Shown here: in pieces, positions 1-64,000 of the stretch
How the letters are laid out: the number at the start of each line of letters is the position of its first letter
Numbering within the stretch: position 1 is the stretch's first letter
DNA from: Leucobacter aridicollis
GTDB lineage: Bacteria; Actinomycetota; Actinomycetes; Actinomycetales; Microbacteriaceae
Length of the DNA stretch: 64,000 bases
Reading direction: 5' to 3'
Assembly: GCF_013409595.1 (NCBI RefSeq)
Contig: NZ_JACCBD010000001.1
Location: forward strand, 3,286,001 to 3,350,000
Notes under the pieces: model-generated
Told to the model about the DNA's origin: nothing
What the model saw: the letters and a program-made list of their open reading frames with translations, nothing else
Databases searched by the model: none
Made by a program: the position numbers and the translations under genes

Positions 1-817
1 CCGGCTCGCCGCTGACGAACCACGCAACCCCGGCGATGACGAGCGCGACGACGGTGAACGGGAGCGCGTACCTATCGGCCAGGCGAACGGTCTTCGCGCG
101 GCTTCCCTGCGCTTGCTCCACGAGATCGACGATCTGCTGGTACTTGCTGTCTTTCGAGGTCGCGGCCGCGCGCATCGTGATCGCGGTCGAGCCGTTCACG
201 ACGCCGCTCGAGACCCGCTCATCGGCCGCGCGGAGCACTGGGAGGCTCTCACCGGTGAGCGAGGACTCGTCGAACTCCGCCGAGCCGCCGAGCAGGATCG
301 CGTCGACCGGGACGAGCTCGCCCGGTCGCACGAGCAGGTGATCGCCGACATTGATGTCACTGACGGGAACCGTCTCCGTGCGGTCGTCCGCCGCGCCAGC
401 CGCCCCCGCTCCGGCCGCGACCGGCGCGGTGAGGAGCCGGGTGGCCTGCTGTGGCGCACGCTTGAGCAGGGCCGTGAGCTCCTGCTTGGAGCGGTTCTCC
501 GCGTAGTCCTCGAGTGCTTCGCCGCCGGTGATCATCAGCACGACGATGAGCGCCGCCCACGGCTCGCCGACGCTCACCGCGGCAACGATCGCGATGATGG
601 CGAGGATGTCGAGGCCGGCGTGCCCGCGGAGCAGCTGCCGCACCATCTCCACCGCCTGCCACGCGGCAATGCAGAGCGCGTACCCGCCAACGAGCCACGG
701 CGCGAGGCCGCGCGCCGGCGTTGCCAGCAGCGCGAGTCCAATGGCACCGACGATGAGGGTCAGTACGACGGCCGGGTAGGCCTTCGCCCCGCGCACGATA
801 AGGTTCATAGCCCTCAT
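1..817 (-). CDS. Heavy-metal P-type ATPase, N-terminal part (truncated by window edge)
   Basis: Reading leftward, the protein opens with two hydrophobic pairs (roughly residues 10-45 and 65-95). A cytoplasmic actuator domain follows with the motif SLTGESLPV, the TGES dephosphorylation loop of P-type ATPases, and then a further membrane segment near position 1. No CxxC metal-binding domain precedes the membrane region. The phosphorylation (DKTG) and ATP-binding parts lie outside the window. The P1B (metal efflux) class is inferred from the short N-terminus and the spacing of the membrane helices. Two in-frame ATGs (817 and 808) are both possible starts; 817 has GGGAG about 8 nt upstream. Substrate metal cannot be told from this part. 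Confidence 0.85.
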   Translation of the reverse strand, partial: MRAMNLIVRGAKAYPAVVLTLIVGAIGLALLATPARGLAPWLVGGYALCIAAWQAVEMVRQLLRGHAGLDILAIIAIVAAVSVGEPWAALIVVLMITGGEALEDYAENRSKQELTALLKRAPQQATRLLTAPVAAGAGAAGAADDRTETVPVSDINVGDHLLVRPGELVPVDAILLGGSAEFDESSLTGESLPVLRAADERVSSGVVNGSTAITMRAAATSKDSKYQQIVDLVEQAQGSRAKTVRLADRYALPFTVVALVIAGVAWFVSGEP

Positions 818-887
818 CCTGCTACTCCCAAGCGTATCCGGGCAACATCAGGGGGCGAAGTGTTCGCCCCCACGGCGATCCTGATCT

Positions 888-911
888 AGGGCGGCGCGCC
901 CGCGCCGCCCT
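888..911 (-). terminator. GC-rich hairpin overlapping the lldD stop codon
   Basis: An 11-bp perfect inverted repeat (AGGGCGGCGCG and its complement) with a 2-nt loop overlaps the TAG stop of the lactate dehydrogenase gene. On the minus strand it follows the end of the long leftward operon. No clear U-tract follows, so it could be a terminator or a 3' stabilising stem. Confidence 0.5.
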
Positions 912-2145
912 ACTTGCCGCGCGGGATGAGGCGCTGCAGCTGAGTGACGTGCGCCGGGGTGAGCTCGTCGAGCGTCTTCACCTCGAGCAGCTTCATCGTG
1001 CGCACGATCTGGTCGGAGAGGATCGCAATCATGCGATCGACGCCCTCGCGGCCGCCAGCCATGAGACCGTACAGATACGCTCGCCCGACGAGCGTGAACT
1101 TCGCGCCCATCGCGATCGAGGCGACGATGTCGGCGCCGTTCATGATGCCGGTGTCGATCGCGATCTCGGTGTGGTGCCCGACCTCGCGCGCGACCTCCGG
1201 CAGCAGGTGGAACGGGATCGGCGCGCGGTCGAGCTGACGCCCGCCGTGGTTCGACAGGATGATGCCGTCGACGCCAAGATCAACGAGTTTCTTCGAGTCC
1301 TCGAGGTTCTGCACGCCCTTCACGACGAGTTTGCCGGGCCACATCGAACGGATCACGTCGAGGTCCTCGAACGAGATCGACGGGTCCATCGCTGAGTCGA
1401 GCAGCTCGCCGACGGTTCCGCCCGTGGAGGAGAGCGAGGCGAACTCAAGCTTCTGTGTCGTGAGGAAGTCCCACCACCACCAGGGGCGCGGGATCGCGTT
1501 CGCAATCGTGCCGAGCGAGAGCTGCGGGGGGATCGAGAAGCCGTTGCGGGCGTCGCGCAGCCGCGCGCCGGCAACGGGCGTATCGACGGTGAACATCAGC
1601 GTGTCGAACCCGGCGGCCGCCGCGCGCTCGACGAGGCCGTAGGAGATCTCGCGCTGCCGCATGACGTACAGCTGGAACCAGTTGCGTCCGTTCGGGTTCG
1701 TCGCCTTCACGTCCTCGATCGAGGTGGTGCCGAGCGTCGACAGCGTGAACGGGATCCCGGCCGCGGCGGCTGCGCCGGCCCCGGCGATCTCGCCCTCGGT
1801 CTGCATGAGCCTCGTGAACCCCGTCGGCGCGATCCCGAACGGCATTGCGGACTCGCCGCCGAAGATCTGCGCGCGAGTGTCGACCATCGAGACATCCCGC
1901 AGGATCGACGGATGGAACTCGATGTCCTCAAAGGCCTGACGCGCACGGCTCAGCGAAAGCTCGCCCTCGGCGGAGCCGTCGGTGTAGTCGAACGCGGCCT
2001 TTGGGGTGCGGCGCTTCGCGATGCGCTGCAGATCATAGATCGTCAGCGCGCCGTCGAGGCGGCGCTTCTTGCCGTTGAGCTCAGGCTTCTTGAACTTCAT
2101 GAGATCGAGGATCTCGGTGGGGCGAGGGAACTGTCGCTGGACCAC
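910..2145 (-). CDS. lldD: FMN-dependent L-lactate / alpha-hydroxyacid dehydrogenase
   Basis: A 411-residue protein of the FMN alpha-hydroxyacid dehydrogenase family (TIM barrel), which oxidises L-lactate or related 2-hydroxyacids to the 2-keto acid. The active-site signature SNHGGRQLD, with the catalytic His near residue 300, is intact; so are the flavin-contacting APTGF (about 106-110), QLY (158-160), TVDTP (186-190) and VVKGV (274-278) segments. Length is typical. It is the last gene of the leftward unit, 36 bp after L-fuconate dehydratase copy 1. L-lactate is an end product of the non-phosphorylative fucose route, so a role in feeding that lactate into pyruvate is the simplest reading. Glycolate or mandelate activity cannot be excluded. 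Confidence 0.88.
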
Positions 2146-2175
2146 GTGACGCCGCCTTTCTACTGTCGAAATGAA

Positions 2176-3495
2176 TTGGGGTTAGATGCGGCCGGCAGCC
2201 CGCAACTCCACCCACCCAGCACCATCAGGGAACACCCACCGATCACGCGACTGCGCAACCATCTCAGCACCCGTCCCCGGCAACACCGGAGCAACATAAC
2301 TCCCGTTCACCACCCGCGCCGGCTCAACAAAATGCTCATGCAGATGATCCACAAACTCAACCCGCTTCCACCCAATCTCCCCCGTGAGCGCCGCATAGTC
2401 AAAGAACGAATAATGCTGCACCAACTCACACAGCCCCACACCACCAGCATGCGGACACACCGGCACACCAAACTTCTTCGCCATCACCAGAATCGCGAGA
2501 TTCTCATTCACGCCAGCAACCCGCGTCGAATCCAACTGCAACACGTCAAGCGACCCAGCCTGCAACATCTGCTTAAAGATGATCCGGTTCATCACCGCCT
2601 CACCCGTCGCCACCTTGATCGGCGCCACACCCCGACGAATATCGGCATGCCCCAACACGTCATCAGTGCTCGTGGGCTCCTCAATCCAGAACGGATCAAA
2701 CTCGGCAAGCGCGTTCGTCCACGCGATCGCCTCATCGACCTCCCACCGCTGATTCGCATCAATCGAGATCCGAATCTCTGGCCCCACGGCCTCACGCGCG
2801 AGCCGCATCCGCCGCACGTCGTCCTCCAGGCTCGTCCCAACCTTCAACTTGATCATGTCGTACCCGGCAGCAACGGCCTCCTTCGACAACCGCACAAGCT
2901 TCTCGTCGGAATACCCGAGCCAGCCAGGCGTCGTCGTGTACGCGGGATGCCCATTCGCGGCAAGCTCCGCCAACCGCTCAGCCTTCCCGACCTCACCCGC
3001 ACGCAGAATCTCGAGCGCCTCCTCGGGCGTCAACGCGTTCTGAATGTGCGTGAAATCGATCGCCGAAACAATCTCCTCGGGACTCATCTCCGCAAGCAGC
3101 CGCCACAACGGCTTCCCCTCACGCCTCGCCCGCACATCCCACAACGTGTTGATCACCGCGCCAGCAGCCATCTGCGAGACGCCCTTCTCCGGGCCAAGCC
3201 ACCGCAACTGCGAGTCATGCACGAGCCGCTTCGCCGCGGCCCCCAAATCACTCACCAGGTCATCAAGCTCAAGCCCCACAAGCCGGGCCCCGTAACTCTC
3301 AATCGCTTTCGCAACAATCTCGTTGCCACGACCGGCAGTAAACACGAGACCGTACCCGCGCTCACCATTGTCTGCCTCAAGCACCGCATACGCGGCCGAA
3401 TAATCAGGATCAACATTGACCGCGTCGGAGCCATCAAGCTCAAGCGAAGTAGGAAAGCGCACGTCGTAGCTACGCACCGAAGTAATAACAGGCAT
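2176..3495. repeat. 1.32-kb direct repeat, copy 1 (L-fuconate dehydratase gene)
   Basis: This 1320-bp block is repeated in the same orientation at 19630-20949. Only three base differences are apparent (2644/20098, 3258/20712, 3259/20713). The match starts 6 bp beyond the stop codon and ends at the ATG, with unrelated sequence on both sides. No transposase, terminal inverted repeat or target duplication is visible. Confidence 0.95.
2182..3495 (-). CDS. fucD: L-fuconate dehydratase (enolase superfamily), copy 1
   Basis: A 437-residue enolase-superfamily enzyme predicted to dehydrate L-fuconate to 2-keto-3-deoxy-L-fuconate. The active-site set expected for FucD is present: K216 and K218 in KLKVG, D246 and N248 in DANQRW, E272 in WIEEP, E299 in ATGEA and H349 in PHAGG. 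Each lies about two residues before the position known in Xanthomonas FucD. The second copy at 19636-20949 differs by one residue (Asp79 here, Glu79 there). Codons end mostly in G or T, unlike the C/G-ended codons of neighbours, which suggests acquisition from another lineage. The genes before it (crotonase, 69 bp upstream) and after it (lldD) lie on the same strand, but tandem operator-like repeats in front of it could give it its own promoter. Confidence 0.93.
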   Translation of the reverse strand: MPVITSVRSYDVRFPTSLELDGSDAVNVDPDYSAAYAVLEADNGERGYGLVFTAGRGNEIVAKAIESYGARLVGLELDDLVSDLGAAAKRLVHDSQLRWLGPEKGVSQMAAGAVINTLWDVRARREGKPLWRLLAEMSPEEIVSAIDFTHIQNALTPEEALEILRAGEVGKAERLAELAANGHPAYTTTPGWLGYSDEKLVRLSKEAVAAGYDMIKLKVGTSLEDDVRRMRLAREAVGPEIRISIDANQRWEVDEAIAWTNALAEFDPFWIEEPTSTDDVLGHADIRRGVAPIKVATGEAVMNRIIFKQMLQAGSLDVLQLDSTRVAGVNENLAILVMAKKFGVPVCPHAGGVGLCELVQHYSFFDYAALTGEIGWKRVEFVDHLHEHFVEPARVVNGSYVAPVLPGTGAEMVAQSRDRWVFPDGAGWVELRAAGRI

Positions 3496-3501
3496 GTTCA
3501 G

Positions 3502-3533
3502 AATCCTATACGACCTAGCAATTTCCTACACGA
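3502..3533 (-). promoter_or_regulatory. Tandem operator-like repeats upstream of fucD copy 1
   Basis: Two 10-mers, TCCTATACGA (3504-3513) and TCCTACACGA (3524-3533), are spaced exactly 20 bp, about two helical turns, immediately upstream of the dehydratase start. The 9-mer AATCCTATA at 3502-3510 recurs in reverse complement at 24979-24987, in front of the Ldh gene and next to a GntR gene. A shared GntR/FCD operator is inferred. Confidence 0.4.
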
Positions 3534-3564
3534 TTAGTTTCCAGACGATACGCCAGTGCTGAAG

Positions 3565-4371
3565 CTAGCGCCGCGCGAACACCCCGGGCCGCTTCTCAGC
3601 GAACGCCCGCCGCCCCTCGGCAGCGTCTTCGGTGGCAAAGGTGACAGTCTGCAGCTCGCGCTCGAAACGCACGGCCTCTTCCTGCGGCATGTTCGCCGCT
3701 GCGCGCAGGTTCGCCTTCGCCGTCTCCGCAGCAATTGGGGGGCGCGAAGCAATCGTGGCAGCGAGTTCCCTAGCGCGCACCAGTAGCTGACCGGCCGGCA
3801 GAACCTCGGTCACGAGCCCCCAGGCAAGGGCGCGCTCCGCGTCGATGCCATCGCCAGTGAGCAGCATTGTCGCTGCGTTGGACTGCCCGATCGAGGCCGC
3901 CAGGAAGGCGCTCATTCCGCCACCGCCAATCCAGCCGAGCTTGATCTCGGGCGCGGCAAAGCTCGCCGCCTCCGAAGCGAGTCGGATGTCGCACGACAGT
4001 GCTGTCTCGAGCCCGCCGCCCAGGGCGTAGCCATTCACCGCGGCAATGATGGGCTTGCGGCACTCGCGCAGGGCGTCACAGTAATCCCGCCGGTTACGGA
4101 AGCTCCATGGTGTCGCATAGGTGTCCAGGGTGCGGATGTCGCTTCCGGCGCTGAACGCGCGTTCGCCAGCGCCCGTCAGAACAATCGCGCGAACGTCATC
4201 ATCGTCGTTGAGTGCGAAGATGACCCGTTCAAGTTCGGCGCTCATCTCCGGGGTGACGGCGTTCAGCTTCTCCGGCCGGTCGAGGGTGATCGTCGCGACG
4301 TGGCCGTCGAGCTCAAGGCGGATCCGCCCGTCGGGCTGCTCGGCGCCCGGGGCGGGTGTGGAAGAAGTCAT
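3565..4371 (-). CDS. Enoyl-CoA hydratase/isomerase (crotonase) family protein
   Basis: A 268-residue crotonase-fold protein. The oxyanion-hole stretch GAGERAFSAGSD is present. Both glutamates used by enoyl-CoA hydratases can be placed, one in GGGLETALSCDI and one in APEIKLG, so a hydratase rather than only an isomerase is plausible. The start is taken at the ATG at 4371 (MTSSTPAPG), preceded by AAGGA; an upstream extension to 4566 would run into the preceding gene and looks unlike the family. It lies 25 bp after the solute-binding-like gene and follows a CaiB CoA-transferase, so it probably acts on the CoA thioester that CaiB makes. The substrate is unknown. Confidence 0.85.
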   Translation of the reverse strand: MTSSTPAPGAEQPDGRIRLELDGHVATITLDRPEKLNAVTPEMSAELERVIFALNDDDDVRAIVLTGAGERAFSAGSDIRTLDTYATPWSFRNRRDYCDALRECRKPIIAAVNGYALGGGLETALSCDIRLASEAASFAAPEIKLGWIGGGGMSAFLAASIGQSNAATMLLTGDGIDAERALAWGLVTEVLPAGQLLVRARELAATIASRPPIAAETAKANLRAAANMPQEEAVRFERELQTVTFATEDAAEGRRAFAEKRPGVFARR

Positions 4372-4396
4372 CACTGGGTCCTTACTCTGTGTGGGT

Positions 4397-5518
4397 CTAA
4401 CGATGCGCAGGCATTTTGGCGCCCGCGAGGGTGTGCGCGTACTCGCGCTGCACAACGCGCCACGCTCCGGAGGCATCTGAAGCTGCAATGCGGTCACGCA
4501 GGAGCCGCGACGCCGATGCCTGAAACGCGGTGAAGCCGGGCAGCCGCGGGCGCACCCAGGCCTCATTGATGGTGCGCCGGGTCGCTGCGTAGAACTCGCC
4601 CGCCAGTCGGTTGACCTCCGGGTTTGCCCAGGCGGCCCCGCTCGAGGGCTGCCCCGCGTGCTCGGAGATCACGGTGGCCTGGGTCAACGGGTGCATGAGC
4701 CAGGTGAGCATGTCGACAAGCCGCGCGTCGGGCTGAGTACGCGTGGAAATGGCGAGCCCGGTGCCGCCGATGACGGATCCTGTTCGCCCGGCGGGACCCA
4801 CCGGAGCGTTCGCGAACGCGAGCGCTCCGGGCCCTGAAGCGTAATTCACGTACCCGTAGACGAGTGGCACGTACGCAATGTCGCGCTCGTCGCGCATCCG
4901 TTCGAGGAGCCCAATCGGGTTCAGATCCACCGCGCCCGCGGGAGCGGTGCGGGCGAGCTCAATCAGGATCCGTGCCGCTTCACTCCCCACCGCCTCTGAC
5001 ACGAGCAGCTCGGAGCCGTCTACCGCAGGGTCCTCGCCGAGCGCGACACAGATCGACAGGTAGCTCAGGAGCGCGTGCGGGCCGCCGAGGTTCGGCGCAA
5101 CCGGCACACGCTGCGCGAGCTGCAGCACGTCCTCCCATCGCACGGGGGCCTCGGCGACTCGCTCGGGGAGCCGGGCGGACACTTGGGACGCTGCGTCCAG
5201 TGGCAGCGCCCAGGTGCGCCCGCCGACCTCGTAGGAGCGGAGGCTCGGACCCACGGCGTCAGCGGCGATTCGCCTGAGTGCGTCCTCGCCGAGCCAGGCC
5301 TCGACAGGAATCAAAGCCCCGGCGGCGAGTGCGTCTCCAAGGTGTGGGTGATCAAGCACGAGCACGTCATACTGCTCGGCGAGCTCCTCAATCGGGCTCG
5401 CCTCGAACCCCTCGAGCGAGTGCACCTCCCATTCGATGAGTCCCGGCGCCGCGAGCGCGGTCCGCTCAAGCGCCTGACGCCCGCGCGGGTGATCCCAGGT
5501 CAGCCCGCGGTAGGTCAC
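4397..5518 (-). CDS. Solute-binding-protein-like protein without signal peptide
   Basis: A 373-residue protein resembling type-2 periplasmic substrate-binding proteins of sugar ABC importers: an N-terminal RGLTWDHPRG, a YDVLVLDHPHLGDAL segment and a VGGRTWALPLDAASQ hinge-like segment. It has no signal peptide and no lipobox, so it should stay in the cytoplasm. The GTG start overlaps the stop of the CaiB gene (GTGA), with GGTGAGGC in front, so translation is coupled. No permease or ATPase gene of an ABC system adjoins it. A cytoplasmic ligand-sensing, substrate-buffering or unrecognised catalytic role is possible; the family resemblance is judged by eye. Its place between a CoA-transferase and a crotonase is the main clue. 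Confidence 0.65.
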   Translation of the reverse strand: MTYRGLTWDHPRGRQALERTALAAPGLIEWEVHSLEGFEASPIEELAEQYDVLVLDHPHLGDALAAGALIPVEAWLGEDALRRIAADAVGPSLRSYEVGGRTWALPLDAASQVSARLPERVAEAPVRWEDVLQLAQRVPVAPNLGGPHALLSYLSICVALGEDPAVDGSELLVSEAVGSEAARILIELARTAPAGAVDLNPIGLLERMRDERDIAYVPLVYGYVNYASGPGALAFANAPVGPAGRTGSVIGGTGLAISTRTQPDARLVDMLTWLMHPLTQATVISEHAGQPSSGAAWANPEVNRLAGEFYAATRRTINEAWVRPRLPGFTAFQASASRLLRDRIAASDASGAWRVVQREYAHTLAGAKMPAHR

Positions 5519-6774
5519 GCCTCACCGCCGCGACGGTACGGAGCGGACGGCCGCGCCGCACTGGGCTCAAGCACAGTTTCCGCGACAGCGCCGTCCGCAA
5601 TGAGCGCGTCGATCCTGTCGGCTGCGAGTCCGGCCTCGAGCAGGATCTCGCGCGAGTGCTCTCCGACAAGCGGCGCTCCTCGCGTAATCCGCGGCGGCGT
5701 GCGGTTGAAGCGGTACGGAAAGCCGGGGGTACGGACGGTGCCCTCGGTGGGGTGCTCGTACTCGACGAAGGTGCCGTTGTGGGCGACCTGCGGGTCGTTG
5801 ACCAGCTCCTCATAGCCGTAGACGGGGCCCACCCAGATGCCCGCGGCGCCGAGCTTTTCGAGCCAGTGGGCGGTCGTCTCCCGGATCAGTCGATCTTGCA
5901 CGCCACGGTACAGCTCATCGCGCTTGCTCCATCCCTCAACCTCGCCCGTCCAGCCCACGAACCCGGTTTCTCCGATGAGCTCGCCGAGCGTCTCGGGCTC
6001 GGCGAACGCGAGCGCAATGAATCCGTCCGCTGTCGCAAAGATGCCGTAGGGCGCGCGAATATAGCTGTGCGCGTGGGGCTCCGCCGAGCGCGCCTGCGCC
6101 ACTCCGCCGACCGTGTGCACCGACAGCTCTTGCATCTGCAGCGTCGTCACTGCGTCGAGCATGTTCACCGTGACAAGCTGCCCCTCCCCTGTTCGCTCAC
6201 GGTGCAGAAGTGCAGCGAGCACACCTTCGAAGGCGGTCGACGCGGTGATCGCGTCGGCGAGGAATTGGCCGGCGGGAGTCGGCGGCTCGCCCTCGCGACC
6301 GGCGGACAGCAGCGCGCCGCTCATCGCCTGCAGCAACAAGTCCTGGCCAGGCCGGTCGCGGTACGGGCCATCCTCGCCGTAGCCTGAAATCGACACGTAG
6401 ACGATGTTCGGGTTAACCGCGCGAAGTGACTCATAGTCCACTCCGAGCCGCGCAGCGACTCCCGGCCGGTAATTCTGCAGGAACACATCAGCTTCGGCCA
6501 CAAGCGCGAGTAGCGCGTCTCGTCCGTCGTCGGCCTTGAGGTCGAGCGCCACCGATCGCTTGTTGCGATTCAGCGAGAGAAACGAGACGTTGATCTTGTT
6601 TCCGGGTGCGCCCCCGGCCGCGGTGTGGCGCTGCCACTCACCCCTCGTCGGTTCGACCTTGATGACGTCGGCGCCGAGATCGCCGAGCCGCTGAGCAGCG
6701 AATGGGCCGGCCATGGCGATCGAACAGTCGAGCACACGGTAGCCAGCAAGGACCGCTGGCGCGGGGGTGGTCAT
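5515..6774 (-). CDS. CaiB/BaiF family (class III) CoA-transferase
   Basis: A 419-residue family III CoA-transferase, transferring CoA between an acyl-CoA and a carboxylic acid. Family hallmarks: the N-terminal YRVLDCSIAMAGPFAAQRL segment, GADVIKVEP (about 34-42), the SLNRNKRSVALDLK stretch (about 67-80), and an Asp near 174 in GQFLADAITAS that fits the catalytic aspartate. Length is normal. Its stop overlaps the next gene by 4 bp, and it lies 52 bp after the Gfo/Idh gene. Typical members activate carnitine, oxalate, formate, succinate or bile acids; here it more likely activates a sugar-derived acid made by the upstream enolase-superfamily and Gfo/Idh enzymes, which is inference. Confidence 0.88.
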   Translation of the reverse strand: MTTPAPAVLAGYRVLDCSIAMAGPFAAQRLGDLGADVIKVEPTRGEWQRHTAAGGAPGNKINVSFLSLNRNKRSVALDLKADDGRDALLALVAEADVFLQNYRPGVAARLGVDYESLRAVNPNIVYVSISGYGEDGPYRDRPGQDLLLQAMSGALLSAGREGEPPTPAGQFLADAITASTAFEGVLAALLHRERTGEGQLVTVNMLDAVTTLQMQELSVHTVGGVAQARSAEPHAHSYIRAPYGIFATADGFIALAFAEPETLGELIGETGFVGWTGEVEGWSKRDELYRGVQDRLIRETTAHWLEKLGAAGIWVGPVYGYEELVNDPQVAHNGTFVEYEHPTEGTVRTPGFPYRFNRTPPRITRGAPLVGEHSREILLEAGLAADRIDALIADGAVAETVLEPSAARPSAPYRRGGEA

Positions 6775-6826
6775 GGTCAGGTTCCTCCGGAGTTGGTGGG
6801 TGGGTGAGCGCGTCGGCCGTGCGTGG

Positions 6827-7915
6827 CTAGCGGGCCGAGGACGGTGGGATCAGGATCTCGCTTCCGCCGGCGGCGGCGGAGCGGTGCATCGCATCGATGA
6901 GTTCGACAGTGCGGGCGGCAACCCGGGCGTCCGAATGGTTTTCGGTCTCTCGCCCTGTGAGCAGATCAACGAACCTTGCGGGAGGGGCGAGGCATTCATA
7001 CCCGCCCGCGCCAGGCTCAATATCGAGGTCCCAGCGCTGTCCGTCATAGCGGTGCAGCGAAACCCGTTCCCGCTCGGTATCGAGCATGAGCACACCCTCC
7101 GAGCCAAATACGCGAATGTCGACTTGGTAGGGGTCCTCGTCCGGCAGCGTTGCCGCGCCCGAGAGCGCCCCGAGCGCCCCTCCCTCAAAGCCGAGCACCG
7201 CCGCGTTGAACAGGTCGACCGACGCACCCGGGGCGGTCATCTTGGAGATCACGCTCTGTGCCCGCAGATCGGTCAGCCAGAATAGGAGCGCGCTCGAGTG
7301 CGTGACTTGGCCGTGCGCGTAGCCTCCGCCGCGCTCAGGCGACTGCCACGTGCTCGCCTGCGGCCCCGCTGTATTCGAGTCCCACCGAGTCCGAATGTCA
7401 TCGGGGTTCCCCGCGAAGAGCCCACGCGTTGGCGAGGCCATGTGGCAGAGTACGTGCTGTATCTCGCCAAGGTGCCCGGCGTCAACGAGCCGCTTTGCGG
7501 CAATGGTGAATGGTTTGTAGTTCCAGCCGTACGGCACGAGTACGTGTGCGCCAACCTCCTCGCTTCGACGCACCAGCTCCCACGCGCTCTCAGCGTCAAG
7601 GCTGACCGGCTTCTCCACCTGCACATGCAACCCGCGATCGATAGCCCGCAGGGCGTGCTCGATGTGAAGGTCGTGCGGCGTTGTAATCACGACACCGTCG
7701 AGCCCTGCATCAAGTAACTCGTCATAGTCCTCGGTCGCGAAACCGAACCCAAATTCGTCCCGCACCGCACCGAGGTTGGGACCCTGACCGCATACTCCGA
7801 CGAGCTCGACGTCGTCTCGCGCGGCGTAGATCGGGAAGTGGTTGCTTGTCGCCCACCAGCCAGCGCCGATGGCACCGATCCTCGCTTTGCGCCCCGAGGG
7901 CAGTGACGCGCTCAT
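6827..7915 (-). CDS. Gfo/Idh/MocA family NAD(P)-dependent oxidoreductase
   Basis: A 362-residue Gfo/Idh/MocA enzyme. The N-terminal Rossmann loop reads IGAIGAGWWATSNHFP (about 13-28); the EKP motif (VQVEKPVSL, about 98-106), whose Lys is usually catalytic, is present, and the C-terminal half has the mixed sheet expected of the family. Such enzymes oxidise or reduce sugars, inositols or sugar acids. Its ATG overlaps the end of the MBL hydrolase gene by 4 bp, so the two are translationally coupled. It sits in the operon controlled from about 10030, downstream of the mandelate-racemase-like gene. The exact substrate is not evident. Confidence 0.87.
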   Translation of the reverse strand: MSASLPSGRKARIGAIGAGWWATSNHFPIYAARDDVELVGVCGQGPNLGAVRDEFGFGFATEDYDELLDAGLDGVVITTPHDLHIEHALRAIDRGLHVQVEKPVSLDAESAWELVRRSEEVGAHVLVPYGWNYKPFTIAAKRLVDAGHLGEIQHVLCHMASPTRGLFAGNPDDIRTRWDSNTAGPQASTWQSPERGGGYAHGQVTHSSALLFWLTDLRAQSVISKMTAPGASVDLFNAAVLGFEGGALGALSGAATLPDEDPYQVDIRVFGSEGVLMLDTERERVSLHRYDGQRWDLDIEPGAGGYECLAPPARFVDLLTGRETENHSDARVAARTVELIDAMHRSAAAGGSEILIPPSSAR

Positions 7916-8874
7916 CGCGCGAGCTCCCAGTAACGCTTGCCATCGCGGATCGATTCGCGCACGACGCCTCGGTCGCGAAGGCGCTCAAGGTTTCCGGTGA
8001 CCGGAAAGATCGAGTAGTCGAGTGCAGCTGCGGGCCACGGCCCGAGTGCGGCACCAGCCGCACGAATGATCGTGAGCGTGGACGCAGGCTCGACAATCTT
8101 GTCGAGGGCACCGAGGATCGCATCGTCGACCTCAGCAACGTATTGTTCGCTGTCGTCGAGAAACCCAGAAACCGCTGCCCCCTCGTACACCGGATAGTGC
8201 GCGGTAAGGAGCAGGTCGGCGTCGAACCCACGCACCCTGGCAATCGTTTGGAGATAGTCATCCGTATCGCGATAGGTCGGCGGGAACGCCGGAGTACCGC
8301 TCGCCGTGGGGACTGTCCGACCGAGTACCGCGTCGCTGATCGCGAGAGCGTTGTTGCGCTCGTCCCATAGAGCAAGGTGACCCGGGCTGTGCCCTGGCAC
8401 GTGGATGACTCGAACGCGCCGGTCTCCCAGATCGAACTCCTCGCCGCCGCGCAGCTCGCCGTCGAGCAATACCAGATCGCTGTCGGCCCGTACTGCCGCC
8501 GTCGTCGCGGGCGGATCATCGAAGCCGTCCATCGCCGCAAATTCCCCGTAGCGCTCGCCGATGAGCCGCTCGACGTCTTCCGTCAGCGCCCGGTCGAGTC
8601 GGTGTGCAAGCAGCTGGACACCCGGCAGGGCTGCGCGGAGCGCCCCGTTGCCGCCAGTGTGATCGAAGTCACAGTGGCTGTTGATCGCCCACCGAATGCG
8701 GCTCGGGTCAATGCCGTCTGCGGTGAGTGCAGGCAGCAGCGTCTCCGTGACCGAGTCGCGCACTCCGGTGTCGAAGAGCAGCGCGGCATCGGTGCCAACA
8801 AACAGGTAGAGCGCAACAAACCGCTCGCCCAGTGGGGCGACATAGCGGTGCAGCCCCGGTCGTAGTTCCGTCAT
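7912..8874 (-). CDS. MBL-fold metallo-hydrolase
   Basis: A 320-residue metallo-beta-lactamase-fold protein. The metal motif appears as NSHCDFDHTGGN, i.e. HxDxDH rather than the textbook HxHxDH; further ligands are HVPGHSPGH, a buried Asp near AISDAVLG and a late His in LTAHYPVY. A winged-helix-like C-terminal tail (LDYSIFPVTGNLERLRDRGVV) resembles that of lactonase/LACTB2-type members. The gene follows the enolase-superfamily gene by 2 bp and overlaps the Gfo/Idh gene by 4 bp, so all three are co-translated. A lactone, thioester or other ester hydrolase in a sugar-acid pathway is plausible; the substrate cannot be read from the sequence. Confidence 0.85.
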   Translation of the reverse strand: MTELRPGLHRYVAPLGERFVALYLFVGTDAALLFDTGVRDSVTETLLPALTADGIDPSRIRWAINSHCDFDHTGGNGALRAALPGVQLLAHRLDRALTEDVERLIGERYGEFAAMDGFDDPPATTAAVRADSDLVLLDGELRGGEEFDLGDRRVRVIHVPGHSPGHLALWDERNNALAISDAVLGRTVPTASGTPAFPPTYRDTDDYLQTIARVRGFDADLLLTAHYPVYEGAAVSGFLDDSEQYVAEVDDAILGALDKIVEPASTLTIIRAAGAALGPWPAAALDYSIFPVTGNLERLRDRGVVRESIRDGKRYWELAR

Positions 8875-8876
8875 CG

Positions 8877-10028
8877 TTACCGCTCCGTTCCGTCGAGGAT
8901 CAGTCGCAGGCCTGCGCGCTCAGGACGCATGTGCGGGCCGGCGGGGTTGCCCCAGCCGTCGCCGGTCGCAGCCGCCGCGATGCCTTCTTCGTCGACGGTG
9001 ATGCCGGTTCCTGGGGCGTCGCTCAGCACGATCCCACCATCAATGAACTCGTGGTCAACGATGAGTCCGGGAGCGAACGACGTGTCCTGCACCTCGGTCG
9101 TGAGGTGGTTGGGCACCGCGGCGGCGGCGGCCGCAACCGCTGGGTTCGCGTTGTAGCCAACCACGCTCACCGGGATATCGTGTGCGTCGGCAGCGAACGC
9201 GAGACGCAGGAAGTGCGTCACCCCCCAGACCGCGCCGGCCTGCGCGATGTCCGGCGCGCCGGCGTCGAAGAAGGGCCTGAACTGGTCGATGCCTGTGAGG
9301 TTCTCCCCCGTCGCGACCGCTGAGCGCACCTGCGCGGACAACCGAACGTGACCCGCAACGTCCCAGCGTCGCACCGGCTCCTCAATCCACAGGAGGTCGT
9401 GGCGCTCCTCGATGGCGGAGACGTAGCGCACGGCCTGCTTCGGCTGCCATGACTCGTTGGCGTCAAGCATGAGACCCGGTCGGGTCGTGTGCGCCGAGAG
9501 CGCGTCGGCCATGATCTCGAGCCGCCTGAGGTCCGCGTCGAGATCGAGGCCACCCTTGAGCTTGCCCGCAACGTACCCGCGTTCCGCGTACTCAGTGTAG
9601 AGCGCGCCGAGCTGGTCGTCGGGCAACGCGATGTCGAGGCCTGACGCATAGCCCGGCACGAATCGGTCGCGCCCTCCGAGCAGTCGCCAAAGAGGCTCGT
9701 TGGCTGCTTTTGCCTTAATGTCCCAGAGCGCCGCGTCGAGCGTTGCGATGCCACCGTATGTCGCCCCCGAGTGCCCAGATTTGAACACCTGCGCAACCAT
9801 CCTGTCAAAGAGCGCGCCGACGCTGCGGGGATCCTCCCCGAGGATCGCGGGGAAGAGCCGGTCGAGGTCCGCGTGCGACCCGACTCCGACCCCTTCAATC
9901 CCTGCGTCGGTCTCAACGATGACGATCGGAGACTCGGTCACGGCCGGGTTGATGTGCCCATTCGCGTCCCCAATGGGCCGTCGCCAGTCGTGGCGCGTGT
10001 GCAGGGTCCTGTACCCGGTGATCTTCAT
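8877..10028 (-). CDS. Mandelate racemase / muconate lactonizing enzyme family protein
   Basis: A 383-residue enolase-superfamily enzyme. Present are the KLK motif (VAGKLKGG), the metal ligands in LDANES, WIEEP and ATGEN, and the capping domain. The C-terminal catalytic His found in many acid-sugar dehydratases is not visible where expected: the segment reads SVVGYNANPAV. It may therefore rely on the KxK lysine alone, as racemases/cycloisomerases of the MLE type do. It is the first gene of a leftward unit of up to eight genes, divergent from a GntR gene. The start has AAGGA about 5 nt upstream. Candidate roles are a sugar-acid dehydratase or epimerase/cycloisomerase. Confidence 0.85.
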   Translation of the reverse strand: MKITGYRTLHTRHDWRRPIGDANGHINPAVTESPIVIVETDAGIEGVGVGSHADLDRLFPAILGEDPRSVGALFDRMVAQVFKSGHSGATYGGIATLDAALWDIKAKAANEPLWRLLGGRDRFVPGYASGLDIALPDDQLGALYTEYAERGYVAGKLKGGLDLDADLRRLEIMADALSAHTTRPGLMLDANESWQPKQAVRYVSAIEERHDLLWIEEPVRRWDVAGHVRLSAQVRSAVATGENLTGIDQFRPFFDAGAPDIAQAGAVWGVTHFLRLAFAADAHDIPVSVVGYNANPAVAAAAAAVPNHLTTEVQDTSFAPGLIVDHEFIDGGIVLSDAPGTGITVDEEGIAAAATGDGWGNPAGPHMRPERAGLRLILDGTER

Positions 10029-10062
10029 ATCGTCCTTGATGTTGCTCGATGAAACTTAACAT

Positions 10063-10117
10063 ACATCATACGACTTATAAGTGAATTTGGCGAGCCGCGC
10101 CCGTCTTGCGTCATACG
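10063..10117. promoter_or_regulatory. Divergent control region with TCATACG sites and a palindrome
   Basis: Between the divergent enolase-superfamily and GntR genes lie ACATCATACG (10063-10072), the 10-bp perfect palindrome ACTTATAAGT (10073-10082) and TCATACG again (10111-10117). ACATCATACG recurs at 16430-16439 upstream of the sugar-binding lipoprotein. Read on the minus strand the site contains TATGAT, so it may overlap a -10 element. Control by the adjacent GntR protein is inferred. Confidence 0.45.
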
Positions 10118-10144
10118 TCGCACCTTTATCGCTAGACTCGCCCC

Positions 10145-10906
10145 ATGTCCCCGCTTCCTCAGCAGCCCAAGACCCTCGGCGCTCCGCGCACCCCGACGGC
10201 GCGGTTCGGCACAATCGTCGTACACGACCTCGTGACGGCGATCGTGGTCGGCGATTTCCAAGCGGGCGAACTCCTACCGAGCGAAACCGAGCTGTGCGAC
10301 CACTTCGGCGTGAGCCGCACCGTCATCCGTGAGTCCATCAAGCGACTCGAAGAAAAGGGCATGGTCTCGGTCGCGCAGGGCCGCGGGACGGTCGTCAACG
10401 AGCAGCACGATTGGAACATCCTCGACAGGGTTGTGCTCACTGTCATGATCGAGAACGACGCCGAACTCGGCATCCTCGATGAGATCGCGACCGTCCGCGC
10501 TGAGCTCGAATCCGGCATGGCGAGCCGGGCAGCCACCCGCCGTGACGACGACGCAATCAGCGCCCTTGGCGCCGCTCACGCAAAGCTCGAAGCAACGATC
10601 GATGACGCCGAGGCATTTGCCGCGAGTGACGTCGAGTTCCACTCACTTGTGATGGAGATAGCCGGAGACCGACTTTCCCAGGGCATCGCGCGCACGCTCA
10701 CAAGTCGCGCTCGCGACAACGCGCGCTTCTATGGAGCACCCGGCCCCGAGGCAATGCCCGACACCGTCGAGGAACACAAGCGCGTCCTCGACGCCATCAC
10801 CGCGGGTGACAGCGACACCGCAGCGCGCGAGATGAAGGAACACATCACCCGCGCGTGGGAGCGCCGTCGGATCCCAGCAGAGAGCTCACACCGTACAGGG
10901 AGCTGA
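10145..10906 (+). CDS. GntR family transcriptional regulator, FadR/FCD subgroup
   Basis: A 253-residue regulator. The winged helix-turn-helix spans about residues 22-85 (SETELCDHFGVSRTVIRESIKRL with the wing GRGTVV). The C-terminal FCD ligand domain has the metal-binding pattern Asp/His in SDVEFHSLV, His in EEHKRVLD and His in MKEHI, typical of regulators that sense carboxylic or sugar acids. No Shine-Dalgarno precedes the ATG; TAGACT at 10133-10138 stands 6 nt before it, so a leaderless mRNA is likely. It is divergent from the 10028-910 operon and probably controls it and the ABC transporter promoter near 16400, which share the TCATACG motif. Confidence 0.9.
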   Translation: MSPLPQQPKTLGAPRTPTARFGTIVVHDLVTAIVVGDFQAGELLPSETELCDHFGVSRTVIRESIKRLEEKGMVSVAQGRGTVVNEQHDWNILDRVVLTVMIENDAELGILDEIATVRAELESGMASRAATRRDDDAISALGAAHAKLEATIDDAEAFAASDVEFHSLVMEIAGDRLSQGIARTLTSRARDNARFYGAPGPEAMPDTVEEHKRVLDAITAGDSDTAAREMKEHITRAWERRRIPAESSHRTGS

Positions 10907-10947
10907 CACCCCGCCGGGAGCTGACAATGGCCGAGCGCGAGCGGAAA

Positions 10948-11943
10948 CTACGCGAGGCCGACCGCCCGCGGATCGACAAGCCCCTCGTCGACAAGCTCCC
11001 GCCACAGCCCTGCGGGCACCTCGGCGGCAAAGCGTCGAATATTCTCTCGCACCTGCTCAGCGTTGCGCATCCCAAGCGCAACGCCAGCGACCGCATCGTG
11101 TAGGAGCGGGAACGCGAGCGCGGCCTCCGGAAGGGAGACGCCGTGCCGCTCGCAAGCATCCGCGAGCCGATTCGCACGTCCAAGCAACTCCACCGGAGCG
11201 GGCATGTAGTCGTAGGTCGCGTCCACTGGTGGCCGCGCCGCGGCAAGCAAACCGGAGTTGTACACCGCCACCGCAATCACCGAGGCGCCGGCCCGTCTCG
11301 CCGGCTCGAGTACGTCGTCGAGTGCGCCCTGTTCAAGCAACGTATAACGCCCGGCGAGCATCACCACATCGATGAGGCCATCGCCGAGGAGCTCCGCGAG
11401 CCCCGCTGACTGATTCGTGCCGACACCCACGGCGGCAACGAGCCCCTCTGCTTTGAGCACGGCAAGTGCTTCTAGCCCCTCCCGCGCCGCCCCGGCGTAG
11501 GCCGCATCGGGATCATGCACGAACACCGTGTCGATCCTGTCGAGACCGAGCCGCTCGAGGCTTCCCTCAAGCGACCTGCGAACGCCTTCGAGAGTGAAGT
11601 CCCATTCGCGAGCAAGGGTGTCAGGCACCGCAAACCCCTCGTCGCGGCCGCGCGGTGCTGGGTTTGATACGAGTAGGCGTCCCACTTTTGTCGAGACCTG
11701 GAACTCTTCGCGCGAGTAGCGAGCGAGGGCTTCGCCGAGCCTGCGCTCAGACAGCCCCAGCCCGTAGTGCGGCGCAGTGTCGAACGAACGAACCCCGGCC
11801 TCCCACGCCGCTTCGACCGCTCCAGCAGCCTCAGCGTCGCTGGTCTCGCGATACAGGTTGCCGATCGACGCACCGCCAAAACCGACCGGGGTCGTCCACG
11901 CGCGCGTGGCTCCCAACCCGACGCGCTCCATCGGGCCCGTCAC
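10948..11943 (-). CDS. Aldo/keto reductase, probable L-fucose 1-dehydrogenase
   Basis: A 331-residue aldo/keto reductase. The catalytic tetrad can be placed: Asp and Tyr in FDTAPHYGLGLSE, Lys in STKVGRLL and His in FVHDPDA. The YGLGLSERRLGEAL stretch and length match the D-threo-aldose (L-fucose) 1-dehydrogenase group, which oxidises L-fucose to L-fucono-1,5-lactone with NAD(P). Its ATG overlaps the end of the amidohydrolase gene by 4 bp, fitting consecutive steps (fucose to lactone, lactone to acid). It is the last gene of the transporter operon that begins at 16369. Specificity for fucose over arabinose or galactose is inferred from context. Confidence 0.82.
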   Translation of the reverse strand: MTGPMERVGLGATRAWTTPVGFGGASIGNLYRETSDAEAAGAVEAAWEAGVRSFDTAPHYGLGLSERRLGEALARYSREEFQVSTKVGRLLVSNPAPRGRDEGFAVPDTLAREWDFTLEGVRRSLEGSLERLGLDRIDTVFVHDPDAAYAGAAREGLEALAVLKAEGLVAAVGVGTNQSAGLAELLGDGLIDVVMLAGRYTLLEQGALDDVLEPARRAGASVIAVAVYNSGLLAAARPPVDATYDYMPAPVELLGRANRLADACERHGVSLPEAALAFPLLHDAVAGVALGMRNAEQVRENIRRFAAEVPAGLWRELVDEGLVDPRAVGLA

Positions 11944-12809
11944 GGCGTCCCCTCCGCGAGCCCCGCGGCGTATACGGCGCGAGCGGTGCCGGAGAAGACT
12001 CGCTCCCGTTCGTCCGCAGTAAGGTGGGCGGCGGCGGCGCGAACGCGCTCAATCCAGCCGCTGTAGCTCTCGTCACTGAGCCGCACGAGGGGCCAGTCCG
12101 ATGCGAACATCGTGCGACTCGCGCCAAACGCGTCGAGCGCAACGGCGAGTGCGGCATCGGCATTGCTCTGTGAGGCCAAGCCAGAAAGTTTGCAGACGGT
12201 GTTCGGCAGCGCAGCCAGCCGGCGCACATCGACCTCCCACGCGGCAAATCCCACGCCGTCGTTCGGCGGGTTGCCGGCGTGATCAAGCACGAAGGTCATG
12301 TCCGGCACCCGTTCCGCAAGCGCTGTCGCGACGGGGAGCTGGTGGGCCCGAACGACTAGGTCGAACGTAAGTCGACGCGCTGCAAGCACGCGGATGCCCG
12401 CCCAAACGTCCTCTCGCCCGAGCCAACGGGGGTCGGGATCGACATGTGCGAGGTGGCGAACGCCGCAGAGCGCGGCGGCACCAGGGTGCTTCGCGATGGC
12501 ATCGAGCTGGGCCTCGACATCGGCGGAGAGGTCGACCCATCCAACCACCCTGTGCGCACGCGACGATGCATACGCTTCGTCAAGTAAGAAGTATGTTTCG
12601 GCGAGCGAGTTGTTGGCTTGCACAAGCACTGAGCTACTGGCCCCGTGCGCCGCGAGCACCTCGTCGAGATCGACGCCCGAAAAGTCGCGGTCGATTGCTG
12701 CCATAGTGTCGCCCGCGATCCATTCCTGTGGGGTAGCGGCGAGGTCCCACAGGTGGCAGTGAGCATCGACGAGAAACGGGTCGTCCTTAGCACTCAATCC
12801 ATGTGCCAC
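11940..12809 (-). CDS. Amidohydrolase 2 family protein, probable L-fuconolactonase
   Basis: A 289-residue metal-dependent TIM-barrel hydrolase. It shows the N-terminal HxH in VDAHCHLWDL (His17 and His19 from the chosen start), a central His in VLDHAGNPP and the C-terminal Asp in FASDWPL, as in family members such as L-rhamnono- and L-fuconolactonases. The start is set at GTG 12809 (MAHGLSAKDD), which has GGAG 5 nt upstream and overlaps the mutarotase gene by 16 bp; TTG 12797, overlapping the mutarotase stop, is an alternative. The longer reading to 12890 lies wholly inside the mutarotase gene. Opening of L-fucono-lactone to L-fuconate is the expected reaction. Confidence 0.82.
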   Translation of the reverse strand: MAHGLSAKDDPFLVDAHCHLWDLAATPQEWIAGDTMAAIDRDFSGVDLDEVLAAHGASSSVLVQANNSLAETYFLLDEAYASSRAHRVVGWVDLSADVEAQLDAIAKHPGAAALCGVRHLAHVDPDPRWLGREDVWAGIRVLAARRLTFDLVVRAHQLPVATALAERVPDMTFVLDHAGNPPNDGVGFAAWEVDVRRLAALPNTVCKLSGLASQSNADAALAVALDAFGASRTMFASDWPLVRLSDESYSGWIERVRAAAAHLTADERERVFSGTARAVYAAGLAEGTP

Positions 12810-13147
12810 GCCAACTCCATCTCTCGCCACCCTGTCACACCGGCGACCGCTCCAAACGGGACCTGGCAAGGCCCGGTGTGTGCCCACCATTCCTGACTCG
12901 TCTTGTCCGCCTGCACGCGCGCCATATCGCGCTCGTAGTCGTCACCCACATAGTCGTATACGCCAAATAGCGTGTCGTCGGCGATGAAAATCGAGTAGTT
13001 TCTCAGCCCGTTCTCGTGCATGGCCGCTTCAACCCGAGGCCAGACGGCCCGGTGAAGCGCTAGGTACTCGGCCCGCTTCTCGGGTCGCACGTTCACGACA
13101 AACCCGAACCGCCTCGCAGCCCCATCCCGCACAGCGTATCCGCTCAT
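12794..13147 (-). CDS. L-rhamnose mutarotase family protein (probable L-fucose mutarotase)
   Basis: A 117-residue protein of the small dimeric L-rhamnose mutarotase family (DUF718). Recognisable segments are FVVNVRPEKRAEYLALHRAVWP, the NYSIFI strand and the WWAHTGPCQVP tail. Members interconvert sugar anomers so that the correct form reaches the dehydrogenase. The start overlaps the permease stop by 4 bp (ATGA), and the lactonase gene begins inside its 3' end. A second member lies at 27414-27737 in the other fucoside operon. L-fucose is the likely substrate from context. Confidence 0.87.
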   Translation of the reverse strand: MSGYAVRDGAARRFGFVVNVRPEKRAEYLALHRAVWPRVEAAMHENGLRNYSIFIADDTLFGVYDYVGDDYERDMARVQADKTSQEWWAHTGPCQVPFGAVAGVTGWREMELAWHMD

Positions 13148-14073
13148 CCCTTGGTCCCACCTGCCGTCATGCCGCTGACCAGGAAGCGCTGGCTGAACAG
13201 GAAGATGATGAGGATGGGCAGGATCGAGAGGAGCGTGGCGAGGGCAAGCGTTGGCAGCTCAATGACACTCGTCGCCGCCGTCGTCGGATTGAACTGCGGA
13301 ACGTTGGCAAGCATGTTTGCCAAGCCGACCTGCACGGGTGATTTGGTGCCACCAACCATCAGGAACGGCAGGAAGTAGTTGTTCCAGTTTCCCGTGAAGT
13401 TGAAGAATGCGGTGAGCGCAATGACCGGCGCCGCGAGCGGCATGGCGATCTGCGCAAACACTCTAAACTCCCCCGCACCGTCGATGCGGGCGGCATTGAG
13501 CAGGTCGCGCGATACCGTCGTCGAAAAATAGATGTAGGTGAGGTATACGCCAAAAGGAAAGAAGGAGAACGGGAGGATCACCGAGAGCGGGGTCCCAATA
13601 AGCTTCAGTGCGGAGAGCTCGAGGAAGATTGGCAGGACGAGCGCAGTGTTTGGAATCAGCATGACGACGAGAGTTGTCATGAGTAGTGTCTTGCGACCCT
13701 TGAAGTCAGTCAGGGCGAGCGCGTAACCGGCCGGGATCGTGACGAGCAGCATGATGATGATCGCGCCGAAGGAATAGAGCGTCGAGTTTCCAAGCCAGGT
13801 GAGGAACACGCCGTCCTGGAACCCGAAGAGTGAACTCCAATTCGCGCCGAGCTGCTCGAACGACCCGAATGTGAACGGCCCATCAAGCAGGAGCTGTTTG
13901 GGGTTCTTCGTAGGCGCAAGCAGCAGCCACACGATCGGCAGAATAAAGAAGATCGCGAAGCCGACGAGCACGATCCCGATTGTCACTCTTGAGAGCCACC
14001 GTTTGGGATCCGCTGTCACACGCGCGGCGGACCTGCCGCGTTCCGATAGGGCGTTCTGGCTAGTCACTTTCAA
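13144..14073 (-). CDS. Carbohydrate ABC transporter permease (MalG type)
   Basis: A 309-residue inner-membrane permease with a cytoplasmic N-terminal tail and six predicted helices. The EAA loop reads NAARIDGAGEFRVFAQIAMP, the contact site for a shared ATPase. It resembles the MalG half of CUT1 sugar importers. The gene overlaps the partner permease by 14 bp and the mutarotase by 4 bp. No ATPase gene is present in the operon, so it probably borrows an MsiK-like ATPase encoded elsewhere, as is usual in actinobacteria. Substrate inferred: L-fucose or a fucoside. Confidence 0.9.
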   Translation of the reverse strand: MKVTSQNALSERGRSAARVTADPKRWLSRVTIGIVLVGFAIFFILPIVWLLLAPTKNPKQLLLDGPFTFGSFEQLGANWSSLFGFQDGVFLTWLGNSTLYSFGAIIIMLLVTIPAGYALALTDFKGRKTLLMTTLVVMLIPNTALVLPIFLELSALKLIGTPLSVILPFSFFPFGVYLTYIYFSTTVSRDLLNAARIDGAGEFRVFAQIAMPLAAPVIALTAFFNFTGNWNNYFLPFLMVGGTKSPVQVGLANMLANVPQFNPTTAATSVIELPTLALATLLSILPILIIFLFSQRFLVSGMTAGGTKG

Positions 14074-15007
14074 ACAACTTTCCGCGGAAGATGAAGATTG
14101 ACGAGAGGATCAGCGCAATCGCGAGAAGCACGATCGAGATCGCTGCTGATCCCGAGAAGTCGTTCTGTCTGAACGCGTAGAGGTACGCCAGCTGGTTCAG
14201 CGAGTAGTCTTCCGGCACCACACCGCGCGTTGCCTGCGAGAGGATTCGCGGCTCAACGAAGAGCTGCGTGCCTGCAGCAAGGCTCATCACTCCCATGTAC
14301 GAGATCCATTTCGTCATCATCGGGAGCTGGATGTGCCACGCGGTCTGTACCGCGTTTGCCCCATCGATTCGAGCAGCTTCCATGACCTCGGTGTCGATGT
14401 TATTGAGCGCGCCGTACATGATGACGATCCAGGAGCCTGCACCGGTCCAGAACGCGATAATCGTAAAGATGACCGGCAGGTTATCGATCGAAACGGTGCG
14501 CACGAGTGTGTCCAGTCCGAATCCACGAAGCAGACCCGCAACCGGGCTCACGGTCGGGTCGAGGAGAAACAGCCACAGCATCACACTTGATGCCCCCGCA
14601 ATGGCTCCCGGAATGTAATACAGGAAGCGGGCACTTGCTGAGATCCATCGCACTCGGATCGCATGCACGATGAGCGCCAACGCCACGACAACGACGATCA
14701 GGCTGATAAGCCAGAACAGGATGTAGACGGCTACATGTGTTGCGGCCGGCCAGAATCGATAGTCTGCGAAGATCCGAGTGAAATTCTCAAACCCTACGAA
14801 CGCGCCGTTTCGCGTAAACGAGAGGTACAGCGCATACAACGCGGGAATAATGCCGAACGCGAGCAGCAGCAGGGTGTAGCCGCTGATGAAGAACTGGCCG
14901 AACCGTGCTTCGCGGTGCCGCAACGATGTGCGCTGTTTTGGCATTCGCCGCCGACGCGACCCGTTGCGGGCCGCGTCGGCGAGCAGAATGGTGCGGGTTT
15001 CAGACAA
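14060..15007 (-). CDS. Carbohydrate ABC transporter permease (MalF type)
   Basis: A 315-residue permease with about six membrane helices. The loop EAARIDGANAVQTAWHIQLP is the EAA motif. The N-terminus is basic and short, lacking the large periplasmic P2 loop of enteric MalF, as is typical of actinobacterial CUT1 systems. It starts at the base directly after the stop codon of the binding-protein gene and overlaps the MalG-type permease by 14 bp, so the subunits are made together. Confidence 0.9.
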   Translation of the reverse strand: MSETRTILLADAARNGSRRRRMPKQRTSLRHREARFGQFFISGYTLLLLAFGIIPALYALYLSFTRNGAFVGFENFTRIFADYRFWPAATHVAVYILFWLISLIVVVVALALIVHAIRVRWISASARFLYYIPGAIAGASSVMLWLFLLDPTVSPVAGLLRGFGLDTLVRTVSIDNLPVIFTIIAFWTGAGSWIVIMYGALNNIDTEVMEAARIDGANAVQTAWHIQLPMMTKWISYMGVMSLAAGTQLFVEPRILSQATRGVVPEDYSLNQLAYLYAFRQNDFSGSAAISIVLLAIALILSSIFIFRGKLFESD

Positions 15008-16369
15008 TTACTTCACCGTGTACCCGTTGACCGTGGCTTCGTTCTTCAACTTCTCTTCCCACGCGGGAAGCAGTGACTCGATTGTCTTACCCTCTGCAAT
15101 GCCGGGGATGACGACGGTCGCCCAAGCTGTTTCGGGGCTCCACTTCGTCACCGACCAGCCTGACCAGATCGAGTCGGCCGCAGAGGTCATGACCTCCTTG
15201 AAGTCTCCGTTGACGAAGTACCCGGTCTCCTCAAGCTTTGCGAGCCACCCCTCCGCTGCCGAAGTGTAGGCGGGGTAGGCGGCAGAAGCCTCAACCTGGA
15301 ACTCTGGCGCGCTCGTGACAAAGGTGAGGAACTCGCGGACGGCGGCGAGGTTCTTGCTGTGGCTCGATGCGTACCAGATTCCACCGCCGACGTTGCCCGT
15401 AGCGACATCGCCGTCTTCCCACTTCAGCGGTGCTGCCACTCCGATCTCGCCCGCGGGGACCTCAAGCGCACCCTGGAAGATCGCCCCGGTGTACCAGACC
15501 GGCCCAGGAAGAGCGACAATCTTGTCGGCGTACTTGTCGGCGAACGTCGCACTAAAGAAACTGTCCTGAACTATCGTGCCGTTCTCGAGCATCCCATCGA
15601 GAATCTTCGTGATCTTCTGCGCGTTCGGGTCGGACGTGTCTGCAGAGAACTCCGTCCCGTCAGCCTGGAATACGGGCGACTCGGTGCCACCGTAGTAGAC
15701 GTAGGTCATGAACGCATCGCCGAGGCTACCGAGGATGTACCCCGGGTGCTCCTTCGCCAGCTTGTCACCGAGCTCGCCGTACTCCTCCCAGGTTGTGGGA
15801 ACCTCGTAACCGAACTGGTCGAGCAGGTCCTGGTTGTAGTACGTCACGACCTGGGCGAGGTCGTTGCGAAGACCATAGACCGTTCCGTCGACGGTGCCGT
15901 AGTCAAGCGACCCTGCGGCAAACCCGGCAAGGAACTCGTCAGACAGAAGCCCCCTGTTCAGCGGGGCCGCGTATGGCTGCACGCCGTTCGTCTCCTGCGA
16001 CGCCCAGATGGCATCGTTCTGCTGCGAGGAGAACACCACATCCGGCCAGCCCTCGCCCGACTGATCCATGAGCGCGACCTTCGTTTGGAATGTCCCGGAG
16101 CCGCCGGCGTTCCCGTCGTACACCTCATACTCGACAGGGATGTCGGGGTGCGCCTCGCGGAATGCGGCGATCGCGGGTTCGCGCGATGCATCGACCCACA
16201 CGGTGATCGGGCTATCTGCGACCTGCTCCGCTGCCGCGAAACCGAACTCCGACTCCTCCGCGCCGCCACTGGCGCCGGAGGCACAGCCAGTCAGAGCGAG
16301 TGCCCCGGCGAGCAGCACACCCCCAACAGCGAGGAACGGAGTACGACGGGAGAGTGTTTGCTTTGGCAT
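15008..16369 (-). CDS. Sugar ABC transporter substrate-binding lipoprotein
   Basis: A 453-residue extracellular solute-binding protein of the CUT1 type. A signal peptide ends in the lipobox ALTGC (Cys29), so it is anchored as a lipoprotein on the outer face of the membrane. The mature part shows the usual SBP pattern, with a ligand-facing WPDVVFSSQQND region and the closing C-terminal Trp-rich segment SIWSGWSVTKWSPETAW. It is the first gene of the operon SBP, two permeases, mutarotase, lactonase, dehydrogenase, whose later genes make L-fucose the best guess for the ligand. Upstream carry the TCATACG site and a terminator of the preceding gene. Confidence 0.9.
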   Translation of the reverse strand: MPKQTLSRRTPFLAVGGVLLAGALALTGCASGASGGAEESEFGFAAAEQVADSPITVWVDASREPAIAAFREAHPDIPVEYEVYDGNAGGSGTFQTKVALMDQSGEGWPDVVFSSQQNDAIWASQETNGVQPYAAPLNRGLLSDEFLAGFAAGSLDYGTVDGTVYGLRNDLAQVVTYYNQDLLDQFGYEVPTTWEEYGELGDKLAKEHPGYILGSLGDAFMTYVYYGGTESPVFQADGTEFSADTSDPNAQKITKILDGMLENGTIVQDSFFSATFADKYADKIVALPGPVWYTGAIFQGALEVPAGEIGVAAPLKWEDGDVATGNVGGGIWYASSHSKNLAAVREFLTFVTSAPEFQVEASAAYPAYTSAAEGWLAKLEETGYFVNGDFKEVMTSAADSIWSGWSVTKWSPETAWATVVIPGIAEGKTIESLLPAWEEKLKNEATVNGYTVK

Positions 16370-16429
16370 GTCGGTCCTTTGCTGGTCGACGTCGTTGACG
16401 ACTAATGTTCCGGTCGGAATAAAGTTATT

Positions 16430-16439
16430 ACATCATACG
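16430..16439 (-). promoter_or_regulatory. ACATCATACG site upstream of the sugar-binding protein gene
   Basis: This 10-mer is identical to the one at 10063-10072 in the GntR divergent region and lies about 60 bp upstream of the lipoprotein ATG. On the coding (minus) strand it reads CGTATGATGT and includes a possible -10 hexamer TATGAT. Confidence 0.4.
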
Positions 16440-16487
16440 TGTGACCTTAAGCACAAGCGCCGACGCAGCATGTACCCTAACCGGGTA

Positions 16488-16535
16488 CCAAAAGAGCGTG
16501 GCCCGGGACATCTACGCTGTCCCCAAGCCACGCTC
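16488..16535 (-). terminator. Rho-independent terminator after the FAH-family gene
   Basis: On the minus strand the arms GAGCGTGGC and GCCACGCTC (16527-16535 and 16494-16502) form a 9-bp stem, with an inner GGGACA/TGTCCC pairing, followed by TTTT. It lies just downstream of the gene ending at 16573 and separates that transcript from the sugar transporter operon. Confidence 0.75.
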
Positions 16536-16572
16536 ACTCTATTTGGTGGCAGTTCAATAACTGCCCATCCAG

Positions 16573-17736
16573 CTACTGCTCCGCGGCAATCCGCTGCTGC
16601 CCCGCCATGAACTCGCGGAGCCCGACTGACCACCGTGGCAGTTCGGACATCTCGCGGACGGTGTTGTGCAGAGCCCCGAGGTGTGGGCTCCGAATCGTCA
16701 CGTTGTCGCCATAGTGATGGGTAAACCCGAGACCCCGCTCCCCACGGTCCTCAGTCGGCGCAAACAGCGTGCCGGTGAACAGCACGAAACCATCCGGGTA
16801 CTGGTGATGCTCGCCATACGTTGCGGCGACGAGATCTTCGAATGGTCGGCTGATTCGCGAGACCGAATTCACCCCCATCATCACATAGCCATCTGCCCCG
16901 TCGACTCTGAGTTCGATGTCCTCGCCGCGCACAGAGTCCAGAGTGAACCGCTCGTCAAATAGCCGAAGAAACGGCCCAACCGCGCTTGAGGCATTGTTGT
17001 CTTTTGCTTTGCCGAGCAGCAGCGCGCTCCGCCCTTCGACGTCGCGCAGGTTCACGTCATTGCCGAGCGTCACGCCACGAATTTCGCCGCGCGAATTCAC
17101 CGACAGCACAAGCTCTGGCTCTGGGTTGTTCCAGGCAGAGAAGTCAGGCACACCAATGCCTGCACCAACGCCGACGGATGCGAGCACAGGCGCCTTCGAG
17201 AACACCTCCGGGTCTGGGCCGATTCCCACCTCAAGATACTGCGACCAGAAGCCACGCTCCTGCAGCACCCGCTTCGCTTCCTGAGCCGCCGGTGAGCCTG
17301 GCTGGAGCGAGGCGAGATCACCGCCAATTGCGGCGGAGACCTCTGCGCGCACGGCCGCAGCTGCGGATGGATCCCCGCCACACCGCTCTTCGATCACACG
17401 CTCCACCATCGAGTCAACGAAGGTGACGCCACACGCTTTTACGACCTGCAGGTCCAGCGGCGCCAGCAGGTAGGGGCGGTCCACATCGCCGGCAAAGCTT
17501 GCCTCGAGCACTTCGTCGAGCGGCCACGTGCGTGTCGCTTCGGCGCTTCTCACCCGAGCGACCGGATCGGCCTCGTCAAGAAGGTCAGATACTGTGGCGA
17601 TGCTGCGACTCAGGTCAACGAGTTCGTCTCCTCGAACCACCGCAACTCGTCCAGCACGAACGGCCGGGTCCCACACTCGAGCGATGAGTGTCGCCTCCGA
17701 CGCATCGGCGGGGAGAACATCAATCGGCTTCAACAT
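16573..17736 (-). CDS. FAH-family protein, 2-keto-3-deoxy sugar acid dehydratase-like
   Basis: A 387-residue member of the fumarylacetoacetate hydrolase superfamily, longer than the usual 280-residue hydrolases. Its length and segments such as VVKACGVTFVDSM, NNPEPELVLSVN, LGNDVNLRDVEG and GYVMMGVNSVSRISRPFEDLV resemble the XylX/AraD1 group, which dehydrate 2-keto-3-deoxy-pentonates to a ketoglutarate semialdehyde. It ends the leftward unit 84 bp after the SDR gene and is followed by a terminator. It may act on 2-keto-3-deoxy-fuconate as a branch to the oxidative route, or on pentonates entering through the same enzymes. No semialdehyde dehydrogenase is present in the window. Confidence 0.72.
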   Translation of the reverse strand: MLKPIDVLPADASEATLIARVWDPAVRAGRVAVVRGDELVDLSRSIATVSDLLDEADPVARVRSAEATRTWPLDEVLEASFAGDVDRPYLLAPLDLQVVKACGVTFVDSMVERVIEERCGGDPSAAAAVRAEVSAAIGGDLASLQPGSPAAQEAKRVLQERGFWSQYLEVGIGPDPEVFSKAPVLASVGVGAGIGVPDFSAWNNPEPELVLSVNSRGEIRGVTLGNDVNLRDVEGRSALLLGKAKDNNASSAVGPFLRLFDERFTLDSVRGEDIELRVDGADGYVMMGVNSVSRISRPFEDLVAATYGEHHQYPDGFVLFTGTLFAPTEDRGERGLGFTHHYGDNVTIRSPHLGALHNTVREMSELPRWSVGLREFMAGQQRIAAEQ

Positions 17737-17820
17737 CTTTGTCCTTTCAAATCTTGCAATAGGGCCGCCGCTCCCCCGCGCGCTGCAGGAGGGCGACGGC
17801 CCATTCGTAGAAGTCAGCTG

Positions 17821-18576
17821 CTACGCCGTGGGCCGCAGCCGGAGTCCGTCCATACCGCCATCGACAGCGAGTGCGGTACCCGTCGTTGACCCGGCAAGCG
17901 GGCTCGCCAGGTATGCGACCGCTGCTGCGACCTCCTCCGGCTGGACGAGCCGCAGGTGCGGCTGGCGCGCCTCGAGCGCCGCGCGCTCCGCCACGGGATC
18001 CGGCGCCGAGTCGAGCAGGCGCTGCACCCACGGCGTGTTTGCCGTGCCTGGATTCACGCAGTTCACCCGGATGCCCTCCCGGAGATGGTCGGCCGCCATC
18101 TGCAGCGTGAGCGAGTACACGGCCCCCTTGGATGCACCGTACAGCGCGCGCTCGGGAAGCCCGGCGGTTACGGCGATCGACGCAGTGTTCACGATCGCGG
18201 CTGCCGGCGACTTGCGGAGCCACGGCAGCGCGGCGCGTGACACTCGCACGAGCCCGAGCACGTTGATGTTGAGCACCCGCTGCCACTCGGCGTCGTCGTT
18301 CGTCTCGATGGTGCCCTGTGCACCGACGCCGGCGTTGTTGACGACGATATCGATGCGGCCAAAGCGCTCCGCCACAGCCTGAATGCCGGCGTTCACGCTG
18401 TCGGTGTCGGCGATGTCGACACGCACGGCGAACACGCCGTCGGGTACGTTCTCGGTGTTCAGGTCAAACACGACCGCCTCGGCGCCGCCGGCGCGAAACC
18501 TGTCGACGATCGCCGCGCCGATCCCGGAAGCCCCACCCGTGACGATCGCGACAAGTCCGTCAAACTCTCCGCTCAT
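17821..18576 (-). CDS. SDR oxidoreductase, probable 2-keto-3-deoxy-L-fuconate dehydrogenase
   Basis: A 251-residue classical short-chain dehydrogenase. It has the cofactor loop VTGGASGIG (about 12-20), NNAGVG, the catalytic Ser in VNTASIA and YGASK with Tyr and Lys. An Asp at the end of the second strand (VVFDLN) suggests NAD rather than NADP. Its ATG overlaps the stop of the FAH hydrolase gene by one base (TGATG). In the known pathway this enzyme oxidises C4 of 2-keto-3-deoxy-L-fuconate, yielding the 2,4-diketo acid cleaved by the neighbouring hydrolase. Assignment rests on this pairing. Confidence 0.83.
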   Translation of the reverse strand: MSGEFDGLVAIVTGGASGIGAAIVDRFRAGGAEAVVFDLNTENVPDGVFAVRVDIADTDSVNAGIQAVAERFGRIDIVVNNAGVGAQGTIETNDDAEWQRVLNINVLGLVRVSRAALPWLRKSPAAAIVNTASIAVTAGLPERALYGASKGAVYSLTLQMAADHLREGIRVNCVNPGTANTPWVQRLLDSAPDPVAERAALEARQPHLRLVQPEEVAAAVAYLASPLAGSTTGTALAVDGGMDGLRLRPTA

Positions 18577-19433
18577 CAGTTCGCCTCCTCGTACGCGACG
18601 TACTCCTGGCGCTGGCCACCGAGGCCGTCGATCGACACCTCGACCACGTCACCCGCCGCGAGGTAGGGGAAGCGGCCCGAGAGCGCGACGCCCTCGGGTG
18701 TACCGGTGAGCACGAGATCGCCGGGCTCGAGCACCATGTACTGGCTGAGCTCGTGCACGATGTGCGCGATGCTGAAGATCATGTCGGCGGTGGTCGAGTC
18801 CTGCCGCGTCTCACCGTTCACGCTGCTGCGCAGTCGCACGTTCTGCGCGTCGATCTCGTCGCGGGTAACGAGCCACGGGCCGGTCGGCGAGAACCCGGGG
18901 GCGGACTTGCCCTTGCCCCACTGGCCGCCCGACAGCTCGATCTGCCAAGTGCGCTCGGACAGGTCGTTCACGACGACGTAGCCCGCGATGTAGTCCTCTG
19001 CCGCTTCGAGCGACTCGATGTAGCTCGCGCGCTTCCCGATGACGATGCCGAGCTCGACCTCCCAGTCGGTCTTAACGCTCCCCTTCGGAATGACGACGAC
19101 ATCGTTCGGCCCAACCACGGTGTTCGGCAGCTTGTTGAAGATGACCATGTTCTCGGGCGGCGCCGAACCCGACTCGGCCGCGTGCGCGGCGTAGTTCATG
19201 CCGACGCACACGAGCGCCGACGGACGTGCGATCGGGGAACCGATGCGCATCTCGGCGGCGCCATCGAGCACGGGCAGCTCGCCGGCGTCGAGCAGACGCT
19301 GCGCTTCGGCGATCCCCGATTCGAGGAATGCGCCGTCGATCTTCGCGGTGACTGCGCGCAGATCGTACGTGGCCGAGTCGGTCACGAGGGCGGGTATTTC
19401 AGCCCCAATGGGACCAAGCTGGGCGAACTTCAT
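18576..19433 (-). CDS. FAH-family hydrolase, probable 2,4-diketo-3-deoxy-L-fuconate hydrolase
   Basis: A 285-residue fumarylacetoacetate hydrolase-family enzyme. Metal ligands are seen in DWEVELGIVIGK (ExE) and in VVNDLSER (Asp), with a conserved Lys in WGKGKSAPGFSP; VGMNYAAHAAE is typical of the group. The group includes the 2,4-diketo-3-deoxy-L-rhamnonate/fuconate hydrolase that cleaves its substrate to pyruvate and L-lactate, which fits its one-base overlap with the SDR gene. The 202-bp upstream gap carries a 15-bp direct repeat, so this gene may head its own transcript rather than depend only on the dehydratase promoter. Confidence 0.85.
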   Translation of the reverse strand: MKFAQLGPIGAEIPALVTDSATYDLRAVTAKIDGAFLESGIAEAQRLLDAGELPVLDGAAEMRIGSPIARPSALVCVGMNYAAHAAESGSAPPENMVIFNKLPNTVVGPNDVVVIPKGSVKTDWEVELGIVIGKRASYIESLEAAEDYIAGYVVVNDLSERTWQIELSGGQWGKGKSAPGFSPTGPWLVTRDEIDAQNVRLRSSVNGETRQDSTTADMIFSIAHIVHELSQYMVLEPGDLVLTGTPEGVALSGRFPYLAAGDVVEVSIDGLGGQRQEYVAYEEAN

Positions 19434-19452
19434 TGAACACTCGTTTCTCGCA

Positions 19453-19552
19453 AAGGTGGGATGTTTGGTTACACACTAGCGCCTTTTTGTGGCGGAGTCT
19501 CCGATTTGTCGCCAGGTTAGCCGCCTCGCCTCAAGTCAAGGTGGGATCTTTG
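19453..19552. promoter_or_regulatory. 15-bp direct repeats in the gap upstream of the FAH/SDR pair
   Basis: AAGGTGGGATGTTTG (19453-19467) and AAGGTGGGATCTTTG (19538-19552) differ by one base and are 85 bp apart, about eight helical turns. They lie in the gap between L-fuconate dehydratase copy 2 and the FAH hydrolase gene. A regulator binding two sites across a DNA loop is a possible reading. The rest of 19434-19635 shows no gene. Confidence 0.4.
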
Positions 19553-19629
19553 TGAGCGCCCTGGGAGCCGGGGTGCTACTGATTCGAACGAACTAGCAAG
19601 AAGCTTTCGTCCGGACGGCGTTGTTCCCG

Positions 19630-20949
19630 TTGGGGTTAGATGCGGCCGGCAGCCCGCAACTCCACCCACCCAGCACCATCAGGGAACACCCACCGATCAC
19701 GCGACTGCGCAACCATCTCAGCACCCGTCCCCGGCAACACCGGAGCAACATAACTCCCGTTCACCACCCGCGCCGGCTCAACAAAATGCTCATGCAGATG
19801 ATCCACAAACTCAACCCGCTTCCACCCAATCTCCCCCGTGAGCGCCGCATAGTCAAAGAACGAATAATGCTGCACCAACTCACACAGCCCCACACCACCA
19901 GCATGCGGACACACCGGCACACCAAACTTCTTCGCCATCACCAGAATCGCGAGATTCTCATTCACGCCAGCAACCCGCGTCGAATCCAACTGCAACACGT
20001 CAAGCGACCCAGCCTGCAACATCTGCTTAAAGATGATCCGGTTCATCACCGCCTCACCCGTCGCCACCTTGATCGGCGCCACACCCCGACGAATATCAGC
20101 ATGCCCCAACACGTCATCAGTGCTCGTGGGCTCCTCAATCCAGAACGGATCAAACTCGGCAAGCGCGTTCGTCCACGCGATCGCCTCATCGACCTCCCAC
20201 CGCTGATTCGCATCAATCGAGATCCGAATCTCTGGCCCCACGGCCTCACGCGCGAGCCGCATCCGCCGCACGTCGTCCTCCAGGCTCGTCCCAACCTTCA
20301 ACTTGATCATGTCGTACCCGGCAGCAACGGCCTCCTTCGACAACCGCACAAGCTTCTCGTCGGAATACCCGAGCCAGCCAGGCGTCGTCGTGTACGCGGG
20401 ATGCCCATTCGCGGCAAGCTCCGCCAACCGCTCAGCCTTCCCGACCTCACCCGCACGCAGAATCTCGAGCGCCTCCTCGGGCGTCAACGCGTTCTGAATG
20501 TGCGTGAAATCGATCGCCGAAACAATCTCCTCGGGACTCATCTCCGCAAGCAGCCGCCACAACGGCTTCCCCTCACGCCTCGCCCGCACATCCCACAACG
20601 TGTTGATCACCGCGCCAGCAGCCATCTGCGAGACGCCCTTCTCCGGGCCAAGCCACCGCAACTGCGAGTCATGCACGAGCCGCTTCGCCGCGGCCCCCAA
20701 ATCACTCACCAACTCATCAAGCTCAAGCCCCACAAGCCGGGCCCCGTAACTCTCAATCGCTTTCGCAACAATCTCGTTGCCACGACCGGCAGTAAACACG
20801 AGACCGTACCCGCGCTCACCATTGTCTGCCTCAAGCACCGCATACGCGGCCGAATAATCAGGATCAACATTGACCGCGTCGGAGCCATCAAGCTCAAGCG
20901 AAGTAGGAAAGCGCACGTCGTAGCTACGCACCGAAGTAATAACAGGCAT
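19630..20949. repeat. 1.32-kb direct repeat, copy 2 (L-fuconate dehydratase gene)
   Basis: Second copy of the 1320-bp block at 2176-3495, same orientation, offset 17454 bp, with three visible base differences. Flanks differ from copy 1 on both sides, so only the coding sequence plus 6 bp beyond the stop was copied or homogenised. Confidence 0.95.
19636..20949 (-). CDS. fucD: L-fuconate dehydratase (enolase superfamily), copy 2
   Basis: A 437-residue enzyme identical to copy 1 except Glu79 for Asp79; the catalytic residues K216, K218, D246, N248, E272, E299 and H349 are unchanged. This copy stands beside the two later enzymes of the pathway (FAH hydrolase and SDR), so it is the one in natural pathway order. 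It lies downstream of a TRAP transporter, from which a strong hairpin separates it. GCAGAGAGG in front of the ATG provides a purine-rich ribosome site unlike that of copy 1. The same G/T-ended codon use sets it apart from its neighbours. Confidence 0.93.
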   Translation of the reverse strand: MPVITSVRSYDVRFPTSLELDGSDAVNVDPDYSAAYAVLEADNGERGYGLVFTAGRGNEIVAKAIESYGARLVGLELDELVSDLGAAAKRLVHDSQLRWLGPEKGVSQMAAGAVINTLWDVRARREGKPLWRLLAEMSPEEIVSAIDFTHIQNALTPEEALEILRAGEVGKAERLAELAANGHPAYTTTPGWLGYSDEKLVRLSKEAVAAGYDMIKLKVGTSLEDDVRRMRLAREAVGPEIRISIDANQRWEVDEAIAWTNALAEFDPFWIEEPTSTDDVLGHADIRRGVAPIKVATGEAVMNRIIFKQMLQAGSLDVLQLDSTRVAGVNENLAILVMAKKFGVPVCPHAGGVGLCELVQHYSFFDYAALTGEIGWKRVEFVDHLHEHFVEPARVVNGSYVAPVLPGTGAEMVAQSRDRWVFPDGAGWVELRAAGRI

Positions 20950-20973
20950 TAGAGACCTCTCTGCAGAAGGGAT

Positions 20974-21002
20974 AGAGAGCCGGGCCGGGGGCCCGGCTCT
21001 CT
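20974..21002 (-). terminator. Strong hairpin between TRAP genes and fucD copy 2
   Basis: A 13-bp perfect stem (AGAGAGCCGGGCC with its complement) and a GGG loop lie just after the dctM stop and before the dehydratase start. There is no U-tract on the minus strand, so it may be a partial terminator or an mRNA-stabilising/processing stem inside one long transcript. Confidence 0.55.
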
Positions 21003-21014
21003 AGTGAGGAATAA

Positions 21015-22295
21015 CTAGACAAAACCCAAGAGCCCTGGCAACCAGAGGCTTAACGCGGGGACCAAGGTAATGAGGACCAGGGTGATGAGCATCGGAATGA
21101 AGAATGGCAAGACCCCACGGATGACTGTTGCTACCGGTGCACCTGTCACGCTCGAGAGCACGAACAAGACGAGCCCCACCGGAGGCGTGATCAGGCCAAT
21201 AACCAGGTTGAAGATCACCATGACCCCAAACTGCACGGGACTTATCCCAAAGGCCTCAGCGACAGGACCGAGAACCGGCACGAGAATGAGAATCGCTGCT
21301 GTCGGTTCGAGAACACATCCGACGATGAGCAGCAATACATTGACGAGCAACAGGAAGACCCACGGGCTATCCGTGAAGTTCAGAATGAAGTCTGCTGCGA
21401 TCTGAGGCGCCTGCTCCCTCGCAAGTACCCAGCCAAACAGAGCCGCGGCGGCGACAATCAACAGGACTGACCCCGCCGTCTCAACAGACGAGAGCAACAT
21501 CCGCCAGATCTTTCGGGGGCTTAGTGCGCGGTAGCAGAGCGAGAGAACGAAGATATACAGCACACCAATGCCCGAGGCCTCGGTTGGTGTGAAGATCCCC
21601 GACAGGATTCCACCGAGAATGATGACTCCTGCGCCGGCCGCCGGCAGCGCGCCAAGGGCGGTTCGGCCGCGCTCCTTCCAGCTCGCTTTCGGCAGCCGGA
21701 GGGATTCATCCTTTCGGGTAAGGAACCAGACGAGACCACATAGAGCGGCAATCAGCACCAATGCGGGTACAAGGCCAGCCATGAAAAGCGCACCGACGGA
21801 AACGCCAGCCGTGACTGCGTAAATAATCGCTGGAATACTCGGCGGAATCATCGGGGCGATCAATGACGAGGCCGCTGTAACTCCAAGACTGAATTCTTGA
21901 CTGTAACCGCGCTTGATCATTGCCGGCACCTGAACCTTGCCCATTGCGGCCGCATCGGCGATCGCCGCGCCGCTCATCCAGGAGAAGCCGAAACTCGTGG
22001 CCACATTCACATAGCCCAAGCTCCCGCGAATATGCCCGAGGAACGCTACACCCGCGTTGTAAAGGCGATCGGAAATACCTGACTCGTTTGCAAGATTTCC
22101 AAGCAGAATGAACAGTGGCACCGCGAGCAGGGCGAAGTCGTTCACACCTGAGGTGATCTGCTGGACTGCAATGGAGAAGTTTGCAGTGGGTTCAAGCCAA
22201 ACATATATCAGTGCCGGCGCCAGCAGCGAGATTGCCACAGGTACCCGGAACGCTAGCAGCACGAGCAGGCCGCCCAACATGATTACGAGGGTCAC
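21015..22295 (-). CDS. dctM: TRAP transporter large permease DctM
   Basis: A 426-residue, very hydrophobic protein with about 12 helices and typical DctM features: LGNLANESGISDRLYNAG, the GFSWMSGAAIADAAAMG stretch and a PPSIPAIIYAV loop. It forms the transport channel of a tripartite ATP-independent (sodium-driven) importer of acidic substrates. It overlaps the dctQ gene by 4 bp. In this setting the likely cargo is a sugar acid such as L-fuconate, or lactate. Confidence 0.93.
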   Translation of the reverse strand: MTLVIMLGGLLVLLAFRVPVAISLLAPALIYVWLEPTANFSIAVQQITSGVNDFALLAVPLFILLGNLANESGISDRLYNAGVAFLGHIRGSLGYVNVATSFGFSWMSGAAIADAAAMGKVQVPAMIKRGYSQEFSLGVTAASSLIAPMIPPSIPAIIYAVTAGVSVGALFMAGLVPALVLIAALCGLVWFLTRKDESLRLPKASWKERGRTALGALPAAGAGVIILGGILSGIFTPTEASGIGVLYIFVLSLCYRALSPRKIWRMLLSSVETAGSVLLIVAAAALFGWVLAREQAPQIAADFILNFTDSPWVFLLLVNVLLLIVGCVLEPTAAILILVPVLGPVAEAFGISPVQFGVMVIFNLVIGLITPPVGLVLFVLSSVTGAPVATVIRGVLPFFIPMLITLVLITLVPALSLWLPGLLGFV

Positions 22296-22855
22296 TCGCT
22301 CACTCCTTCCGGCCCTGCAGCCACTGTGCTCCGTTTGCGGGCTTGCGCCATGTCAAATCCGGAATTGAGCACACCGTGAATAAAAATCAACGCAAACCCG
22401 ACTGCGGCTGCACCGTAGACCACGCTCATGGGAAGCTGTGTGGCGGGCGCTTTGATCGCGCTCGCAAGCACAGCGAACTGTGCGCCCGCCACCGCGAGAA
22501 CTCCTGAGACGATCAGTACGACCACGATGGCAATGCCGTTCACAATCCGTTCTCCGACCTTGCCGAGTGCCTTCGCGAGGATATCCACCGCGATGTGCTG
22601 GCGACGTGCCATAACAAAACCTGCCCCTAGGAACGCAAGCCACACCAGGGAGAATCGTGCGAGCTCTTCTGTCCAGGTCAAGGGGCTATGGAATACGTAA
22701 CGGCTCACGACCTGCAGCAGAACCAACGAGAATGTAGCGACGAGCGCAAGGCTCGAGAGGGCGCGTTCGGCACCAACAAGCCACCGAACTACCCGGCTTG
22801 AACGTTCGAGTTCGTCTAGCTCGTCCGGCGGGACCGTAACAAGTGCCTCACTCAC
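22292..22855 (-). CDS. dctQ: TRAP transporter small permease DctQ
   Basis: A 187-residue protein with four membrane helices and the conserved FSLVWLAFLGAGFVMARRQHI segment of the DctQ family. It partners DctM, overlapping it by 4 bp, and overlaps the binding-protein gene by 4 bp as well. The N- and C-terminal tails are hydrophilic and charged. Confidence 0.9.
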   Translation of the reverse strand: MSEALVTVPPDELDELERSSRVVRWLVGAERALSSLALVATFSLVLLQVVSRYVFHSPLTWTEELARFSLVWLAFLGAGFVMARRQHIAVDILAKALGKVGERIVNGIAIVVVLIVSGVLAVAGAQFAVLASAIKAPATQLPMSVVYGAAAVGFALIFIHGVLNSGFDMAQARKRSTVAAGPEGVSE

Positions 22856-23862
22856 TTGCCGGCCCGAATGTCAGAGTACAGCTCGCCCCAAACCGGGTTC
22901 TTCGAAAACTCGGAAACTGCGGCCTTTGCAAACTCATCTCGCTTCACGGCGTCGTTGATGGCAATCGACCCGTCCGACGACCACGTCGCGATGATCTCAG
23001 ATTCCTGGGTCTCGACACACTCCTGGACTGCCGCAGCTGCAGACTCAAGCGCAGCCGTGAAACTTGCATTCTGCTCTGCGCTCAACCGGTTCCCGAGTGA
23101 TTCCTGAGTCGTGAGGAACACGCCCTGAACCATGTGCCCGGTGAGATTGACGACCTTCTGGACTTCGTTGAGCTTCGCGGTAGCGATTGTCGGCAACGGA
23201 TTCTCCTGCGCCTCAATCACCCCTTGCTGTAGCCCGAGATACACCTCGCTCAGTGCCATAGGCGTCGCCGTTCCGCCCATGACTTCGGTGTTCTTCAAGT
23301 ACATCGGTGCATCCGGAGTACGAATTTTCAAGCCCTTCATGTCGGCCGGCGAGGAGATCTCCTTGTTCGCGGTCACGTGGCGCGTGCCGTAGTACCAGCC
23401 AGACTGCACGCGTAGTCCACTCTGGGACGCAAGTTCGTCGAATACGCCTGCCATCAGGTCGCTGTTCAACGTGCTGTTGAAGTGCTCGACGTCGTCAAAA
23501 AGGTAGGCAGCGTCGAATACCGCAGCTGGCTCGTACCAGGTGCCCAGGAACGAAGAGCCGGCAACAGCGATATCGAGCGCCCCCGTCGCAACTTGCTCGA
23601 GGGCTTCGGCTTCGCTACCAAGCTGTGCTGCGGGGAAACTCTTCACCGTGATCCCGCTGCCGTCCAGTTCGTCCTGCAGGGTCTTCACGCCACAGGTTTC
23701 GACAGGGTGGGCTGCCTCGTACACATGGGCTAGCCGGAGCGTGACGTCGCCGTCGCCTCCAGCACCGTTTGACGCGGGGGCGCCACTGCAACCAGCAAGT
23801 GCGAGCGCGGCCGCGGCGCCGAGCGCAGCGATCCCAACGAGGCGAGTCTTCTGGGTATTCAT
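22852..23862 (-). CDS. dctP: TRAP transporter substrate-binding lipoprotein DctP
   Basis: A 336-residue DctP-family receptor. The signal peptide ends in the lipobox ALAGC (Cys25), so it is membrane anchored, as expected in a Gram-positive cell. The family features include EIGGQ-like KSFPAAQLGSEAEALEQV, the KGLKIRTPDAPMY segment, which contains the conserved Arg that binds the substrate carboxylate, and ALSEVYLGLQQGVIEAQENP. The conserved Arg points to an acidic ligand. The gene follows the Ldh-type dehydrogenase by 56 bp and begins the three-gene transporter. Confidence 0.92.
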   Translation of the reverse strand: MNTQKTRLVGIAALGAAAALALAGCSGAPASNGAGGDGDVTLRLAHVYEAAHPVETCGVKTLQDELDGSGITVKSFPAAQLGSEAEALEQVATGALDIAVAGSSFLGTWYEPAAVFDAAYLFDDVEHFNSTLNSDLMAGVFDELASQSGLRVQSGWYYGTRHVTANKEISSPADMKGLKIRTPDAPMYLKNTEVMGGTATPMALSEVYLGLQQGVIEAQENPLPTIATAKLNEVQKVVNLTGHMVQGVFLTTQESLGNRLSAEQNASFTAALESAAAAVQECVETQESEIIATWSSDGSIAINDAVKRDEFAKAAVSEFSKNPVWGELYSDIRAGK

Positions 23863-23918
23863 TCCGGTTCTCCTTCGAACGTGCGCGCACCGTGCGCGCG
23901 GATGACAACGTGAGTGAT

Positions 23919-24956
23919 TTACAGGGGGTTGGGCAGTTCGATGTCGAGTCTCTTTCCGAGCTCTCGGAGATCGTCGACCACGCTTTCGGACAGCGGGACG
24001 GTCATCCCGTTCTCGCGAGCACGTTCCCGCTCAGGATCTCCGGGGGCGAGCACGTCGCCTCCCGGAGCCGATCGCCTGATGGCTCCCAGCAATTCAGAGG
24101 TTCGATTCCGAGCGTGCTCACGGCCCGAGAAGAAGCTGGGGTCGATCGCCAAGATGAGCTGGCCGATGTTCATTCGGGAGGCTGGGTTCGACCAAATGTC
24201 CTCAGTTTCGAACGCAAAGGTTCCGGCCCCCAGGATTGCCGAGAACGCTTCGACTGCTGCGGAGATAGCAGACCCCTTGTGCCCGCCGAACGGCGTCAGC
24301 GCGCCGGCCATCGCAGCCACAGGATCGGTTGTGGGCGAACCATTCGGATCCACCGCCCAACCCGCGGGGATCGACTCGCCTGCGTTGCGCGCCGCGATGA
24401 CTTTCCCGTAGGCACCGGTGCTTGTCGCGAGGTCAGCGACAAGTCTGTCTTCCGCTTCGCCTGGTGCCGCAAGGGTGATCGGGTTCGTGCCAAAGACTTT
24501 GTCTCCCCCTCCAAACGGCGCGACTACCGGGCCGGTGGTGGAGGTGACGATGGCGAGCATCCCTGCATCCACGACCTGATCAGCCCAGAACGATCCGGCT
24601 CCGTAGTGACTGCCGCCCTGTACAGCAACGGCCGCAACACCGTGAGCCGCAGCCAGGTCGATTACGCGTTCCGTCGCCTGCTGCATGGCGACTTGTCCGA
24701 GAGCAGCGTCAGCTTCAAGAAGCGCCGTCGCACCCTGCTCGGAGACCCAACGTATTGCCGGCCGGGTGTTGATTCCGCCCCGCTCAACTGCTGAAACGTA
24801 GAGGGGCAACCGGAGCAGGCCATGCGAGTGCGTTCCTCGGCAATCAGCTTCCACCAGGCTCCGGGCAGTTAGCACCGCGTCGGCGTGAGCGATTCCCACG
24901 GAGCGGAGTGCGCTGGCACCAAACTCGATCATTGCATCGCCATTGAAGCGGAACAT
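23919..24956 (-). CDS. Ldh/MDH type-2 family NAD(P)-dependent dehydrogenase
   Basis: A 345-residue member of the malate/L-lactate dehydrogenase-2 family (not the classical LDH fold). The family signature CRGTHSHGLLRLPLY with its conserved His, the DAALGQVAM loop, VQGGSHYGAGSFW and GGHKGSAIS are present. Members reduce or oxidise 2-keto/2-hydroxy acids such as lactate, sulfolactate, malate or 2,3-diketogulonate. It heads the leftward TRAP operon and is divergent from a GntR gene, with a palindromic site in between. It may oxidise the acid imported by the TRAP system. Confidence 0.87.
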   Translation of the reverse strand: MFRFNGDAMIEFGASALRSVGIAHADAVLTARSLVEADCRGTHSHGLLRLPLYVSAVERGGINTRPAIRWVSEQGATALLEADAALGQVAMQQATERVIDLAAAHGVAAVAVQGGSHYGAGSFWADQVVDAGMLAIVTSTTGPVVAPFGGGDKVFGTNPITLAAPGEAEDRLVADLATSTGAYGKVIAARNAGESIPAGWAVDPNGSPTTDPVAAMAGALTPFGGHKGSAISAAVEAFSAILGAGTFAFETEDIWSNPASRMNIGQLILAIDPSFFSGREHARNRTSELLGAIRRSAPGGDVLAPGDPERERARENGMTVPLSESVVDDLRELGKRLDIELPNPL

Positions 24957-24976
24957 CTCTACCTCACCGTTGAAGA

Positions 24977-25004
24977 AATATAGGATTGAGCGAAATGCTA
25001 TATT
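24977..25004. promoter_or_regulatory. Inverted repeat in the Ldh/GntR divergent region
   Basis: AATATAG (24977-24983) and its complement CTATATT (24998-25004) are separated by 14 bp, with a 21-bp centre-to-centre distance. TATAGGATT (24979-24987) overlaps the left arm and recurs in front of fucD copy 1. This A/T-rich patch likely holds both the Ldh promoter and the operator of the adjacent GntR/FCD regulator. Confidence 0.45.
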
Positions 25005-25116
25005 CTTTTCGCGAATTCGGCAAACCTACCTACTCCGATCCACGGCGTGTCCTTTCGCGCAACGGGTCGATAGTCTGCATTCACGACGACTGAGTTCTGG
25101 AACCAAAGGAGGGGCC

Positions 25117-25854
25117 GTGCTGGAACAAGCGAGCACATCGCCCGAAGAAGCGGCCGGGGCTGCGACAGTGTACGAGCGGATTCGATCGAAGATCTTGCGC
25201 AACGAGATTCCCCCCGACACCAGGCTCAGTATCGATGGCCTGGCCAGGGAGGTTGGCACCTCACCCACGCCGATCCGTGAAGCGCTTCGCCACCTTCAAG
25301 GGGACAACCTCGTCGTGCAAGAACCGGGTCGCGGGTATCGTTCGACTCCCCTGCTGAATCAACGTGAGCTCCGGGAGCTGTTCGAGTTCCGTTTGCTCGT
25401 TGAACCATGGGCGACAAAAGCCGCCGCACAGGATCGCCTGAGCAACCCGACGCTCACACTTGAACGTGAGCTCGACGAACTTACCGAACTCATCGCAGCA
25501 AAGGCGGATGTCAGATATGACCTGATGGATCACGACATCCGGTTTCATGATGCGATCTTTGCCGCCGCTGACAACGAGGTTCTCCACGCTGCCTACTCAC
25601 AGCGCCACTGTCACCTGCACGCGTTCCGAATGTTCCCCAACGACTACAACGGCAGTTACACTGTCGCCGAGCATCGTGCCGTGCTCAACGCGATCAAAGC
25701 CCACGATCAGGAAGCCGCAGAGCAAGCCATGCGGGACCACCTCACGGCGGCATATCTCCGGTTCGAACGCGGCCACAAGTCGACGGACGGTCCACCTCGG
25801 CTTCCAGGGCTTCACCCTGATCGACCGGCGCACCGAGCACGCTTGACGGGCTAA
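25117..25854 (+). CDS. GntR/FCD transcriptional regulator A (paralogue pair)
   Basis: A 245-residue regulator. The start is GTG 25117 (MLEQASTSPEE), preceded by AAAGGAGG 4-5 nt away; an in-frame ATG at 24943 would overlap the divergent Ldh gene and is rejected. The winged helix spans about residues 15-85 (LAREVGTSPTPIREALRHLQGDNLV). The FCD domain carries DHDIRFHDAI, CHLHAFR, AEHRAVLNA and MRDHL, with the Asp/His set for a metal-bound acid ligand. The protein at 26663-27400 has the same length and matches over most of its span. Divergence from the Ldh-TRAP operon suggests it controls that operon. Confidence 0.9.
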   Translation: MLEQASTSPEEAAGAATVYERIRSKILRNEIPPDTRLSIDGLAREVGTSPTPIREALRHLQGDNLVVQEPGRGYRSTPLLNQRELRELFEFRLLVEPWATKAAAQDRLSNPTLTLERELDELTELIAAKADVRYDLMDHDIRFHDAIFAAADNEVLHAAYSQRHCHLHAFRMFPNDYNGSYTVAEHRAVLNAIKAHDQEAAEQAMRDHLTAAYLRFERGHKSTDGPPRLPGLHPDRPAHRARLTG

Positions 25855-25879
25855 AGCCAGCCGCCGGATGTACCTGCGG

Positions 25880-26563
25880 CTACCCCGGCTGCGTCCCGGC
25901 CTCCCGCAGCCAGCTCTCGATCCCCGCGATGTGCGCGGTCATGAGGGCCGCGGCGAGCTCCGAGTCGCCCGAGGCGATGGCGCGCGCGATCTCACGGTGC
26001 TCCGAGATTGTCCGGCCCGTCGCGCCGTCCTGCGTGAGCGCACGCCAGACCCTGGCGCGCACGGTGTGGGCCGCGAGCGACTCCACGAGGCTCGATAGGT
26101 AGCCGTTGCCGACGGCGGCGACGATCGCGCGGTGAAAGTCCGAGTCGTGCTGCACGAGGGCGTCGGCGTCGGTCTCTTCGCTCACGCCCGCGACCTCGCG
26201 CTCGAGCGCCGCGAGCGCGTCGGCATCCATGGCGCGAGCCGCCTGCGCGGCGGCCTGCGGTTCGAGCATGCGCCGCACGGCGAACATCTCCAGCACGGAA
26301 TCATCGCTGTGGAGGTCTGCCGCGAAGTTCATCACCTCGAGCAGCATGCTCGGTTCAAGGCTCGTCACGTACGTCCCGTCGCCACGGCGCACGTCGAGCA
26401 CTCGGATCACCTCGAGGGCCTTCACCGCCTCGCGGAGCGAGTTCCGGGAGGCGCCAAGCAGCTCGCCGAGTTCCTTCTCCGGGGGCAACCTATCGCCCGG
26501 CGCGAGATCCCCGGTCCGGATCATTTCCTTGATGCGAGAAATCACATCGTCAGTGACTGCCAT
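25880..26563 (-). CDS. GntR/FCD transcriptional regulator B
   Basis: A 227-residue FadR-type regulator: winged helix at about 5-75 (PPEKELGELLGASRNSLREAV, wing RRGDGTYV) and an FCD domain with HDSDFHRAIV, SEHREIARAI and MTAHI. It belongs to a different branch from the two GntR genes around it. It is convergent with one (26-bp gap) and divergent from the other (99-bp gap). Its targets are not evident; the 26564-26662 gap would be the place for autoregulation. Confidence 0.88.
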   Translation of the reverse strand: MAVTDDVISRIKEMIRTGDLAPGDRLPPEKELGELLGASRNSLREAVKALEVIRVLDVRRGDGTYVTSLEPSMLLEVMNFAADLHSDDSVLEMFAVRRMLEPQAAAQAARAMDADALAALEREVAGVSEETDADALVQHDSDFHRAIVAAVGNGYLSSLVESLAAHTVRARVWRALTQDGATGRTISEHREIARAIASGDSELAAALMTAHIAGIESWLREAGTQPG

Positions 26564-26662
26564 GCTCCGATCCTAGAGGAGGCCGCACACCGCGAAACCC
26601 CGTTACGCTTGAGTGCACGGGCACCAGCACGAGAGGCCCGCCGACTCCCGAGGGGATCATCC

Positions 26663-27400
26663 ATGGCTTCGAACCCGGATCACTCACAGGCCGACCCGCA
26701 CGCGTCCGCGTCGGTGTACGAGCTGATCCGGTCGCGCGTGCTGCGGGAGGAGATCCCGCCCAACGCGCGGATCAACATCGATGCGCTCGCCCGCGAGCTC
26801 GAGGTCTCATCGACCCCGGTGCGCGAGGCGCTCCGGCAACTGCAGGGCGACAACCTCGTCGTGCAGGAGCCGGGCCGCGGCTACCGCACGACGCCGATCC
26901 TCAACGCCGCACAGCTGCGCGAGCTATTCGAGTTCAGGCTGCTCGTCGAGCCGTGGGCCGCGAAGATCGCGGCGATGGATCGGCTGCAGAACCCGGGGTA
27001 CATCCTCGAGCGTGAGATCGCGGACATCACCGAGCTCATCGGCCGCCAGTCCGACATTCGCTACGAGCTCATGGACCACGACATCCGATTCCACGACGCG
27101 ATCCTGCGCAGCACGTCAAACGAGGTCGTGCGCACCGCGTACGCGCAGACCCACTGCCATCTCCACGCGTTCCGGCTGCACCCGGGCGAGCGCACCGGCG
27201 AGTTCACCGTCGCGGAGCACCGCGTCATCCATGCGGCCATCCGCGGTCATGAGCCGGAGGCCGCGGAGCAGGCGATGCGCGACCACCTCACCGCCGCATA
27301 CCTGAGGTTCGAGGTCGCCCACGGGGTGAACTCGGGGGCACCGTACCTTCCCGGAACCCACGAGGATCGGCCCGCGGCGACAACCTCGCTCTCCCTCTGA
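26663..27400 (+). CDS. GntR/FCD transcriptional regulator C (paralogue of A)
   Basis: A 245-residue regulator starting at ATG 26663 (MASNPDHSQAD), with GAGGGG about 7 nt upstream; longer readings to 26132 are antisense to regulator B. The DNA-binding part (LARELEVSSTPVREALRQLQ) and FCD motifs (DHDIRFHDAI, CHLHAFR, AEHRVIHAA, MRDHL) are near-copies of those at 25117-25854. It uses GC-richer codons than paralogue A. It is convergent with the fucoside operon that ends at 27414, so it probably acts in trans. Confidence 0.9.
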   Translation: MASNPDHSQADPHASASVYELIRSRVLREEIPPNARINIDALARELEVSSTPVREALRQLQGDNLVVQEPGRGYRTTPILNAAQLRELFEFRLLVEPWAAKIAAMDRLQNPGYILEREIADITELIGRQSDIRYELMDHDIRFHDAILRSTSNEVVRTAYAQTHCHLHAFRLHPGERTGEFTVAEHRVIHAAIRGHEPEAAEQAMRDHLTAAYLRFEVAHGVNSGAPYLPGTHEDRPAATTSLSL

Positions 27401-27413
27401 CGGGGCGAACTCG

Positions 27414-27737
27414 CTATTCGTGGTGGAAGACCTCGGGCAGGTCGGTCCACCAGTCGCCCTCGGCGCGCTCGGGCAGGGGCCGCTGTAGCGGCTGCTGGAC
27501 AGCCCACCACCGCTGCGTCTCGGGGTCGGCCGCCATCCTCGCCATGTCGGCCTCGTAGTCGTCGCCGACGTACTCGAAGTATGAGAACAGCAGCTCGCCG
27601 TGGCGGAAAATCGAGTAGTTCTGAATGTTGCTCGCGGTGATTCGCTCGAGCACCGTCGGCCAGACGTCCGCGTGATAACGCTCGTACGCCTCGCGGTGCT
27701 CCGCGGGCAACCCGATGACCTGCGCGACGCGCTTCAT
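27414..27737 (-). CDS. L-rhamnose mutarotase family protein, second copy
   Basis: A 107-residue DUF718 protein (VIGLPAEHREAYERYHADVWP, NYSIFRHGE, WWAVQQPLQRPLP). It resembles the family member at 12794 only moderately, so the two are not recent duplicates. Its ATG overlaps the cutC stop by 4 bp. It closes the fucoside operon that begins at 35487. A mutarotase for the fucose released by the fucosidase is the likely role. Confidence 0.86.
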   Translation of the reverse strand: MKRVAQVIGLPAEHREAYERYHADVWPTVLERITASNIQNYSIFRHGELLFSYFEYVGDDYEADMARMAADPETQRWWAVQQPLQRPLPERAEGDWWTDLPEVFHHE

Positions 27738-28456
27738 CGGGCGGCCCCGGCAAGCGCCGCTGCGGCGGCGGCGACAATGCCTGCGTCGGTGACGTCGTAT
27801 TCGGGCGCCCCGCCGCCTGGGCCGCTCGGGGCCGTGCTCGTCGACGGCCGCTTGGCCGAGAGGTGGATCGCGGCGACCCCCGCGGCCACGAGCGTCGGGA
27901 TCGCCTCGACTGTCACCCCGCCGCCGGCCATGATGTCAAGCCTGCCCGCCGCGGCCTCGACGAGGCGCGCGAGGGTCTCGGCGCCGTCGAGGCTGCGCAC
28001 CGCGCCGCCGGAGGTGAGGATCCGTGTAACGCCCGCCTCGACGAGCGACTCGAGCACGGTCTCCGGCTGTTCGAGCGTATCGATCGCCCGGTGGAAGACG
28101 AGATCGGCGTCGCCCGCGGCCTCGCGCCAGCGCCGCAGCGCCTCGGTGTCGACGAGTCCCGTCTCGGTGAGCGCGCCGACGACCACGCCGCCCGCTCCGC
28201 GCGCCGCCGCAGCCGCGATGTCGCGGCTCACGAGCTCGACTTCGTCAGCGTCGTAGACAAACCCGCCGGGGCGGGGGCGCACGAGTACGGCGATCCGCTC
28301 GCCCCCGACGGCGTCGGCAACCTGCTCGATCGTGCCGATCGACGGGGTGAGTCCGCCGACGCCGAGCGCCTGGCAGAGTTCCAGCCGGTCCGCGCCGGCG
28401 CCGATCGCGGTGCGCGCGCCGGCAACGTCCTGGACGGCGATTTCGAGGAGAGTCAT
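27734..28456 (-). CDS. cutC: CutC family TIM-barrel protein
   Basis: A 240-residue CutC-family protein. The start is ATG 28456 (MTLLEIAVQD); the longer reading to 28939 lies over the fucosidase gene. Recognisable segments are GADRLELCQALGVGGLTPS, VLVRPRPGGFVY, FHRAID and ILTSGGA. The family is named for copper homeostasis in E. coli, but nothing nearby concerns copper. Here it is coupled to a mutarotase (4-bp overlap) and follows a fucosidase by 10 bp, so a sugar-related role is more likely than metal handling. Confidence 0.88.
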   Translation of the reverse strand: MTLLEIAVQDVAGARTAIGAGADRLELCQALGVGGLTPSIGTIEQVADAVGGERIAVLVRPRPGGFVYDADEVELVSRDIAAAAARGAGGVVVGALTETGLVDTEALRRWREAAGDADLVFHRAIDTLEQPETVLESLVEAGVTRILTSGGAVRSLDGAETLARLVEAAAGRLDIMAGGGVTVEAIPTLVAAGVAAIHLSAKRPSTSTAPSGPGGGAPEYDVTDAGIVAAAAAALAGAAR

Positions 28457-28466
28457 ACAGTGATCC

Positions 28467-29813
28467 TTACACGCTGACGGTGAGCATCGCGACGGGTTCG
28501 GCGCGCAGGCCGGCAGGGATCGACACCCGCACGACGCCGTCGCTTCCGGTCGTCTGCTCCGCGGCGCTGCCGTCCGCCCAGGCGGCGGCGCGGCCCGCCA
28601 GCTCGGCTGGCAGCTCGGCCTCGCCTGCGGCGGGCTCCATGACGTGCACGTGCACCGCACCAGCCGACGCCGTGTAGCGGCGCGAGACGCCGACGCGCTC
28701 CTCAGCGCGAATCCACGGCCGCGTGCCGTAGATGCCCTCGCCGTTGACCTGCAGCCAGGCCCCCATCTCGCGCATCGCCTGCAGCTGCAGCGCCGGGATC
28801 TCGCCGGCCGCGGTCGGTCCGACGTTGATGAGCAGGTTGCCGTTCTTCGAGACGACGTCGACGAGGTGGCGAACGAGCTGCGTGCCGGAAAGCGAGTGCT
28901 TCTCACTCTCGTCCTGGTTGAACCCGAACGAGAACCCAAGGCCGCGGGTCGACTCCCACGGCTGCTGCTGAATCTCTTCGACGTTCGTGTACTCGCGCGT
29001 CAGATAGCCGTTGTACGGCACGCCCCAGCGGTCGTTGACGACCCCGTCGGGAACGGCGTCGAAGTACCTGCCGAGCAGCGACGCCACGCCGTAGTCTTCG
29101 TGCCCTTTGCCGCCGTCGGGCCAGTCAATGTCGTTCCAGAGCACGTCGGGCGAGAACCGCTCGATGAGCTCGTCGACCTGCTCGGCCGAGTAGCGCGAGA
29201 ACGCTGGATCGTTGCGGCGGAACCGGAACAGGTCGGTGTCGGACTCGATCGGCGGGAAATCGCTGACGTGCCAGTCGAGGGCACCCGAGAAGTACACCCC
29301 GAAGCGCGCGTTCGCCCGCCGGGTGGCGTCGTGCAGCTCGCCGATGAGGTTGCGCTTCGGGCCGCGGGCGACCGAGTTGAACCCGGTCGTCTCGGTGTCC
29401 CAGAGGCAGAACCCCTCGTGGTGCTTCGTGACGGGGACGATGTACTTGGCGCCGGCGCCGAGCAGCTCGCCCACGAACTTCTCGGCATCGAACGCGCCCG
29501 CGTCCCACCTGTCCGCGAGGTCCTCGTAGCTCACGCCGGGCCCGTAGACCTCCTGGTGGCGCTCCCACGTCGGGCTCCCCGCGATGCGCACGGTGTTGCC
29601 GTACCACTCCGCGTACTGGTGCCAGGCGTAGGCGTCCTCCGTCGGCACAAACCGTTCGCCGTGTTCGACGGCCCAGGCGGGCACAGAGTACAGGCCCCAG
29701 TGAATGAAGAAACCCAGCTTCGCGTCGCGGTACCACTCGGGCACCCCGTTCGTCGGATAGACGGGCGCGTTGTCACCGAAGTCCGGGCCAACCCGCGACT
29801 CAAAATTCATCAT
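28467..29813 (-). CDS. Alpha-L-fucosidase (GH29), first
   Basis: A 448-residue GH29 glycosidase. The N-terminal WYRDAKLGFFIHWGLYSVPAW, the VTKHHEGFCLWDT His pair and the nucleophile region LWNDIDWPDGG (Asp) are present; NVEEIQQQPWESTRG and LINVGPTAAGEIP follow, then a small C-terminal beta domain. There is no signal peptide, so it is cytoplasmic and acts on imported fucosides. It lies 14 bp after the M81 gene. The ATG ATG start at 29813/29810 is preceded by GGAGCAC. Confidence 0.92.
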   Translation of the reverse strand: MMNFESRVGPDFGDNAPVYPTNGVPEWYRDAKLGFFIHWGLYSVPAWAVEHGERFVPTEDAYAWHQYAEWYGNTVRIAGSPTWERHQEVYGPGVSYEDLADRWDAGAFDAEKFVGELLGAGAKYIVPVTKHHEGFCLWDTETTGFNSVARGPKRNLIGELHDATRRANARFGVYFSGALDWHVSDFPPIESDTDLFRFRRNDPAFSRYSAEQVDELIERFSPDVLWNDIDWPDGGKGHEDYGVASLLGRYFDAVPDGVVNDRWGVPYNGYLTREYTNVEEIQQQPWESTRGLGFSFGFNQDESEKHSLSGTQLVRHLVDVVSKNGNLLINVGPTAAGEIPALQLQAMREMGAWLQVNGEGIYGTRPWIRAEERVGVSRRYTASAGAVHVHVMEPAAGEAELPAELAGRAAAWADGSAAEQTTGSDGVVRVSIPAGLRAEPVAMLTVSV

Positions 29814-29827
29814 GAGAGGAGTGCTCC

Positions 29828-31393
29828 TTAGTCGTCTTCACCACGGCGGCCGACGACCGCCGTGAGCGCGGGCGTGCCGCTGGAATCGAACGGGTAGACC
29901 CCCGGCGCAAGCCGGTGGTGGCCGAGCCGCAGCAGATCCTGATCGACGCCGCCCGGGGTGAGCGCGAGCGTCCAGCCGCGCTGCAGTTCGTAGAGTTCTG
30001 GCTCGAGGTACCCGATCTTCACGACGACGATGTCCGCGGTCTCCGGGTCGAGCCCGAGCATTCGGAAGTCGTCGAGGTGGTGGAAGGGCTTGCGCCGTTC
30101 GGTGACGATCGCGTGGATCCCGCCGACGGCGATGACCGCCTGCGTGCCAGCGTCGGGGTCGCCCTCGGTGAGCGAGAACACGGTGCCGGCGAGTTCGACC
30201 GGGCCGCTTGGGCCCGCGTCGACGCGCGCGCCAGCGGTCAGGCGCACCTCGGCGCCCACCCCTGCCGCCACCGCCGCGGCGACCGCGTCGGCGTCGAAGA
30301 TCGATGCGACGAGCGTCGTGAGGTCCCCGCGGGTGAGCTCGTCGCGCTGCAGGAGCTCGGTGAGCGTCCAGGTCACGTCGCCCGCGCCGCCAGCCGTCGG
30401 GTTGTCGCCCGAGTCGGAGATGAGAAACGGGCGTGCCGCGTCGGGGGCGAGGGCGTTCTCGAGTGCGCCGTCGAGCGATGCGGTCTCCGCGACGAAGACG
30501 AAGTCCTCGCGCGCGTCCCAGTACATCCGCGCGACCCGCTCCGCCTCGCGGGCGATGAGCTCGCGGTCGTCGCCTGTCACCACGACGTACGCCTGGCAGC
30601 GCGGCTCATCGGCCCACGCGTAGCCCACCCAGACGGCGGCGTCGACGACACCTGCCAGCGCCTCGATCTTCGGCAGTTCGGCATAGATGCTGCGCGCGGG
30701 CTCGAGGCGGGTGCTCGTCTTCTCGCCCGGAAGCAGCACGGGCACCGGCACCCACGCCTTCAGGGGGCGCCGCGCGAGCGGGTCGGTGCCGTGTTCGCCG
30801 CGGAGGCGCGACAGCAGGGCGTGCACGGCGCGCTCCTTCGTGTTCAGCCAGTCCTCGTGCGGGGCCATGCGGTAGCAGGTGAGCAGGTCGACGGCGTCGC
30901 GGAGCGTCTCAGAGACGTTGCCGTGCAGGTCCATCGACGTCGTCACGAGGGTGTCGGGGCCGAGCGCCTCGCGCACCGCGGTCGCGAGGTCGCCCTCGGC
31001 GTCGGCCATGCCCTGCACGCTCATCGCGCCGTGGATGTCGAAGAAGAAGCCGTCGAACGGCCCTTCGGCGCGGATCGCGTCGAGGATCGCCTGCTTCATG
31101 CGCGCGTATGTCGCGGGGGTAACGGCGCCGCCCGGCAGCGAGCGGCCGTGGTAGAGCGGCACCCACTCGGCGGCGTCGCCGAGCTCGCGGCCCTCGTCGA
31201 GGAACGGGTAGTAGCCGCGCAGGTCTGCGCCGGTCCGGATCGTGAACGCCTCGTCGCCCGAGACGTGCGGGGAGAAGGTGCTCGATTCGATCGAGATGCC
31301 CGCGATCCCGATCCGGGGACGGGCGAGCCCGCCCGGAGCGAGTTCCGGCAGCGGGCCCATCCAGATCTCGTGTGCTTCCAGCTCGTTCGTCAC
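29828..31393 (-). CDS. M81 family metallopeptidase (MlrC-like)
   Basis: A 521-residue protein of the M81/MlrC family. The N-terminal domain has RIGIAGISIESSTFSPH, FFFDIHGAMSVQGMADAEGD and TTSMDLHGNVS, which supply the Asp/His zinc ligands; the C-terminal domain shows LISDSGDNPTAGGAGD. The founder degrades linearised microcystin, but most members sit in sugar or amino-sugar operons with unknown substrates. It overlaps the ROK kinase gene by 4 bp (ATGA). No signal peptide. A role in cleaving an amide or peptide part of a fucosylated glycoconjugate is conceivable but unproven. Confidence 0.88.
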   Translation of the reverse strand: MTNELEAHEIWMGPLPELAPGGLARPRIGIAGISIESSTFSPHVSGDEAFTIRTGADLRGYYPFLDEGRELGDAAEWVPLYHGRSLPGGAVTPATYARMKQAILDAIRAEGPFDGFFFDIHGAMSVQGMADAEGDLATAVREALGPDTLVTTSMDLHGNVSETLRDAVDLLTCYRMAPHEDWLNTKERAVHALLSRLRGEHGTDPLARRPLKAWVPVPVLLPGEKTSTRLEPARSIYAELPKIEALAGVVDAAVWVGYAWADEPRCQAYVVVTGDDRELIAREAERVARMYWDAREDFVFVAETASLDGALENALAPDAARPFLISDSGDNPTAGGAGDVTWTLTELLQRDELTRGDLTTLVASIFDADAVAAAVAAGVGAEVRLTAGARVDAGPSGPVELAGTVFSLTEGDPDAGTQAVIAVGGIHAIVTERRKPFHHLDDFRMLGLDPETADIVVVKIGYLEPELYELQRGWTLALTPGGVDQDLLRLGHHRLAPGVYPFDSSGTPALTAVVGRRGEDD

Positions 31394-32373
31394 CGTGCGG
31401 CTCCTTCGCGTGTCTGCGTGTTCGACTGTGTCTGGGCGAGTGTCGCCCTGAGAAGTTTCTGCGCTGAGGCTGCAGCGCCGAGCGCGACGGCGTCGCCGCC
31501 GCGCTTCGCGCGCTGGATCCTGAGCGGGGTTCCGGTGATGGGCGCCGCGGTCCGCAGCGTCTCATCCATCGCCGGCGAGAGCAGGTCCCACGCGTGCGAG
31601 ACCCCGCCGCCGACAATCACCTCGGCGACGTCGAGGAGGGTCGACATCGACGCGCAGGCGAGCGCGACTGCCCGCCCCGCGTTCGCGAACACGGCGCGAG
31701 CGTCGGCGTCGCCCGCGCGCGCCAGATCCGCAATCTCCTTCGCCGTCAGCCCGGACGCTCCCGTGCGCTCCGCGTACCGCAGCCCGATAGAGGTCCCCGA
31801 CGCGAGCGTCTCAAGGTGGCCGGTCTGCTTGCATGTGCAGACGAGATCGCTGTAGCCCGGGGTGTGGCCGATCTCGCCGGCGCCGCCGCGGGCACCGCGG
31901 CGGAGCGTGCCGTCGAGGATGAGCGCGCCGCCGACGCCAGTGCCGAGCATGACGCCGAACGCGTCGGGCTCAGCGTGCGCGTCGAACGCGACCTCGCCGA
32001 GCAGGAACGCGTTAACGTCGTTCTCGATCGCGATCGGAACTCCGAGGAGCTCCTCGAGGCGCGTGCGCAGCGGGAACCCGACCCAGTCCACGAAGGTCGA
32101 TGACGCCGCGGTGACCACCCCGGTATCGTAGTCGAAGACCCCGGCCGCGCCGACACCGGCAGCGCCGAGCGTTCCGCCGCTCTCGCCGAGCAGGTCGGCG
32201 GTGAGGCGGGCGGCGGTCGTCGCCATCGCCTCGCCGCCCTCCTTTGCCGGCGCGACCGCCGAGCCGCGGGCGAGGATCTCGCCCGCGGCGTCGACGAGGA
32301 CGACGGCGATCTTGGTGCCGCCGATGTCGATTCCCGCGAAGACGCCCGTGTGAGTGTCTGCTGTGTGCGTCAT
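31390..32373 (-). CDS. ROK family sugar kinase
   Basis: A 327-residue ROK kinase. The ATP loop GIDIGGTKIAVVLVD, the catalytic Asp in IENDVNAFLLGE and LGTGVGGALILDG are intact. The zinc motif reads CTCKQTGHLE, with His in place of the last Cys of the usual CxCGxxGC. No HTH is present, so it is an enzyme rather than a repressor. The start is ATG 32373, overlapping the permease stop by 4 bp; a longer open frame to 33042 runs antisense to the permease reading and is ignored. It probably phosphorylates a hexose freed from the imported glycan (glucose- or GlcNAc-like). Confidence 0.88.
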   Translation of the reverse strand: MTHTADTHTGVFAGIDIGGTKIAVVLVDAAGEILARGSAVAPAKEGGEAMATTAARLTADLLGESGGTLGAAGVGAAGVFDYDTGVVTAASSTFVDWVGFPLRTRLEELLGVPIAIENDVNAFLLGEVAFDAHAEPDAFGVMLGTGVGGALILDGTLRRGARGGAGEIGHTPGYSDLVCTCKQTGHLETLASGTSIGLRYAERTGASGLTAKEIADLARAGDADARAVFANAGRAVALACASMSTLLDVAEVIVGGGVSHAWDLLSPAMDETLRTAAPITGTPLRIQRAKRGGDAVALGAAASAQKLLRATLAQTQSNTQTREGAAR

Positions 32374-33299
32374 CGTCCGCCGAGACCTGCCATCGCGATG
32401 CCCTTCACGAGGTGCTTCTGCAGCGCGATCACGAGGATCGTCGTCGGGATCATCGAGATGATCGCGGCCGCCATCTGCAGGTCCCACCGCGTGCCGGTCA
32501 GGCCCGAGAAGCTCGCGAGGCCGATCGGCAGCGTGCCGCGCGCCGACAGGTCGACGGTGACGATGAGGGGCCACAGGTAGCTGTTCCAGAAGCTCATGAA
32601 CGTGAAGACCGAGAGCACGGCGACCGCGGACTTCGAGAGCGGCAGGATGATGCGCAGGAACGTGCGGATCGGGCCGGCGCCGTCGATGCGCGCAGCCTCC
32701 TCTAGCTCGTACGGGATGCCGCGGAAGAACTGCCGCATGAGGAACGTGCCGAACGCGGTGAACGCGAACGGGAAGATCAGCGCCGGGTAGGTGTCGACCC
32801 AGTTGAACCATTGCATGACCTGGAACATCGGGATGACGAGGACCTCGGCGGGAACCATCATCGTCGCGAGGAAGATCACGAAGACCGCGTCGCGGCCCTT
32901 CCAACGCAGCCGGCCGAACGCGTAGCCTGCAGTCGTCGACACGACGAGCACGACGAGGGTGCCAGCCACTGCGACGAACAGTGAGTTGCCGATGTACGTC
33001 CAGAACGGGCCGAACTCGAAGACCTCGGCGAAGTTCGACCACCGGATCTCCGAGCCGAACAGGCTCGGCGGCATCGCGAACATCTCGCCGTTCGGCTTGA
33101 GCGCCGAGAAGAATGCGTAGATGAGGGGGAGCATGAACAGCGCGGCGGCGACGTAAATGCTGATGTGCGCGATGACGAGCCGGATGCGCTCGCCCGGGGT
33201 CATCGGCTCGCGCGACCGCTTCTTGGCGCCCCGCACCGCGGCCTCGCCGCCGGCAGCGGCGACGGCCATCACCCGTGTGGCGTTGAGATCAGTGCTCAT
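32370..33299 (-). CDS. Carbohydrate ABC transporter permease (MalG type), fucoside operon
   Basis: A 309-residue permease with an N-terminal cytoplasmic arm of about 35 residues (AGGEAAVRGAKKRS) and six helices. The EAA loop reads EEAARIDGAGPIRTFLRI. It overlaps the partner permease by 11 bp and the ROK kinase by 4 bp. As in the first transporter operon, no ATPase gene is present. Confidence 0.9.
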   Translation of the reverse strand: MSTDLNATRVMAVAAAGGEAAVRGAKKRSREPMTPGERIRLVIAHISIYVAAALFMLPLIYAFFSALKPNGEMFAMPPSLFGSEIRWSNFAEVFEFGPFWTYIGNSLFVAVAGTLVVLVVSTTAGYAFGRLRWKGRDAVFVIFLATMMVPAEVLVIPMFQVMQWFNWVDTYPALIFPFAFTAFGTFLMRQFFRGIPYELEEAARIDGAGPIRTFLRIILPLSKSAVAVLSVFTFMSFWNSYLWPLIVTVDLSARGTLPIGLASFSGLTGTRWDLQMAAAIISMIPTTILVIALQKHLVKGIAMAGLGGR

Positions 33300-34200
33300 A
33301 GTGCACCCACTTCTTCTGCAGTCGGAACTGGACCGCGGTGATGATGATGATCAGCGCAAACAGGATCCATGCACCGGCCGCGGCGAGGCCGAGCTCCTGG
33401 TACTTGAAGCCCTGGTTGTAGATCCACATGACGAGCGGGGCGGTGGCGTTGCCCGGCCCGCCGCCCGTGAGCATTTGCGGTTGCACGAAGACTTGCAGCG
33501 AGGTGATCATCGTCATGATGGTTGCGAAGAAGATCGACGGGGAGATCATGGGGATCGTCACGCTCCAGAGCAGGCGGAAGCCCTTCGCGCCGTCGATGCG
33601 GGCGGCCTCCATCACGCTCTCTGGGAGCTGCTCGAGCGCCGCCGAGAAGATGAGCATGTTGTAGCCGAGGCCCTGCCAGACGCTCATGACGACGACCATG
33701 ATCATCGCCCAGTTCTTGTCGGCGAGGAAGTTCGGCAGTTCGAGGCCGAACCAGGTCTGCGCGAGCCCGTTGAAGAGGCCCTGCGGCTGCAGCAGCATCT
33801 TCCAGACGAGCACGTTCGCGACCATCGGGGTGACGACCGGAATGAAGAAGAGCACCCGCAGCGCGCCGCGGCCGCGAATGCGCGGGCCGAGCGCGACGGC
33901 GAGCAGCAGCGAGAGGATCACGCTTGCAGGCACGTACAGCACCGTGTACACGAGGGTGTTTCGAAGCGCTGGCATGAATGCCGGATCCTCGAAGAGGCGG
34001 GCGTAGTTCCCAATCCCGATGAAGGTGCGTTCGCCAAACGTCGGCCAGTTGAAGAAGCTCATCACGACGGACAAGACAACCGGAACGATCGTAAACAGAG
34101 CGAGGCCCACCAGGGCCGGGCTTGCAAAGCCCAGCGCCTGGCGCGCCTCCATCTTGGCGAACGACCGACGGCTGCGCTGACGCGCCTGCAGTGTGGTCAT
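33289..34200 (-). CDS. Carbohydrate ABC transporter permease (MalF type), fucoside operon
   Basis: A 303-residue permease with six helices and an EAA loop EAARIDGAKGFRLLWSVTIP. The basic N-terminal tail (RQRSRRSFAKMEARQ) faces the cytoplasm. It follows the binding-protein gene by 30 bp and overlaps the second permease. Together they form a CUT1-type importer likely to bring in a fucosylated oligosaccharide for the fucosidases. Confidence 0.9.
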   Translation of the reverse strand: MTTLQARQRSRRSFAKMEARQALGFASPALVGLALFTIVPVVLSVVMSFFNWPTFGERTFIGIGNYARLFEDPAFMPALRNTLVYTVLYVPASVILSLLLAVALGPRIRGRGALRVLFFIPVVTPMVANVLVWKMLLQPQGLFNGLAQTWFGLELPNFLADKNWAMIMVVVMSVWQGLGYNMLIFSAALEQLPESVMEAARIDGAKGFRLLWSVTIPMISPSIFFATIMTMITSLQVFVQPQMLTGGGPGNATAPLVMWIYNQGFKYQELGLAAAGAWILFALIIIITAVQFRLQKKWVHYEH

Positions 34201-34230
34201 TCTGTTCTACTTACCTAGTTGTGTGGTGAA

Positions 34231-35487
34231 TCAGTTGCTGAACTGCTTCTGAGCAGTCTCGAGCACGGTACGCATGTCGGCCTGGCCGTTGTAGACGCTC
34301 ACGAGCTCGGGCTGCACGAAGGTGCCGACCTTTGCCCAGTTGTCCGAGACGCGCTGGCCCTCGACGTCCTTGAAGGCCTCGTCGAAGACTGCCTTCACCT
34401 GATCGCGGTACGCCTCGTCAAGCGACTCGAAGTAGAGCGGCTGGCTCTCGGCGCGCGCCGGGTAGCTGCGGCCGGACGACGCGACGTAGTCCTGCGCGTC
34501 CTTGCTGAGCAGCGAGCCCATGACCTTGAGCGCGGCGTCCTTGTTCTCGCAGGTCTCGGCGATGCCGAAGCCCGAGCCGAGCACGAGGCTGAGGTTGCCG
34601 TTCGCGCCGGTCGGCAGCGGCGCAAGGCCCGCCTTGAAGCCGGCGTCGTTGGTGAGGTAGCCGACCGCATTCCAGGTGCCGTCGACGGCCATCGCCGCGT
34701 TCTCGCTGGTGAACTGGTTCTCGCCCCAGCCGCCGTCGGATGCAGACGCGACGGGCGCCGCGACCTTCTGCTCGGTGACGAGCGACGCGTACCACTCGGC
34801 AGCGTCAGTGAACGCCGAGTCGCCGATCTGCAGCTCGCCGTCTTCGGTGACGGGCTGGGTGCCCGACTTCGCGATCGGGAGCGCCTGCCACTGGAAGTCG
34901 CCCATGCCGATGCCGAAGCCGTACTTGCCGCCGGTCGTTGCCTTCTTGGCGGTGGCCTCAAAGTCCTCGAAGCTCCAGCCGGCCTTCGGCAGGTCCGCGC
35001 CCGCGGCCGTCAGCTGATCCTCGTTGTAGTACGTGACCATGGTCGAGACGTCGAACGGCAGGCCGTACATGTCGCCCTTGTTCTCGAGGATCTCGGTCGC
35101 GCCCGGCGCGAAGTCGTCCTTGCTCAGGCCGGCGGTCTTCAGGTCCTCGTCGGTGAGCTTCACGAAGCCGTCGGTGTAGCTGGAGAGCATGCCGCTGTTC
35201 ATGCCGGTCACGCAGGCCATGTTGCCGGATGCCATGTTGGTGGTGAGCTTCGTGAAGAAGTCACCCCACGGCGCGGTGCGGAGCTCGATCTTCAGGTCAG
35301 GGTTCTGCTCCTGAGCGATCTTGAGCTGCTCGTTGAGCGCGGTCGTATCGTCCTCCGAGCCCGCCCACATGTCGATCACGATCGTGTTGTCGTCCTTGGG
35401 TGCAGATCCGCTGCCGCTGCAGCCGGTGAGCACCGCGGCCGCGCCAACGGTCATGGCCACGAGTGGCACCAGGTTAATCTTCTTCAT
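34231..35487 (-). CDS. Sugar ABC transporter substrate-binding lipoprotein, fucoside operon
   Basis: A 418-residue CUT1 solute-binding protein. The start is ATG 35487 ([10 protein letters not shown]), preceded by GGAGG; the signal peptide ends in the lipobox VLTGC (Cys23). The mature part has [29 protein letters not shown] and [10 protein letters not shown] segments typical of the family. It is the first gene of the 35487-27414 operon. A palindromic site 28-48 bp upstream of its start is probably the operator of the divergent ROK repressor. Ligand inferred: fucosylated oligosaccharide. Confidence 0.91.
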
Positions 35488-35514
35488 TGAACGCCTCCTC
35501 AGGCATCGGATAAG

Positions 35515-35545
35515 TTTGTTCGAGAGTCGAACAAAGTTTGTTCGG
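35515..35545. promoter_or_regulatory. Palindromic operator for the ROK repressor
   Basis: TTTGTTCGA (35515-35523) and TCGAACAAA (35527-35535) form a perfect 9-bp inverted repeat around GAG. A further half-site, TTTGTTCGG, follows at 35537-35545, 22 bp (about two turns) from the first. This matches the size and form of NagC/XylR-type operators. It lies in the divergent region between the binding-protein gene and the ROK regulator. Confidence 0.75.
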
Positions 35546-35695
35546 CTTCGACAGATGTCATATTGCCAGAAGATTCCCGTCTCGACAAATACCAGTTTTT
35601 TGGCGGTGCCGAATCGAAACATTCGCGCGTAGGCGGCCTTTCTTTCCGTGGATAGTACGGGTTAGACTTCTACCAAGATCGAAGAAAGTTGGAAC

Positions 35696-36832
35696 GTGCC
35701 ACTCTCACCGAACCCCCTCGACGACCAGAATCGTCGGATCGTCGAGCTTGTCGCCGGCGGGCAGGCGGCTTCGCGCAGCGAGCTTGCCAAGATCCTCGAC
35801 GTCGCCGTCTCGACAGTCTCCCTGCGCGTGCAGGCACTCATCGATGCCGATGTGCTGCGCGAAGACGGCCACGGCAATTCGAGCGGGGGCAGGCGGCCAC
35901 GCCGGCTGCGCGTGAATGTCGCCGAGGCCCGGATCCTCGCCGCCGAGCTCGGCGGCGGCCACGCCCGCATCGGCCTCCTCGATCTCACGGGCAAACTGCA
36001 CGCGTCCGAGACCATCCCCATCAACATCGCCGCCGGCCCGGAAGAGACACTCAAGAAGGTCGCCGCCGGCTGCCGCGCGCTCGCCGGAGACACGGAGATC
36101 CGGGCGATCGGAATGGCGCTGCCGGGCCCGGTCCGGCTGCAAACCGGCAGCGTCGACCAGCCATCGCGCATGCCTGGCTGGCAGGGCTATCGGGTCCGCG
36201 AACGCCTCACCGAGCTCCTCGGCGTCCCCGCCGTCGTCGACAACGACGCCAACCTCATGGCGCTCGGAGAGCACCACCGGCGACTCTCCCCCGCCGAGGA
36301 CAGCATCACCGTCAAGGCGGGCACCGCGATCGGCAGCGGGATCATCGTGCAGGGCGCGATCCATCGCGGGGCGACCGCCGCGGCCGGCGACATCACGCAC
36401 ACGCAGATCGATCCGACGCTCAATGAGCCCTGCTCCTGCGGAAACCGCGGCTGCCTCGAGACCGTCGCGAGCGGCGCGAGCCTCGTGCGCCAGATGGGCG
36501 AGCTCGGACAGAGCGTGCCCGACGCCGCCGCGGTCCTCGCGCTCGCACGGGACGGCGACCCGACCGCGACAACCCTCATCCGCACCGCGGGAACCCATCT
36601 CGGGCAGGCGCTCTCCGGGGTCGTGAACTTCTTCAACCCCCACGCCGTGTTTCTCACGGGCAGCCTGAGCGCGAGCGAACCATTCATCGCCGCCGTGCGC
36701 AGCCGCGTCTACGAGGCCTGCCACCCGCTCGCGACGCAGACGCTGCTCATCGAGGCGGCCGCGTCCGGGCAGGACGCCGCGCTCTACGGCGCGGCGCGGA
36801 TCGCGCTCGACGCCGTCGATCTCACCGCCTAG
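35696..36832 (+). CDS. ROK family transcriptional repressor (NagC/XylR type)
   Basis: A 378-residue ROK regulator. A winged HTH occupies about residues 8-65 (RSELAKILDVAVSTVSLRVQAL, wing GGRRPRRLRVN). The sugar-binding ROK domain follows: GMALPGPV, VVDNDANLMALGE, GTAIGSGIIVQG and the full zinc motif CSCGNRGCLE. The start is GTG 35696. It is divergent from the fucoside operon and likely represses it through the palindrome at 35515-35535 until a sugar, perhaps fucose or a fucoside, releases it. Its stop codon directly abuts that of the convergent second fucosidase gene. Confidence 0.92.
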   Translation: MPLSPNPLDDQNRRIVELVAGGQAASRSELAKILDVAVSTVSLRVQALIDADVLREDGHGNSSGGRRPRRLRVNVAEARILAAELGGGHARIGLLDLTGKLHASETIPINIAAGPEETLKKVAAGCRALAGDTEIRAIGMALPGPVRLQTGSVDQPSRMPGWQGYRVRERLTELLGVPAVVDNDANLMALGEHHRRLSPAEDSITVKAGTAIGSGIIVQGAIHRGATAAAGDITHTQIDPTLNEPCSCGNRGCLETVASGASLVRQMGELGQSVPDAAAVLALARDGDPTATTLIRTAGTHLGQALSGVVNFFNPHAVFLTGSLSASEPFIAAVRSRVYEACHPLATQTLLIEAAASGQDAALYGAARIALDAVDLTA

Positions 36833-38119
36833 CTAGACGCCGTCGGCCAGGCGCAGCTCGATGACGGGCATGAGCACGTCGGGGCGCTGCACGGGCAGGT
36901 GCACCGTGAGCGTGCCAGCGGGCTGACCGGCGGCCTCCATCTGCGACCCCTCAGAGTTCGGATCGCTCTCCGAGGTGCGCAGCCAGGAGCCGTCGTGCAG
37001 CAGCCGCGTGAACGTCACCTTCCCGGCGAGACCTGGCAGGTGCACGTAGCCGAGCGGCCAGGTCGCCAGGTGCAGGTAGAGGCGATTACCGCGACGGGTG
37101 TACGCGCCCTCGCGCGGCGGCTCGAACTCCGCATGGCCTGCCCCCACAATCGCGCCGCGATGGAGCTCGGTCCACTCACCGAGCGTCTCGAGCACGGCGC
37201 GGTCGCGGGGTGAGATCGCCCCGCGCCCGTCCGGCCCGATGTTCAGCAGCATGTTGCCGCCCATCGAGACGGAGTCGGTGAGCATCTGCGCGAGCAGCGG
37301 CGCCGACTTCTGATCGAGGTTGTCTCGGTGGTACCCCCACGAGCCGTTGATCGTCTGGCACGCCTCCCAGCGCACGAGCTCGCCGCCTCGCCGCACCGGC
37401 TCGGTCGGCTGGTACTGCTCCGGGGTGTAGAAGTCTCCCGGGATGCCGAGGCGATCGTTGACGAGCATGTTTGGCTGGAGCTCGCGGCACATCGCGAGCA
37501 TCGCCTCAGAACCCCAGTCGGTCGGCCCCTTGCCGTCCCAGCCGTCCTTGTGCTCCGGGTAGCTGAAATCGAAGAACATGTAATCAATCTGGCCGTACTC
37601 GGTGAGGAGCTCGCGCAGTTGCGCGTGCATGAAGGCGCGGTAGCGCTCCATATCGCGGCCGGCGTTGAGCTCGTGCGCGTTCTCGTCGTCGCGGCGCGGG
37701 TGCACCCAGTCGATGAGAAAGTCGGGATGATGCCAGTCGATGAGCGAGAAATACAGGCCAACGCGGAGCCCCTCGGCGCGAAGCGCGCCGACGTGCTCGC
37801 GCACGAGGTCCCGCCCGCAGACGGCGTGCGCAGTGAAGTCGGACTGGCGCGAGTTCCACAGCGCGAAGCCCTCGTGGTGCTTCGTCGTCAGCACGACGTA
37901 GCCGGCACCGAGCCGCTTCGCGGTTCGCGCGATCTCGCCGGCGTCGAAGCGATCAGGATCGAAGTTCTCGACGTACGGCAGGTACTCGGCGTCGGTGAGT
38001 CGCTCGTAGTTCTGCACCCACTCGTGACGGGCGGCGACGCTGTACGCGCCGAAGTGCACGAACATGCCGAGGCGCGCCTCGTCGAACCACTGATGCTCAG
38101 GCTGTGAAGACATGCGCAT
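36833..38119 (-). CDS. Alpha-L-fucosidase (GH29), second
   Basis: A 428-residue GH29 enzyme, distinct from the one at 28467. It has WFDEARLGMFVHFGAYSV, LTTKHHEGFALWNS and IDYMFFDFSYPEHKDG, whose Asp fits the nucleophile, then NMLLNIGPDGRGAISPRD. No signal peptide is seen, so it is cytoplasmic. The start is placed at ATG 38119 (MRMSSQPEH), with 38113 as an alternative; the ribosome site (GAAG) is weak. It is transcribed alone, opposite to the ROK gene. The two fucosidases may differ in linkage preference (for example alpha-1,2 against alpha-1,3/4/6), which sequence alone does not settle. Confidence 0.9.
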   Translation of the reverse strand: MRMSSQPEHQWFDEARLGMFVHFGAYSVAARHEWVQNYERLTDAEYLPYVENFDPDRFDAGEIARTAKRLGAGYVVLTTKHHEGFALWNSRQSDFTAHAVCGRDLVREHVGALRAEGLRVGLYFSLIDWHHPDFLIDWVHPRRDDENAHELNAGRDMERYRAFMHAQLRELLTEYGQIDYMFFDFSYPEHKDGWDGKGPTDWGSEAMLAMCRELQPNMLVNDRLGIPGDFYTPEQYQPTEPVRRGGELVRWEACQTINGSWGYHRDNLDQKSAPLLAQMLTDSVSMGGNMLLNIGPDGRGAISPRDRAVLETLGEWTELHRGAIVGAGHAEFEPPREGAYTRRGNRLYLHLATWPLGYVHLPGLAGKVTFTRLLHDGSWLRTSESDPNSEGSQMEAAGQPAGTLTVHLPVQRPDVLMPVIELRLADGV

Positions 38120-38217
38120 AATCTTCACACAGTTCTTTTGAGCGTGCTCGTCAAATCTCTCGCGGCGTGCGGGCAGCGCGATGCGCCCCCGCGGAACGCC
38201 GATCCTGACCGACCCAG

Positions 38218-38268
38218 ATATTCTTATGCCCCCCATTTTTCCGCGGAGAATGGGGGGCATAAGAATAT
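38218..38268. terminator. 20-bp perfect inverted repeat downstream of chorismate mutase
   Basis: Arms at 38218-38237 and 38249-38268 are perfect 20-bp complements around an 11-nt loop; each arm contains a run of six C or G and an A/T-rich outer end (ATATTCTTATG). It lies 50 bp after the chorismate mutase stop and about 100 bp before the fucosidase start. A terminator for the purA operon is the simplest reading; a regulatory palindrome is possible. Confidence 0.6.
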
Positions 38269-38318
38269 TTGGATAGGAATAGATGGCCCGGGCGGGCGGG
38301 GCCGCGCCGGCGGGCGGG

Positions 38319-38627
38319 CTACGCCTCGTCGCGCGAGTCCGCGGCGATGGCGGTGTGGTGCTGAATCACCTCGGCGACAACAAAGTTGAACCACTTCTCG
38401 GCGAACTCTGGGTCGAGATTCGCGTCCGTCGCGAGGCTCCGCAGCCTGGCGATCTGCCGCGCCTCGCGGGCGGGATCGGCCGGGGGCATCGCGTGCTCGG
38501 CCTTCAGCTGGCCGACCTCCTGCGTGCACCGAAAGCGCTCCGCGAGCATATGCACGAGGGCGGCGTCGATGTTGTCGATGCTCGAACGGAGTCGCCCAAG
38601 GCGCTCCTCAGGAGTGGGGCTCGTCAT
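38319..38627 (-). CDS. Chorismate mutase (AroQ type)
   Basis: A 102-residue single-domain AroQ-fold protein (all alpha). Recognisable are LGRLRSSIDNIDAALVHMLAERF and VGQLKAEHAMPPADPAREARQI, with the Arg and Lys residues that hold the two chorismate carboxylates. It converts chorismate to prephenate for Phe and Tyr synthesis. The start is ATG 38627 with AAGGAGAG in front. It follows purA by 11 bp, an arrangement more likely of convenience than of pathway. Confidence 0.88.
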   Translation of the reverse strand: MTSPTPEERLGRLRSSIDNIDAALVHMLAERFRCTQEVGQLKAEHAMPPADPAREARQIARLRSLATDANLDPEFAEKWFNFVVAEVIQHHTAIAADSRDEA

Positions 38628-38638
38628 CGCTCTCCTTC

Positions 38639-39925
38639 TTAGCTCAGCAGGTCGTGCAGCTCGACAACCTGCTCGCGCTCCGGGCCAACGCCGACGGCCG
38701 AGAACCGGGCGCCGCTCATGGCCTCGAGCGCGCGGATGTAGTCCTGCGCGTTCTTCGGAAGCTCCTCGAAGGTGCGGCAGTCCGAGATGTCCTCGTCCCA
38801 GCCCGGGAACTCCTGGTAGATCGGCTTCGCGTGGTGGAAGTCGGACTGGTTCACCGGCATGTCGTCGTGGCGGACGCCGTTCACGTCGTAGGCGACGCAC
38901 ACGGGAATCGACTTGATGCCCGAGAGCACGTCGAGCTTCGTGAGCACAAAGTCGGTGACGCCGTTGATCCGGGCGGCGTAACGCGCCATCGGGGCGTCGT
39001 ACCAGCCGCAGCGGCGCGCGCGGCCAGTGGTCACGCCGAACTCGCCGCCCTTGGTCTGCAGGAACTCGCCCATCTCGTCGAACAGCTCGGTCGGGAACGG
39101 GCCCGAACCGACGCGGGTCGTGTACGCCTTGATAACCGCGATGATGCGATCGATCTTGTGCGGCGGGACACCCGAACCGGTGGCAGCGCCGCCGGAGGTC
39201 GCGTTCGAGCTCGTCACGAACGGGTACGTGCCGTGGTCGATGTCGAGCATCGTCGCCTGGCCCGCTTCGTAGAGCACGGTCTTGTCGTCGGCGAGCGCGT
39301 TGTGCAGCAGCAGGCCGGTGTCGCACACCATGGGCTCGAGGAGCTCACGGTAGGCGAGCAGGTCGTTCACGACCTCGTCGGCGTCGATCGCGCGACGGTT
39401 GTAGATCTTGACGAGCACCTGGTTCTTGAAGTCGAGCGCTGCCTCGACCTTCTGACGGAGAATGCCCTCGTCGAAGATGTCCTGAATACGGATGCCGACG
39501 CGGTTGATCTTGTCTGCGTAGGCGGGGCCGATGCCACGACCGGTCGTGCCGATCTGGCGCTTGCCGAGGAAGCGCTCAGTGACCTTGTCGAGCGTGCGGT
39601 GGTACTCGGTGATGACGTGCGCGTTCGCGCTCACCTTCAGCTTGGAGACGTCGACGCCGCGCTCCTTGAGCGCGTCGAGCTCGAGCTTCAGCACCGCGAG
39701 ATCGACGACGACGCCGTTGGCGATGACCGGCACAACGCCCGGGGTCAGAATGCCCGAGGGGAGCAGGTGCAACGCGTATTTCTGGTCGCCGATGACGACC
39801 GTGTGACCGGCGTTGTTACCGCCGTTGAACTTTACGACGTAGTCAACGCGGCTCCCGAGCAGGTCGGTTGCGCGACCCTTTCCCTCATCGCCCCATTGGG
39901 CACCGGTGATCAGTACAGCGGGCAT
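38639..39925 (-). CDS. purA: Adenylosuccinate synthetase
   Basis: A 428-residue enzyme, full length for PurA. It catalyses the GTP-dependent joining of IMP and aspartate in AMP synthesis. Seen are the N-terminal loop [43 protein letters not shown] (IMP contact), and the late [19 protein letters not shown] and [11 protein letters not shown] segments. The start is ATG 39925 ([10 protein letters not shown]), with GGGGCTGAG close upstream; the longer reading to 40006 is unsupported. It is monocistronic or paired with chorismate mutase. Confidence 0.97.
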
Positions 39926-40003
39926 CTCAGCCCCTTCCTTCGCACTAGGCAGATACCGAGCCAGTCTAGCGGAGCCCGGCTTTCCGTGCCCGGGGAGGCG
40001 TAA

Positions 40004-40062
40004 CACGGCAGCCCCGCGGCGCGTCCAGACGAGTCGTCCGGGAGCGCCGCGGGGCTGCCGTG
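40004..40062 (-). terminator. Terminator after dps
   Basis: Perfect 18-bp arms (40004-40021 and 40045-40062, CACGGCAGCCCCGCGGCG and its complement) enclose a 23-nt loop that can itself pair. It lies 25 bp after the dps stop on the minus strand and about 80 bp upstream of purA. Confidence 0.65.
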
Positions 40063-40087
40063 AAACGCTGCCGCTGCAGCGAGCGTG

Positions 40088-40579
40088 CTATGCCTCAGCG
40101 ATGTGGGAGTGCAGGAACCAGCGATCCTTATCGAGCTGCTGAGCGATCGCGATCGCGATGTCCTGGCTGACCGGATCGATCTCCTCGAGCCCCTCGATCG
40201 CGCGATAGATCGTCGCGAGCGTGGCGTCGAGCTGCGCGACCATCTCGCGCACGGTGACGTCGGACTGCTGGAAGCCTGGCGACAGCTCAGGCGTGGTCGT
40301 GCGCGACGCGACCGTCGCGATGCGCGAGTCGACGGGAAGGCCGAGGGCGACGATTCGCTCGGCGACCTCGTCCGCGCCGGCCTGAGCGTTCGCAACGACG
40401 GTGTCGAGGAACTCGTGAACACCGATGAAGTTCGCTCCGCGCACGTGCCAGTGCGCCTGCTTGGCGTTGACGTGGAGGGCGACGAGATCCTGAACAACCG
40501 GGCTCAGGTACTGGGCGACCCCACTCGGACGATTCATATCGCCCTGCGCGGCCGGGATGCGGGCTTCTTGCATTGTCAT
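40088..40579 (-). CDS. dps: Dps-type DNA starvation/ferritin-like protein
   Basis: A 163-residue four-helix protein. The intersubunit ferroxidase site is recognisable: His in KQAHWHVRGANF, Asp in HEFLD and Asp/Glu in AGADEVAERI. Such proteins form 12-subunit shells that oxidise and store iron and protect DNA in stress. The C-terminal part (IAIAQQLDKDRWFLHSHIAEA) is standard. It is transcribed alone and followed by a strong terminator. Confidence 0.94.
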   Translation of the reverse strand: MTMQEARIPAAQGDMNRPSGVAQYLSPVVQDLVALHVNAKQAHWHVRGANFIGVHEFLDTVVANAQAGADEVAERIVALGLPVDSRIATVASRTTTPELSPGFQQSDVTVREMVAQLDATLATIYRAIEGLEEIDPVSQDIAIAIAQQLDKDRWFLHSHIAEA

Positions 40580-40668
40580 ACTGGCTTCCCTTCTCTCGGG
40601 AGCGCCCGTACGTGCCGGGCACTCGGTAGGTCCAGGCTACGCGGTGAGCCTGAGTATCTCACGAATAT

Positions 40669-41649
40669 TCAATGCCGCTGCTCCCGCTGTCCGCCGAGGC
40701 GAGCTGGGTACCTAAACCGGCGCCGGTATTCACCGGGGGCGAGCCCGACATGCACCCGAAACTGGTAGCGAAAGGACTCCACCGCACCGAAGCCCACCTC
40801 TGCCGCGATCGTAGCGATGCCAGCCGCCGAATGCTCGAGCAGGCTCATCGCTCGCAGCACGCGTTGCCTCGAGACCCAGGTCATCGGAGCAACGCCGGTG
40901 AACTCGTGAAACCAGCGAGTCAAGGTCCGTCGGGACACTCGAGCCTTCAGAGCGAGCGACGCTACCGAGTGATTGCCAACGAGGTCGCTCGAGATCTCGT
41001 CGAGCATTGCGCCGAACGCACGGGGTGCAGTGTCTGGCAACGGGTACGTGTTCACGAATTGGGCTTGGCCACCCTCACGGTGCGGCACGGCCACGAGCCG
41101 CCTCGCAACCTCGTTTGCCACCGCAGTGCCGTGGTCCTCGCGGATGAGTTCGAGACAGAGGTCAAGTCCAGCCGATGAGCCAGCACTGGTGACGATGCTC
41201 CCATCTCGAACGACGAGTTCCGACGGCGTCACCAACACATTCGGGTAACGCGCCTGCAGCAGCGCCGCGTGGCGCCAATGCGTCGTTGCCCGGCGTCCAT
41301 CGAGCAGCCCTGCTTCGGCGAGAGCAAAGGCGCCCGCACAAATCGACGCTATCCGAGCGCCCCGGCTCGCAGCCCGTTGCAGCGGTTCGGTCCACTCGGG
41401 GTTTGAATCATGGTGAGGGTCGCTCACCCCGGTCAGAATAACCATGTCCGCCGCTTCGATCGCTTCGAGGCCGTCGTCGGGGTATAGCGCCGCACCGCCA
41501 AGCGTCCTCACTCCGGTGCTGGGGCCACACGTGCGGACTTCGTATCCCAGGTCATCAATGTCGCCCCATGAGAACGAAAGCGCCTCGACAACCGTTCCGT
41601 ACTCAAACAGCGTCATCCCATCGCACACAGGCAGAACAACCATTGTCAT
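40669..41649 (-). CDS. GlxA family AraC-type transcriptional regulator
   Basis: A 326-residue protein: a DJ-1/PfpI-like amidotransferase domain (about 1-180, with the nucleophile elbow ASICAGAFALAEAG, a Cys) followed by an AraC-type double HTH (about 215-315: SVASLALKARVSRRTLTRWF and SLLEHSAAGIATIAAEVGFG). GlxA-type proteins often sense small metabolites such as glyoxal-like or amino compounds. It is divergent from the MFS gene at 41819 and probably controls it. Confidence 0.9.
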   Translation of the reverse strand: MTMVVLPVCDGMTLFEYGTVVEALSFSWGDIDDLGYEVRTCGPSTGVRTLGGAALYPDDGLEAIEAADMVILTGVSDPHHDSNPEWTEPLQRAASRGARIASICAGAFALAEAGLLDGRRATTHWRHAALLQARYPNVLVTPSELVVRDGSIVTSAGSSAGLDLCLELIREDHGTAVANEVARRLVAVPHREGGQAQFVNTYPLPDTAPRAFGAMLDEISSDLVGNHSVASLALKARVSRRTLTRWFHEFTGVAPMTWVSRQRVLRAMSLLEHSAAGIATIAAEVGFGAVESFRYQFRVHVGLAPGEYRRRFRYPARLGGQREQRH

Positions 41650-41747
41650 GTCCTAATTTTACCGGAGGTCGGCATTTTGGCCACGGCTCAGGGGTCAAAT
41701 CGCACATAGCGTGAGTGAAAAGGTCGACACGCACAGAAAGGGTCACC

Positions 41748-41813
41748 ATGGATGGACGATTCTCAGAGTTTTCGCTAAACCGTTCTCGGCGCGGCAAGCG
41801 TCGCGTGAGGTAG
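41748..41813 (+). CDS. Possible 21-residue leader peptide upstream of the MFS gene
   Basis: An ATG with a good ribosome site (GAAAGGGTCACC directly before it) opens a 22-codon frame encoding a basic, Arg-rich peptide (MDGRFSEFSLNRSRRGKRRVR). Its TAG ends 5 bp before the proposed GTG of the transporter, so translation of the two could be coupled. It lies in a different frame from the transporter. Function unknown; a chance ORF cannot be excluded. Confidence 0.4.
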   Translation: MDGRFSEFSLNRSRRGKRRVR

Positions 41814-41818
41814 CGGGA

Positions 41819-43054
41819 GTGCAATCGCACGGCGCCCAGCAGTCCCGGCTCCCCGGAGTATCTCGGTACCTCGTTGCGGCGACGGCGCTCGTCGCGGTGA
41901 GCTACGGCATGTGCAGGTTTGGGTTCGGCCTAACGCTGCCTCGAATCTCCGAGAGCCTCCCGGTGACTGCTTCACTCGCGGGCGGGGCTTCCTCGTTGTC
42001 GTTTGCAAGCTACTGTGGAGCCGCCCTCATTGCAGGTGTGCTCGTAAGCCGAAGCAGGGGAACGGCAGCAACGGTGCTCGCCGGCTTGAGCGGAGCGGCT
42101 GGCGCCGCCCTCATCGCAACCGCTGGAGGAAACGCTCAGCTTCTCTGCGGGGTGACTCTCGCTGGCGCAGCCCCTGGATTTGTGTCGCCCTCCGTCGCAC
42201 AGGCGATTGCGGAGCTTGCTCGGCGCTCGGATGGTGCAGCGGTCGCGCGCGAACCGCGCTGGCAGGCAATTGCGAACGCTGGCACCGGTTTCGGAGTCTT
42301 TGGCGCGGGTGTTGCTGCGTTGTGGCTCCCTTGGCGACTCTCATGGAGCATTTACGGCGGCCTTGCGGCTGTCTCGGCGATCGCGGCGTTGGTCACCGAA
42401 CGTCGGGCACGCGCGATGGCACCCAAGCAGGCCTCGAGTGAATCCGCGAGCGATTCAGGCGCCAAACGCCACCGCACATTCCTGGCTATCCTGCCGACGG
42501 TTGTCCTCGCCCTGTGCATGGGCGCCGGATCGGCGGTGTTTTGGACCTTTGGGCGCAGCCACGCAGAATCCACCGCGGGCCTCTCCAACACCGCGTCGCT
42601 ATTGTTGTGGTGCGCGGTCGGCGCAGCCGGGGTCGCCGGCGCACTCTCAGGAGACCTGAGCCAACGACTTGGGTTTCAACGCGCATGGGGACTCGCCTCC
42701 GTTGTGCTCGCGCTCTCGATTGGCGGCGTAGCCGCGAGCCCCCCTCTGCTGCCGCCTACGGGCACCACGTTCGTCACCCTCGGCCTGCTTTTTGGGGCGA
42801 GCTATGTCGTCTTGTGCGGCCTGCAGATCACCGGCGCTGCGCTCGCCTGGCCGGAGTCGCTCGGAGCCGGAACTGCCATTACGTTCACCGCCATCGCCGC
42901 GGGCCAGGCAGTCGGCGCAGCTTCTGCCGGCCTGGTCATCGATGCCGCCGGCTCGACAGTTGCCTTCGTCTGTGGAGCGCTGGTGTGTGCAGCAGGAGGC
43001 GTGGCGGCGCTCCTCATGCCGTTTGGGCGACGCCGGGCTACTCTGTATCCATAG
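41819..43054 (+). CDS. YbfB/YjiJ-like MFS transporter
   Basis: A 411-residue major facilitator protein with about 12 helices. The N-terminal YGMCRFGFGLTLPRI matches the YbfB/YjiJ group, where a conserved Tyr-Gly-x-x-Arg-Phe-x-Phe stands in helix 1. The start is set at GTG 41819 (MQSHGAQQSR), which has GAGG 8 nt upstream and follows a possible leader ORF; GTG 41711 would lack a ribosome site. It is divergent from the GlxA-type regulator, suggesting ligand-induced export. The substrate is not evident. The next gene follows after 20 bp. Confidence 0.85.
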   Translation: MQSHGAQQSRLPGVSRYLVAATALVAVSYGMCRFGFGLTLPRISESLPVTASLAGGASSLSFASYCGAALIAGVLVSRSRGTAATVLAGLSGAAGAALIATAGGNAQLLCGVTLAGAAPGFVSPSVAQAIAELARRSDGAAVAREPRWQAIANAGTGFGVFGAGVAALWLPWRLSWSIYGGLAAVSAIAALVTERRARAMAPKQASSESASDSGAKRHRTFLAILPTVVLALCMGAGSAVFWTFGRSHAESTAGLSNTASLLLWCAVGAAGVAGALSGDLSQRLGFQRAWGLASVVLALSIGGVAASPPLLPPTGTTFVTLGLLFGASYVVLCGLQITGAALAWPESLGAGTAITFTAIAAGQAVGAASAGLVIDAAGSTVAFVCGALVCAAGGVAALLMPFGRRRATLYP

Positions 43055-43074
43055 GCTCGGCCGGAGGGGCGGAC

Positions 43075-44067
43075 ATGAATAGCGAGACCGCAACCAGACG
43101 CATTGTCATCGGAGGCGCATCGGGGTTTCTCGGGTCACGGCTTCGCGAGGAGTTCGCCGGAGAAGGCTGGGACGTCGCGACGATCGGCCGCAGCGGGGCC
43201 GACGCGTCGTGGGGCGACCCGGCCGCGATCCTTCGCCTCGTTGACGGCGCCGACGCGGTGATCGGGCTCGCCGGCAAGAGCGTCGACTGCCGCTACAACG
43301 ATGCGAACCGAGACGAGATCCTGCGCTCACGCGTCGACACCACGCGCGAGCTTTCGGCTGCGATCGCGGCGAGCGCCGCACCGCCGAAAGTGTGGCTGAA
43401 CTCAAGCACGGCCACGATCTACAGGCACGCGATGGATCGCCCGCAGACCGAGGCGCACGGCGAACTCGGCGCCGGATTCTCCGTCGACGTCGCGCGAAAC
43501 TGGGAGCGGGAGTTCTTCGCGGCCGACCTTCCCGGTACGCGCCGCGTCGCGCTGAGGATCGCGATCGCCCTCGGCGACGGCCCCGCCACGAACACGCTGT
43601 TCCGGCTCGCCCGGCTCGGCGTCGGCGGGCCGCAGTACGACGGCCCGTGGTTCCCGCACCGGCGCTACCGCGGGATCGGGCCGGACCCGACCGAGCCGAG
43701 CGCGAGCTGGCACCGCACCCGCGGCCGGCAGCGGTTCAGCTGGGTACACATTGACGACATCGTGGGCGCGGTGCGCTTCGCGCTGGACACCGAGACCCTG
43801 AGCGGCCCGGTGAACGTGGCGTCGCCCGGCCCGAGCGACAACCGCACGGTCATGCGAGCGCTGCGCCGCACCGTGGGGGCATGGATCGGGCTTCCCGCGT
43901 TCCGCTGGATGCTCGAGCCCGCGACCTGGGTGCTGCGCACCGAGTCCGAGATGGTGCTCAAGAGCCGCTGGGTGGTGCCGGAGAAGCTCCTCGAGGCGGG
44001 CTACGAGTTCGCGTGGCCGGAGATAGAGCCGGCGCTGCGCAACGTGTGGGCGGGCCGGCGGGGCTAG
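43075..44067 (+). CDS. TIGR01777 family NAD-dependent epimerase/dehydratase-like protein
   Basis: A 330-residue extended-SDR protein. The start is ATG 43075 with GGAGGGGC upstream. It shows the Rossmann loop IGGASGFLGSRL (about 13-24), GLAGKSVDC, the SSTATIYRHA active-site region and RFSWVHIDDIVGAV; the C-terminal VVPEKLLEAGYEF tail is typical of the TIGR01777/YfcH group. The substrate of that group is not known. It may be co-transcribed with the MFS gene. Confidence 0.87.
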   Translation: MNSETATRRIVIGGASGFLGSRLREEFAGEGWDVATIGRSGADASWGDPAAILRLVDGADAVIGLAGKSVDCRYNDANRDEILRSRVDTTRELSAAIAASAAPPKVWLNSSTATIYRHAMDRPQTEAHGELGAGFSVDVARNWEREFFAADLPGTRRVALRIAIALGDGPATNTLFRLARLGVGGPQYDGPWFPHRRYRGIGPDPTEPSASWHRTRGRQRFSWVHIDDIVGAVRFALDTETLSGPVNVASPGPSDNRTVMRALRRTVGAWIGLPAFRWMLEPATWVLRTESEMVLKSRWVVPEKLLEAGYEFAWPEIEPALRNVWAGRRG

Positions 44068-44389
44068 CGCCTGCGGCGCGGGCCTGGGGTTGGCCGGGCT
44101 TGGCGGCCCTGGCCCGCCCTGACCCGCCCTGGCGCCCCGGCGGCCTGGCGGCCGGGCGGCCGGGCTTGGGCTGCGCCGTTCTGCCCCCACTGGCCTCCGC
44201 CACACCATATTCGTACCAGCACACCTTTCTGAGGTGATTAATGATGTGATCTCGCAAAAACCATGTGCGCGGCCCGCCGGAGAGCACGTTTCTCGCAAGA
44301 ACACCCGATCCCGACCTTAGGTAATGGCCTCTCCTGCCGGGAACAGGCGGTTTGGCGGGGCGGGCTGGATCTGCGGGTACGGTGGAGGG
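44068..44389. other. Intergenic region with GC-rich low-complexity DNA and short repeats
   Basis: No gene is seen here. About 44076-44170 is a low-complexity run of GGCC/CCCGCCCTG-like units able to fold into many stems, probably including the terminator of the upstream gene. Further on, a CACCT/AGGTG hairpin lies at 44222-44236, and the near-identical TCTCGCAAAAAC (44250-44261) and TCTCGCAAGAAC (44291-44302) repeat 41 bp apart, which could be sites upstream of the HNH gene. Confidence 0.6.
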
Positions 44390-44839
44390 GTGCAGTCCCG
44401 TCGCAAGTACCCCAAAACGCGGTCGGCCGCGACGAGCGCCCGCTACGCTAAACGGCGCAAGAACCGGCTCGCCCGCGTCGACAACGACCTCACCGACGAC
44501 CAGTGGCAAACCCTGCTCGAGACGTGGGGATGCTGCGCCTATTGCCAGGGCGACGGCGCTGCCCTGCAGCGGGACTGCGTGCAGCCCGTCTCGCGGGGCG
44601 GCAGGTATACGCTCGGCAACGTCGTGCCGGCCTGCGCCTCATGTAACGCGAGCAAGCACAACTCCGAGGTCACCAGCTGGCTGCGGCGGAAGAAGCTCGA
44701 CGAGCGCGCGTTCCTGCTGCGCCACGCGACAATCCTCCAGCAGCTGCTCCCCGTCGCAGAAGAAACTGCAGCGGAAACTACGACCGCGCCGGAGCCAGCC
44801 GCAGGCGACGACCACCCCGCCGCGGAGACCGCCAGCTAG
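44390..44839 (+). CDS. HNH-type zinc-finger protein, catalytic His apparently missing
   Basis: A 149-residue protein with a basic N-terminal third (RRKYPKTRSAATSARYAKRRKN) and an HNH/McrA-like fold: CxxC in CAYC, then LQRDCVQPVSRGGRYTLGNVV, then CASCNASKHN. The usual Asp-His of the HNH core is Asp-Cys here, so the general base is absent and nuclease activity is doubtful. The start is GTG 44390, next to GGTGGAGG. A tail rich in Ala, Glu and Thr follows. Its end overlaps the convergent lipoprotein gene by 4 bp. Confidence 0.8.
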   Translation: MQSRRKYPKTRSAATSARYAKRRKNRLARVDNDLTDDQWQTLLETWGCCAYCQGDGAALQRDCVQPVSRGGRYTLGNVVPACASCNASKHNSEVTSWLRRKKLDERAFLLRHATILQQLLPVAEETAAETTTAPEPAAGDDHPAAETAS

Positions 44840-45606
44840 CCGTCAAGCCTCAGCGACAGCAGCATTCGCTTGGCATTCTCGTAGTCCTCGGTCTGCATGA
44901 ACGCGCGCGCCTCGTCCATGGTGTCGAAGTGCTTCGTTGCATCGCTGATGCTCACCTGGAGCGTGTCGGCAAACTGCACCAGCGCGGATTCGGTCTGCAC
45001 GAGGTTGTAATAGAAGCAGTACGGTGCTCCCAGCGACGTGTCACTCACCGCCATCGTCGCGAACACGCCCTCGGCGTGTGAGTTCTCGATCGCGCGGTAC
45101 GTGAACTGTGTCGGTGTCGTGCCGGGCACGGGGTCGCCATGTCGCACGTAGCCGGGAATCTCGACGGGTACTGTCTCGAGGTCAGTCACGGTCAGATAGC
45201 TCGTCTCGTCAGGCCCGCTGCCATCGCCCCCGCACCCGCCCCCAAGCCCCATGACTTTACGCGCGTAGGTGAGCTGCAGGTCGCCGTCCTCGTCGACGAT
45301 GTCGAACCGGAAGAGTTCGTGCTCGGGCTCAGATTCCTCGCTCTCGACGACGCGCCATCCAGGCGCTACCTCAAAGCTGCCGACAGTGCGCGAGTCCGAG
45401 AAGCGCTCCCACTGCGCCTCGGGCTCCGGGGCAGGTTCTGTCGTCGGCTCGGGCGAGGGCTTCGGCTCCGGCTTCGAGGTCGTCGGCTCCGGCGTCGGCT
45501 CGGGGCTCGGCGCACACGCGCTGAGCAGCAGGGCTGCGGCGAGCGCGCCGATCGCGCCGGCCCTCCCGAGGGCGGTTCGTCGAGAAGTTCCGGGTGCAGG
45601 CCTCAT
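44836..45606 (-). CDS. Lipoprotein of unknown function, paralogue 1
   Basis: A 256-residue protein with a signal peptide ending in the lipobox LLSAC, then a Pro/Glu/Thr-rich linker (about 33-63) that probably spans the cell wall, then a globular domain. The domain shares WERF-x-D-x-R, SFE-x-x-PGW, GLGGGC and a CFYYNLVQTESAL segment with the lipoprotein at 51813-52574. The Cys residues could form a disulfide. No known domain is recognised. It lies downstream of a two-component system on the same strand, with a 79-bp gap to the DUF3151 gene. Confidence 0.85.
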   Translation of the reverse strand: MRPAPGTSRRTALGRAGAIGALAAALLLSACAPSPEPTPEPTTSKPEPKPSPEPTTEPAPEPEAQWERFSDSRTVGSFEVAPGWRVVESEESEPEHELFRFDIVDEDGDLQLTYARKVMGLGGGCGGDGSGPDETSYLTVTDLETVPVEIPGYVRHGDPVPGTTPTQFTYRAIENSHAEGVFATMAVSDTSLGAPYCFYYNLVQTESALVQFADTLQVSISDATKHFDTMDEARAFMQTEDYENAKRMLLSLRLDG

Positions 45607-45685
45607 AGCCCGATCCTAGGTTGAGCCCAAGTGAAACACGAGGCCCGACACGGAATCTCGAGGGCTCCAGACCCAGCGGATCGAG

Positions 45686-46099
45686 CTACTCGGCCTCGAT
45701 CGCCGCGATCGCGGTCGCGTCCGCGCCGTTGAGGAACTCGGTGAGGCGCTCGACCTCGTGCGTTTCACCGATCGCTGCTGCGCCACGACGCAGCGCGTAC
45801 AGCGCGCGGAGCACGCCACGATTCGGCTCGTGCGACCACGGCACGGGACCGGCACCCCGCCAGCCTGCCTTGCGGAGCGAGTCGAGGCCGCGGTGGTACC
45901 CGACGCGAGCGAACGCGTAGGCACCGATCTCGTCGTCGGCCGCTGCCGCGCGGTCCGCGAGCACGGCCCACGCGAGTGGCGACTCCGGGTGTGCGCGCAC
46001 AATCTGTTCAGGATCCTTGCCTGCGGCGAGCGCCGCGGTCACCTCCGCGTCCGGAGCGAGCAGCGTGGGTTCTGGGCCGAGGAGGTTCTCACCGATCAT
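45686..46099 (-). CDS. DUF3151 family protein
   Basis: A 137-residue helical, soluble protein found widely in actinobacteria (MIGENLLGPEPTLL, SPLAWAVLADRA, GYHRGLDSLRKAGWRGAGPV). Its role is unknown; TPR-like helix pairs are suggested by the spacing of Ala/Leu residues. Its ATG overlaps the histidine kinase stop by 4 bp, so it is made with the two-component system. Confidence 0.88.
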   Translation of the reverse strand: MIGENLLGPEPTLLAPDAEVTAALAAGKDPEQIVRAHPESPLAWAVLADRAAAADDEIGAYAFARVGYHRGLDSLRKAGWRGAGPVPWSHEPNRGVLRALYALRRGAAAIGETHEVERLTEFLNGADATAIAAIEAE

Positions 46100-47436
46100 G
46101 TCGCCAGTGTAGCGACCGCGCCGGCGAGCGGTATCCGCACGTGGACGCTGAACTCGGCGGTGTCACCTTCTGGCGCGTGCTCGCTGGCACTCGAGGACAC
46201 CTTGAGAGATCCACCGTGTGCCTCTGCAATAGCTGTCGCGATTGCGAGGCCGAGCCCGCTCCCAGAGTCGGCTCGCACTCTGCCGCCGCCACGCACAAAC
46301 GGTTGGTGGAGTTTGTCGACCGTCGCAGCTGGCAGGCGCTCGGCGGTATTTGCGATGCGAAGCACGGAGTCCTCCGCTTCCGCCCGCCAGGAGAGGACAA
46401 CGGCTCCGCCTGCCGTCGCATATCGCGCGGCGTTTCCGACAAGGTTGTCGATGAGTCTTGTGAACATCGCACGGTTCACCCGCACGGTGTGGGACTCCAC
46501 GGCTGTCTCGACGGCGAGTTCTCGCTCCGAGAGACGCTCAGCGGCGTGGTCGAGGGCGACGGCCGCCAACTCACCTGCCTCGCACGACTCGACTACCAGA
46601 AATTCAGGATCGCTCAGCACCGCCGCCGCTCCCCTGGGAGCCGCCGACTCGGCAAGCCCGAGTTGCGCGCGCGTGAGGTCGAGCAGCGCCTCGCCCATTT
46701 CGATGCTCCGCGCGTTGACCTCCCGGAGCCGTTCGGCGGCGAGCCGGTACTCGGCTGGTGTCGGCTCGGGCCCATCGAGCAGCACGTCGAGCATCGCCTT
46801 TTGTGTGGCGAGTGGGGTGCGCAGCTCGTGCGAGGCGTTCGCCGCGAACAATTGCTGCGCTCGAAAGGCGTGTTCCAGTCGCTCCAGCATGTCGTCGAGC
46901 GTGTCTGACAGGTCGGTGAGCTCGTCGCGTGGGCCGCGGAGCGCCACGCGGCGGTCAAGCTGGCCGGGGGTGGCGGCGCGCGCCGCGGCGTTGATGTCGT
47001 GCAGCGGTGCGAGCACCCGCCCAGCGAGCACCCATGCGGCGACGGCGCCGAGCGCAACGATCACGATGAGCGCGATGATCGACGACCAGAGCAGTGTCTG
47101 GAAGACATCGGTGACGTCCCGGATCTCGAGGACCGGGACGGCAAGCGACAACTCGTTGGCGTTCTCGGGCAGCTCCGCGAGGTCCGCCGCGTCTCCATAC
47201 GGGTACGTGGGCGAGACCGAGTCAACGCCAAGGTCGAGGGTGTCAGCCGGCATCGCCGGAGAGGACTGGATCGCCCACACCGGCCCGTAGCGCATAAACA
47301 GGTTCAGGCCGACGACGAGCACGCCCCCGCCCAACGCGATGAGCAGCGCGACGCTCAATGTAATGCGCGCCCGGATAGTGAGGCGGAACCGGCCACGATC
47401 CTGACCGCGCGCCCGCCCACCGTCCGCGCTACGCAC
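46096..47436 (-). CDS. Two-component sensor histidine kinase
   Basis: A 446-residue membrane kinase: helix 1 (about 24-48), an extracytoplasmic loop of about 65 residues rich in Pro and acidic residues, helix 2 (about 115-138), a HAMP linker, the dimerisation box NASHELRTPLATQ (phosphoacceptor His203) and the ATPase domain with NLVGNAARYA and DSGSGLGLAIATAIAEAHGG. It overlaps the response regulator gene by 8 bp. The neighbouring divergent exporter genes are the likely targets. Confidence 0.93.
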   Translation of the reverse strand: MRSADGGRARGQDRGRFRLTIRARITLSVALLIALGGGVLVVGLNLFMRYGPVWAIQSSPAMPADTLDLGVDSVSPTYPYGDAADLAELPENANELSLAVPVLEIRDVTDVFQTLLWSSIIALIVIVALGAVAAWVLAGRVLAPLHDINAAARAATPGQLDRRVALRGPRDELTDLSDTLDDMLERLEHAFRAQQLFAANASHELRTPLATQKAMLDVLLDGPEPTPAEYRLAAERLREVNARSIEMGEALLDLTRAQLGLAESAAPRGAAAVLSDPEFLVVESCEAGELAAVALDHAAERLSERELAVETAVESHTVRVNRAMFTRLIDNLVGNAARYATAGGAVVLSWRAEAEDSVLRIANTAERLPAATVDKLHQPFVRGGGRVRADSGSGLGLAIATAIAEAHGGSLKVSSSASEHAPEGDTAEFSVHVRIPLAGAVATLAT

Positions 47437-48118
47437 CGCCGCCTCCGGGAACGGGCTCTGGCCCGACGATCCGGTAGCCGGCCCCCGACACCGTCTGAAT
47501 GATGCGGGGCTCGCCGAGCCGCTTGCGCAGCGTCGACATCGTCACGCGGATCGCGTTCGTGAACGGGTCAGCATTCTCGTCCCAGGCGCGTTCGAGCAAC
47601 TGCTCAGCGCTGAGCACCCCGCCGCCGGCCTCGAGCAGCGCCCGCAGCAGCGCGAACTCCTTGCGGCTGAGGTGCACGTACCTGCCGTCGCGAAAGACCT
47701 CGCGGCGGAACGGGTCGAGTCGCACCCCGTGGGCTTCGAGCACGGGCGGCAGAGGCGGCGCATTTCGCCGGTGGAGTGCGTGAAGCCTGACAAGCAGCTC
47801 GGGGAAGTCGAACGGCTTCACGAGGTAGTCGTCGGCGCCGAGCGCGAACCCCTCGACCTTCTCGTCGAGCAGTCCTGCGGCGGTCAGCATCAGCACCCGG
47901 GTACCGGGCACGTTCGCTACGATCCAGGCGCACACGTCATCTCCGTGCAGGCCAGGGAGGTCGCGGTCGAGCAGCACAACGTCGTACTCGGTGTGCCCGA
48001 GCTGCTCGATCGCGGCGTGCCCATCGTGCACGATATCGGCGGCAATCGACGAGCGTCGCAGCACCGTCTGGGTGGCCTCGGCGAGGTACGCCTCGTCTTC
48101 GACGATCAGTACGCGCAT
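47429..48118 (-). CDS. OmpR-type response regulator
   Basis: A 229-residue regulator. The receiver domain has the acidic pair in VEDEA, the phosphoacceptor Asp51 in VVLLDRDLPG, Thr in MLTAAG and Lys in YLVKPFDFPELL. The C-terminal winged helix ends with TVSGAGYRIVG. It is divergent from the lipoprotein/exporter operon starting at 48280 and probably activates it; the 161-bp gap is where its sites should lie. Confidence 0.94.
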   Translation of the reverse strand: MRVLIVEDEAYLAEATQTVLRRSSIAADIVHDGHAAIEQLGHTEYDVVLLDRDLPGLHGDDVCAWIVANVPGTRVLMLTAAGLLDEKVEGFALGADDYLVKPFDFPELLVRLHALHRRNAPPLPPVLEAHGVRLDPFRREVFRDGRYVHLSRKEFALLRALLEAGGGVLSAEQLLERAWDENADPFTNAIRVTMSTLRKRLGEPRIIQTVSGAGYRIVGPEPVPGGGGA

Positions 48119-48279
48119 AGCCCTCCTCCCTGCAGGTTCACCGCCAAGTCAAGCACGGGGGACGTTAAGAAAAGATCTGCGATTTCGCAGACGCCCTGTT
48201 TACCCCGTCTGGCGTGAACTGGCTGTGGCTCGCATCCGCGGCCGTATCAACGACTGAGAACACCTCTCAAGGAGTCACC

Positions 48280-48813
48280 ATGAACCGTCACACCTCACTT
48301 CGCCGACTCGCGCTCATCGCGCTTCCCGCGGCTGCCCTGTTGCTCGCGGGGTGTTCGAGCGCCACGCCGGGGGCCGGTGGGGCAGACTCCAGCGCGGAGG
48401 GGTCGGGCACATCGGCGAGCGGTGGCGCCGACGATTTCCAGTCCTGGCACGTGAAGTACGCCGAGTGCATGCAGGGCGAGGGCATCGACTACCCGACGCC
48501 GAGCGCGGACCCGAACGCCGTGTCTGAAGCGATCAACATCGACGAGCTCGGGGGGATGGACGTGTTCGAAGCCGCAAACACGGCCTGCGAGGCGAAGGTC
48601 GGGCAGCCGCCGGCGCCGACGGGACCAGATGGGAAGCCGATGACCGAAGAGTCGATGCGCGAGGAGACGCTGAAGCTCACCCAGTGCCTCCGCGAGCAGG
48701 GAGTCGACATCGAGGATCCCGCGCCGGGCACGGGCCTCGCCATTCCCATGGACATGCCCTCCGAGGCGCTCGAAGCGTGCGGCATTTCCGGCGTCCCTGC
48801 GAACGCGGGCTAG
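48280..48813 (+). CDS. Small secreted lipoprotein of an exporter operon
   Basis: A 177-residue lipoprotein (lipobox LLLAGC) with a Gly/Ser/Ala-rich linker and a mature domain with paired Cys motifs: KYAECMQGEGIDYPTPS and KLTQCLREQGVDIEDP. The two similar units, each with CM/CL-x(2,3)-G-x-D, look like an internal repeat. The start has AAGGAGTCACC directly upstream. It lies 3 bp before the adaptor gene of a MacB-type exporter, so it may deliver or sense the exported compound. Confidence 0.87.
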   Translation: MNRHTSLRRLALIALPAAALLLAGCSSATPGAGGADSSAEGSGTSASGGADDFQSWHVKYAECMQGEGIDYPTPSADPNAVSEAINIDELGGMDVFEAANTACEAKVGQPPAPTGPDGKPMTEESMREETLKLTQCLREQGVDIEDPAPGTGLAIPMDMPSEALEACGISGVPANAG

Positions 48814-48816
48814 CCG

Positions 48817-49881
48817 ATGCGGAAGCTATGGATAGCTGTCGCCGCCACTGTCGCGGTCGCGGGTCTCGCTGCCACTGGGCTCGTACTGTTGCGCCCCGCC
48901 CCCGCGGCTCCTGTCGAGGAGCGGGCGCCGGGCGCGACGGCGAAAGTCGAGCAGGGTGATCTCGTCGAGCGCACGCTCGTACAGGGGTCGCTAGGTTACG
49001 CGGGCGAGCGCGCAATCTCGGGCGGCGCAGGCACGCTCACGTCACGGGCGAAGCCCGGATCGATGGTGGATCTCGGAGGCGAGCTCTTCGCCATCGACAA
49101 TTCCCCCGTCGCCCTGTTCCGCGGCCCGTTGCCGCAGTGGCGCTCGTTCGAGCTCGGCATGACAAACGGGCCCGACGTGCAGCAGCTCGAGGCCTCGCTC
49201 GGCGAGCTCGGGTACTTCTGGGGCGGCGCCGATGAAATCTTCGACGACAACACACGGATCGGGATCCGGCTCTGGCAGGAAGCTACCGGCAGGCCCGTGA
49301 CAGGCGAGATCGGCCTCGGCGAGATCTTCTTCGCACCCGGCTCGCTGCGTGTCGCCTCGGCCGAGCTCGAGCCGGGGGCCGCGACGGCGCCGGGCACCCC
49401 GATCCTGCGCGTCTCGGAGCTCGGAAAGAGCGTGTCCGTTGAGCTCAAGCTCGCTCAGCAGCGCCTCGGCGTCGTCGGCGCCAAGGTTGAGGTCGAGCTG
49501 CCGGGCGGCGTGAAGACCCCCGGCACCGTCACTGCGGTGGAGCCGCCGCGCACGCCGGAGAAGCAGGGCGATGGCGCGCCCGAGTCGCCCGCTATTGTGC
49601 CCGTGACCGTCACCCTCGACACCCCCGAGGATGCCGCGGACATCGACCGAGCGTCGGTGCGCATCGCGTTCACGAGCGAGACCCGCGAGAACGTGCTTTC
49701 CGTTCCCGTCGGCGCGCTCCTGGCGCTGCCCGGTGGCGGGTACGGCCTCGAAGTCGTCGGGCCCGACGGCGCAGAACCGCAGCAGGTGCCCGTCGAAACG
49801 GGCATGTTCGCTGGCGGCATGGTTGAGGTGTCTGGCGAGGGAATCAAAGCCGGCACCGAGGTGGTGACGGCGGCCTCATGA
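48817..49881 (+). CDS. Membrane-fusion (HlyD-like) adaptor with peptidoglycan-binding domain
   Basis: A 354-residue protein with an N-terminal membrane anchor ([20 protein letters not shown]), a barrel-sandwich part, a peptidoglycan-binding segment ([18 protein letters not shown] to [10 protein letters not shown], about 110-150) and a C-terminal beta domain ([18 protein letters not shown]). Such proteins pair with MacB-type ABC exporters in Gram-positive bacteria and hold them to the wall. It overlaps the ATPase gene by 4 bp. Confidence 0.88.
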
Positions 49882-50567
49882 TCGAGCTCACGGACATCAC
49901 CCGCAGCTTCGGCACCCCACCGGTGGAGGTGTTGCGCGGCGTGAACCTCACAGTCGAGGCCGGCGAGTTCGTCGGCGTCGTCGGACCCTCGGGCTCCGGG
50001 AAGTCAACCCTGCTCAACATCCTCGGCACGCTCGACAGGCCAACGAGCGGGCGCGTCGTGCTCGCGGGCGACGACGTGTCGCAGCTTAGCGACAACGCCC
50101 TCTCTGACGTGCGGTGCCACAGGGTCGGCTTCGTGTTCCAGCAGTTCCACCTCACCGACGGCAGGTCCGCGCTCGACAACGTCGGCGACGGGCTGCTCTA
50201 CCGGGGGCGTTCGCGCCAGACCCGGCGGCGCGACGCGGCCTCGGCGCTCGAGCGCGTCGGCCTCGGCCACCGGCTGCATCACCAACCGAACCAGCTCTCG
50301 GGTGGCGAGCGTCAGCGCGTCGCCATCGCGCGGGCGACGGTCGGGCGCCCGGCGATCCTGCTCGCGGACGAACCGACCGGAAACCTCGACAGCGCGTCAG
50401 GCGCGAGCGTGATGGAGCTGCTCGGCGAGCTCAATCGTGAGGGAACAACGATCGTCATGATCACCCACGACCGTGAGCTCGCGGCCGGCCTGCCACGCAG
50501 CGTCCGCGTGACCGACGGCGTCATCCACGACGGGCCGGCGCCGATCCGAGCGGGGGCAGTCGCGTGA
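49878..50567 (+). CDS. MacB/LolD-type ABC transporter ATPase
   Basis: A 229-residue ATPase with Walker [10 protein letters not shown], signature [14 protein letters not shown], Walker [13 protein letters not shown] and the H-loop MITHDRE. The group serves FtsX/MacB-type permeases that export lipids or antimicrobial peptides. It overlaps both the adaptor and the permease genes by 4 bp. Confidence 0.94.
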
Positions 50568-51772
50568 GCCGGGCCACTCCGAGGCCAGCTGTCGAACGAT
50601 CGCGGCTGCGCGCCATCGACCTCGTCGCGCTCAGCACGTCAGGGTTGCGCGCACGGCCGCTCCGCGCCGTGCTCTCGGCGCTCGGCATCGCGATCGGCAT
50701 TGCGGCGATGGTCGCCGTGCTCGGCATCTCGGCGTCGAGTCAGGCGAAACTCGCACAGCAGCTCGACGCGCTCGGCACGAACCTGCTCACCGTCGAGGCC
50801 GGTCAGGATCTCTTCGGCGCTGAGGCCTCACTTCCGAAAGACAGCGAGGGCCGGATCGGGCGGGTCGCCGGCGCCCAGGGAGCGGCCGGGGTCGGCGCAC
50901 TGCCGAAGATCCGGATCTATCGAAGCGAGCTCATCCCGGAGGCGCAGAGCGGCGGGCTCGCCGTGCGTGCGGCGGACACGAGCCTCGCCGACGTCCTCGA
51001 CCTGTCGGTGCGCTCGGGAGCCTGGCTCAACGAGGCGATGGGGGCATACCCGTCGGTCGTGCTCGGCGACCGCACCGCCCGGCAGCTCGGCATCGAGCGG
51101 GCTGGATCCCTCGTGTGGCTCGGCGGCCAGCAGTTCGCGGTGGTCGGCATCCTCGCCCCTGTCGAGCTCGCGCCCGAGCTCGACACCTCTGCCCTTGTCG
51201 GAAAGCAGGTCGCGCTCGACCGGCTCGACTACGACGGCGCTCCGACCCGGATGTACATGCGCGCGAACGAAGAGACACTCGCAGAGACGCGCGCCCTGCT
51301 CCCGCAGACGCTGTCGCCAGAACAGCCCGAGACGATCACGGTATCCCGCCCCTCCGACGCGCTCGCGGCGAAGGCGGCGACCGACGAAACGTTCACGGGC
51401 CTCCTGCTCGGGCTCGGCTCGCTCGGGCTACTCGTTGGGGGCATCGGCGTCGCAAACACGATGATCATCTCGGTCATCGAGCGACGTCGCGAGATCGGCC
51501 TGCGCCGCGCGATCGGCGCGCGCCGCTCGCACATCAGGCGGCAGTTTCTCGGAGAGGCGCTTGTGCTCTCGGCGCTCGGCGGGCTTGGCGGTGCGGGGAT
51601 CGGTGCGCTCGTGACGGCGGGTTTTGCGCGGTCGGGCGGCCTCCCGTTCACCCTCCCCCTCTACGTGCCAGCCGCCGCTATCGCGGCGACCCTCGTGGTG
51701 GGCGCGATAGCTGGGATCTCGCCGGCCTGGCGGGCCGCTCGCGTACCCCCGACGGTGGCGCTCAGCGGTTAG
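50564..51772 (+). CDS. MacB-type ABC transporter permease (FtsX-like)
   Basis: A 402-residue permease: helix 1 ([19 protein letters not shown]), a large extracytoplasmic MacB core domain (about 65-270) and three C-terminal helices with [21 protein letters not shown] in the coupling loop. The start is GTG 50564. With the adaptor and ATPase it forms a mechanotransmitting exporter; induction by the adjacent two-component system is likely. A drug, peptide or lipoprotein substrate is possible. Confidence 0.92.
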
Positions 51773-51812
51773 GGGCTGGCTGGGGCTGCCTCGGTCGGTG
51801 GCTCCAGCCCGG

Positions 51813-52574
51813 CTACTCGGCAAACGACAGAGAGGAGAGGACCCGGACGAGCTGTTCGTACTCCGCCGTGTTCGCGTATTCCCTGGCTTCCTCGACTGAG
51901 CCGAACAACCAGGGAGACGCGGCGGGATCAAACGAGTCGACCTGGAGCTGAGTCGCGAACATCGCGAGCCCACCCTCCGTGTGCAGCAGGTTGTAATACA
52001 TGCACGCCTCAGGCGGGGTGTCGTCAGACAGTGACAGGCTCGCGAGGGCGCCGCCGTTGACCTCGGATACCCGATAGACGACCCGTGGCGCGACAAGTGG
52101 CGCCGGGCTGTCCGTTGCCGCGACGTAGCCGGGCAACTCGACGCTGCGGGTGTCGGCCTCCTCGATGGACAATTCGGGAAGGTCGCGGCACGCGCCGCCG
52201 AGCCCCTGCACCCGGCTCGCGAACGTGAGGAGTTGCTCTCCCGCGGCGTTCACCACCCCAAACTGGAACGCACGGATCTCCGCGTCTCCTCCGAGATCGA
52301 CGACGGTCCAACCTGGGGGGATCTCGAACGAATGCGGCAGGCGGGGATCTTCGAACCGCTCCCACGAGGGCTCGCTCGGCTCCTGGGTCGGCTCGGGGGC
52401 CGCCGTCGGTGGTGTCGTCGCTGTCGGAGCAGGTGGGTCAACCGGCTCCGGTTGCACCGAGCACCCGACGAGCGCGGCGCTGGCGACGAGGATCGCGGCG
52501 ACTCCTGCCACCACGGTGCGGATTGGCGCGTGCCGCTGAGCACGCGACAAAGCCCCGGCTGCTCTCATAGCCAT
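51813..52574 (-). CDS. Lipoprotein of unknown function, paralogue 2
   Basis: A 253-residue lipoprotein (signal peptide ending in ALVGC) with a Pro/Thr/Glu-rich linker and a globular domain that matches paralogue 1 at 44836 in WERFEDPRLPHSFEIPPGW, VQGLGGAC, VELPGYV and CMYYNLLHTEGGLAMFA. It is convergent with the exporter operon. Together the two paralogues bracket the two-component/exporter block. No known domain was recognised. Confidence 0.85.
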   Translation of the reverse strand: MAMRAAGALSRAQRHAPIRTVVAGVAAILVASAALVGCSVQPEPVDPPAPTATTPPTAAPEPTQEPSEPSWERFEDPRLPHSFEIPPGWTVVDLGGDAEIRAFQFGVVNAAGEQLLTFASRVQGLGGACRDLPELSIEEADTRSVELPGYVAATDSPAPLVAPRVVYRVSEVNGGALASLSLSDDTPPEACMYYNLLHTEGGLAMFATQLQVDSFDPAASPWLFGSVEEAREYANTAEYEQLVRVLSSLSFAE

Positions 52575-52611
52575 AGCTTAGAGTGCGGCCGGGGCCGATG
52601 CGCGTGCGGGT

Positions 52612-53100
52612 CTAGCGGTAGTTCACAAACTGGAGCGCGACGTCGATGTCTGCACCCTTCAGCAGCGCCATGGTCGCCTGCAGGTCGTCACGACTCTTCG
52701 AGCTGACACGGAGCTCGTCACCCTGGATCTGGCTCTTGACGCTCTTCGGGCCTTCGTCGCGGATGAGCTTGTTCAGCTTCTTCGCGGTCGCCTGATCGAT
52801 GCCCTCCTTGAGCTTCGACTCGATGCGGTACTCCTTGCCGCTGGCGTAGGGCTCCCCCGAGTCGAGCACCTTGAGCGACATGCCGCGCTTGATGATCTTC
52901 GACTGGAGCACGTCGAGTACTGCGTTCGCGCGCTCCTCAGTGTTCGCCTTGATGAGGATCGTGTCGCCGGAGTACGAAACGTCGGCGCCAACGCCCTTGA
53001 AGTCGTAGCGCTGCTCGACCTCCTTGCGGGCCTGGTTCACTGCATTCTCGACCTCCATAGAGTCGATCTTGCTCACAACGTCAAATGAGGAATCAGCCAT
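52612..53100 (-). CDS. yajQ: YajQ family nucleotide-binding protein
   Basis: A 162-residue YajQ-family protein with two ferredoxin-like halves ([20 protein letters not shown] and [20 protein letters not shown]). Some members bind cyclic di-GMP, others tRNA or GTP. The conserved QRYDFKG and FVNYR ends are present ([16 protein letters not shown]). It stands alone; 36 bp separate it from the lipoprotein gene. Confidence 0.95.
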
Positions 53101-53249
53101 GCCCTAAGCGTAGACGAAAGCCCCCGCATTGCGCAGCGATCCTCAACAGGCGTCACGAAACGTAATGTCTGACATAACGGGAACGAAACTATTGGTACGA
53201 TGGGTGTTTGTCGCCCGCACCCGGCGCGACTCGCCTCGAAAGGATCACC

Positions 53250-54716
53250 ATGTCGTCTTCGACAGCACCGCCCGTCCCCTCAGCGCAGCCAGCTGCGCCC
53301 CCAGCGGAACACGGGAAAGGTCGGCTGCCGAAATGGATGACGTCCTTTGGCTGGCAGATCCTCGCCGCGCTCGTGCTCGGCCTCGTGCTCGGCACCGTCG
53401 CGCTCAACCTCGGGCCCGACGCCGAGGGCAACCCGAACGGGCTGCACGCGACACTGAAGGTCATCGGCTCGAGCTACGTCACACTGCTGCGCGCCGCGGT
53501 CGTGCCGCTCATCTTCACGGCGATCGTGTCGAGCATCGTCGGGCTGCGTAAGGTCACGAACGCTGCCCGGCTCGCCGGCCAGACGCTGCTCTGGTTCGCG
53601 ATCACCGCGCTCATCGCCGTCGCAATCGGCATCACCCTCGGCGTGACGCTGCGCCCCGGCGCTGCCGCGTCTGGCTCGGAGCTCACCCCGTCCGATCCGT
53701 ACACCGTCGGCACCTGGTGGAACTTCCTCACCGGCCTCGTGCCCCAGAACTTCCTCGGCCTCGGCGTCTCGGGCGGTGTCGACCTCGAGACCGGCGCCCT
53801 GACCGCTGGTGCAAGCTTCAACGTGCTGCAGGTCATCGTCGTGTCGGCAGCCGTCGGCATCGCGGCGCTGAAGATCGGCCAGAAGGCCGAGCCGTTCATC
53901 GCGCTCACCGAGTCGGCGCTCACCATCATCCAGAAGGTGCTGTGGTGGATCATTCGGATCGCACCGCTCGGCACGCTCGGCCTCATCGGCAACGCGATCG
54001 TCGAGTACGGCTGGGGCAAGATGGGGACCCTCACGCTGTTCGTCGCCGTGCTCTACCTCGGCCTCGCCATTGTGCTGTTCGTCGTCTACCCGGTCCTCGT
54101 GAAGGCGCACGGCCTCTCGATCCGCCAGTACTTCTCTGGCGTGTGGCCCGCGGTGCAGCTCGGCTTCGTGAGCCGCTCGTCGATCGGCACGCTACCGCTG
54201 ACCCAGCGCGTGACTGAGCGCAACCTCGGCGTGCCCCGCGGCTACGCGTCGTTCGCGGTGCCGCTCGGCGCAACGACGAAGATGGACGGCTGCGCCGCGA
54301 TCTACCCGGCCGTCGCCGCGATCTTCATCGCCCAGTTCTTCGGCATCGAGCTGTCGCTCGTGCAGTACCTGCTCATTGCCCTCGTCTCGGTCGTCGGTTC
54401 GGCCGCGACCGCGGGCACGACGGGCGCAACCGTCATGCTCACGCTTACGCTGTCCACGCTCGGCCTGCCGCTTGAGGGCGTCGGCCTGCTGCTCGCCGTC
54501 GACCCGATCATCGACATGGGCCGCACCGCGGTGAACGTCGCGGGCCAGGCGCTCGTGCCGACCATCGTCGCAAAGCGCGAGGGGATCCTGGACGAGGATC
54601 TCTACAACGCGCCCCGCCAGGGCCTCGCGTTCGACAACTCGGACACGGACGACGAGCTTGCCGAGGCCGAGCTCGCTCAGACCGAGACTGGCGCGCCAGA
54701 ACCGGCCACTCGGTAG
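53250..54716 (+). CDS. Dicarboxylate/amino acid:cation symporter (DAACS)
   Basis: A 488-residue membrane carrier of the glutamate/dicarboxylate family. It has re-entrant loop GFVSRSSIGTLPLT, the TKMDGCAAIYPAVAAIF helix in place of the usual NMDGT, GSAATAGTTGATVM and LLLAVDPIIDMGRTAVNVAGQAL. The start is ATG 53250 after AAAGGATCACC. The acidic C-terminal tail of about 45 residues is long. Substrates are probably glutamate, aspartate or C4-dicarboxylates with sodium or protons. A terminator follows. Confidence 0.92.
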   Translation: MSSSTAPPVPSAQPAAPPAEHGKGRLPKWMTSFGWQILAALVLGLVLGTVALNLGPDAEGNPNGLHATLKVIGSSYVTLLRAAVVPLIFTAIVSSIVGLRKVTNAARLAGQTLLWFAITALIAVAIGITLGVTLRPGAAASGSELTPSDPYTVGTWWNFLTGLVPQNFLGLGVSGGVDLETGALTAGASFNVLQVIVVSAAVGIAALKIGQKAEPFIALTESALTIIQKVLWWIIRIAPLGTLGLIGNAIVEYGWGKMGTLTLFVAVLYLGLAIVLFVVYPVLVKAHGLSIRQYFSGVWPAVQLGFVSRSSIGTLPLTQRVTERNLGVPRGYASFAVPLGATTKMDGCAAIYPAVAAIFIAQFFGIELSLVQYLLIALVSVVGSAATAGTTGATVMLTLTLSTLGLPLEGVGLLLAVDPIIDMGRTAVNVAGQALVPTIVAKREGILDEDLYNAPRQGLAFDNSDTDDELAEAELAQTETGAPEPATR

Positions 54717-54761
54717 CTTCCAACGAGCCGTCGCGTCACGCCAGACGCCGCTCTCCCGCTT

Positions 54762-54801
54762 CGCCCCGCACGCTTGGTCTCGCCAAGTGTGCGGGGCGTT
54801 T
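54762..54801 (+). terminator. Terminator after the DAACS gene
   Basis: Arms CGCCCCGCACGCTTGG (54762-54777) and 54783-54798 form a 16-bp stem with one G-U pair and a 5-nt loop, followed by TTT. It ends transcription 46 bp after the symporter stop. Confidence 0.8.
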
Positions 54802-54881
54802 GCCGTTGGTGCCCGGCGGGTAGGCTATGAAAATACATAGAAAAGCCTTCGCGGCAGCGCAGGGAACGAAAGGACACTCCG

Positions 54882-55385
54882 ATTACTCTGTCACGCACCC
54901 GAACCCGATCGACAACCGCGGCAACGCTCGCGACGCTCCTCCTGCTCCCCGTCCTTGCGGGCTGCAGCATCTTTCCGGTAACTGCCATCGAACGCGATGA
55001 CGAGGGCGCCGTCACGGAGCAGTCCCAGGCGTCAGTGGACCAGATCGCGGTGGGCGATTGCATGGACTCCACCGACGATTCCGTCGTGTATGACGTTCCC
55101 GTGGTCCCCTGCTCGGAGGAGCACGACGAGGAGATCTTCGGCGAGTTCGAGCTCTCCGGCGACAGCTTCCCCGATGCCACCGCGCTTGAGGACGAGAGCA
55201 ACGAGAAGTGCGTGGCCATGTTCAATGAGTTCGTCGGCATGGACTACTTCGACTCCGAGCTCGACTTCTACACGCTCACCCCCACCGAGGACGGCTGGAA
55301 TGAGTTCAACGATCGCACCGTGAACTGCGTCATCGTCGATCCCGCAGGAAAGATCACCGGCAGCCTGAAGGGCGCCGCCCGCTAG
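54882..55385 (+). CDS. Small lipoprotein with apparent non-canonical start
   Basis: The frame ending at 55385 encodes a signal peptide (LATLLLLPVLAGC, a proper lipobox) and a 140-residue mature domain (VGDCMDSTDD, VPVVPCSEEHDEEIFGEF, NCVIVDP) that resembles septum-formation-type small secreted proteins of actinobacteria with conserved Cys. Between the in-frame stop at 54828 and the signal peptide there is no ATG, GTG or TTG. The best start is ATT 54882, with AAAGGA 7-8 nt upstream; CTG 54888 is second. GTG 55035 would remove the lipobox. A sequencing error at the start codon would also explain it. About 167 residues from ATT. Confidence 0.72.
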   Translation: MTLSRTRTRSTTAATLATLLLLPVLAGCSIFPVTAIERDDEGAVTEQSQASVDQIAVGDCMDSTDDSVVYDVPVVPCSEEHDEEIFGEFELSGDSFPDATALEDESNEKCVAMFNEFVGMDYFDSELDFYTLTPTEDGWNEFNDRTVNCVIVDPAGKITGSLKGAAR

Positions 55386-55429
55386 CCTGCCGACCCGCGG
55401 GGTGCCCCCTCCCGGTTACACTCCGAAGT

Positions 55430-57235
55430 ATGGAATCACCGGTACTCAGCTATCTACGCAAGGTCCACGCGGAGCTGGCGGAGCTGCGGGACGGCACCCC
55501 GTACAGCGTCGGCCCGTCGAGCGCGGATCTGAACCCCGCGGACTTCGGCATTGCCCTCGCGACGGTTGACGGCCACGTCTACGAGGTCGGCACGACGCGC
55601 AAGCAGTTCTCGCTGCAGTCAATCTCGAAGCCGTTGAGCTACGGGTTCGCAATCGCCGAGCTTGGCATGGACGCGGTTGACGCGCACGTCGACGTCGAGC
55701 CATCGGGCGACCCGTTCAACGAGATCTCCTCTAACCCGGAGACCGGCAGGCCGGCCAACGCGATGATCAATGCCGGGGCGATCGCCGTCGCCTCGCTCAT
55801 CAAGGGTTCGGGCGGCCGGACGCCGATTCAACGCATCGAGCACACGTACTCCGAGTTCGCCGCCCGGAGGCTCCGTAGCGACGGCCGCGAGTATCGGGCT
55901 GAACGCGCGCGGAGCGACAGGAACCACGGACTCGCCTACTTGCTCAGCGCCGCGGGCGTCGTCGAGGGCGACCCGACTCGCGCGCTCGAAACTTACCTGC
56001 GACAGTGCGCCGTGCAGGTCGACTGCCGCGACCTGGCGATGATTGCGGCGACGCTCGCGTCGGGCGGCACGAATCCCGTCACTGGCACGGAGGTGCTCCC
56101 CTACGAGGCCGTCGAACGGGTGCTGTCGGTCATGATGACCTCCGGCATGTACGACGACGCTGGCGACTGGGCGACGAGCGTCGGGCTCCCCGCAAAATCC
56201 GGGGTGGGCGGCGGGATCATTGCCGTGCTGCCGGGCCAGGTGGGGCTCGCTGTCTATTCGCCGCCCCTCGACAAGCACGGCAACAGCGTGCGCGGCGCGG
56301 CGGCCTGCCGCCGCATCTCGTCTGATCTCCAGATGCACTTCGTGCGCTCGGCCAGGCAGGGACGCTCCGCGATCCGCTCGATCCGCACGATCGACCAGGA
56401 GCCGTCGAACATCCGGCGCACCGAGGCGGCCGCCGACGTGCTCCAGGAGCAGAGCGAGCGGGCGCTTGTCCTTGAGCTCGCTGGCGACCTGTTCTTCGCC
56501 GGCACGGAGACCGTCGTCCGAGAGCTCACCTCGCGCGCGCCCGAGATCGATGTCGTCGTCATCGACGTGCGCGATGTCGATGAGGTGGGCGACGCCGGCA
56601 TCCGCATGATCAACGCGGTGTTCCAGGACTTCCGCGAGAACGGCCGCGAGATCCTGCTCGTCGATCCCGACGACGTGCTCGGCGGCGTCGATACGCGAGG
56701 CATCACGGTCTTCGACTCGCGCGACCGCGCGATCGCCGAGTGCGAGCACCGCCTGCTCGAGCGCTACGGCGGCCCCGAGGCCATGCCGCGCGCGGTCCCC
56801 GTCGTCGACTCCCCAGTCCTCGCGCCACTTGACCGCGCCGACGCGGAGGCGCTCGCCTCGCACATGAATCCCCGCCACTACGATGATGGCGACGTGATTC
56901 GGCGCGTTGGGCAGCGATTCGGCGGGGTGTTCTTCATCCTGTCAGGGACGATCAGCATCGTCGCCTCGCACACCGACGGCACGAGGTTCAGGCTGCGCAC
57001 CCTCGGCGCCGGGATGACCTTCGGCGAGCTCGCGCTTGGCGAGGATGACAGGCAAGAGACCACGGCGAAGGCCGAGGGGCCGGTTGAGGTCATGGTGCTC
57101 ACCGCCGACGAGATCGAGGCGCTTGAGGAGCGCGACCCGGCCCTGGCCGTGCAGCTGTGGCGCGCGCTCTCCCGCGACGCGTACATGCGCGTCGACCGCC
57201 TCAGCCGCGCCAACGCCGCCCGTATCCGAGACTGA
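55430..57235 (+). CDS. glsA: Glutaminase with STAS and cyclic nucleotide-binding domains
   Basis: A 601-residue three-domain protein. Residues 1-310 form a serine-dependent glutaminase (beta-lactamase-like fold; Ser64-x-x-Lys67 in SLQSISK, NAMINAGAI, GVGGGIIAVLPG), hydrolysing glutamine to glutamate and ammonia. About 335-450 is a STAS domain (VLELAGDLFFAGTE, DEVGDAGIRMI). About 465-590 is a cNMP-binding domain (GQRFGGVFFILSGTISIV, GMTFGELALG). The extra domains suggest regulation by anti-sigma-like partners or cyclic nucleotides. The arrangement is known in actinobacteria; here it sits before an osmoprotectant transporter, and glutamate is itself a compatible solute. Confidence 0.93.
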   Translation: MESPVLSYLRKVHAELAELRDGTPYSVGPSSADLNPADFGIALATVDGHVYEVGTTRKQFSLQSISKPLSYGFAIAELGMDAVDAHVDVEPSGDPFNEISSNPETGRPANAMINAGAIAVASLIKGSGGRTPIQRIEHTYSEFAARRLRSDGREYRAERARSDRNHGLAYLLSAAGVVEGDPTRALETYLRQCAVQVDCRDLAMIAATLASGGTNPVTGTEVLPYEAVERVLSVMMTSGMYDDAGDWATSVGLPAKSGVGGGIIAVLPGQVGLAVYSPPLDKHGNSVRGAAACRRISSDLQMHFVRSARQGRSAIRSIRTIDQEPSNIRRTEAAADVLQEQSERALVLELAGDLFFAGTETVVRELTSRAPEIDVVVIDVRDVDEVGDAGIRMINAVFQDFRENGREILLVDPDDVLGGVDTRGITVFDSRDRAIAECEHRLLERYGGPEAMPRAVPVVDSPVLAPLDRADAEALASHMNPRHYDDGDVIRRVGQRFGGVFFILSGTISIVASHTDGTRFRLRTLGAGMTFGELALGEDDRQETTAKAEGPVEVMVLTADEIEALEERDPALAVQLWRALSRDAYMRVDRLSRANAARIRD

Positions 57236-57281
57236 TCAACAGCTGCTGGGTACGTCGCTGAGCTGGGAAAAAGCCGTACTG

Positions 57282-57287
57282 TACAAT
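57282..57287 (+). promoter_or_regulatory. Possible -10 element of the osmoprotectant operon
   Basis: TACAAT lies about 120 bp upstream of the first permease gene, in an A/T-richer patch after the glutaminase stop; the small palindrome GTACTGTAC overlaps it. The -35 region is not clear. The 57236-57406 gap shows no gene. Confidence 0.35.
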
Positions 57288-57406
57288 GAGTTCTTGTGGA
57301 AATTGATCCTCCTCCCCGTCGCTGACACTCTGGCTTTCTGAGTGGCGCCACCACCTTCGAGCACGACGATGCGCGAGAACGATGCGGGCGGACAGCGAAA
57401 GGGACT

Positions 57407-58051
57407 GTGAGTTTTCTCGAATTTTTAATCAAGCGCGCAGACGACATGCTCGAAATGGGCATCGGCCATGCCGCAGTTGTCGGGATATCTGTCCTCCTCG
57501 CCACGGTCCTTGGCGTGGCGCTCGGCGTCCTCACGCACCGTAACGAACGGGCGCGCGACTTCACCCTGGCGGTGTCGGGAGCCATGCTGACGATCCCCTC
57601 GTTTGCACTCTTCATCCTGCTGCTCGGCCCGCTCGGCCTCGGCGCGAAGCCCGTCATCGTCGCCCTCACGATGTACGGCCTCATGCCGATCATCCGCAAC
57701 ACTGTCGCAGGCCTGAACGGCGTCGACCCCGCGGTCACCGAGTCGGCGCGCGGGATGGGTCTCACCCGAATGCAGCGGCTGCTGCGCGTCGAGCTGCCGC
57801 TCGCCTGGCCCGTCATCATCACGGGCGTTCGCGTGACCACGCTGTCCCTGCTCGGGATCGCGGCGATCGGCTCGATCGTGAATGGCCCGGGATTCGGCAA
57901 CTTCATCTTCACCGGCCTCGCGCGCGTTGGCACGCCCGTCGCCATCAACTTTGTACTCGCAGGGGCGCTCGGCGTCGTAATCCTGGCCATCCTGTCCGAC
58001 GTGCTCTTCCACATTGTGCGTCGACTCACGACCTCCAAGGGGATCCGATGA
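57407..58051 (+). CDS. Osmoprotectant ABC transporter permease (OpuCB-like)
   Basis: A 214-residue permease with five helices and the EAA-type loop ESARGMGLTRMQRLLRVELP. It matches the OpuC/ProW permeases for glycine betaine, carnitine or choline. The start is GTG 57407 after AAAGGGACT. It overlaps the ATPase gene by 4 bp and begins the four-gene operon. Confidence 0.9.
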   Translation: MSFLEFLIKRADDMLEMGIGHAAVVGISVLLATVLGVALGVLTHRNERARDFTLAVSGAMLTIPSFALFILLLGPLGLGAKPVIVALTMYGLMPIIRNTVAGLNGVDPAVTESARGMGLTRMQRLLRVELPLAWPVIITGVRVTTLSLLGIAAIGSIVNGPGFGNFIFTGLARVGTPVAINFVLAGALGVVILAILSDVLFHIVRRLTTSKGIR

Positions 58052-59238
58052 CTGAACAGCAGACCACCACAGAGACGGTCATGATCAGCCTCCAGGGGCT
58101 CACGAAGCGTTACCCGGGGCAGGACCGCGACGCGGTCGCGAGTCTCGATCTCGAGATCCGCGCGGGCGAGATCGTCGTCCTCGTTGGGCCGTCCGGGTGC
58201 GGCAAGACCACGACGATGAAGATGATCAACCGGATCATCGAGCCCTCGGGCGGGCGAATTCTGCTCGACGGTGAAGACGTGACGAAGGTGAACCCGGACC
58301 AGCTTCGCCGCCGCATTGGGTACGTGATCCAGCAGATCGGGCTGTTCCCGCACATGACGATCGGCGAGAACATCGCGACAGTGCCGAAGCTGCTGGGCTG
58401 GGACAAGGCGCGCATCGCGCAGCGCGTGGACGAGCTGCTCGCGATGGTGAGTCTCGACCCCGCCGAGTACCGCGACCGCTACCCCAAGCAGCTGTCGGGG
58501 GGTCAGCAGCAGCGCATCGGCGTCGCCCGCGCGCTTGGCGCGGACCCTGACGTGCTGCTCATGGACGAGCCGTTCGGCGCGATCGATCCGATCACCCGCG
58601 ACCGGCTGCAGAACGAGCTCCTGCGGATGCAGGCCGAGATGCGCAAGACGATCGTGTTCGTTACACACGACATCGACGAGGCGATCAAGCTTGGCGACCG
58701 CATCGCGATCCTGCAGGAGGGCTCGCGCATCGCCCAGTACGACACCCCCGAACAGATCCTGACCGCGCCCGCGAACGACTTCGTGAAGAACTTCATCGGC
58801 CGCGGCGCCTCCCTGAAGCGGCTCGGGCTCACGCGAGTGTCGGACATCTCGCTCCGCGAGTGGCCGACTGTCAGCGCAGACACGCCTGTCGAGGCAGCCC
58901 TCGCGCAGCTGCGCGCGGCCACGGAGAGTGCCCTGCTCGTCCTCGATGCCGCGGGTCGCCCAGTGCGCTGGGTTGCGGCGGACGAGCTCCGGGATGCCGC
59001 GGGCCGCACGCTCGTCGAGCTCGGCACGTCGGTCAACCACATGGAGCCGCGGGCGACACTGTCGGATGTGCTGAATGCTCTCATCACGTCGCGCCACAGC
59101 GTCACGGCGGTCGTCGACGACGCCGGCGTGTACGTCGGCGTCGCCGACTTCGAGCAGATCCACGACGCGATTCGCGAGATGCGGAGCCAGGCGGTCGGGG
59201 AGGCCCGCGCGGGCCTCCAGAACGAGGCTGGCCTATGA
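58048..59238 (+). CDS. Osmoprotectant ABC transporter ATPase with CBS domains (OpuCA-like)
   Basis: A 396-residue ATPase. The first 250 residues carry Walker A GPSGCGKTT, signature LSGGQQQRIGVARAL and Walker B VLLMDEP. The C-terminal 140 residues form a pair of CBS domains (WPTVSADTPVEAALAQLRA, ATLSDVLNALITSRHSVTAV), which in this family sense ionic strength and switch transport. It overlaps the genes on both sides by 4 bp (ATGA). Confidence 0.94.
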   Translation: MTEQQTTTETVMISLQGLTKRYPGQDRDAVASLDLEIRAGEIVVLVGPSGCGKTTTMKMINRIIEPSGGRILLDGEDVTKVNPDQLRRRIGYVIQQIGLFPHMTIGENIATVPKLLGWDKARIAQRVDELLAMVSLDPAEYRDRYPKQLSGGQQQRIGVARALGADPDVLLMDEPFGAIDPITRDRLQNELLRMQAEMRKTIVFVTHDIDEAIKLGDRIAILQEGSRIAQYDTPEQILTAPANDFVKNFIGRGASLKRLGLTRVSDISLREWPTVSADTPVEAALAQLRAATESALLVLDAAGRPVRWVAADELRDAAGRTLVELGTSVNHMEPRATLSDVLNALITSRHSVTAVVDDAGVYVGVADFEQIHDAIREMRSQAVGEARAGLQNEAGL

Positions 59239-60032
59239 GCGCCGCCGACGTTGCGACGATGCCGACGGGCGCGCGAGCAGGATCGCCGGTGAGCGGCGCC
59301 GGCTGGCGCAAGTCAGCCGGGCGCTACCTCACGATGCCGCTGGTGCTCGCCGCGGTCTGCCTCGCGCTGTACGCGTACGTCTCGAGCCAGACGCTCGACA
59401 CCATCGAGGCTCGCGCGCTCAGCCCCGAGCGGCTGACTGCCGCAATCTGGCAGCACGTCCAGCTCACCGCCGTGTCGACGCTGTGCACCCTCGTCATCGC
59501 GGTGCCCCTCGGGGTGATCCTCAGCCGCCGCTTCGCGCGCTGGTTCCGCCCCTACCTCGTCACCCTGCTGACCCTCGGCCAGGCCGTCCCTACGATCGCG
59601 ATCCTCGTGATCCTCGCCGTCGCGTTCCTGTTCCTCGGCTTCAACGCGGCGATCGTTGGCCTCACCGCCTACGCGATCGTGCCGGTGCTGCTGAACACGA
59701 TCGTCGGCCTCGAACAGGTCGACCGGTCGGTGCTCGAGGCGGGCCGCGGAATGGGAATGTCCCGGTTCACCGTCCTGCGCAAGATCGAGCTGCCGCTCGC
59801 GGTGCCCGTGATCCTTGCGGGCATCCGCACCGCCCTCGTCATCAACGTCGGCACCGCGACGCTCGTGACGTACATCAACGCGGGCGGGCTCGGCGACGTC
59901 ATCGTTGCCGGCCTCACCACGAATCGCTTCATCGTGCAGCTCGTCGGCGCAACGCTGACCGCGGTGCTCGCGCTCACGATCGATTATCTCGCGGGCCTCG
60001 CCGAAGACATTCTGCGGCCGCGCGGACTGTAG
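59235..60032 (+). CDS. Osmoprotectant ABC transporter permease (OpuCD-like)
   Basis: A 265-residue permease with a non-homologous N-terminal tail of about 35 residues, then helices and the loop EAGRGMGMSRFTVLRKIELP. It forms a heterodimer with the 57407 permease. The ATG overlaps the ATPase stop by 4 bp. The next gene, the binding protein, follows after 32 bp. Confidence 0.91.
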   Translation: MSAADVATMPTGARAGSPVSGAGWRKSAGRYLTMPLVLAAVCLALYAYVSSQTLDTIEARALSPERLTAAIWQHVQLTAVSTLCTLVIAVPLGVILSRRFARWFRPYLVTLLTLGQAVPTIAILVILAVAFLFLGFNAAIVGLTAYAIVPVLLNTIVGLEQVDRSVLEAGRGMGMSRFTVLRKIELPLAVPVILAGIRTALVINVGTATLVTYINAGGLGDVIVAGLTTNRFIVQLVGATLTAVLALTIDYLAGLAEDILRPRGL

Positions 60033-60064
60033 TCTCACCATCCACCAACTCAGAGGAGATACCA

Positions 60065-61000
60065 ATGAAGACCTCACGTAAGGCGCTCGCGGTTCTCGCA
60101 GCCGGTGCGGGCATCGCGCTCGCGCTCACCGGTTGCAGCACCGGCGATTCCAAGGCGCCAGCCGGAGACGGCGAGCTGTCGGGCGCCAGCATCACCGTCG
60201 GCTCGAAGGAGTTCACCGAGTCGCACGTACTCGCCCAGATCACCGCACTCGCGCTCGAGAACGCCGGGGCGAAGATCACTGACCAGACGGGCATCTCCGG
60301 AAGCGCGACGGTCCGCGAGGCGTTGGTCTCGAAGGAGATCGACATCTACTGGGACTACACGGGCACCGGCTGGGTGAACGTGCTCGGCAACACGACCGAG
60401 AACCTTCCCGCGGACCTGCATGCGGCGGTCGCCGAGGCCGATGCGGCGAACGGGATCGCCTGGCTCGAGCCAGCGAACTTCGAGAACACCTACCGCATCG
60501 CCGTGAAGAGCGACTTTGCGAAGGCGAACGGCATCGCCACGATGACTGACGTCGCAGACTACGTGAACGCGAACCCGAAGGACGCGGCCATCTGCGCGGC
60601 GAGCGAGTTCATCAACCGCGACGACGGGCTCCCCGGCCTGCAGGACGCCTACGGGTTCAAGTTCTCGGAGATCGTCGAGCTCGACCTGAACCTCATCTAC
60701 ACGCAGATCGGCGAGTCCTGCTCGTTCGGCGAGGTCTTCTCGACCGATGCGCGCGTGATCTCGAACGACCTCACGGTGATCGACGACAACGACGGGTTCT
60801 TCGTTGAGTATGCCGGCGCCGTCACGCTTCGCCAGGAGACCCTCGACGAGTACCCGGCGATCGCGACGATCCTCGCCCCGATCTCGGAGGCGCTCACGAA
60901 CGAGGCGATCACCGAGCTCAACGGCAAGGTTGACAACGACGGTGAGGATCCCCGCGACGTCGCCGAGGAGTGGCTCACCGCCGAGGGGTTCATCGCGTAA
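60065..61000 (+). CDS. Osmoprotectant-binding lipoprotein (OpuCC-like)
   Basis: A 311-residue binding protein with lipobox LALTGC (Cys24) and the OpuAC-type fold: ITVGSKEFTESHVLAQI, SGSATVREALVSKEIDIYWDYTG and FVEYAGAVTLRQETLDEYP. The aromatic and Asp residues in WDYTG fit a quaternary ammonium pocket. The ATG follows AGAGGAG. With the ATPase and permeases it forms a complete importer for betaine-like solutes. A strong terminator follows. Confidence 0.92.
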   Translation: MKTSRKALAVLAAGAGIALALTGCSTGDSKAPAGDGELSGASITVGSKEFTESHVLAQITALALENAGAKITDQTGISGSATVREALVSKEIDIYWDYTGTGWVNVLGNTTENLPADLHAAVAEADAANGIAWLEPANFENTYRIAVKSDFAKANGIATMTDVADYVNANPKDAAICAASEFINRDDGLPGLQDAYGFKFSEIVELDLNLIYTQIGESCSFGEVFSTDARVISNDLTVIDDNDGFFVEYAGAVTLRQETLDEYPAIATILAPISEALTNEAITELNGKVDNDGEDPRDVAEEWLTAEGFIA

Positions 61001-61018
61001 CCCCGCAGTGACACCAGC

Positions 61019-61058
61019 GCGGCGGCCGGGGGAGGAAGGTTCCTCCCCCGGCCGCCGC
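61019..61058. terminator. Bidirectional terminator between osmoprotectant operon and asnB
   Basis: A 19-bp perfect inverted repeat (61019-61037 with 61040-61058, GCGGCGGCCGGGGGAGGAA and its complement) has a minimal 2-nt centre. It stands between two convergent stop codons and is followed by GTCGTTTC on the plus strand. Confidence 0.85.
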
Positions 61059-61078
61059 GTCGTTTCTGCCCGCCGCGG

Positions 61079-62614
61079 CTACGCTTCGACGAAGCGCCCG
61101 ACCGTGCGCTGTGCGTTGATCCCGGGGAGCGCGTCTGAGAAGATCCGGTAGTAGGCAAGCTCCTCCGCAGTTCGCAGCGGCGGATCGAGCTCGGGGGCTG
61201 CCGCACGCAGCTCGTCCGGCGTTGCCTCGTCCGCCTTCGGCACCGCCGAGAAGTGTTCCCCGAGCACGTCGTTCATGCCGGTTCCCTCGCCGAACTGCTC
61301 CTTTCGGCGCCAGAGCACCTCGTCGGGCAGCCAGCCGTCGAACGCACGGCGGAGTAGCCATTTCGCGGGGCGCTGTTCGCTGATGAGCTTCCACTCCGGC
61401 GGAAGCGCCATCGCGAGCTCGACCACGTCGAGGTCGAGGAACGGGAGCCGCGGTTCGAGACCGTGCGCGCCGGCGACGCGGTCAACTCGCTGCAGGCCGC
61501 CGGCGTGCATGCCGTCGAGCGTGTCGAGCAGCTCGCCGTGCAGCGCGGCGCCGTCAGTGTGGCGGCCGAAGTGGGAATACCCGGCGTAGAGTTCATCGGC
61601 GCCCTCTCCCGCGAGCACGACCGTGACCTGTTCTGCGGCGAGCGCGGCGACAAGGTGGTGCGGCACCGCAGAGTGCACAAGCTTCGGGTCGAAGGACTCG
61701 AGCTCGCCGATGATGGTGGGGAGCAGGTCGACCGCCTCCTCCGCGGTGTAGGTCAGCTCGTGGTGCGTCGTGCCGACGTGCTCCGCGACAAGCTTCGCCG
61801 CGGCGAGGTCGCGGCTGCCGGCGAGCCCCACCGAGAAGCTCGGGAGGGTGAGCCCGCGTTTCGCCGCGAGCCGCGCGGCTATGGCCGCGATGATGCTCGA
61901 GTCCACGCCGCCCGAGAGCAGGATCCCGACGGGCTTGCTTGCGTCGAGCGTCTCTTCGACGGCGCGAATGAGCGTCTCGCGCACCGCGTCGAAGACCCAC
62001 GCCGGGGGCTCCTCGTCGGCGGCGCGGCTCTGGAGCAGGACGGGCGCGGTCGAGATCGCTGCCGGGTCGGCGACGAGGCCCCCGCTTGGCGTCCACGCGT
62101 GTCCGGGAGGGAAGGGCTCGACGAATTCGCGCCAGTCCTCATCGAAGGCCTTCATTTCGGACGCGAACAGCGTCGTGTCGCCGCGCCGTGCCCAGTACAG
62201 CGGCGCGATCCCGAGGACGTCTCGGGCGACCGCGAACTCACCGGCTTCGCCTGCGACGGCGAGCGCGAATGTTCCCCAGAGGCGGGCGAAGGCGGCAACT
62301 CCGTCGCGCGCGAAGAGGCGCAGGGCGGCTTCGAGGTCGGAGCCCGTCATGAACGCCGTGCCGTCGAGCGCTGCGCGAATGCGGCGGTGGTTGTAGATCA
62401 CGCCGTCGCCAACGAGCCACAGCCCCGCGTCGGGCGCGGCGAGGGGCGGCGGGGTCGCCCCCGGGTCCATCACTGCAAGGTGGTGGCTCCCGATCCAGGC
62501 CGCCCCCACCCGCTTCACACCGCGGCCGTCTGGCCCCCGGTGCTGTATTCGGTCGAGCATTCGCTGCCCGAGAGTTTCGTCAAACGGTCCGTACGCGGCA
62601 ACGATTGCCGACAT
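61079..62614 (-). CDS. asnB: Asparagine synthetase B-like protein lacking the catalytic Cys
   Basis: A 511-residue protein with the two AsnB domains. The glutaminase domain should begin Met-Cys-Gly, but here it begins MSAIVAAYGP, with Ser in place of the nucleophile; the usual NGEIYN is DGVIYN. HRGPD and the Asp of GSDLE remain. The synthetase domain is intact: PP-loop LLSGGVDSS, FSVGLAGSRD, LAGEGADELYAGY and RLPFLDLDVV. It should thus use free ammonia or a different amine/acid pair (as beta-lactam synthetases do). The start is ATG 62614 with AAGGA upstream; GTG 62623 is possible. It is monocistronic, near a glutaminase gene. Confidence 0.85.
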   Translation of the reverse strand: MSAIVAAYGPFDETLGQRMLDRIQHRGPDGRGVKRVGAAWIGSHHLAVMDPGATPPPLAAPDAGLWLVGDGVIYNHRRIRAALDGTAFMTGSDLEAALRLFARDGVAAFARLWGTFALAVAGEAGEFAVARDVLGIAPLYWARRGDTTLFASEMKAFDEDWREFVEPFPPGHAWTPSGGLVADPAAISTAPVLLQSRAADEEPPAWVFDAVRETLIRAVEETLDASKPVGILLSGGVDSSIIAAIAARLAAKRGLTLPSFSVGLAGSRDLAAAKLVAEHVGTTHHELTYTAEEAVDLLPTIIGELESFDPKLVHSAVPHHLVAALAAEQVTVVLAGEGADELYAGYSHFGRHTDGAALHGELLDTLDGMHAGGLQRVDRVAGAHGLEPRLPFLDLDVVELAMALPPEWKLISEQRPAKWLLRRAFDGWLPDEVLWRRKEQFGEGTGMNDVLGEHFSAVPKADEATPDELRAAAPELDPPLRTAEELAYYRIFSDALPGINAQRTVGRFVEA

Positions 62615-62707
62615 CACGATCACTTCCTTGCGGGTTGGTTCGGTGAGCTTCCAGGCTACCGGCCCACGTCGCGAGGTTGCTGGGGCACCGCGGGGCGGCG
62701 CTCGACC

Positions 62708-63151
62708 CTAGGCGCCGGCGTGCGCGTCCCGGTACTCCTCGATCGACACGTTGAAACGGCGCAGGAGCTCGGCGAGCGTGTTCACGTCGGTTGTCGACCA
62801 GTCCGCGAGGATACGCGTGAGCGCGTCGACCGACTGGTCTTTCGACTCGGCGAGGCGTTCCCGTCCCAGCGGCGTGAGCGCGAGCTTTCGTGCGAGCCCG
62901 CCTGCGGGGTCGAGGACGCGTTCAAGCAGCCCAGCCTGCACCGCACCGGTCGTCTGGCGCTGCAACGTCGAGGCGTCGAGCTGGAACGCCGCGCTCAGTT
63001 CCCCGATGGACATCGGCCCCTCGCCGTCAATTCGGCTGAGCAGTAGGTAGACGCTTCGGTCGAGCCGGGCGCGGGACGGGTGCTGGGCTATCGTGTACCG
63101 GCTGAGCAGCATCTGCTCGTACTCGATGCCAGCGACGTTCCGTTCCGTCAT
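62708..63151 (-). CDS. MarR family transcriptional regulator
   Basis: A 147-residue MarR-type protein. The winged HTH is in the middle (MSIGELSAAFQLDASTLQRQTTGAV, then DPAGGLARKLALTPLGRERL as the wing); helices at both ends form the dimer interface. The start is ATG 63151 with GAGGAG 7 nt upstream. It is divergent from the MFS gene, and a palindrome in the 57-bp gap is the likely operator for both. Confidence 0.92.
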   Translation of the reverse strand: MTERNVAGIEYEQMLLSRYTIAQHPSRARLDRSVYLLLSRIDGEGPMSIGELSAAFQLDASTLQRQTTGAVQAGLLERVLDPAGGLARKLALTPLGRERLAESKDQSVDALTRILADWSTTDVNTLAELLRRFNVSIEEYRDAHAGA

Positions 63152-63193
63152 GGTGCACTCCTCTGCTCGCACTCACCATCCTAACCGGAAATG

Positions 63194-63209
63194 TATGATG
63201 AACATCATA
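63194..63209. promoter_or_regulatory. MarR operator palindrome over the MFS gene start
   Basis: TATGATG (63194-63200) and CATCATA (63203-63209) form a perfect 7-bp inverted repeat with an AA spacer. It contains a possible -10 (TATGAT) for the rightward gene and touches the ATG at 63209, so repressor binding would block polymerase directly. Confidence 0.7.
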
Positions 63210-64000
63210 TGCATAATACACATTCTAGATCCAGCGGCGCCGGGGCGTCCGATCCTGACCGGTCGGGCCTTGCCGTCGCGGTCCTCGCGGCGGCGGGCAT
63301 CGCCTCCTCGATCACCCAGACGATGGTCACCCCGCTCATCCCGCAGCTGCCCGTCATCTTCGACGCCCCGGCATCCAGCACCGCGTGGGTCATCACCGCG
63401 ACGCTCCTCGCGGCCGCGGTCGCCGTGCCGATCTCCGGCAGGCTCGGTGATCTCTTCGGCAAGCGGCGCATGTTGCTCGTCCTCTCCGTGCCGCTCATTG
63501 TTGGCGCGCTCATCTGCGCGGTCGCGCCAACTGTTCAGGTCATGATCGCCGGCCGCGCCCTCCAGGGCTTCGGCTCGGGCATGGTCCCGCTCGGCATCGC
63601 CATGCTGCGAGACCTCGTGCCGCCCCAGCGCCTCTCGTCCGCGATCGCGACAGTGAGTGCGACGCTTGGCGTCGGCGGCGCGATCGGGCTCCCGGTGTCG
63701 GCGGCCGTGATCGACTTCGCGAACTGGCGCGCACTGTTCTTCGCGAGCGCCGTCATCACCCTGCTCGTCGCGCTCGCGATTTGGTGGCTCATTCCCGCGC
63801 TCCCGCCGGGGGCGGCCGGGCAGCGATTCGACTGGCTGGGCGCGATCGGGCTCGCAATCGGGTTGATCTCCCTCATCCTCGGCGCCTCCAAGGGCGCCAC
63901 CTGGGGGTGGGGCGCTCCGCTCACACTCAGCATGTTCGCGACCGCGGTCGCCGCGCTCGGACTCTGGGGCGTGTGGGAGCTCCGCACCACCGACCCGCTC
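63209..64000 (+). CDS. MFS drug-type transporter, N-terminal part (truncated by window edge)
   Basis: The first 264 residues of a major facilitator protein of the 14-helix DHA2 type: helix 1 with TQTMVTPLIPQLP, the loop-2-3 motif GRLGDLFGKRRM, motif AGRALQGFGSGMVPLG and motif C-like SATLGVGGAIGLPVSAAV. The ATG at 63209 has no ribosome site and lies close behind a -10-like TATGAT, so a leaderless or nearly leaderless mRNA is likely; ATG 63191, in frame, is an alternative. Control by the adjacent MarR protein fits an efflux pump. The end is beyond the window. Confidence 0.9.
   Translation, partial: MHNTHSRSSGAGASDPDRSGLAVAVLAAAGIASSITQTMVTPLIPQLPVIFDAPASSTAWVITATLLAAAVAVPISGRLGDLFGKRRMLLVLSVPLIVGALICAVAPTVQVMIAGRALQGFGSGMVPLGIAMLRDLVPPQRLSSAIATVSATLGVGGAIGLPVSAAVIDFANWRALFFASAVITLLVALAIWWLIPALPPGAAGQRFDWLGAIGLAIGLISLILGASKGATWGWGAPLTLSMFATAVAALGLWGVWELRTTDPL

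Follow-up and report, generated by a model that had tools for sequence, protein, structure and literature searches.

The genome of Leucobacter aridicollis (G000) contains two nearly identical genes, fucD_A and fucD_B, whose product looks like L-fuconate dehydratase. All positions refer to the window, the whole stretch of 64,000 nucleotides that was analysed. The fucD_A gene lies at a locus shared with other Leucobacter genomes, including the two closest relatives (G019 and G003); fucD_B is the last gene of a TRAP transporter operon that is missing from both. These comparisons suggest that fucD_B is a recent copy of the native gene inside an imported operon, and that the operon's own fucD was most likely overwritten by ectopic recombination with fucD_A (probability about 0.6). 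What the comparisons show directly is the synteny of fucD_A, the presence and absence of the segment around fucD_B, the order of the operon elsewhere, the mismatch between the histories of fucD and the transporter, and the A-type 3' flank in fucD_B. The features are listed below, with the basis of each call in brackets.

910..2145, minus strand: lldD-like FMN-dependent dehydrogenase gene, downstream of fucD_A (family profiles)
2176..3495, unstranded: repeat copy A, the coding sequence plus 6 bp (repeat comparison)
2182..3495, minus strand: fucD_A, native predicted L-fuconate dehydratase gene (repeat, synteny, structure match)
3504..3533, minus strand: two TCGTRTAGGA motifs 5' of fucD_A, present in G019 and G003 as well (alignment)
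17821..18576, minus strand: native SDR-family dehydrogenase gene (profile and relatives)
18576..19433, minus strand: native FAH-family hydrolase gene (profile and relatives)
19467..25898, unstranded: segment of about 6.4 kb absent from G019 and G003, ends approximate (genome comparison)
19630..20949, unstranded: repeat copy B, the coding sequence plus 6 bp (repeat comparison)
19636..20949, minus strand: fucD_B, copy in the TRAP operon slot (repeat, operon order, tree)
20973..21003, minus strand: strong hairpin between DctM and fucD_B (folding, z -3.7)
21015..22295, minus strand: DctM, TRAP large permease (family profile)
22292..22855, minus strand: DctQ, TRAP small permease (family profile)
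22852..23862, minus strand: DctP, TRAP solute-binding protein (family profile)
23919..24956, minus strand: Ldh2-type (malate/L-lactate) dehydrogenase (family profile)
24943..25854, plus strand: GntR/FCD regulator belonging to the segment, the real start probably being more internal (family profile)
25880..26563, minus strand: GntR3, native GntR/FCD regulator flanking the segment (profile and relatives)

The repeat pair and its two loci

Comparison of the direct repeats (2176-3495 and 19630-20949, offset 17454 bp) showed 3 mismatches in 1320 bp, located at 2644/20098, 3258/20712, and 3259/20713, the last two being adjacent. The near-identical duplicate with three differing bases described in the initial annotation was therefore confirmed, as were its clean edges: the identity begins at the ATG and stops 6 bp beyond the TAA stop. 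The flanks of the two copies are unrelated, which bears out the claim that neighbouring genes are not duplicated, and segmental or tandem duplication was dropped for this reason. Only two matches to the repeat were found genome-wide (a single contig of 3,573,416 bases), with no third copy, and no further repeat families were reported in the window (minimum 40 nt, seed 20). Pfam or NCBIfam searches with 23 distinct ORFs, all from the first 26.6 kb, identified neither a transposase nor an integrase; one of these ORFs (4397-5518) has no Pfam match. Inverted repeats and target-site duplications were likewise not seen at the ends. The absence of transposon signs thus holds for the scanned part, and copying by a transposon or insertion sequence was dropped. 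The segment ends share a 9-bp inverted match, short enough for chance, and the window contains no tRNA genes.

The fucD product has 437 residues. Residues 3-435 align to residues 3-437 of the L-fuconate dehydratase 2hxt (E 4.7e-176), and this enzyme of the enolase superfamily (PDB 2hxt, 1yey) is matched over nearly the full length. The KLKVG, DANQRW, EEPT, and PHAGG motifs, which we take to be the catalytic motifs of L-fuconate dehydratase, are all present in the 2hxt alignment, as read by eye. No NCBIfam model was matched at its cut-off. The protein shows no notable difference from 2hxt and 1yey; the unusual feature is the third-position composition of the gene. The sole residue difference between the copies is D79 in A and E79 in B. 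The lldD-like product is an FMN-dependent dehydrogenase whose best NCBIfam match, L-lactate dehydrogenase, falls below cut-off, as does the match of a fuconolactonase-like protein nearby. According to known family roles, these two neighbours, together with the SDR and FAH proteins, would fit a predicted fuconate pathway to pyruvate and lactate. A literature search pairing Leucobacter with fuconate found no paper.

In three other Leucobacter genomes (G019, G003, and G035), fucD is a single gene adjoining the lldD-like gene, which indicates that fucD_A is the native gene. Copy number in related genomes had been proposed as a check, and both copies were found only in G000. Collinearity of the locus extends across both flanks in G003, and in G019 across lldD and the 5' region. 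G019 and G003 have also retained the sequence 5' of fucD_A and the CCCCAA that follows its stop; G035 has not. Over 1314 bp, fucD_A differs from its counterparts in G019, G003, and G035 at 61, 135, and 303 positions; the two copies differ from each other at 3, against 58-61, 135, and 303-305 for the pair and these relatives. The recent copying that had been suggested is therefore borne out. If rates are even, the last identity between A and B would date to about 5% of the time since the split from G019.

A 14.2-kb block (3542-17760), which lies between SDR and fucD_A, is present in G000 and G003 but missing from G019. It contains an ABC transporter, an aldo-keto reductase, the fuconolactonase-like gene, a second enolase-superfamily gene, and others. 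The initial annotation had also pointed to excision of the 17.45-kb segment between the repeats. Such excision is physically possible; however, comparison with relatives gave no sign of it, and the block missing from G019 has other breakpoints. Repeat-mediated excision was therefore dropped.

The locus of fucD_B is organized differently. In G019 and G003 the FAH and GntR3 genes are only about 150 bp apart, and the segment is missing. Among 54 Leucobacter genomes, G000 alone has both its DctM and its Ldh2; the next-best matches in the 53 others are 46% and 51% identical, respectively. The GC3 of the five segment genes (DctM, DctQ, DctP, Ldh2, and GntR) is 0.63-0.72, compared with 0.84-0.91 in lldD, SDR, FAH, and GntR3; the 14.2-kb block is intermediate (0.70-0.83). 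The low GC3 and the absence from relatives fit import of the segment, and loss in the relatives would be less simple.

The suggestion that the promoters of the two copies diverge did not hold. The 5' regions are unrelated: that of A is kept in G019 and G003, and that of B lies behind DctM of the apparently imported operon. Judged from position, A and B may be practically one enzyme under two controls, A with the lldD-like gene and B with the TRAP operon. A ribosome-binding-like AGAGAGG (by eye) stands just before the ATG of fucD_B, and the gap between DctM and fucD_B is 65 bp, with the hairpin inside. The 3' arm of this hairpin, CUCUCU, could pair with the AGAGAG before the ATG (by eye). A coupling switch between DctM and fucD_B was considered, and is unsupported by the fold of a shortened leader. 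A GTGGGATSTTTG motif occurs twice before FAH (19456-19467 and 19541-19552), as possible regulator sites. G019 has a similar pair between FAH and GntR3, as does G003 with a less exact match, though the sequence between is unrelated.

The operon in other genomes and the history of its genes

In G000 the order Ldh2-DctP-DctQ-DctM-fucD runs on one strand, with fucD_B in the last slot. The best 80 of 232 fucD loci, some of them short, were surveyed for this arrangement. The full order was found on one strand in 14 of these loci, and DctP-DctQ-DctM-fucD in 16; a 17th is cut off at DctM. In 15 of the 16 loci (L048 left out), 20-67 bp separate the stop of DctM from the start of fucD. The operons in other genomes carry their own, diverged fucD. 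Relatives of DctP (E up to 1e-60) occur in 8 of 299 genomes of the family, G000 included, the others being 36-39% identical; relatives of DctM (E up to 1e-150) occur in 8 of 396 genomes of the order, again including G000. The operons of Arthrobacter, Nesterenkonia, Nocardiopsis, and the plasmid pCdes1 have the same gene order as that of G000; however, their fucD genes belong to other lineages, whereas the G000 operon holds a native Leucobacter fucD.

The plasmid pCdes1 of Corynebacterium deserti (L133, NZ_CP009221.1) is 31 kb long and typed mobilizable. It is a plausible vehicle for the operon. Among the 20 records listed of the 374 in the plasmid search, most had the dehydratase alone, and TRAP genes were found in pCdes1 only. 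No match to the DctP patterns was found in viral contigs. In pCdes1, the Ldh2-TRAP-fucD genes are followed by aldehyde dehydrogenase, FAH, GntR, SDR, and FAH genes.

The histories of DctP and fucD were compared using 12 pairs of rows drawn from the best 120 DctP and the best 120 fucD matches. G000 was excluded, and rows were paired by eye as one contig when longest-contig size and source were equal. The identity of fucD rises with that of DctP (slope 0.62, residual sd 2.2; 66 non-independent pairs from the 12 contigs). Against this regression, fucD is below the DctP-based prediction in 9 of 12 contigs, which means that the fit has an offset in addition to its scatter. Between G000 and contig 12526, DctP is 81.0% identical, and fucD is predicted at 88.3% and observed at 82.4%. 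For contig 32239 the corresponding values are 66.6%, 79.5%, and 87.0%. The order of nearness of the two contigs is thus reversed between DctP and fucD.

The trees give the same result. In the DctP tree, G000 and P0005 of contig 12526 belong to one group of six rows (96/96), and P0010 of contig 32239 is outside. In the fucD tree, A and B share a group of seven rows with G019 and G003 (100/98), the lldD-locus clade; the module fucD of contig 12526 (P0137) lies outside the wider group (98/97). An AU test rejected the placement of A and B with P0137 and P0139 (p-AU 0.0009), a group chosen once the first tree was known. The history of fucD_B, by both trees and regression, is not that of the transporter in whose operon it stands; on sequence grounds, the gene follows the native fucD lineage. 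The opposite case, in which a module fucD overwrote the native gene, was dropped, given the AU test and the grouping of both copies with the lldD-locus genes of G019 and G003. The pair from contig 32239, P0136 (fucD, 87%) and P0010 (DctP, 67%), also stands out, with a fucD much nearer to Leucobacter than DctP predicts. P0136 could possibly be a second swap; its windowed identity shows no clear mosaic.

Origin of the copy in the operon

The lineage would have gained the 6.4-kb TRAP operon (GntR, Ldh2-DctP-DctQ-DctM-fucD) beside the native FAH and SDR genes. The imported operon would have ended in its own diverged fucD, as is normal elsewhere. This gene would then have been overwritten through ectopic homologous recombination (gene conversion), with fucD_A as the donor. 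The tract would run from the ATG to 6-7 bp beyond the stop, roughly matching the extent of homology between the two loci; one end may have joined by a short match, given the 6-7 bp of A flank. We infer overwriting rather than insertion, and recombination as its route. The clean repeat edges correspond to the limits of the homology that two fucD genes would share when their surroundings are unrelated; the edge at the start of the coding sequence fits conversion, since a resident ATG would be shared by both genes. The foreign fucD said to be overwritten was not seen in G000, and its only possible trace is residue Q108. Two further points stand against overwriting. The 6-7 bp past the stop are beyond the homology of the coding sequences, and plain conversion would not copy them. 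The 65-bp gap with its hairpin is long for a spacing that ranges from 20 to 67 bp in relatives.

The direction of copying may be read from the flank. The CCCCAA beyond the stop of B is the sequence of locus A in G019 and G003, so that B carries 6-7 bases of the A 3' flank, which argues for copying from A to B. Wherever the copies differ (three sites), B agrees with G019, and the changes therefore seem to have occurred in A; B and G019 also agree at the 7th base beyond the stop. Against 12 close native sequences, residue 108 is the only one unique to A and B: both have Q, whereas all 12 have H. Q108 also occurs in P0137 and P0139, which are the nearest two of the module-type proteins, and the six other near relatives that were compared have H. 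This is a single site; the Q may descend from the operon's own fucD and have passed to A later, or the match may be due to chance.

Among the alternatives, the fresh insertion of a CDS-sized native fucD copy into a TRAP segment without fucD, by template switching or short-match joining, has a real but clearly smaller probability. It would account for the A-type flank beyond the stop and for the long hairpin gap before B; however, the ATG would have landed by chance behind AGAGAGG in the usual fucD slot. Joining is further limited in that Ku was not found in any of four genomes searched (4/4, with a control positive in 1/14). Ku end joining is therefore disfavoured, and was dropped (0/4 genomes). 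Import of the whole segment from a strain of the same species complex, in which a native-type fucD had already been swapped in, seems somewhat less probable again. The agreement of B with G019 at the four sites above favours such a finished import, as does E79 of B, which is also found in P0123 and P0126. Q108, common to both copies, speaks against it, and every one of the 58 differences between B and G019 is shared by A, so that A and B are nearest to each other.

The two remaining rivals carry little weight. An ancient duplication, homogenised throughout by gene conversion as in tuf genes, would explain why the identity ends at the ends of the coding sequence while the flanks are unrelated. 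It is very improbable, as B is known from one genome and a single recent copying explains the three differences. An assembly artefact is extremely unlikely: the genome is one contig, the flanks of B are distinct, the copies differ at three bases, and A is collinear with relatives. Chi-like motifs were considered as a cause and dropped, as they showed no clear excess; GCTGGTGG occurs once, against 0.16 in synonymous shuffles (sd 0.38), and five other patterns are within about 1 sd.

The third positions of the fucD coding sequence have an unusual composition (A 0.01, C 0.18, G 0.53, T 0.28). In a codon survey of 325 ORFs from the window and 20 sampled stretches (464 kb, with a codon-position filter), G3+T3 is 0.81 and 0.82 in the two copies, and at most 0.63 in the other 323 (median 0.46, sd 0.056 for all 325). 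The G3+T3 of fucD is also 0.81 in G019 and 0.79 in G003, whereas G035 lacks the anomaly, and none of the best 80 of 232 fucD loci is above 0.56. The anomaly runs along the whole coding sequence and is limited to it. Recent third-position changes that separate B from G019, with G003 used for polarisation, comprise 15 T>C, 7 C>T, and 7 unresolved. This slight lean back to C suggests a past event, not a bias still at work. An antisense gene within fucD was dropped, since third positions almost free of A would explain the open antisense frame (by eye). The literature matches listed for third-position asymmetry include no title about a single bacterial gene.

The coding strand of fucD has a G+T content of 0.635 over 1314 nt, and no other 1314-nt window of the sample exceeds 0.604. 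RecA prefers GT-rich strands. The GT-rich coding sequence might conceivably be a recombination-prone cassette, copied whole into related slots, which would explain both the duplicate and the codon anomaly; this idea is considered quite improbable.

Comparison with known gene conversion systems

The fucD pair appears to be a clear natural case of an imported operon with the host version of one gene, in which the swap is confined to the coding sequence. Foreign operons may be fitted to the host gene by gene, and an operon should not be treated as one unit in trees. The pair might also be used to study ectopic recombination in an actinobacterium that is not a model organism. The third-position anomaly is that of a single gene and is common to three species (G000, G019, and G003).

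One of the closest known parallels is the tufA/tufB pair of Salmonella, two nearly identical coding sequences (1185 nt, 12 differences) in different contexts (PMC5485169). The fucD pair is similar in length, near identity, and separate contexts. In the model presented there, tuf gene conversion is unable to pass the repeat ends (PMC5485169); for genes in unrelated contexts, such ends would be the ends of the coding sequence. Long-lasting concerted evolution in prokaryotes has been described for 26 genes, recurring across species (PMC6053082), and the word dehydratase is absent from the main text of that paper. As in those cases, the fucD paralogs are more alike than the orthologs, synonymous sites included. 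The fucD identity is likewise limited to the coding sequence, with an overshoot of 6-7 bp. However, tuf pairs are old and common to many species (PMC5485169), and the cases of PMC6053082 recur across species, whereas the two fucD loci occur together in one genome only, fucD_B lying in a segment known from that genome. The proposed process, ectopic gene conversion between paralogs, is of a known kind; what is new is a native gene, itself with a codon anomaly, in the slot of an apparently imported operon.
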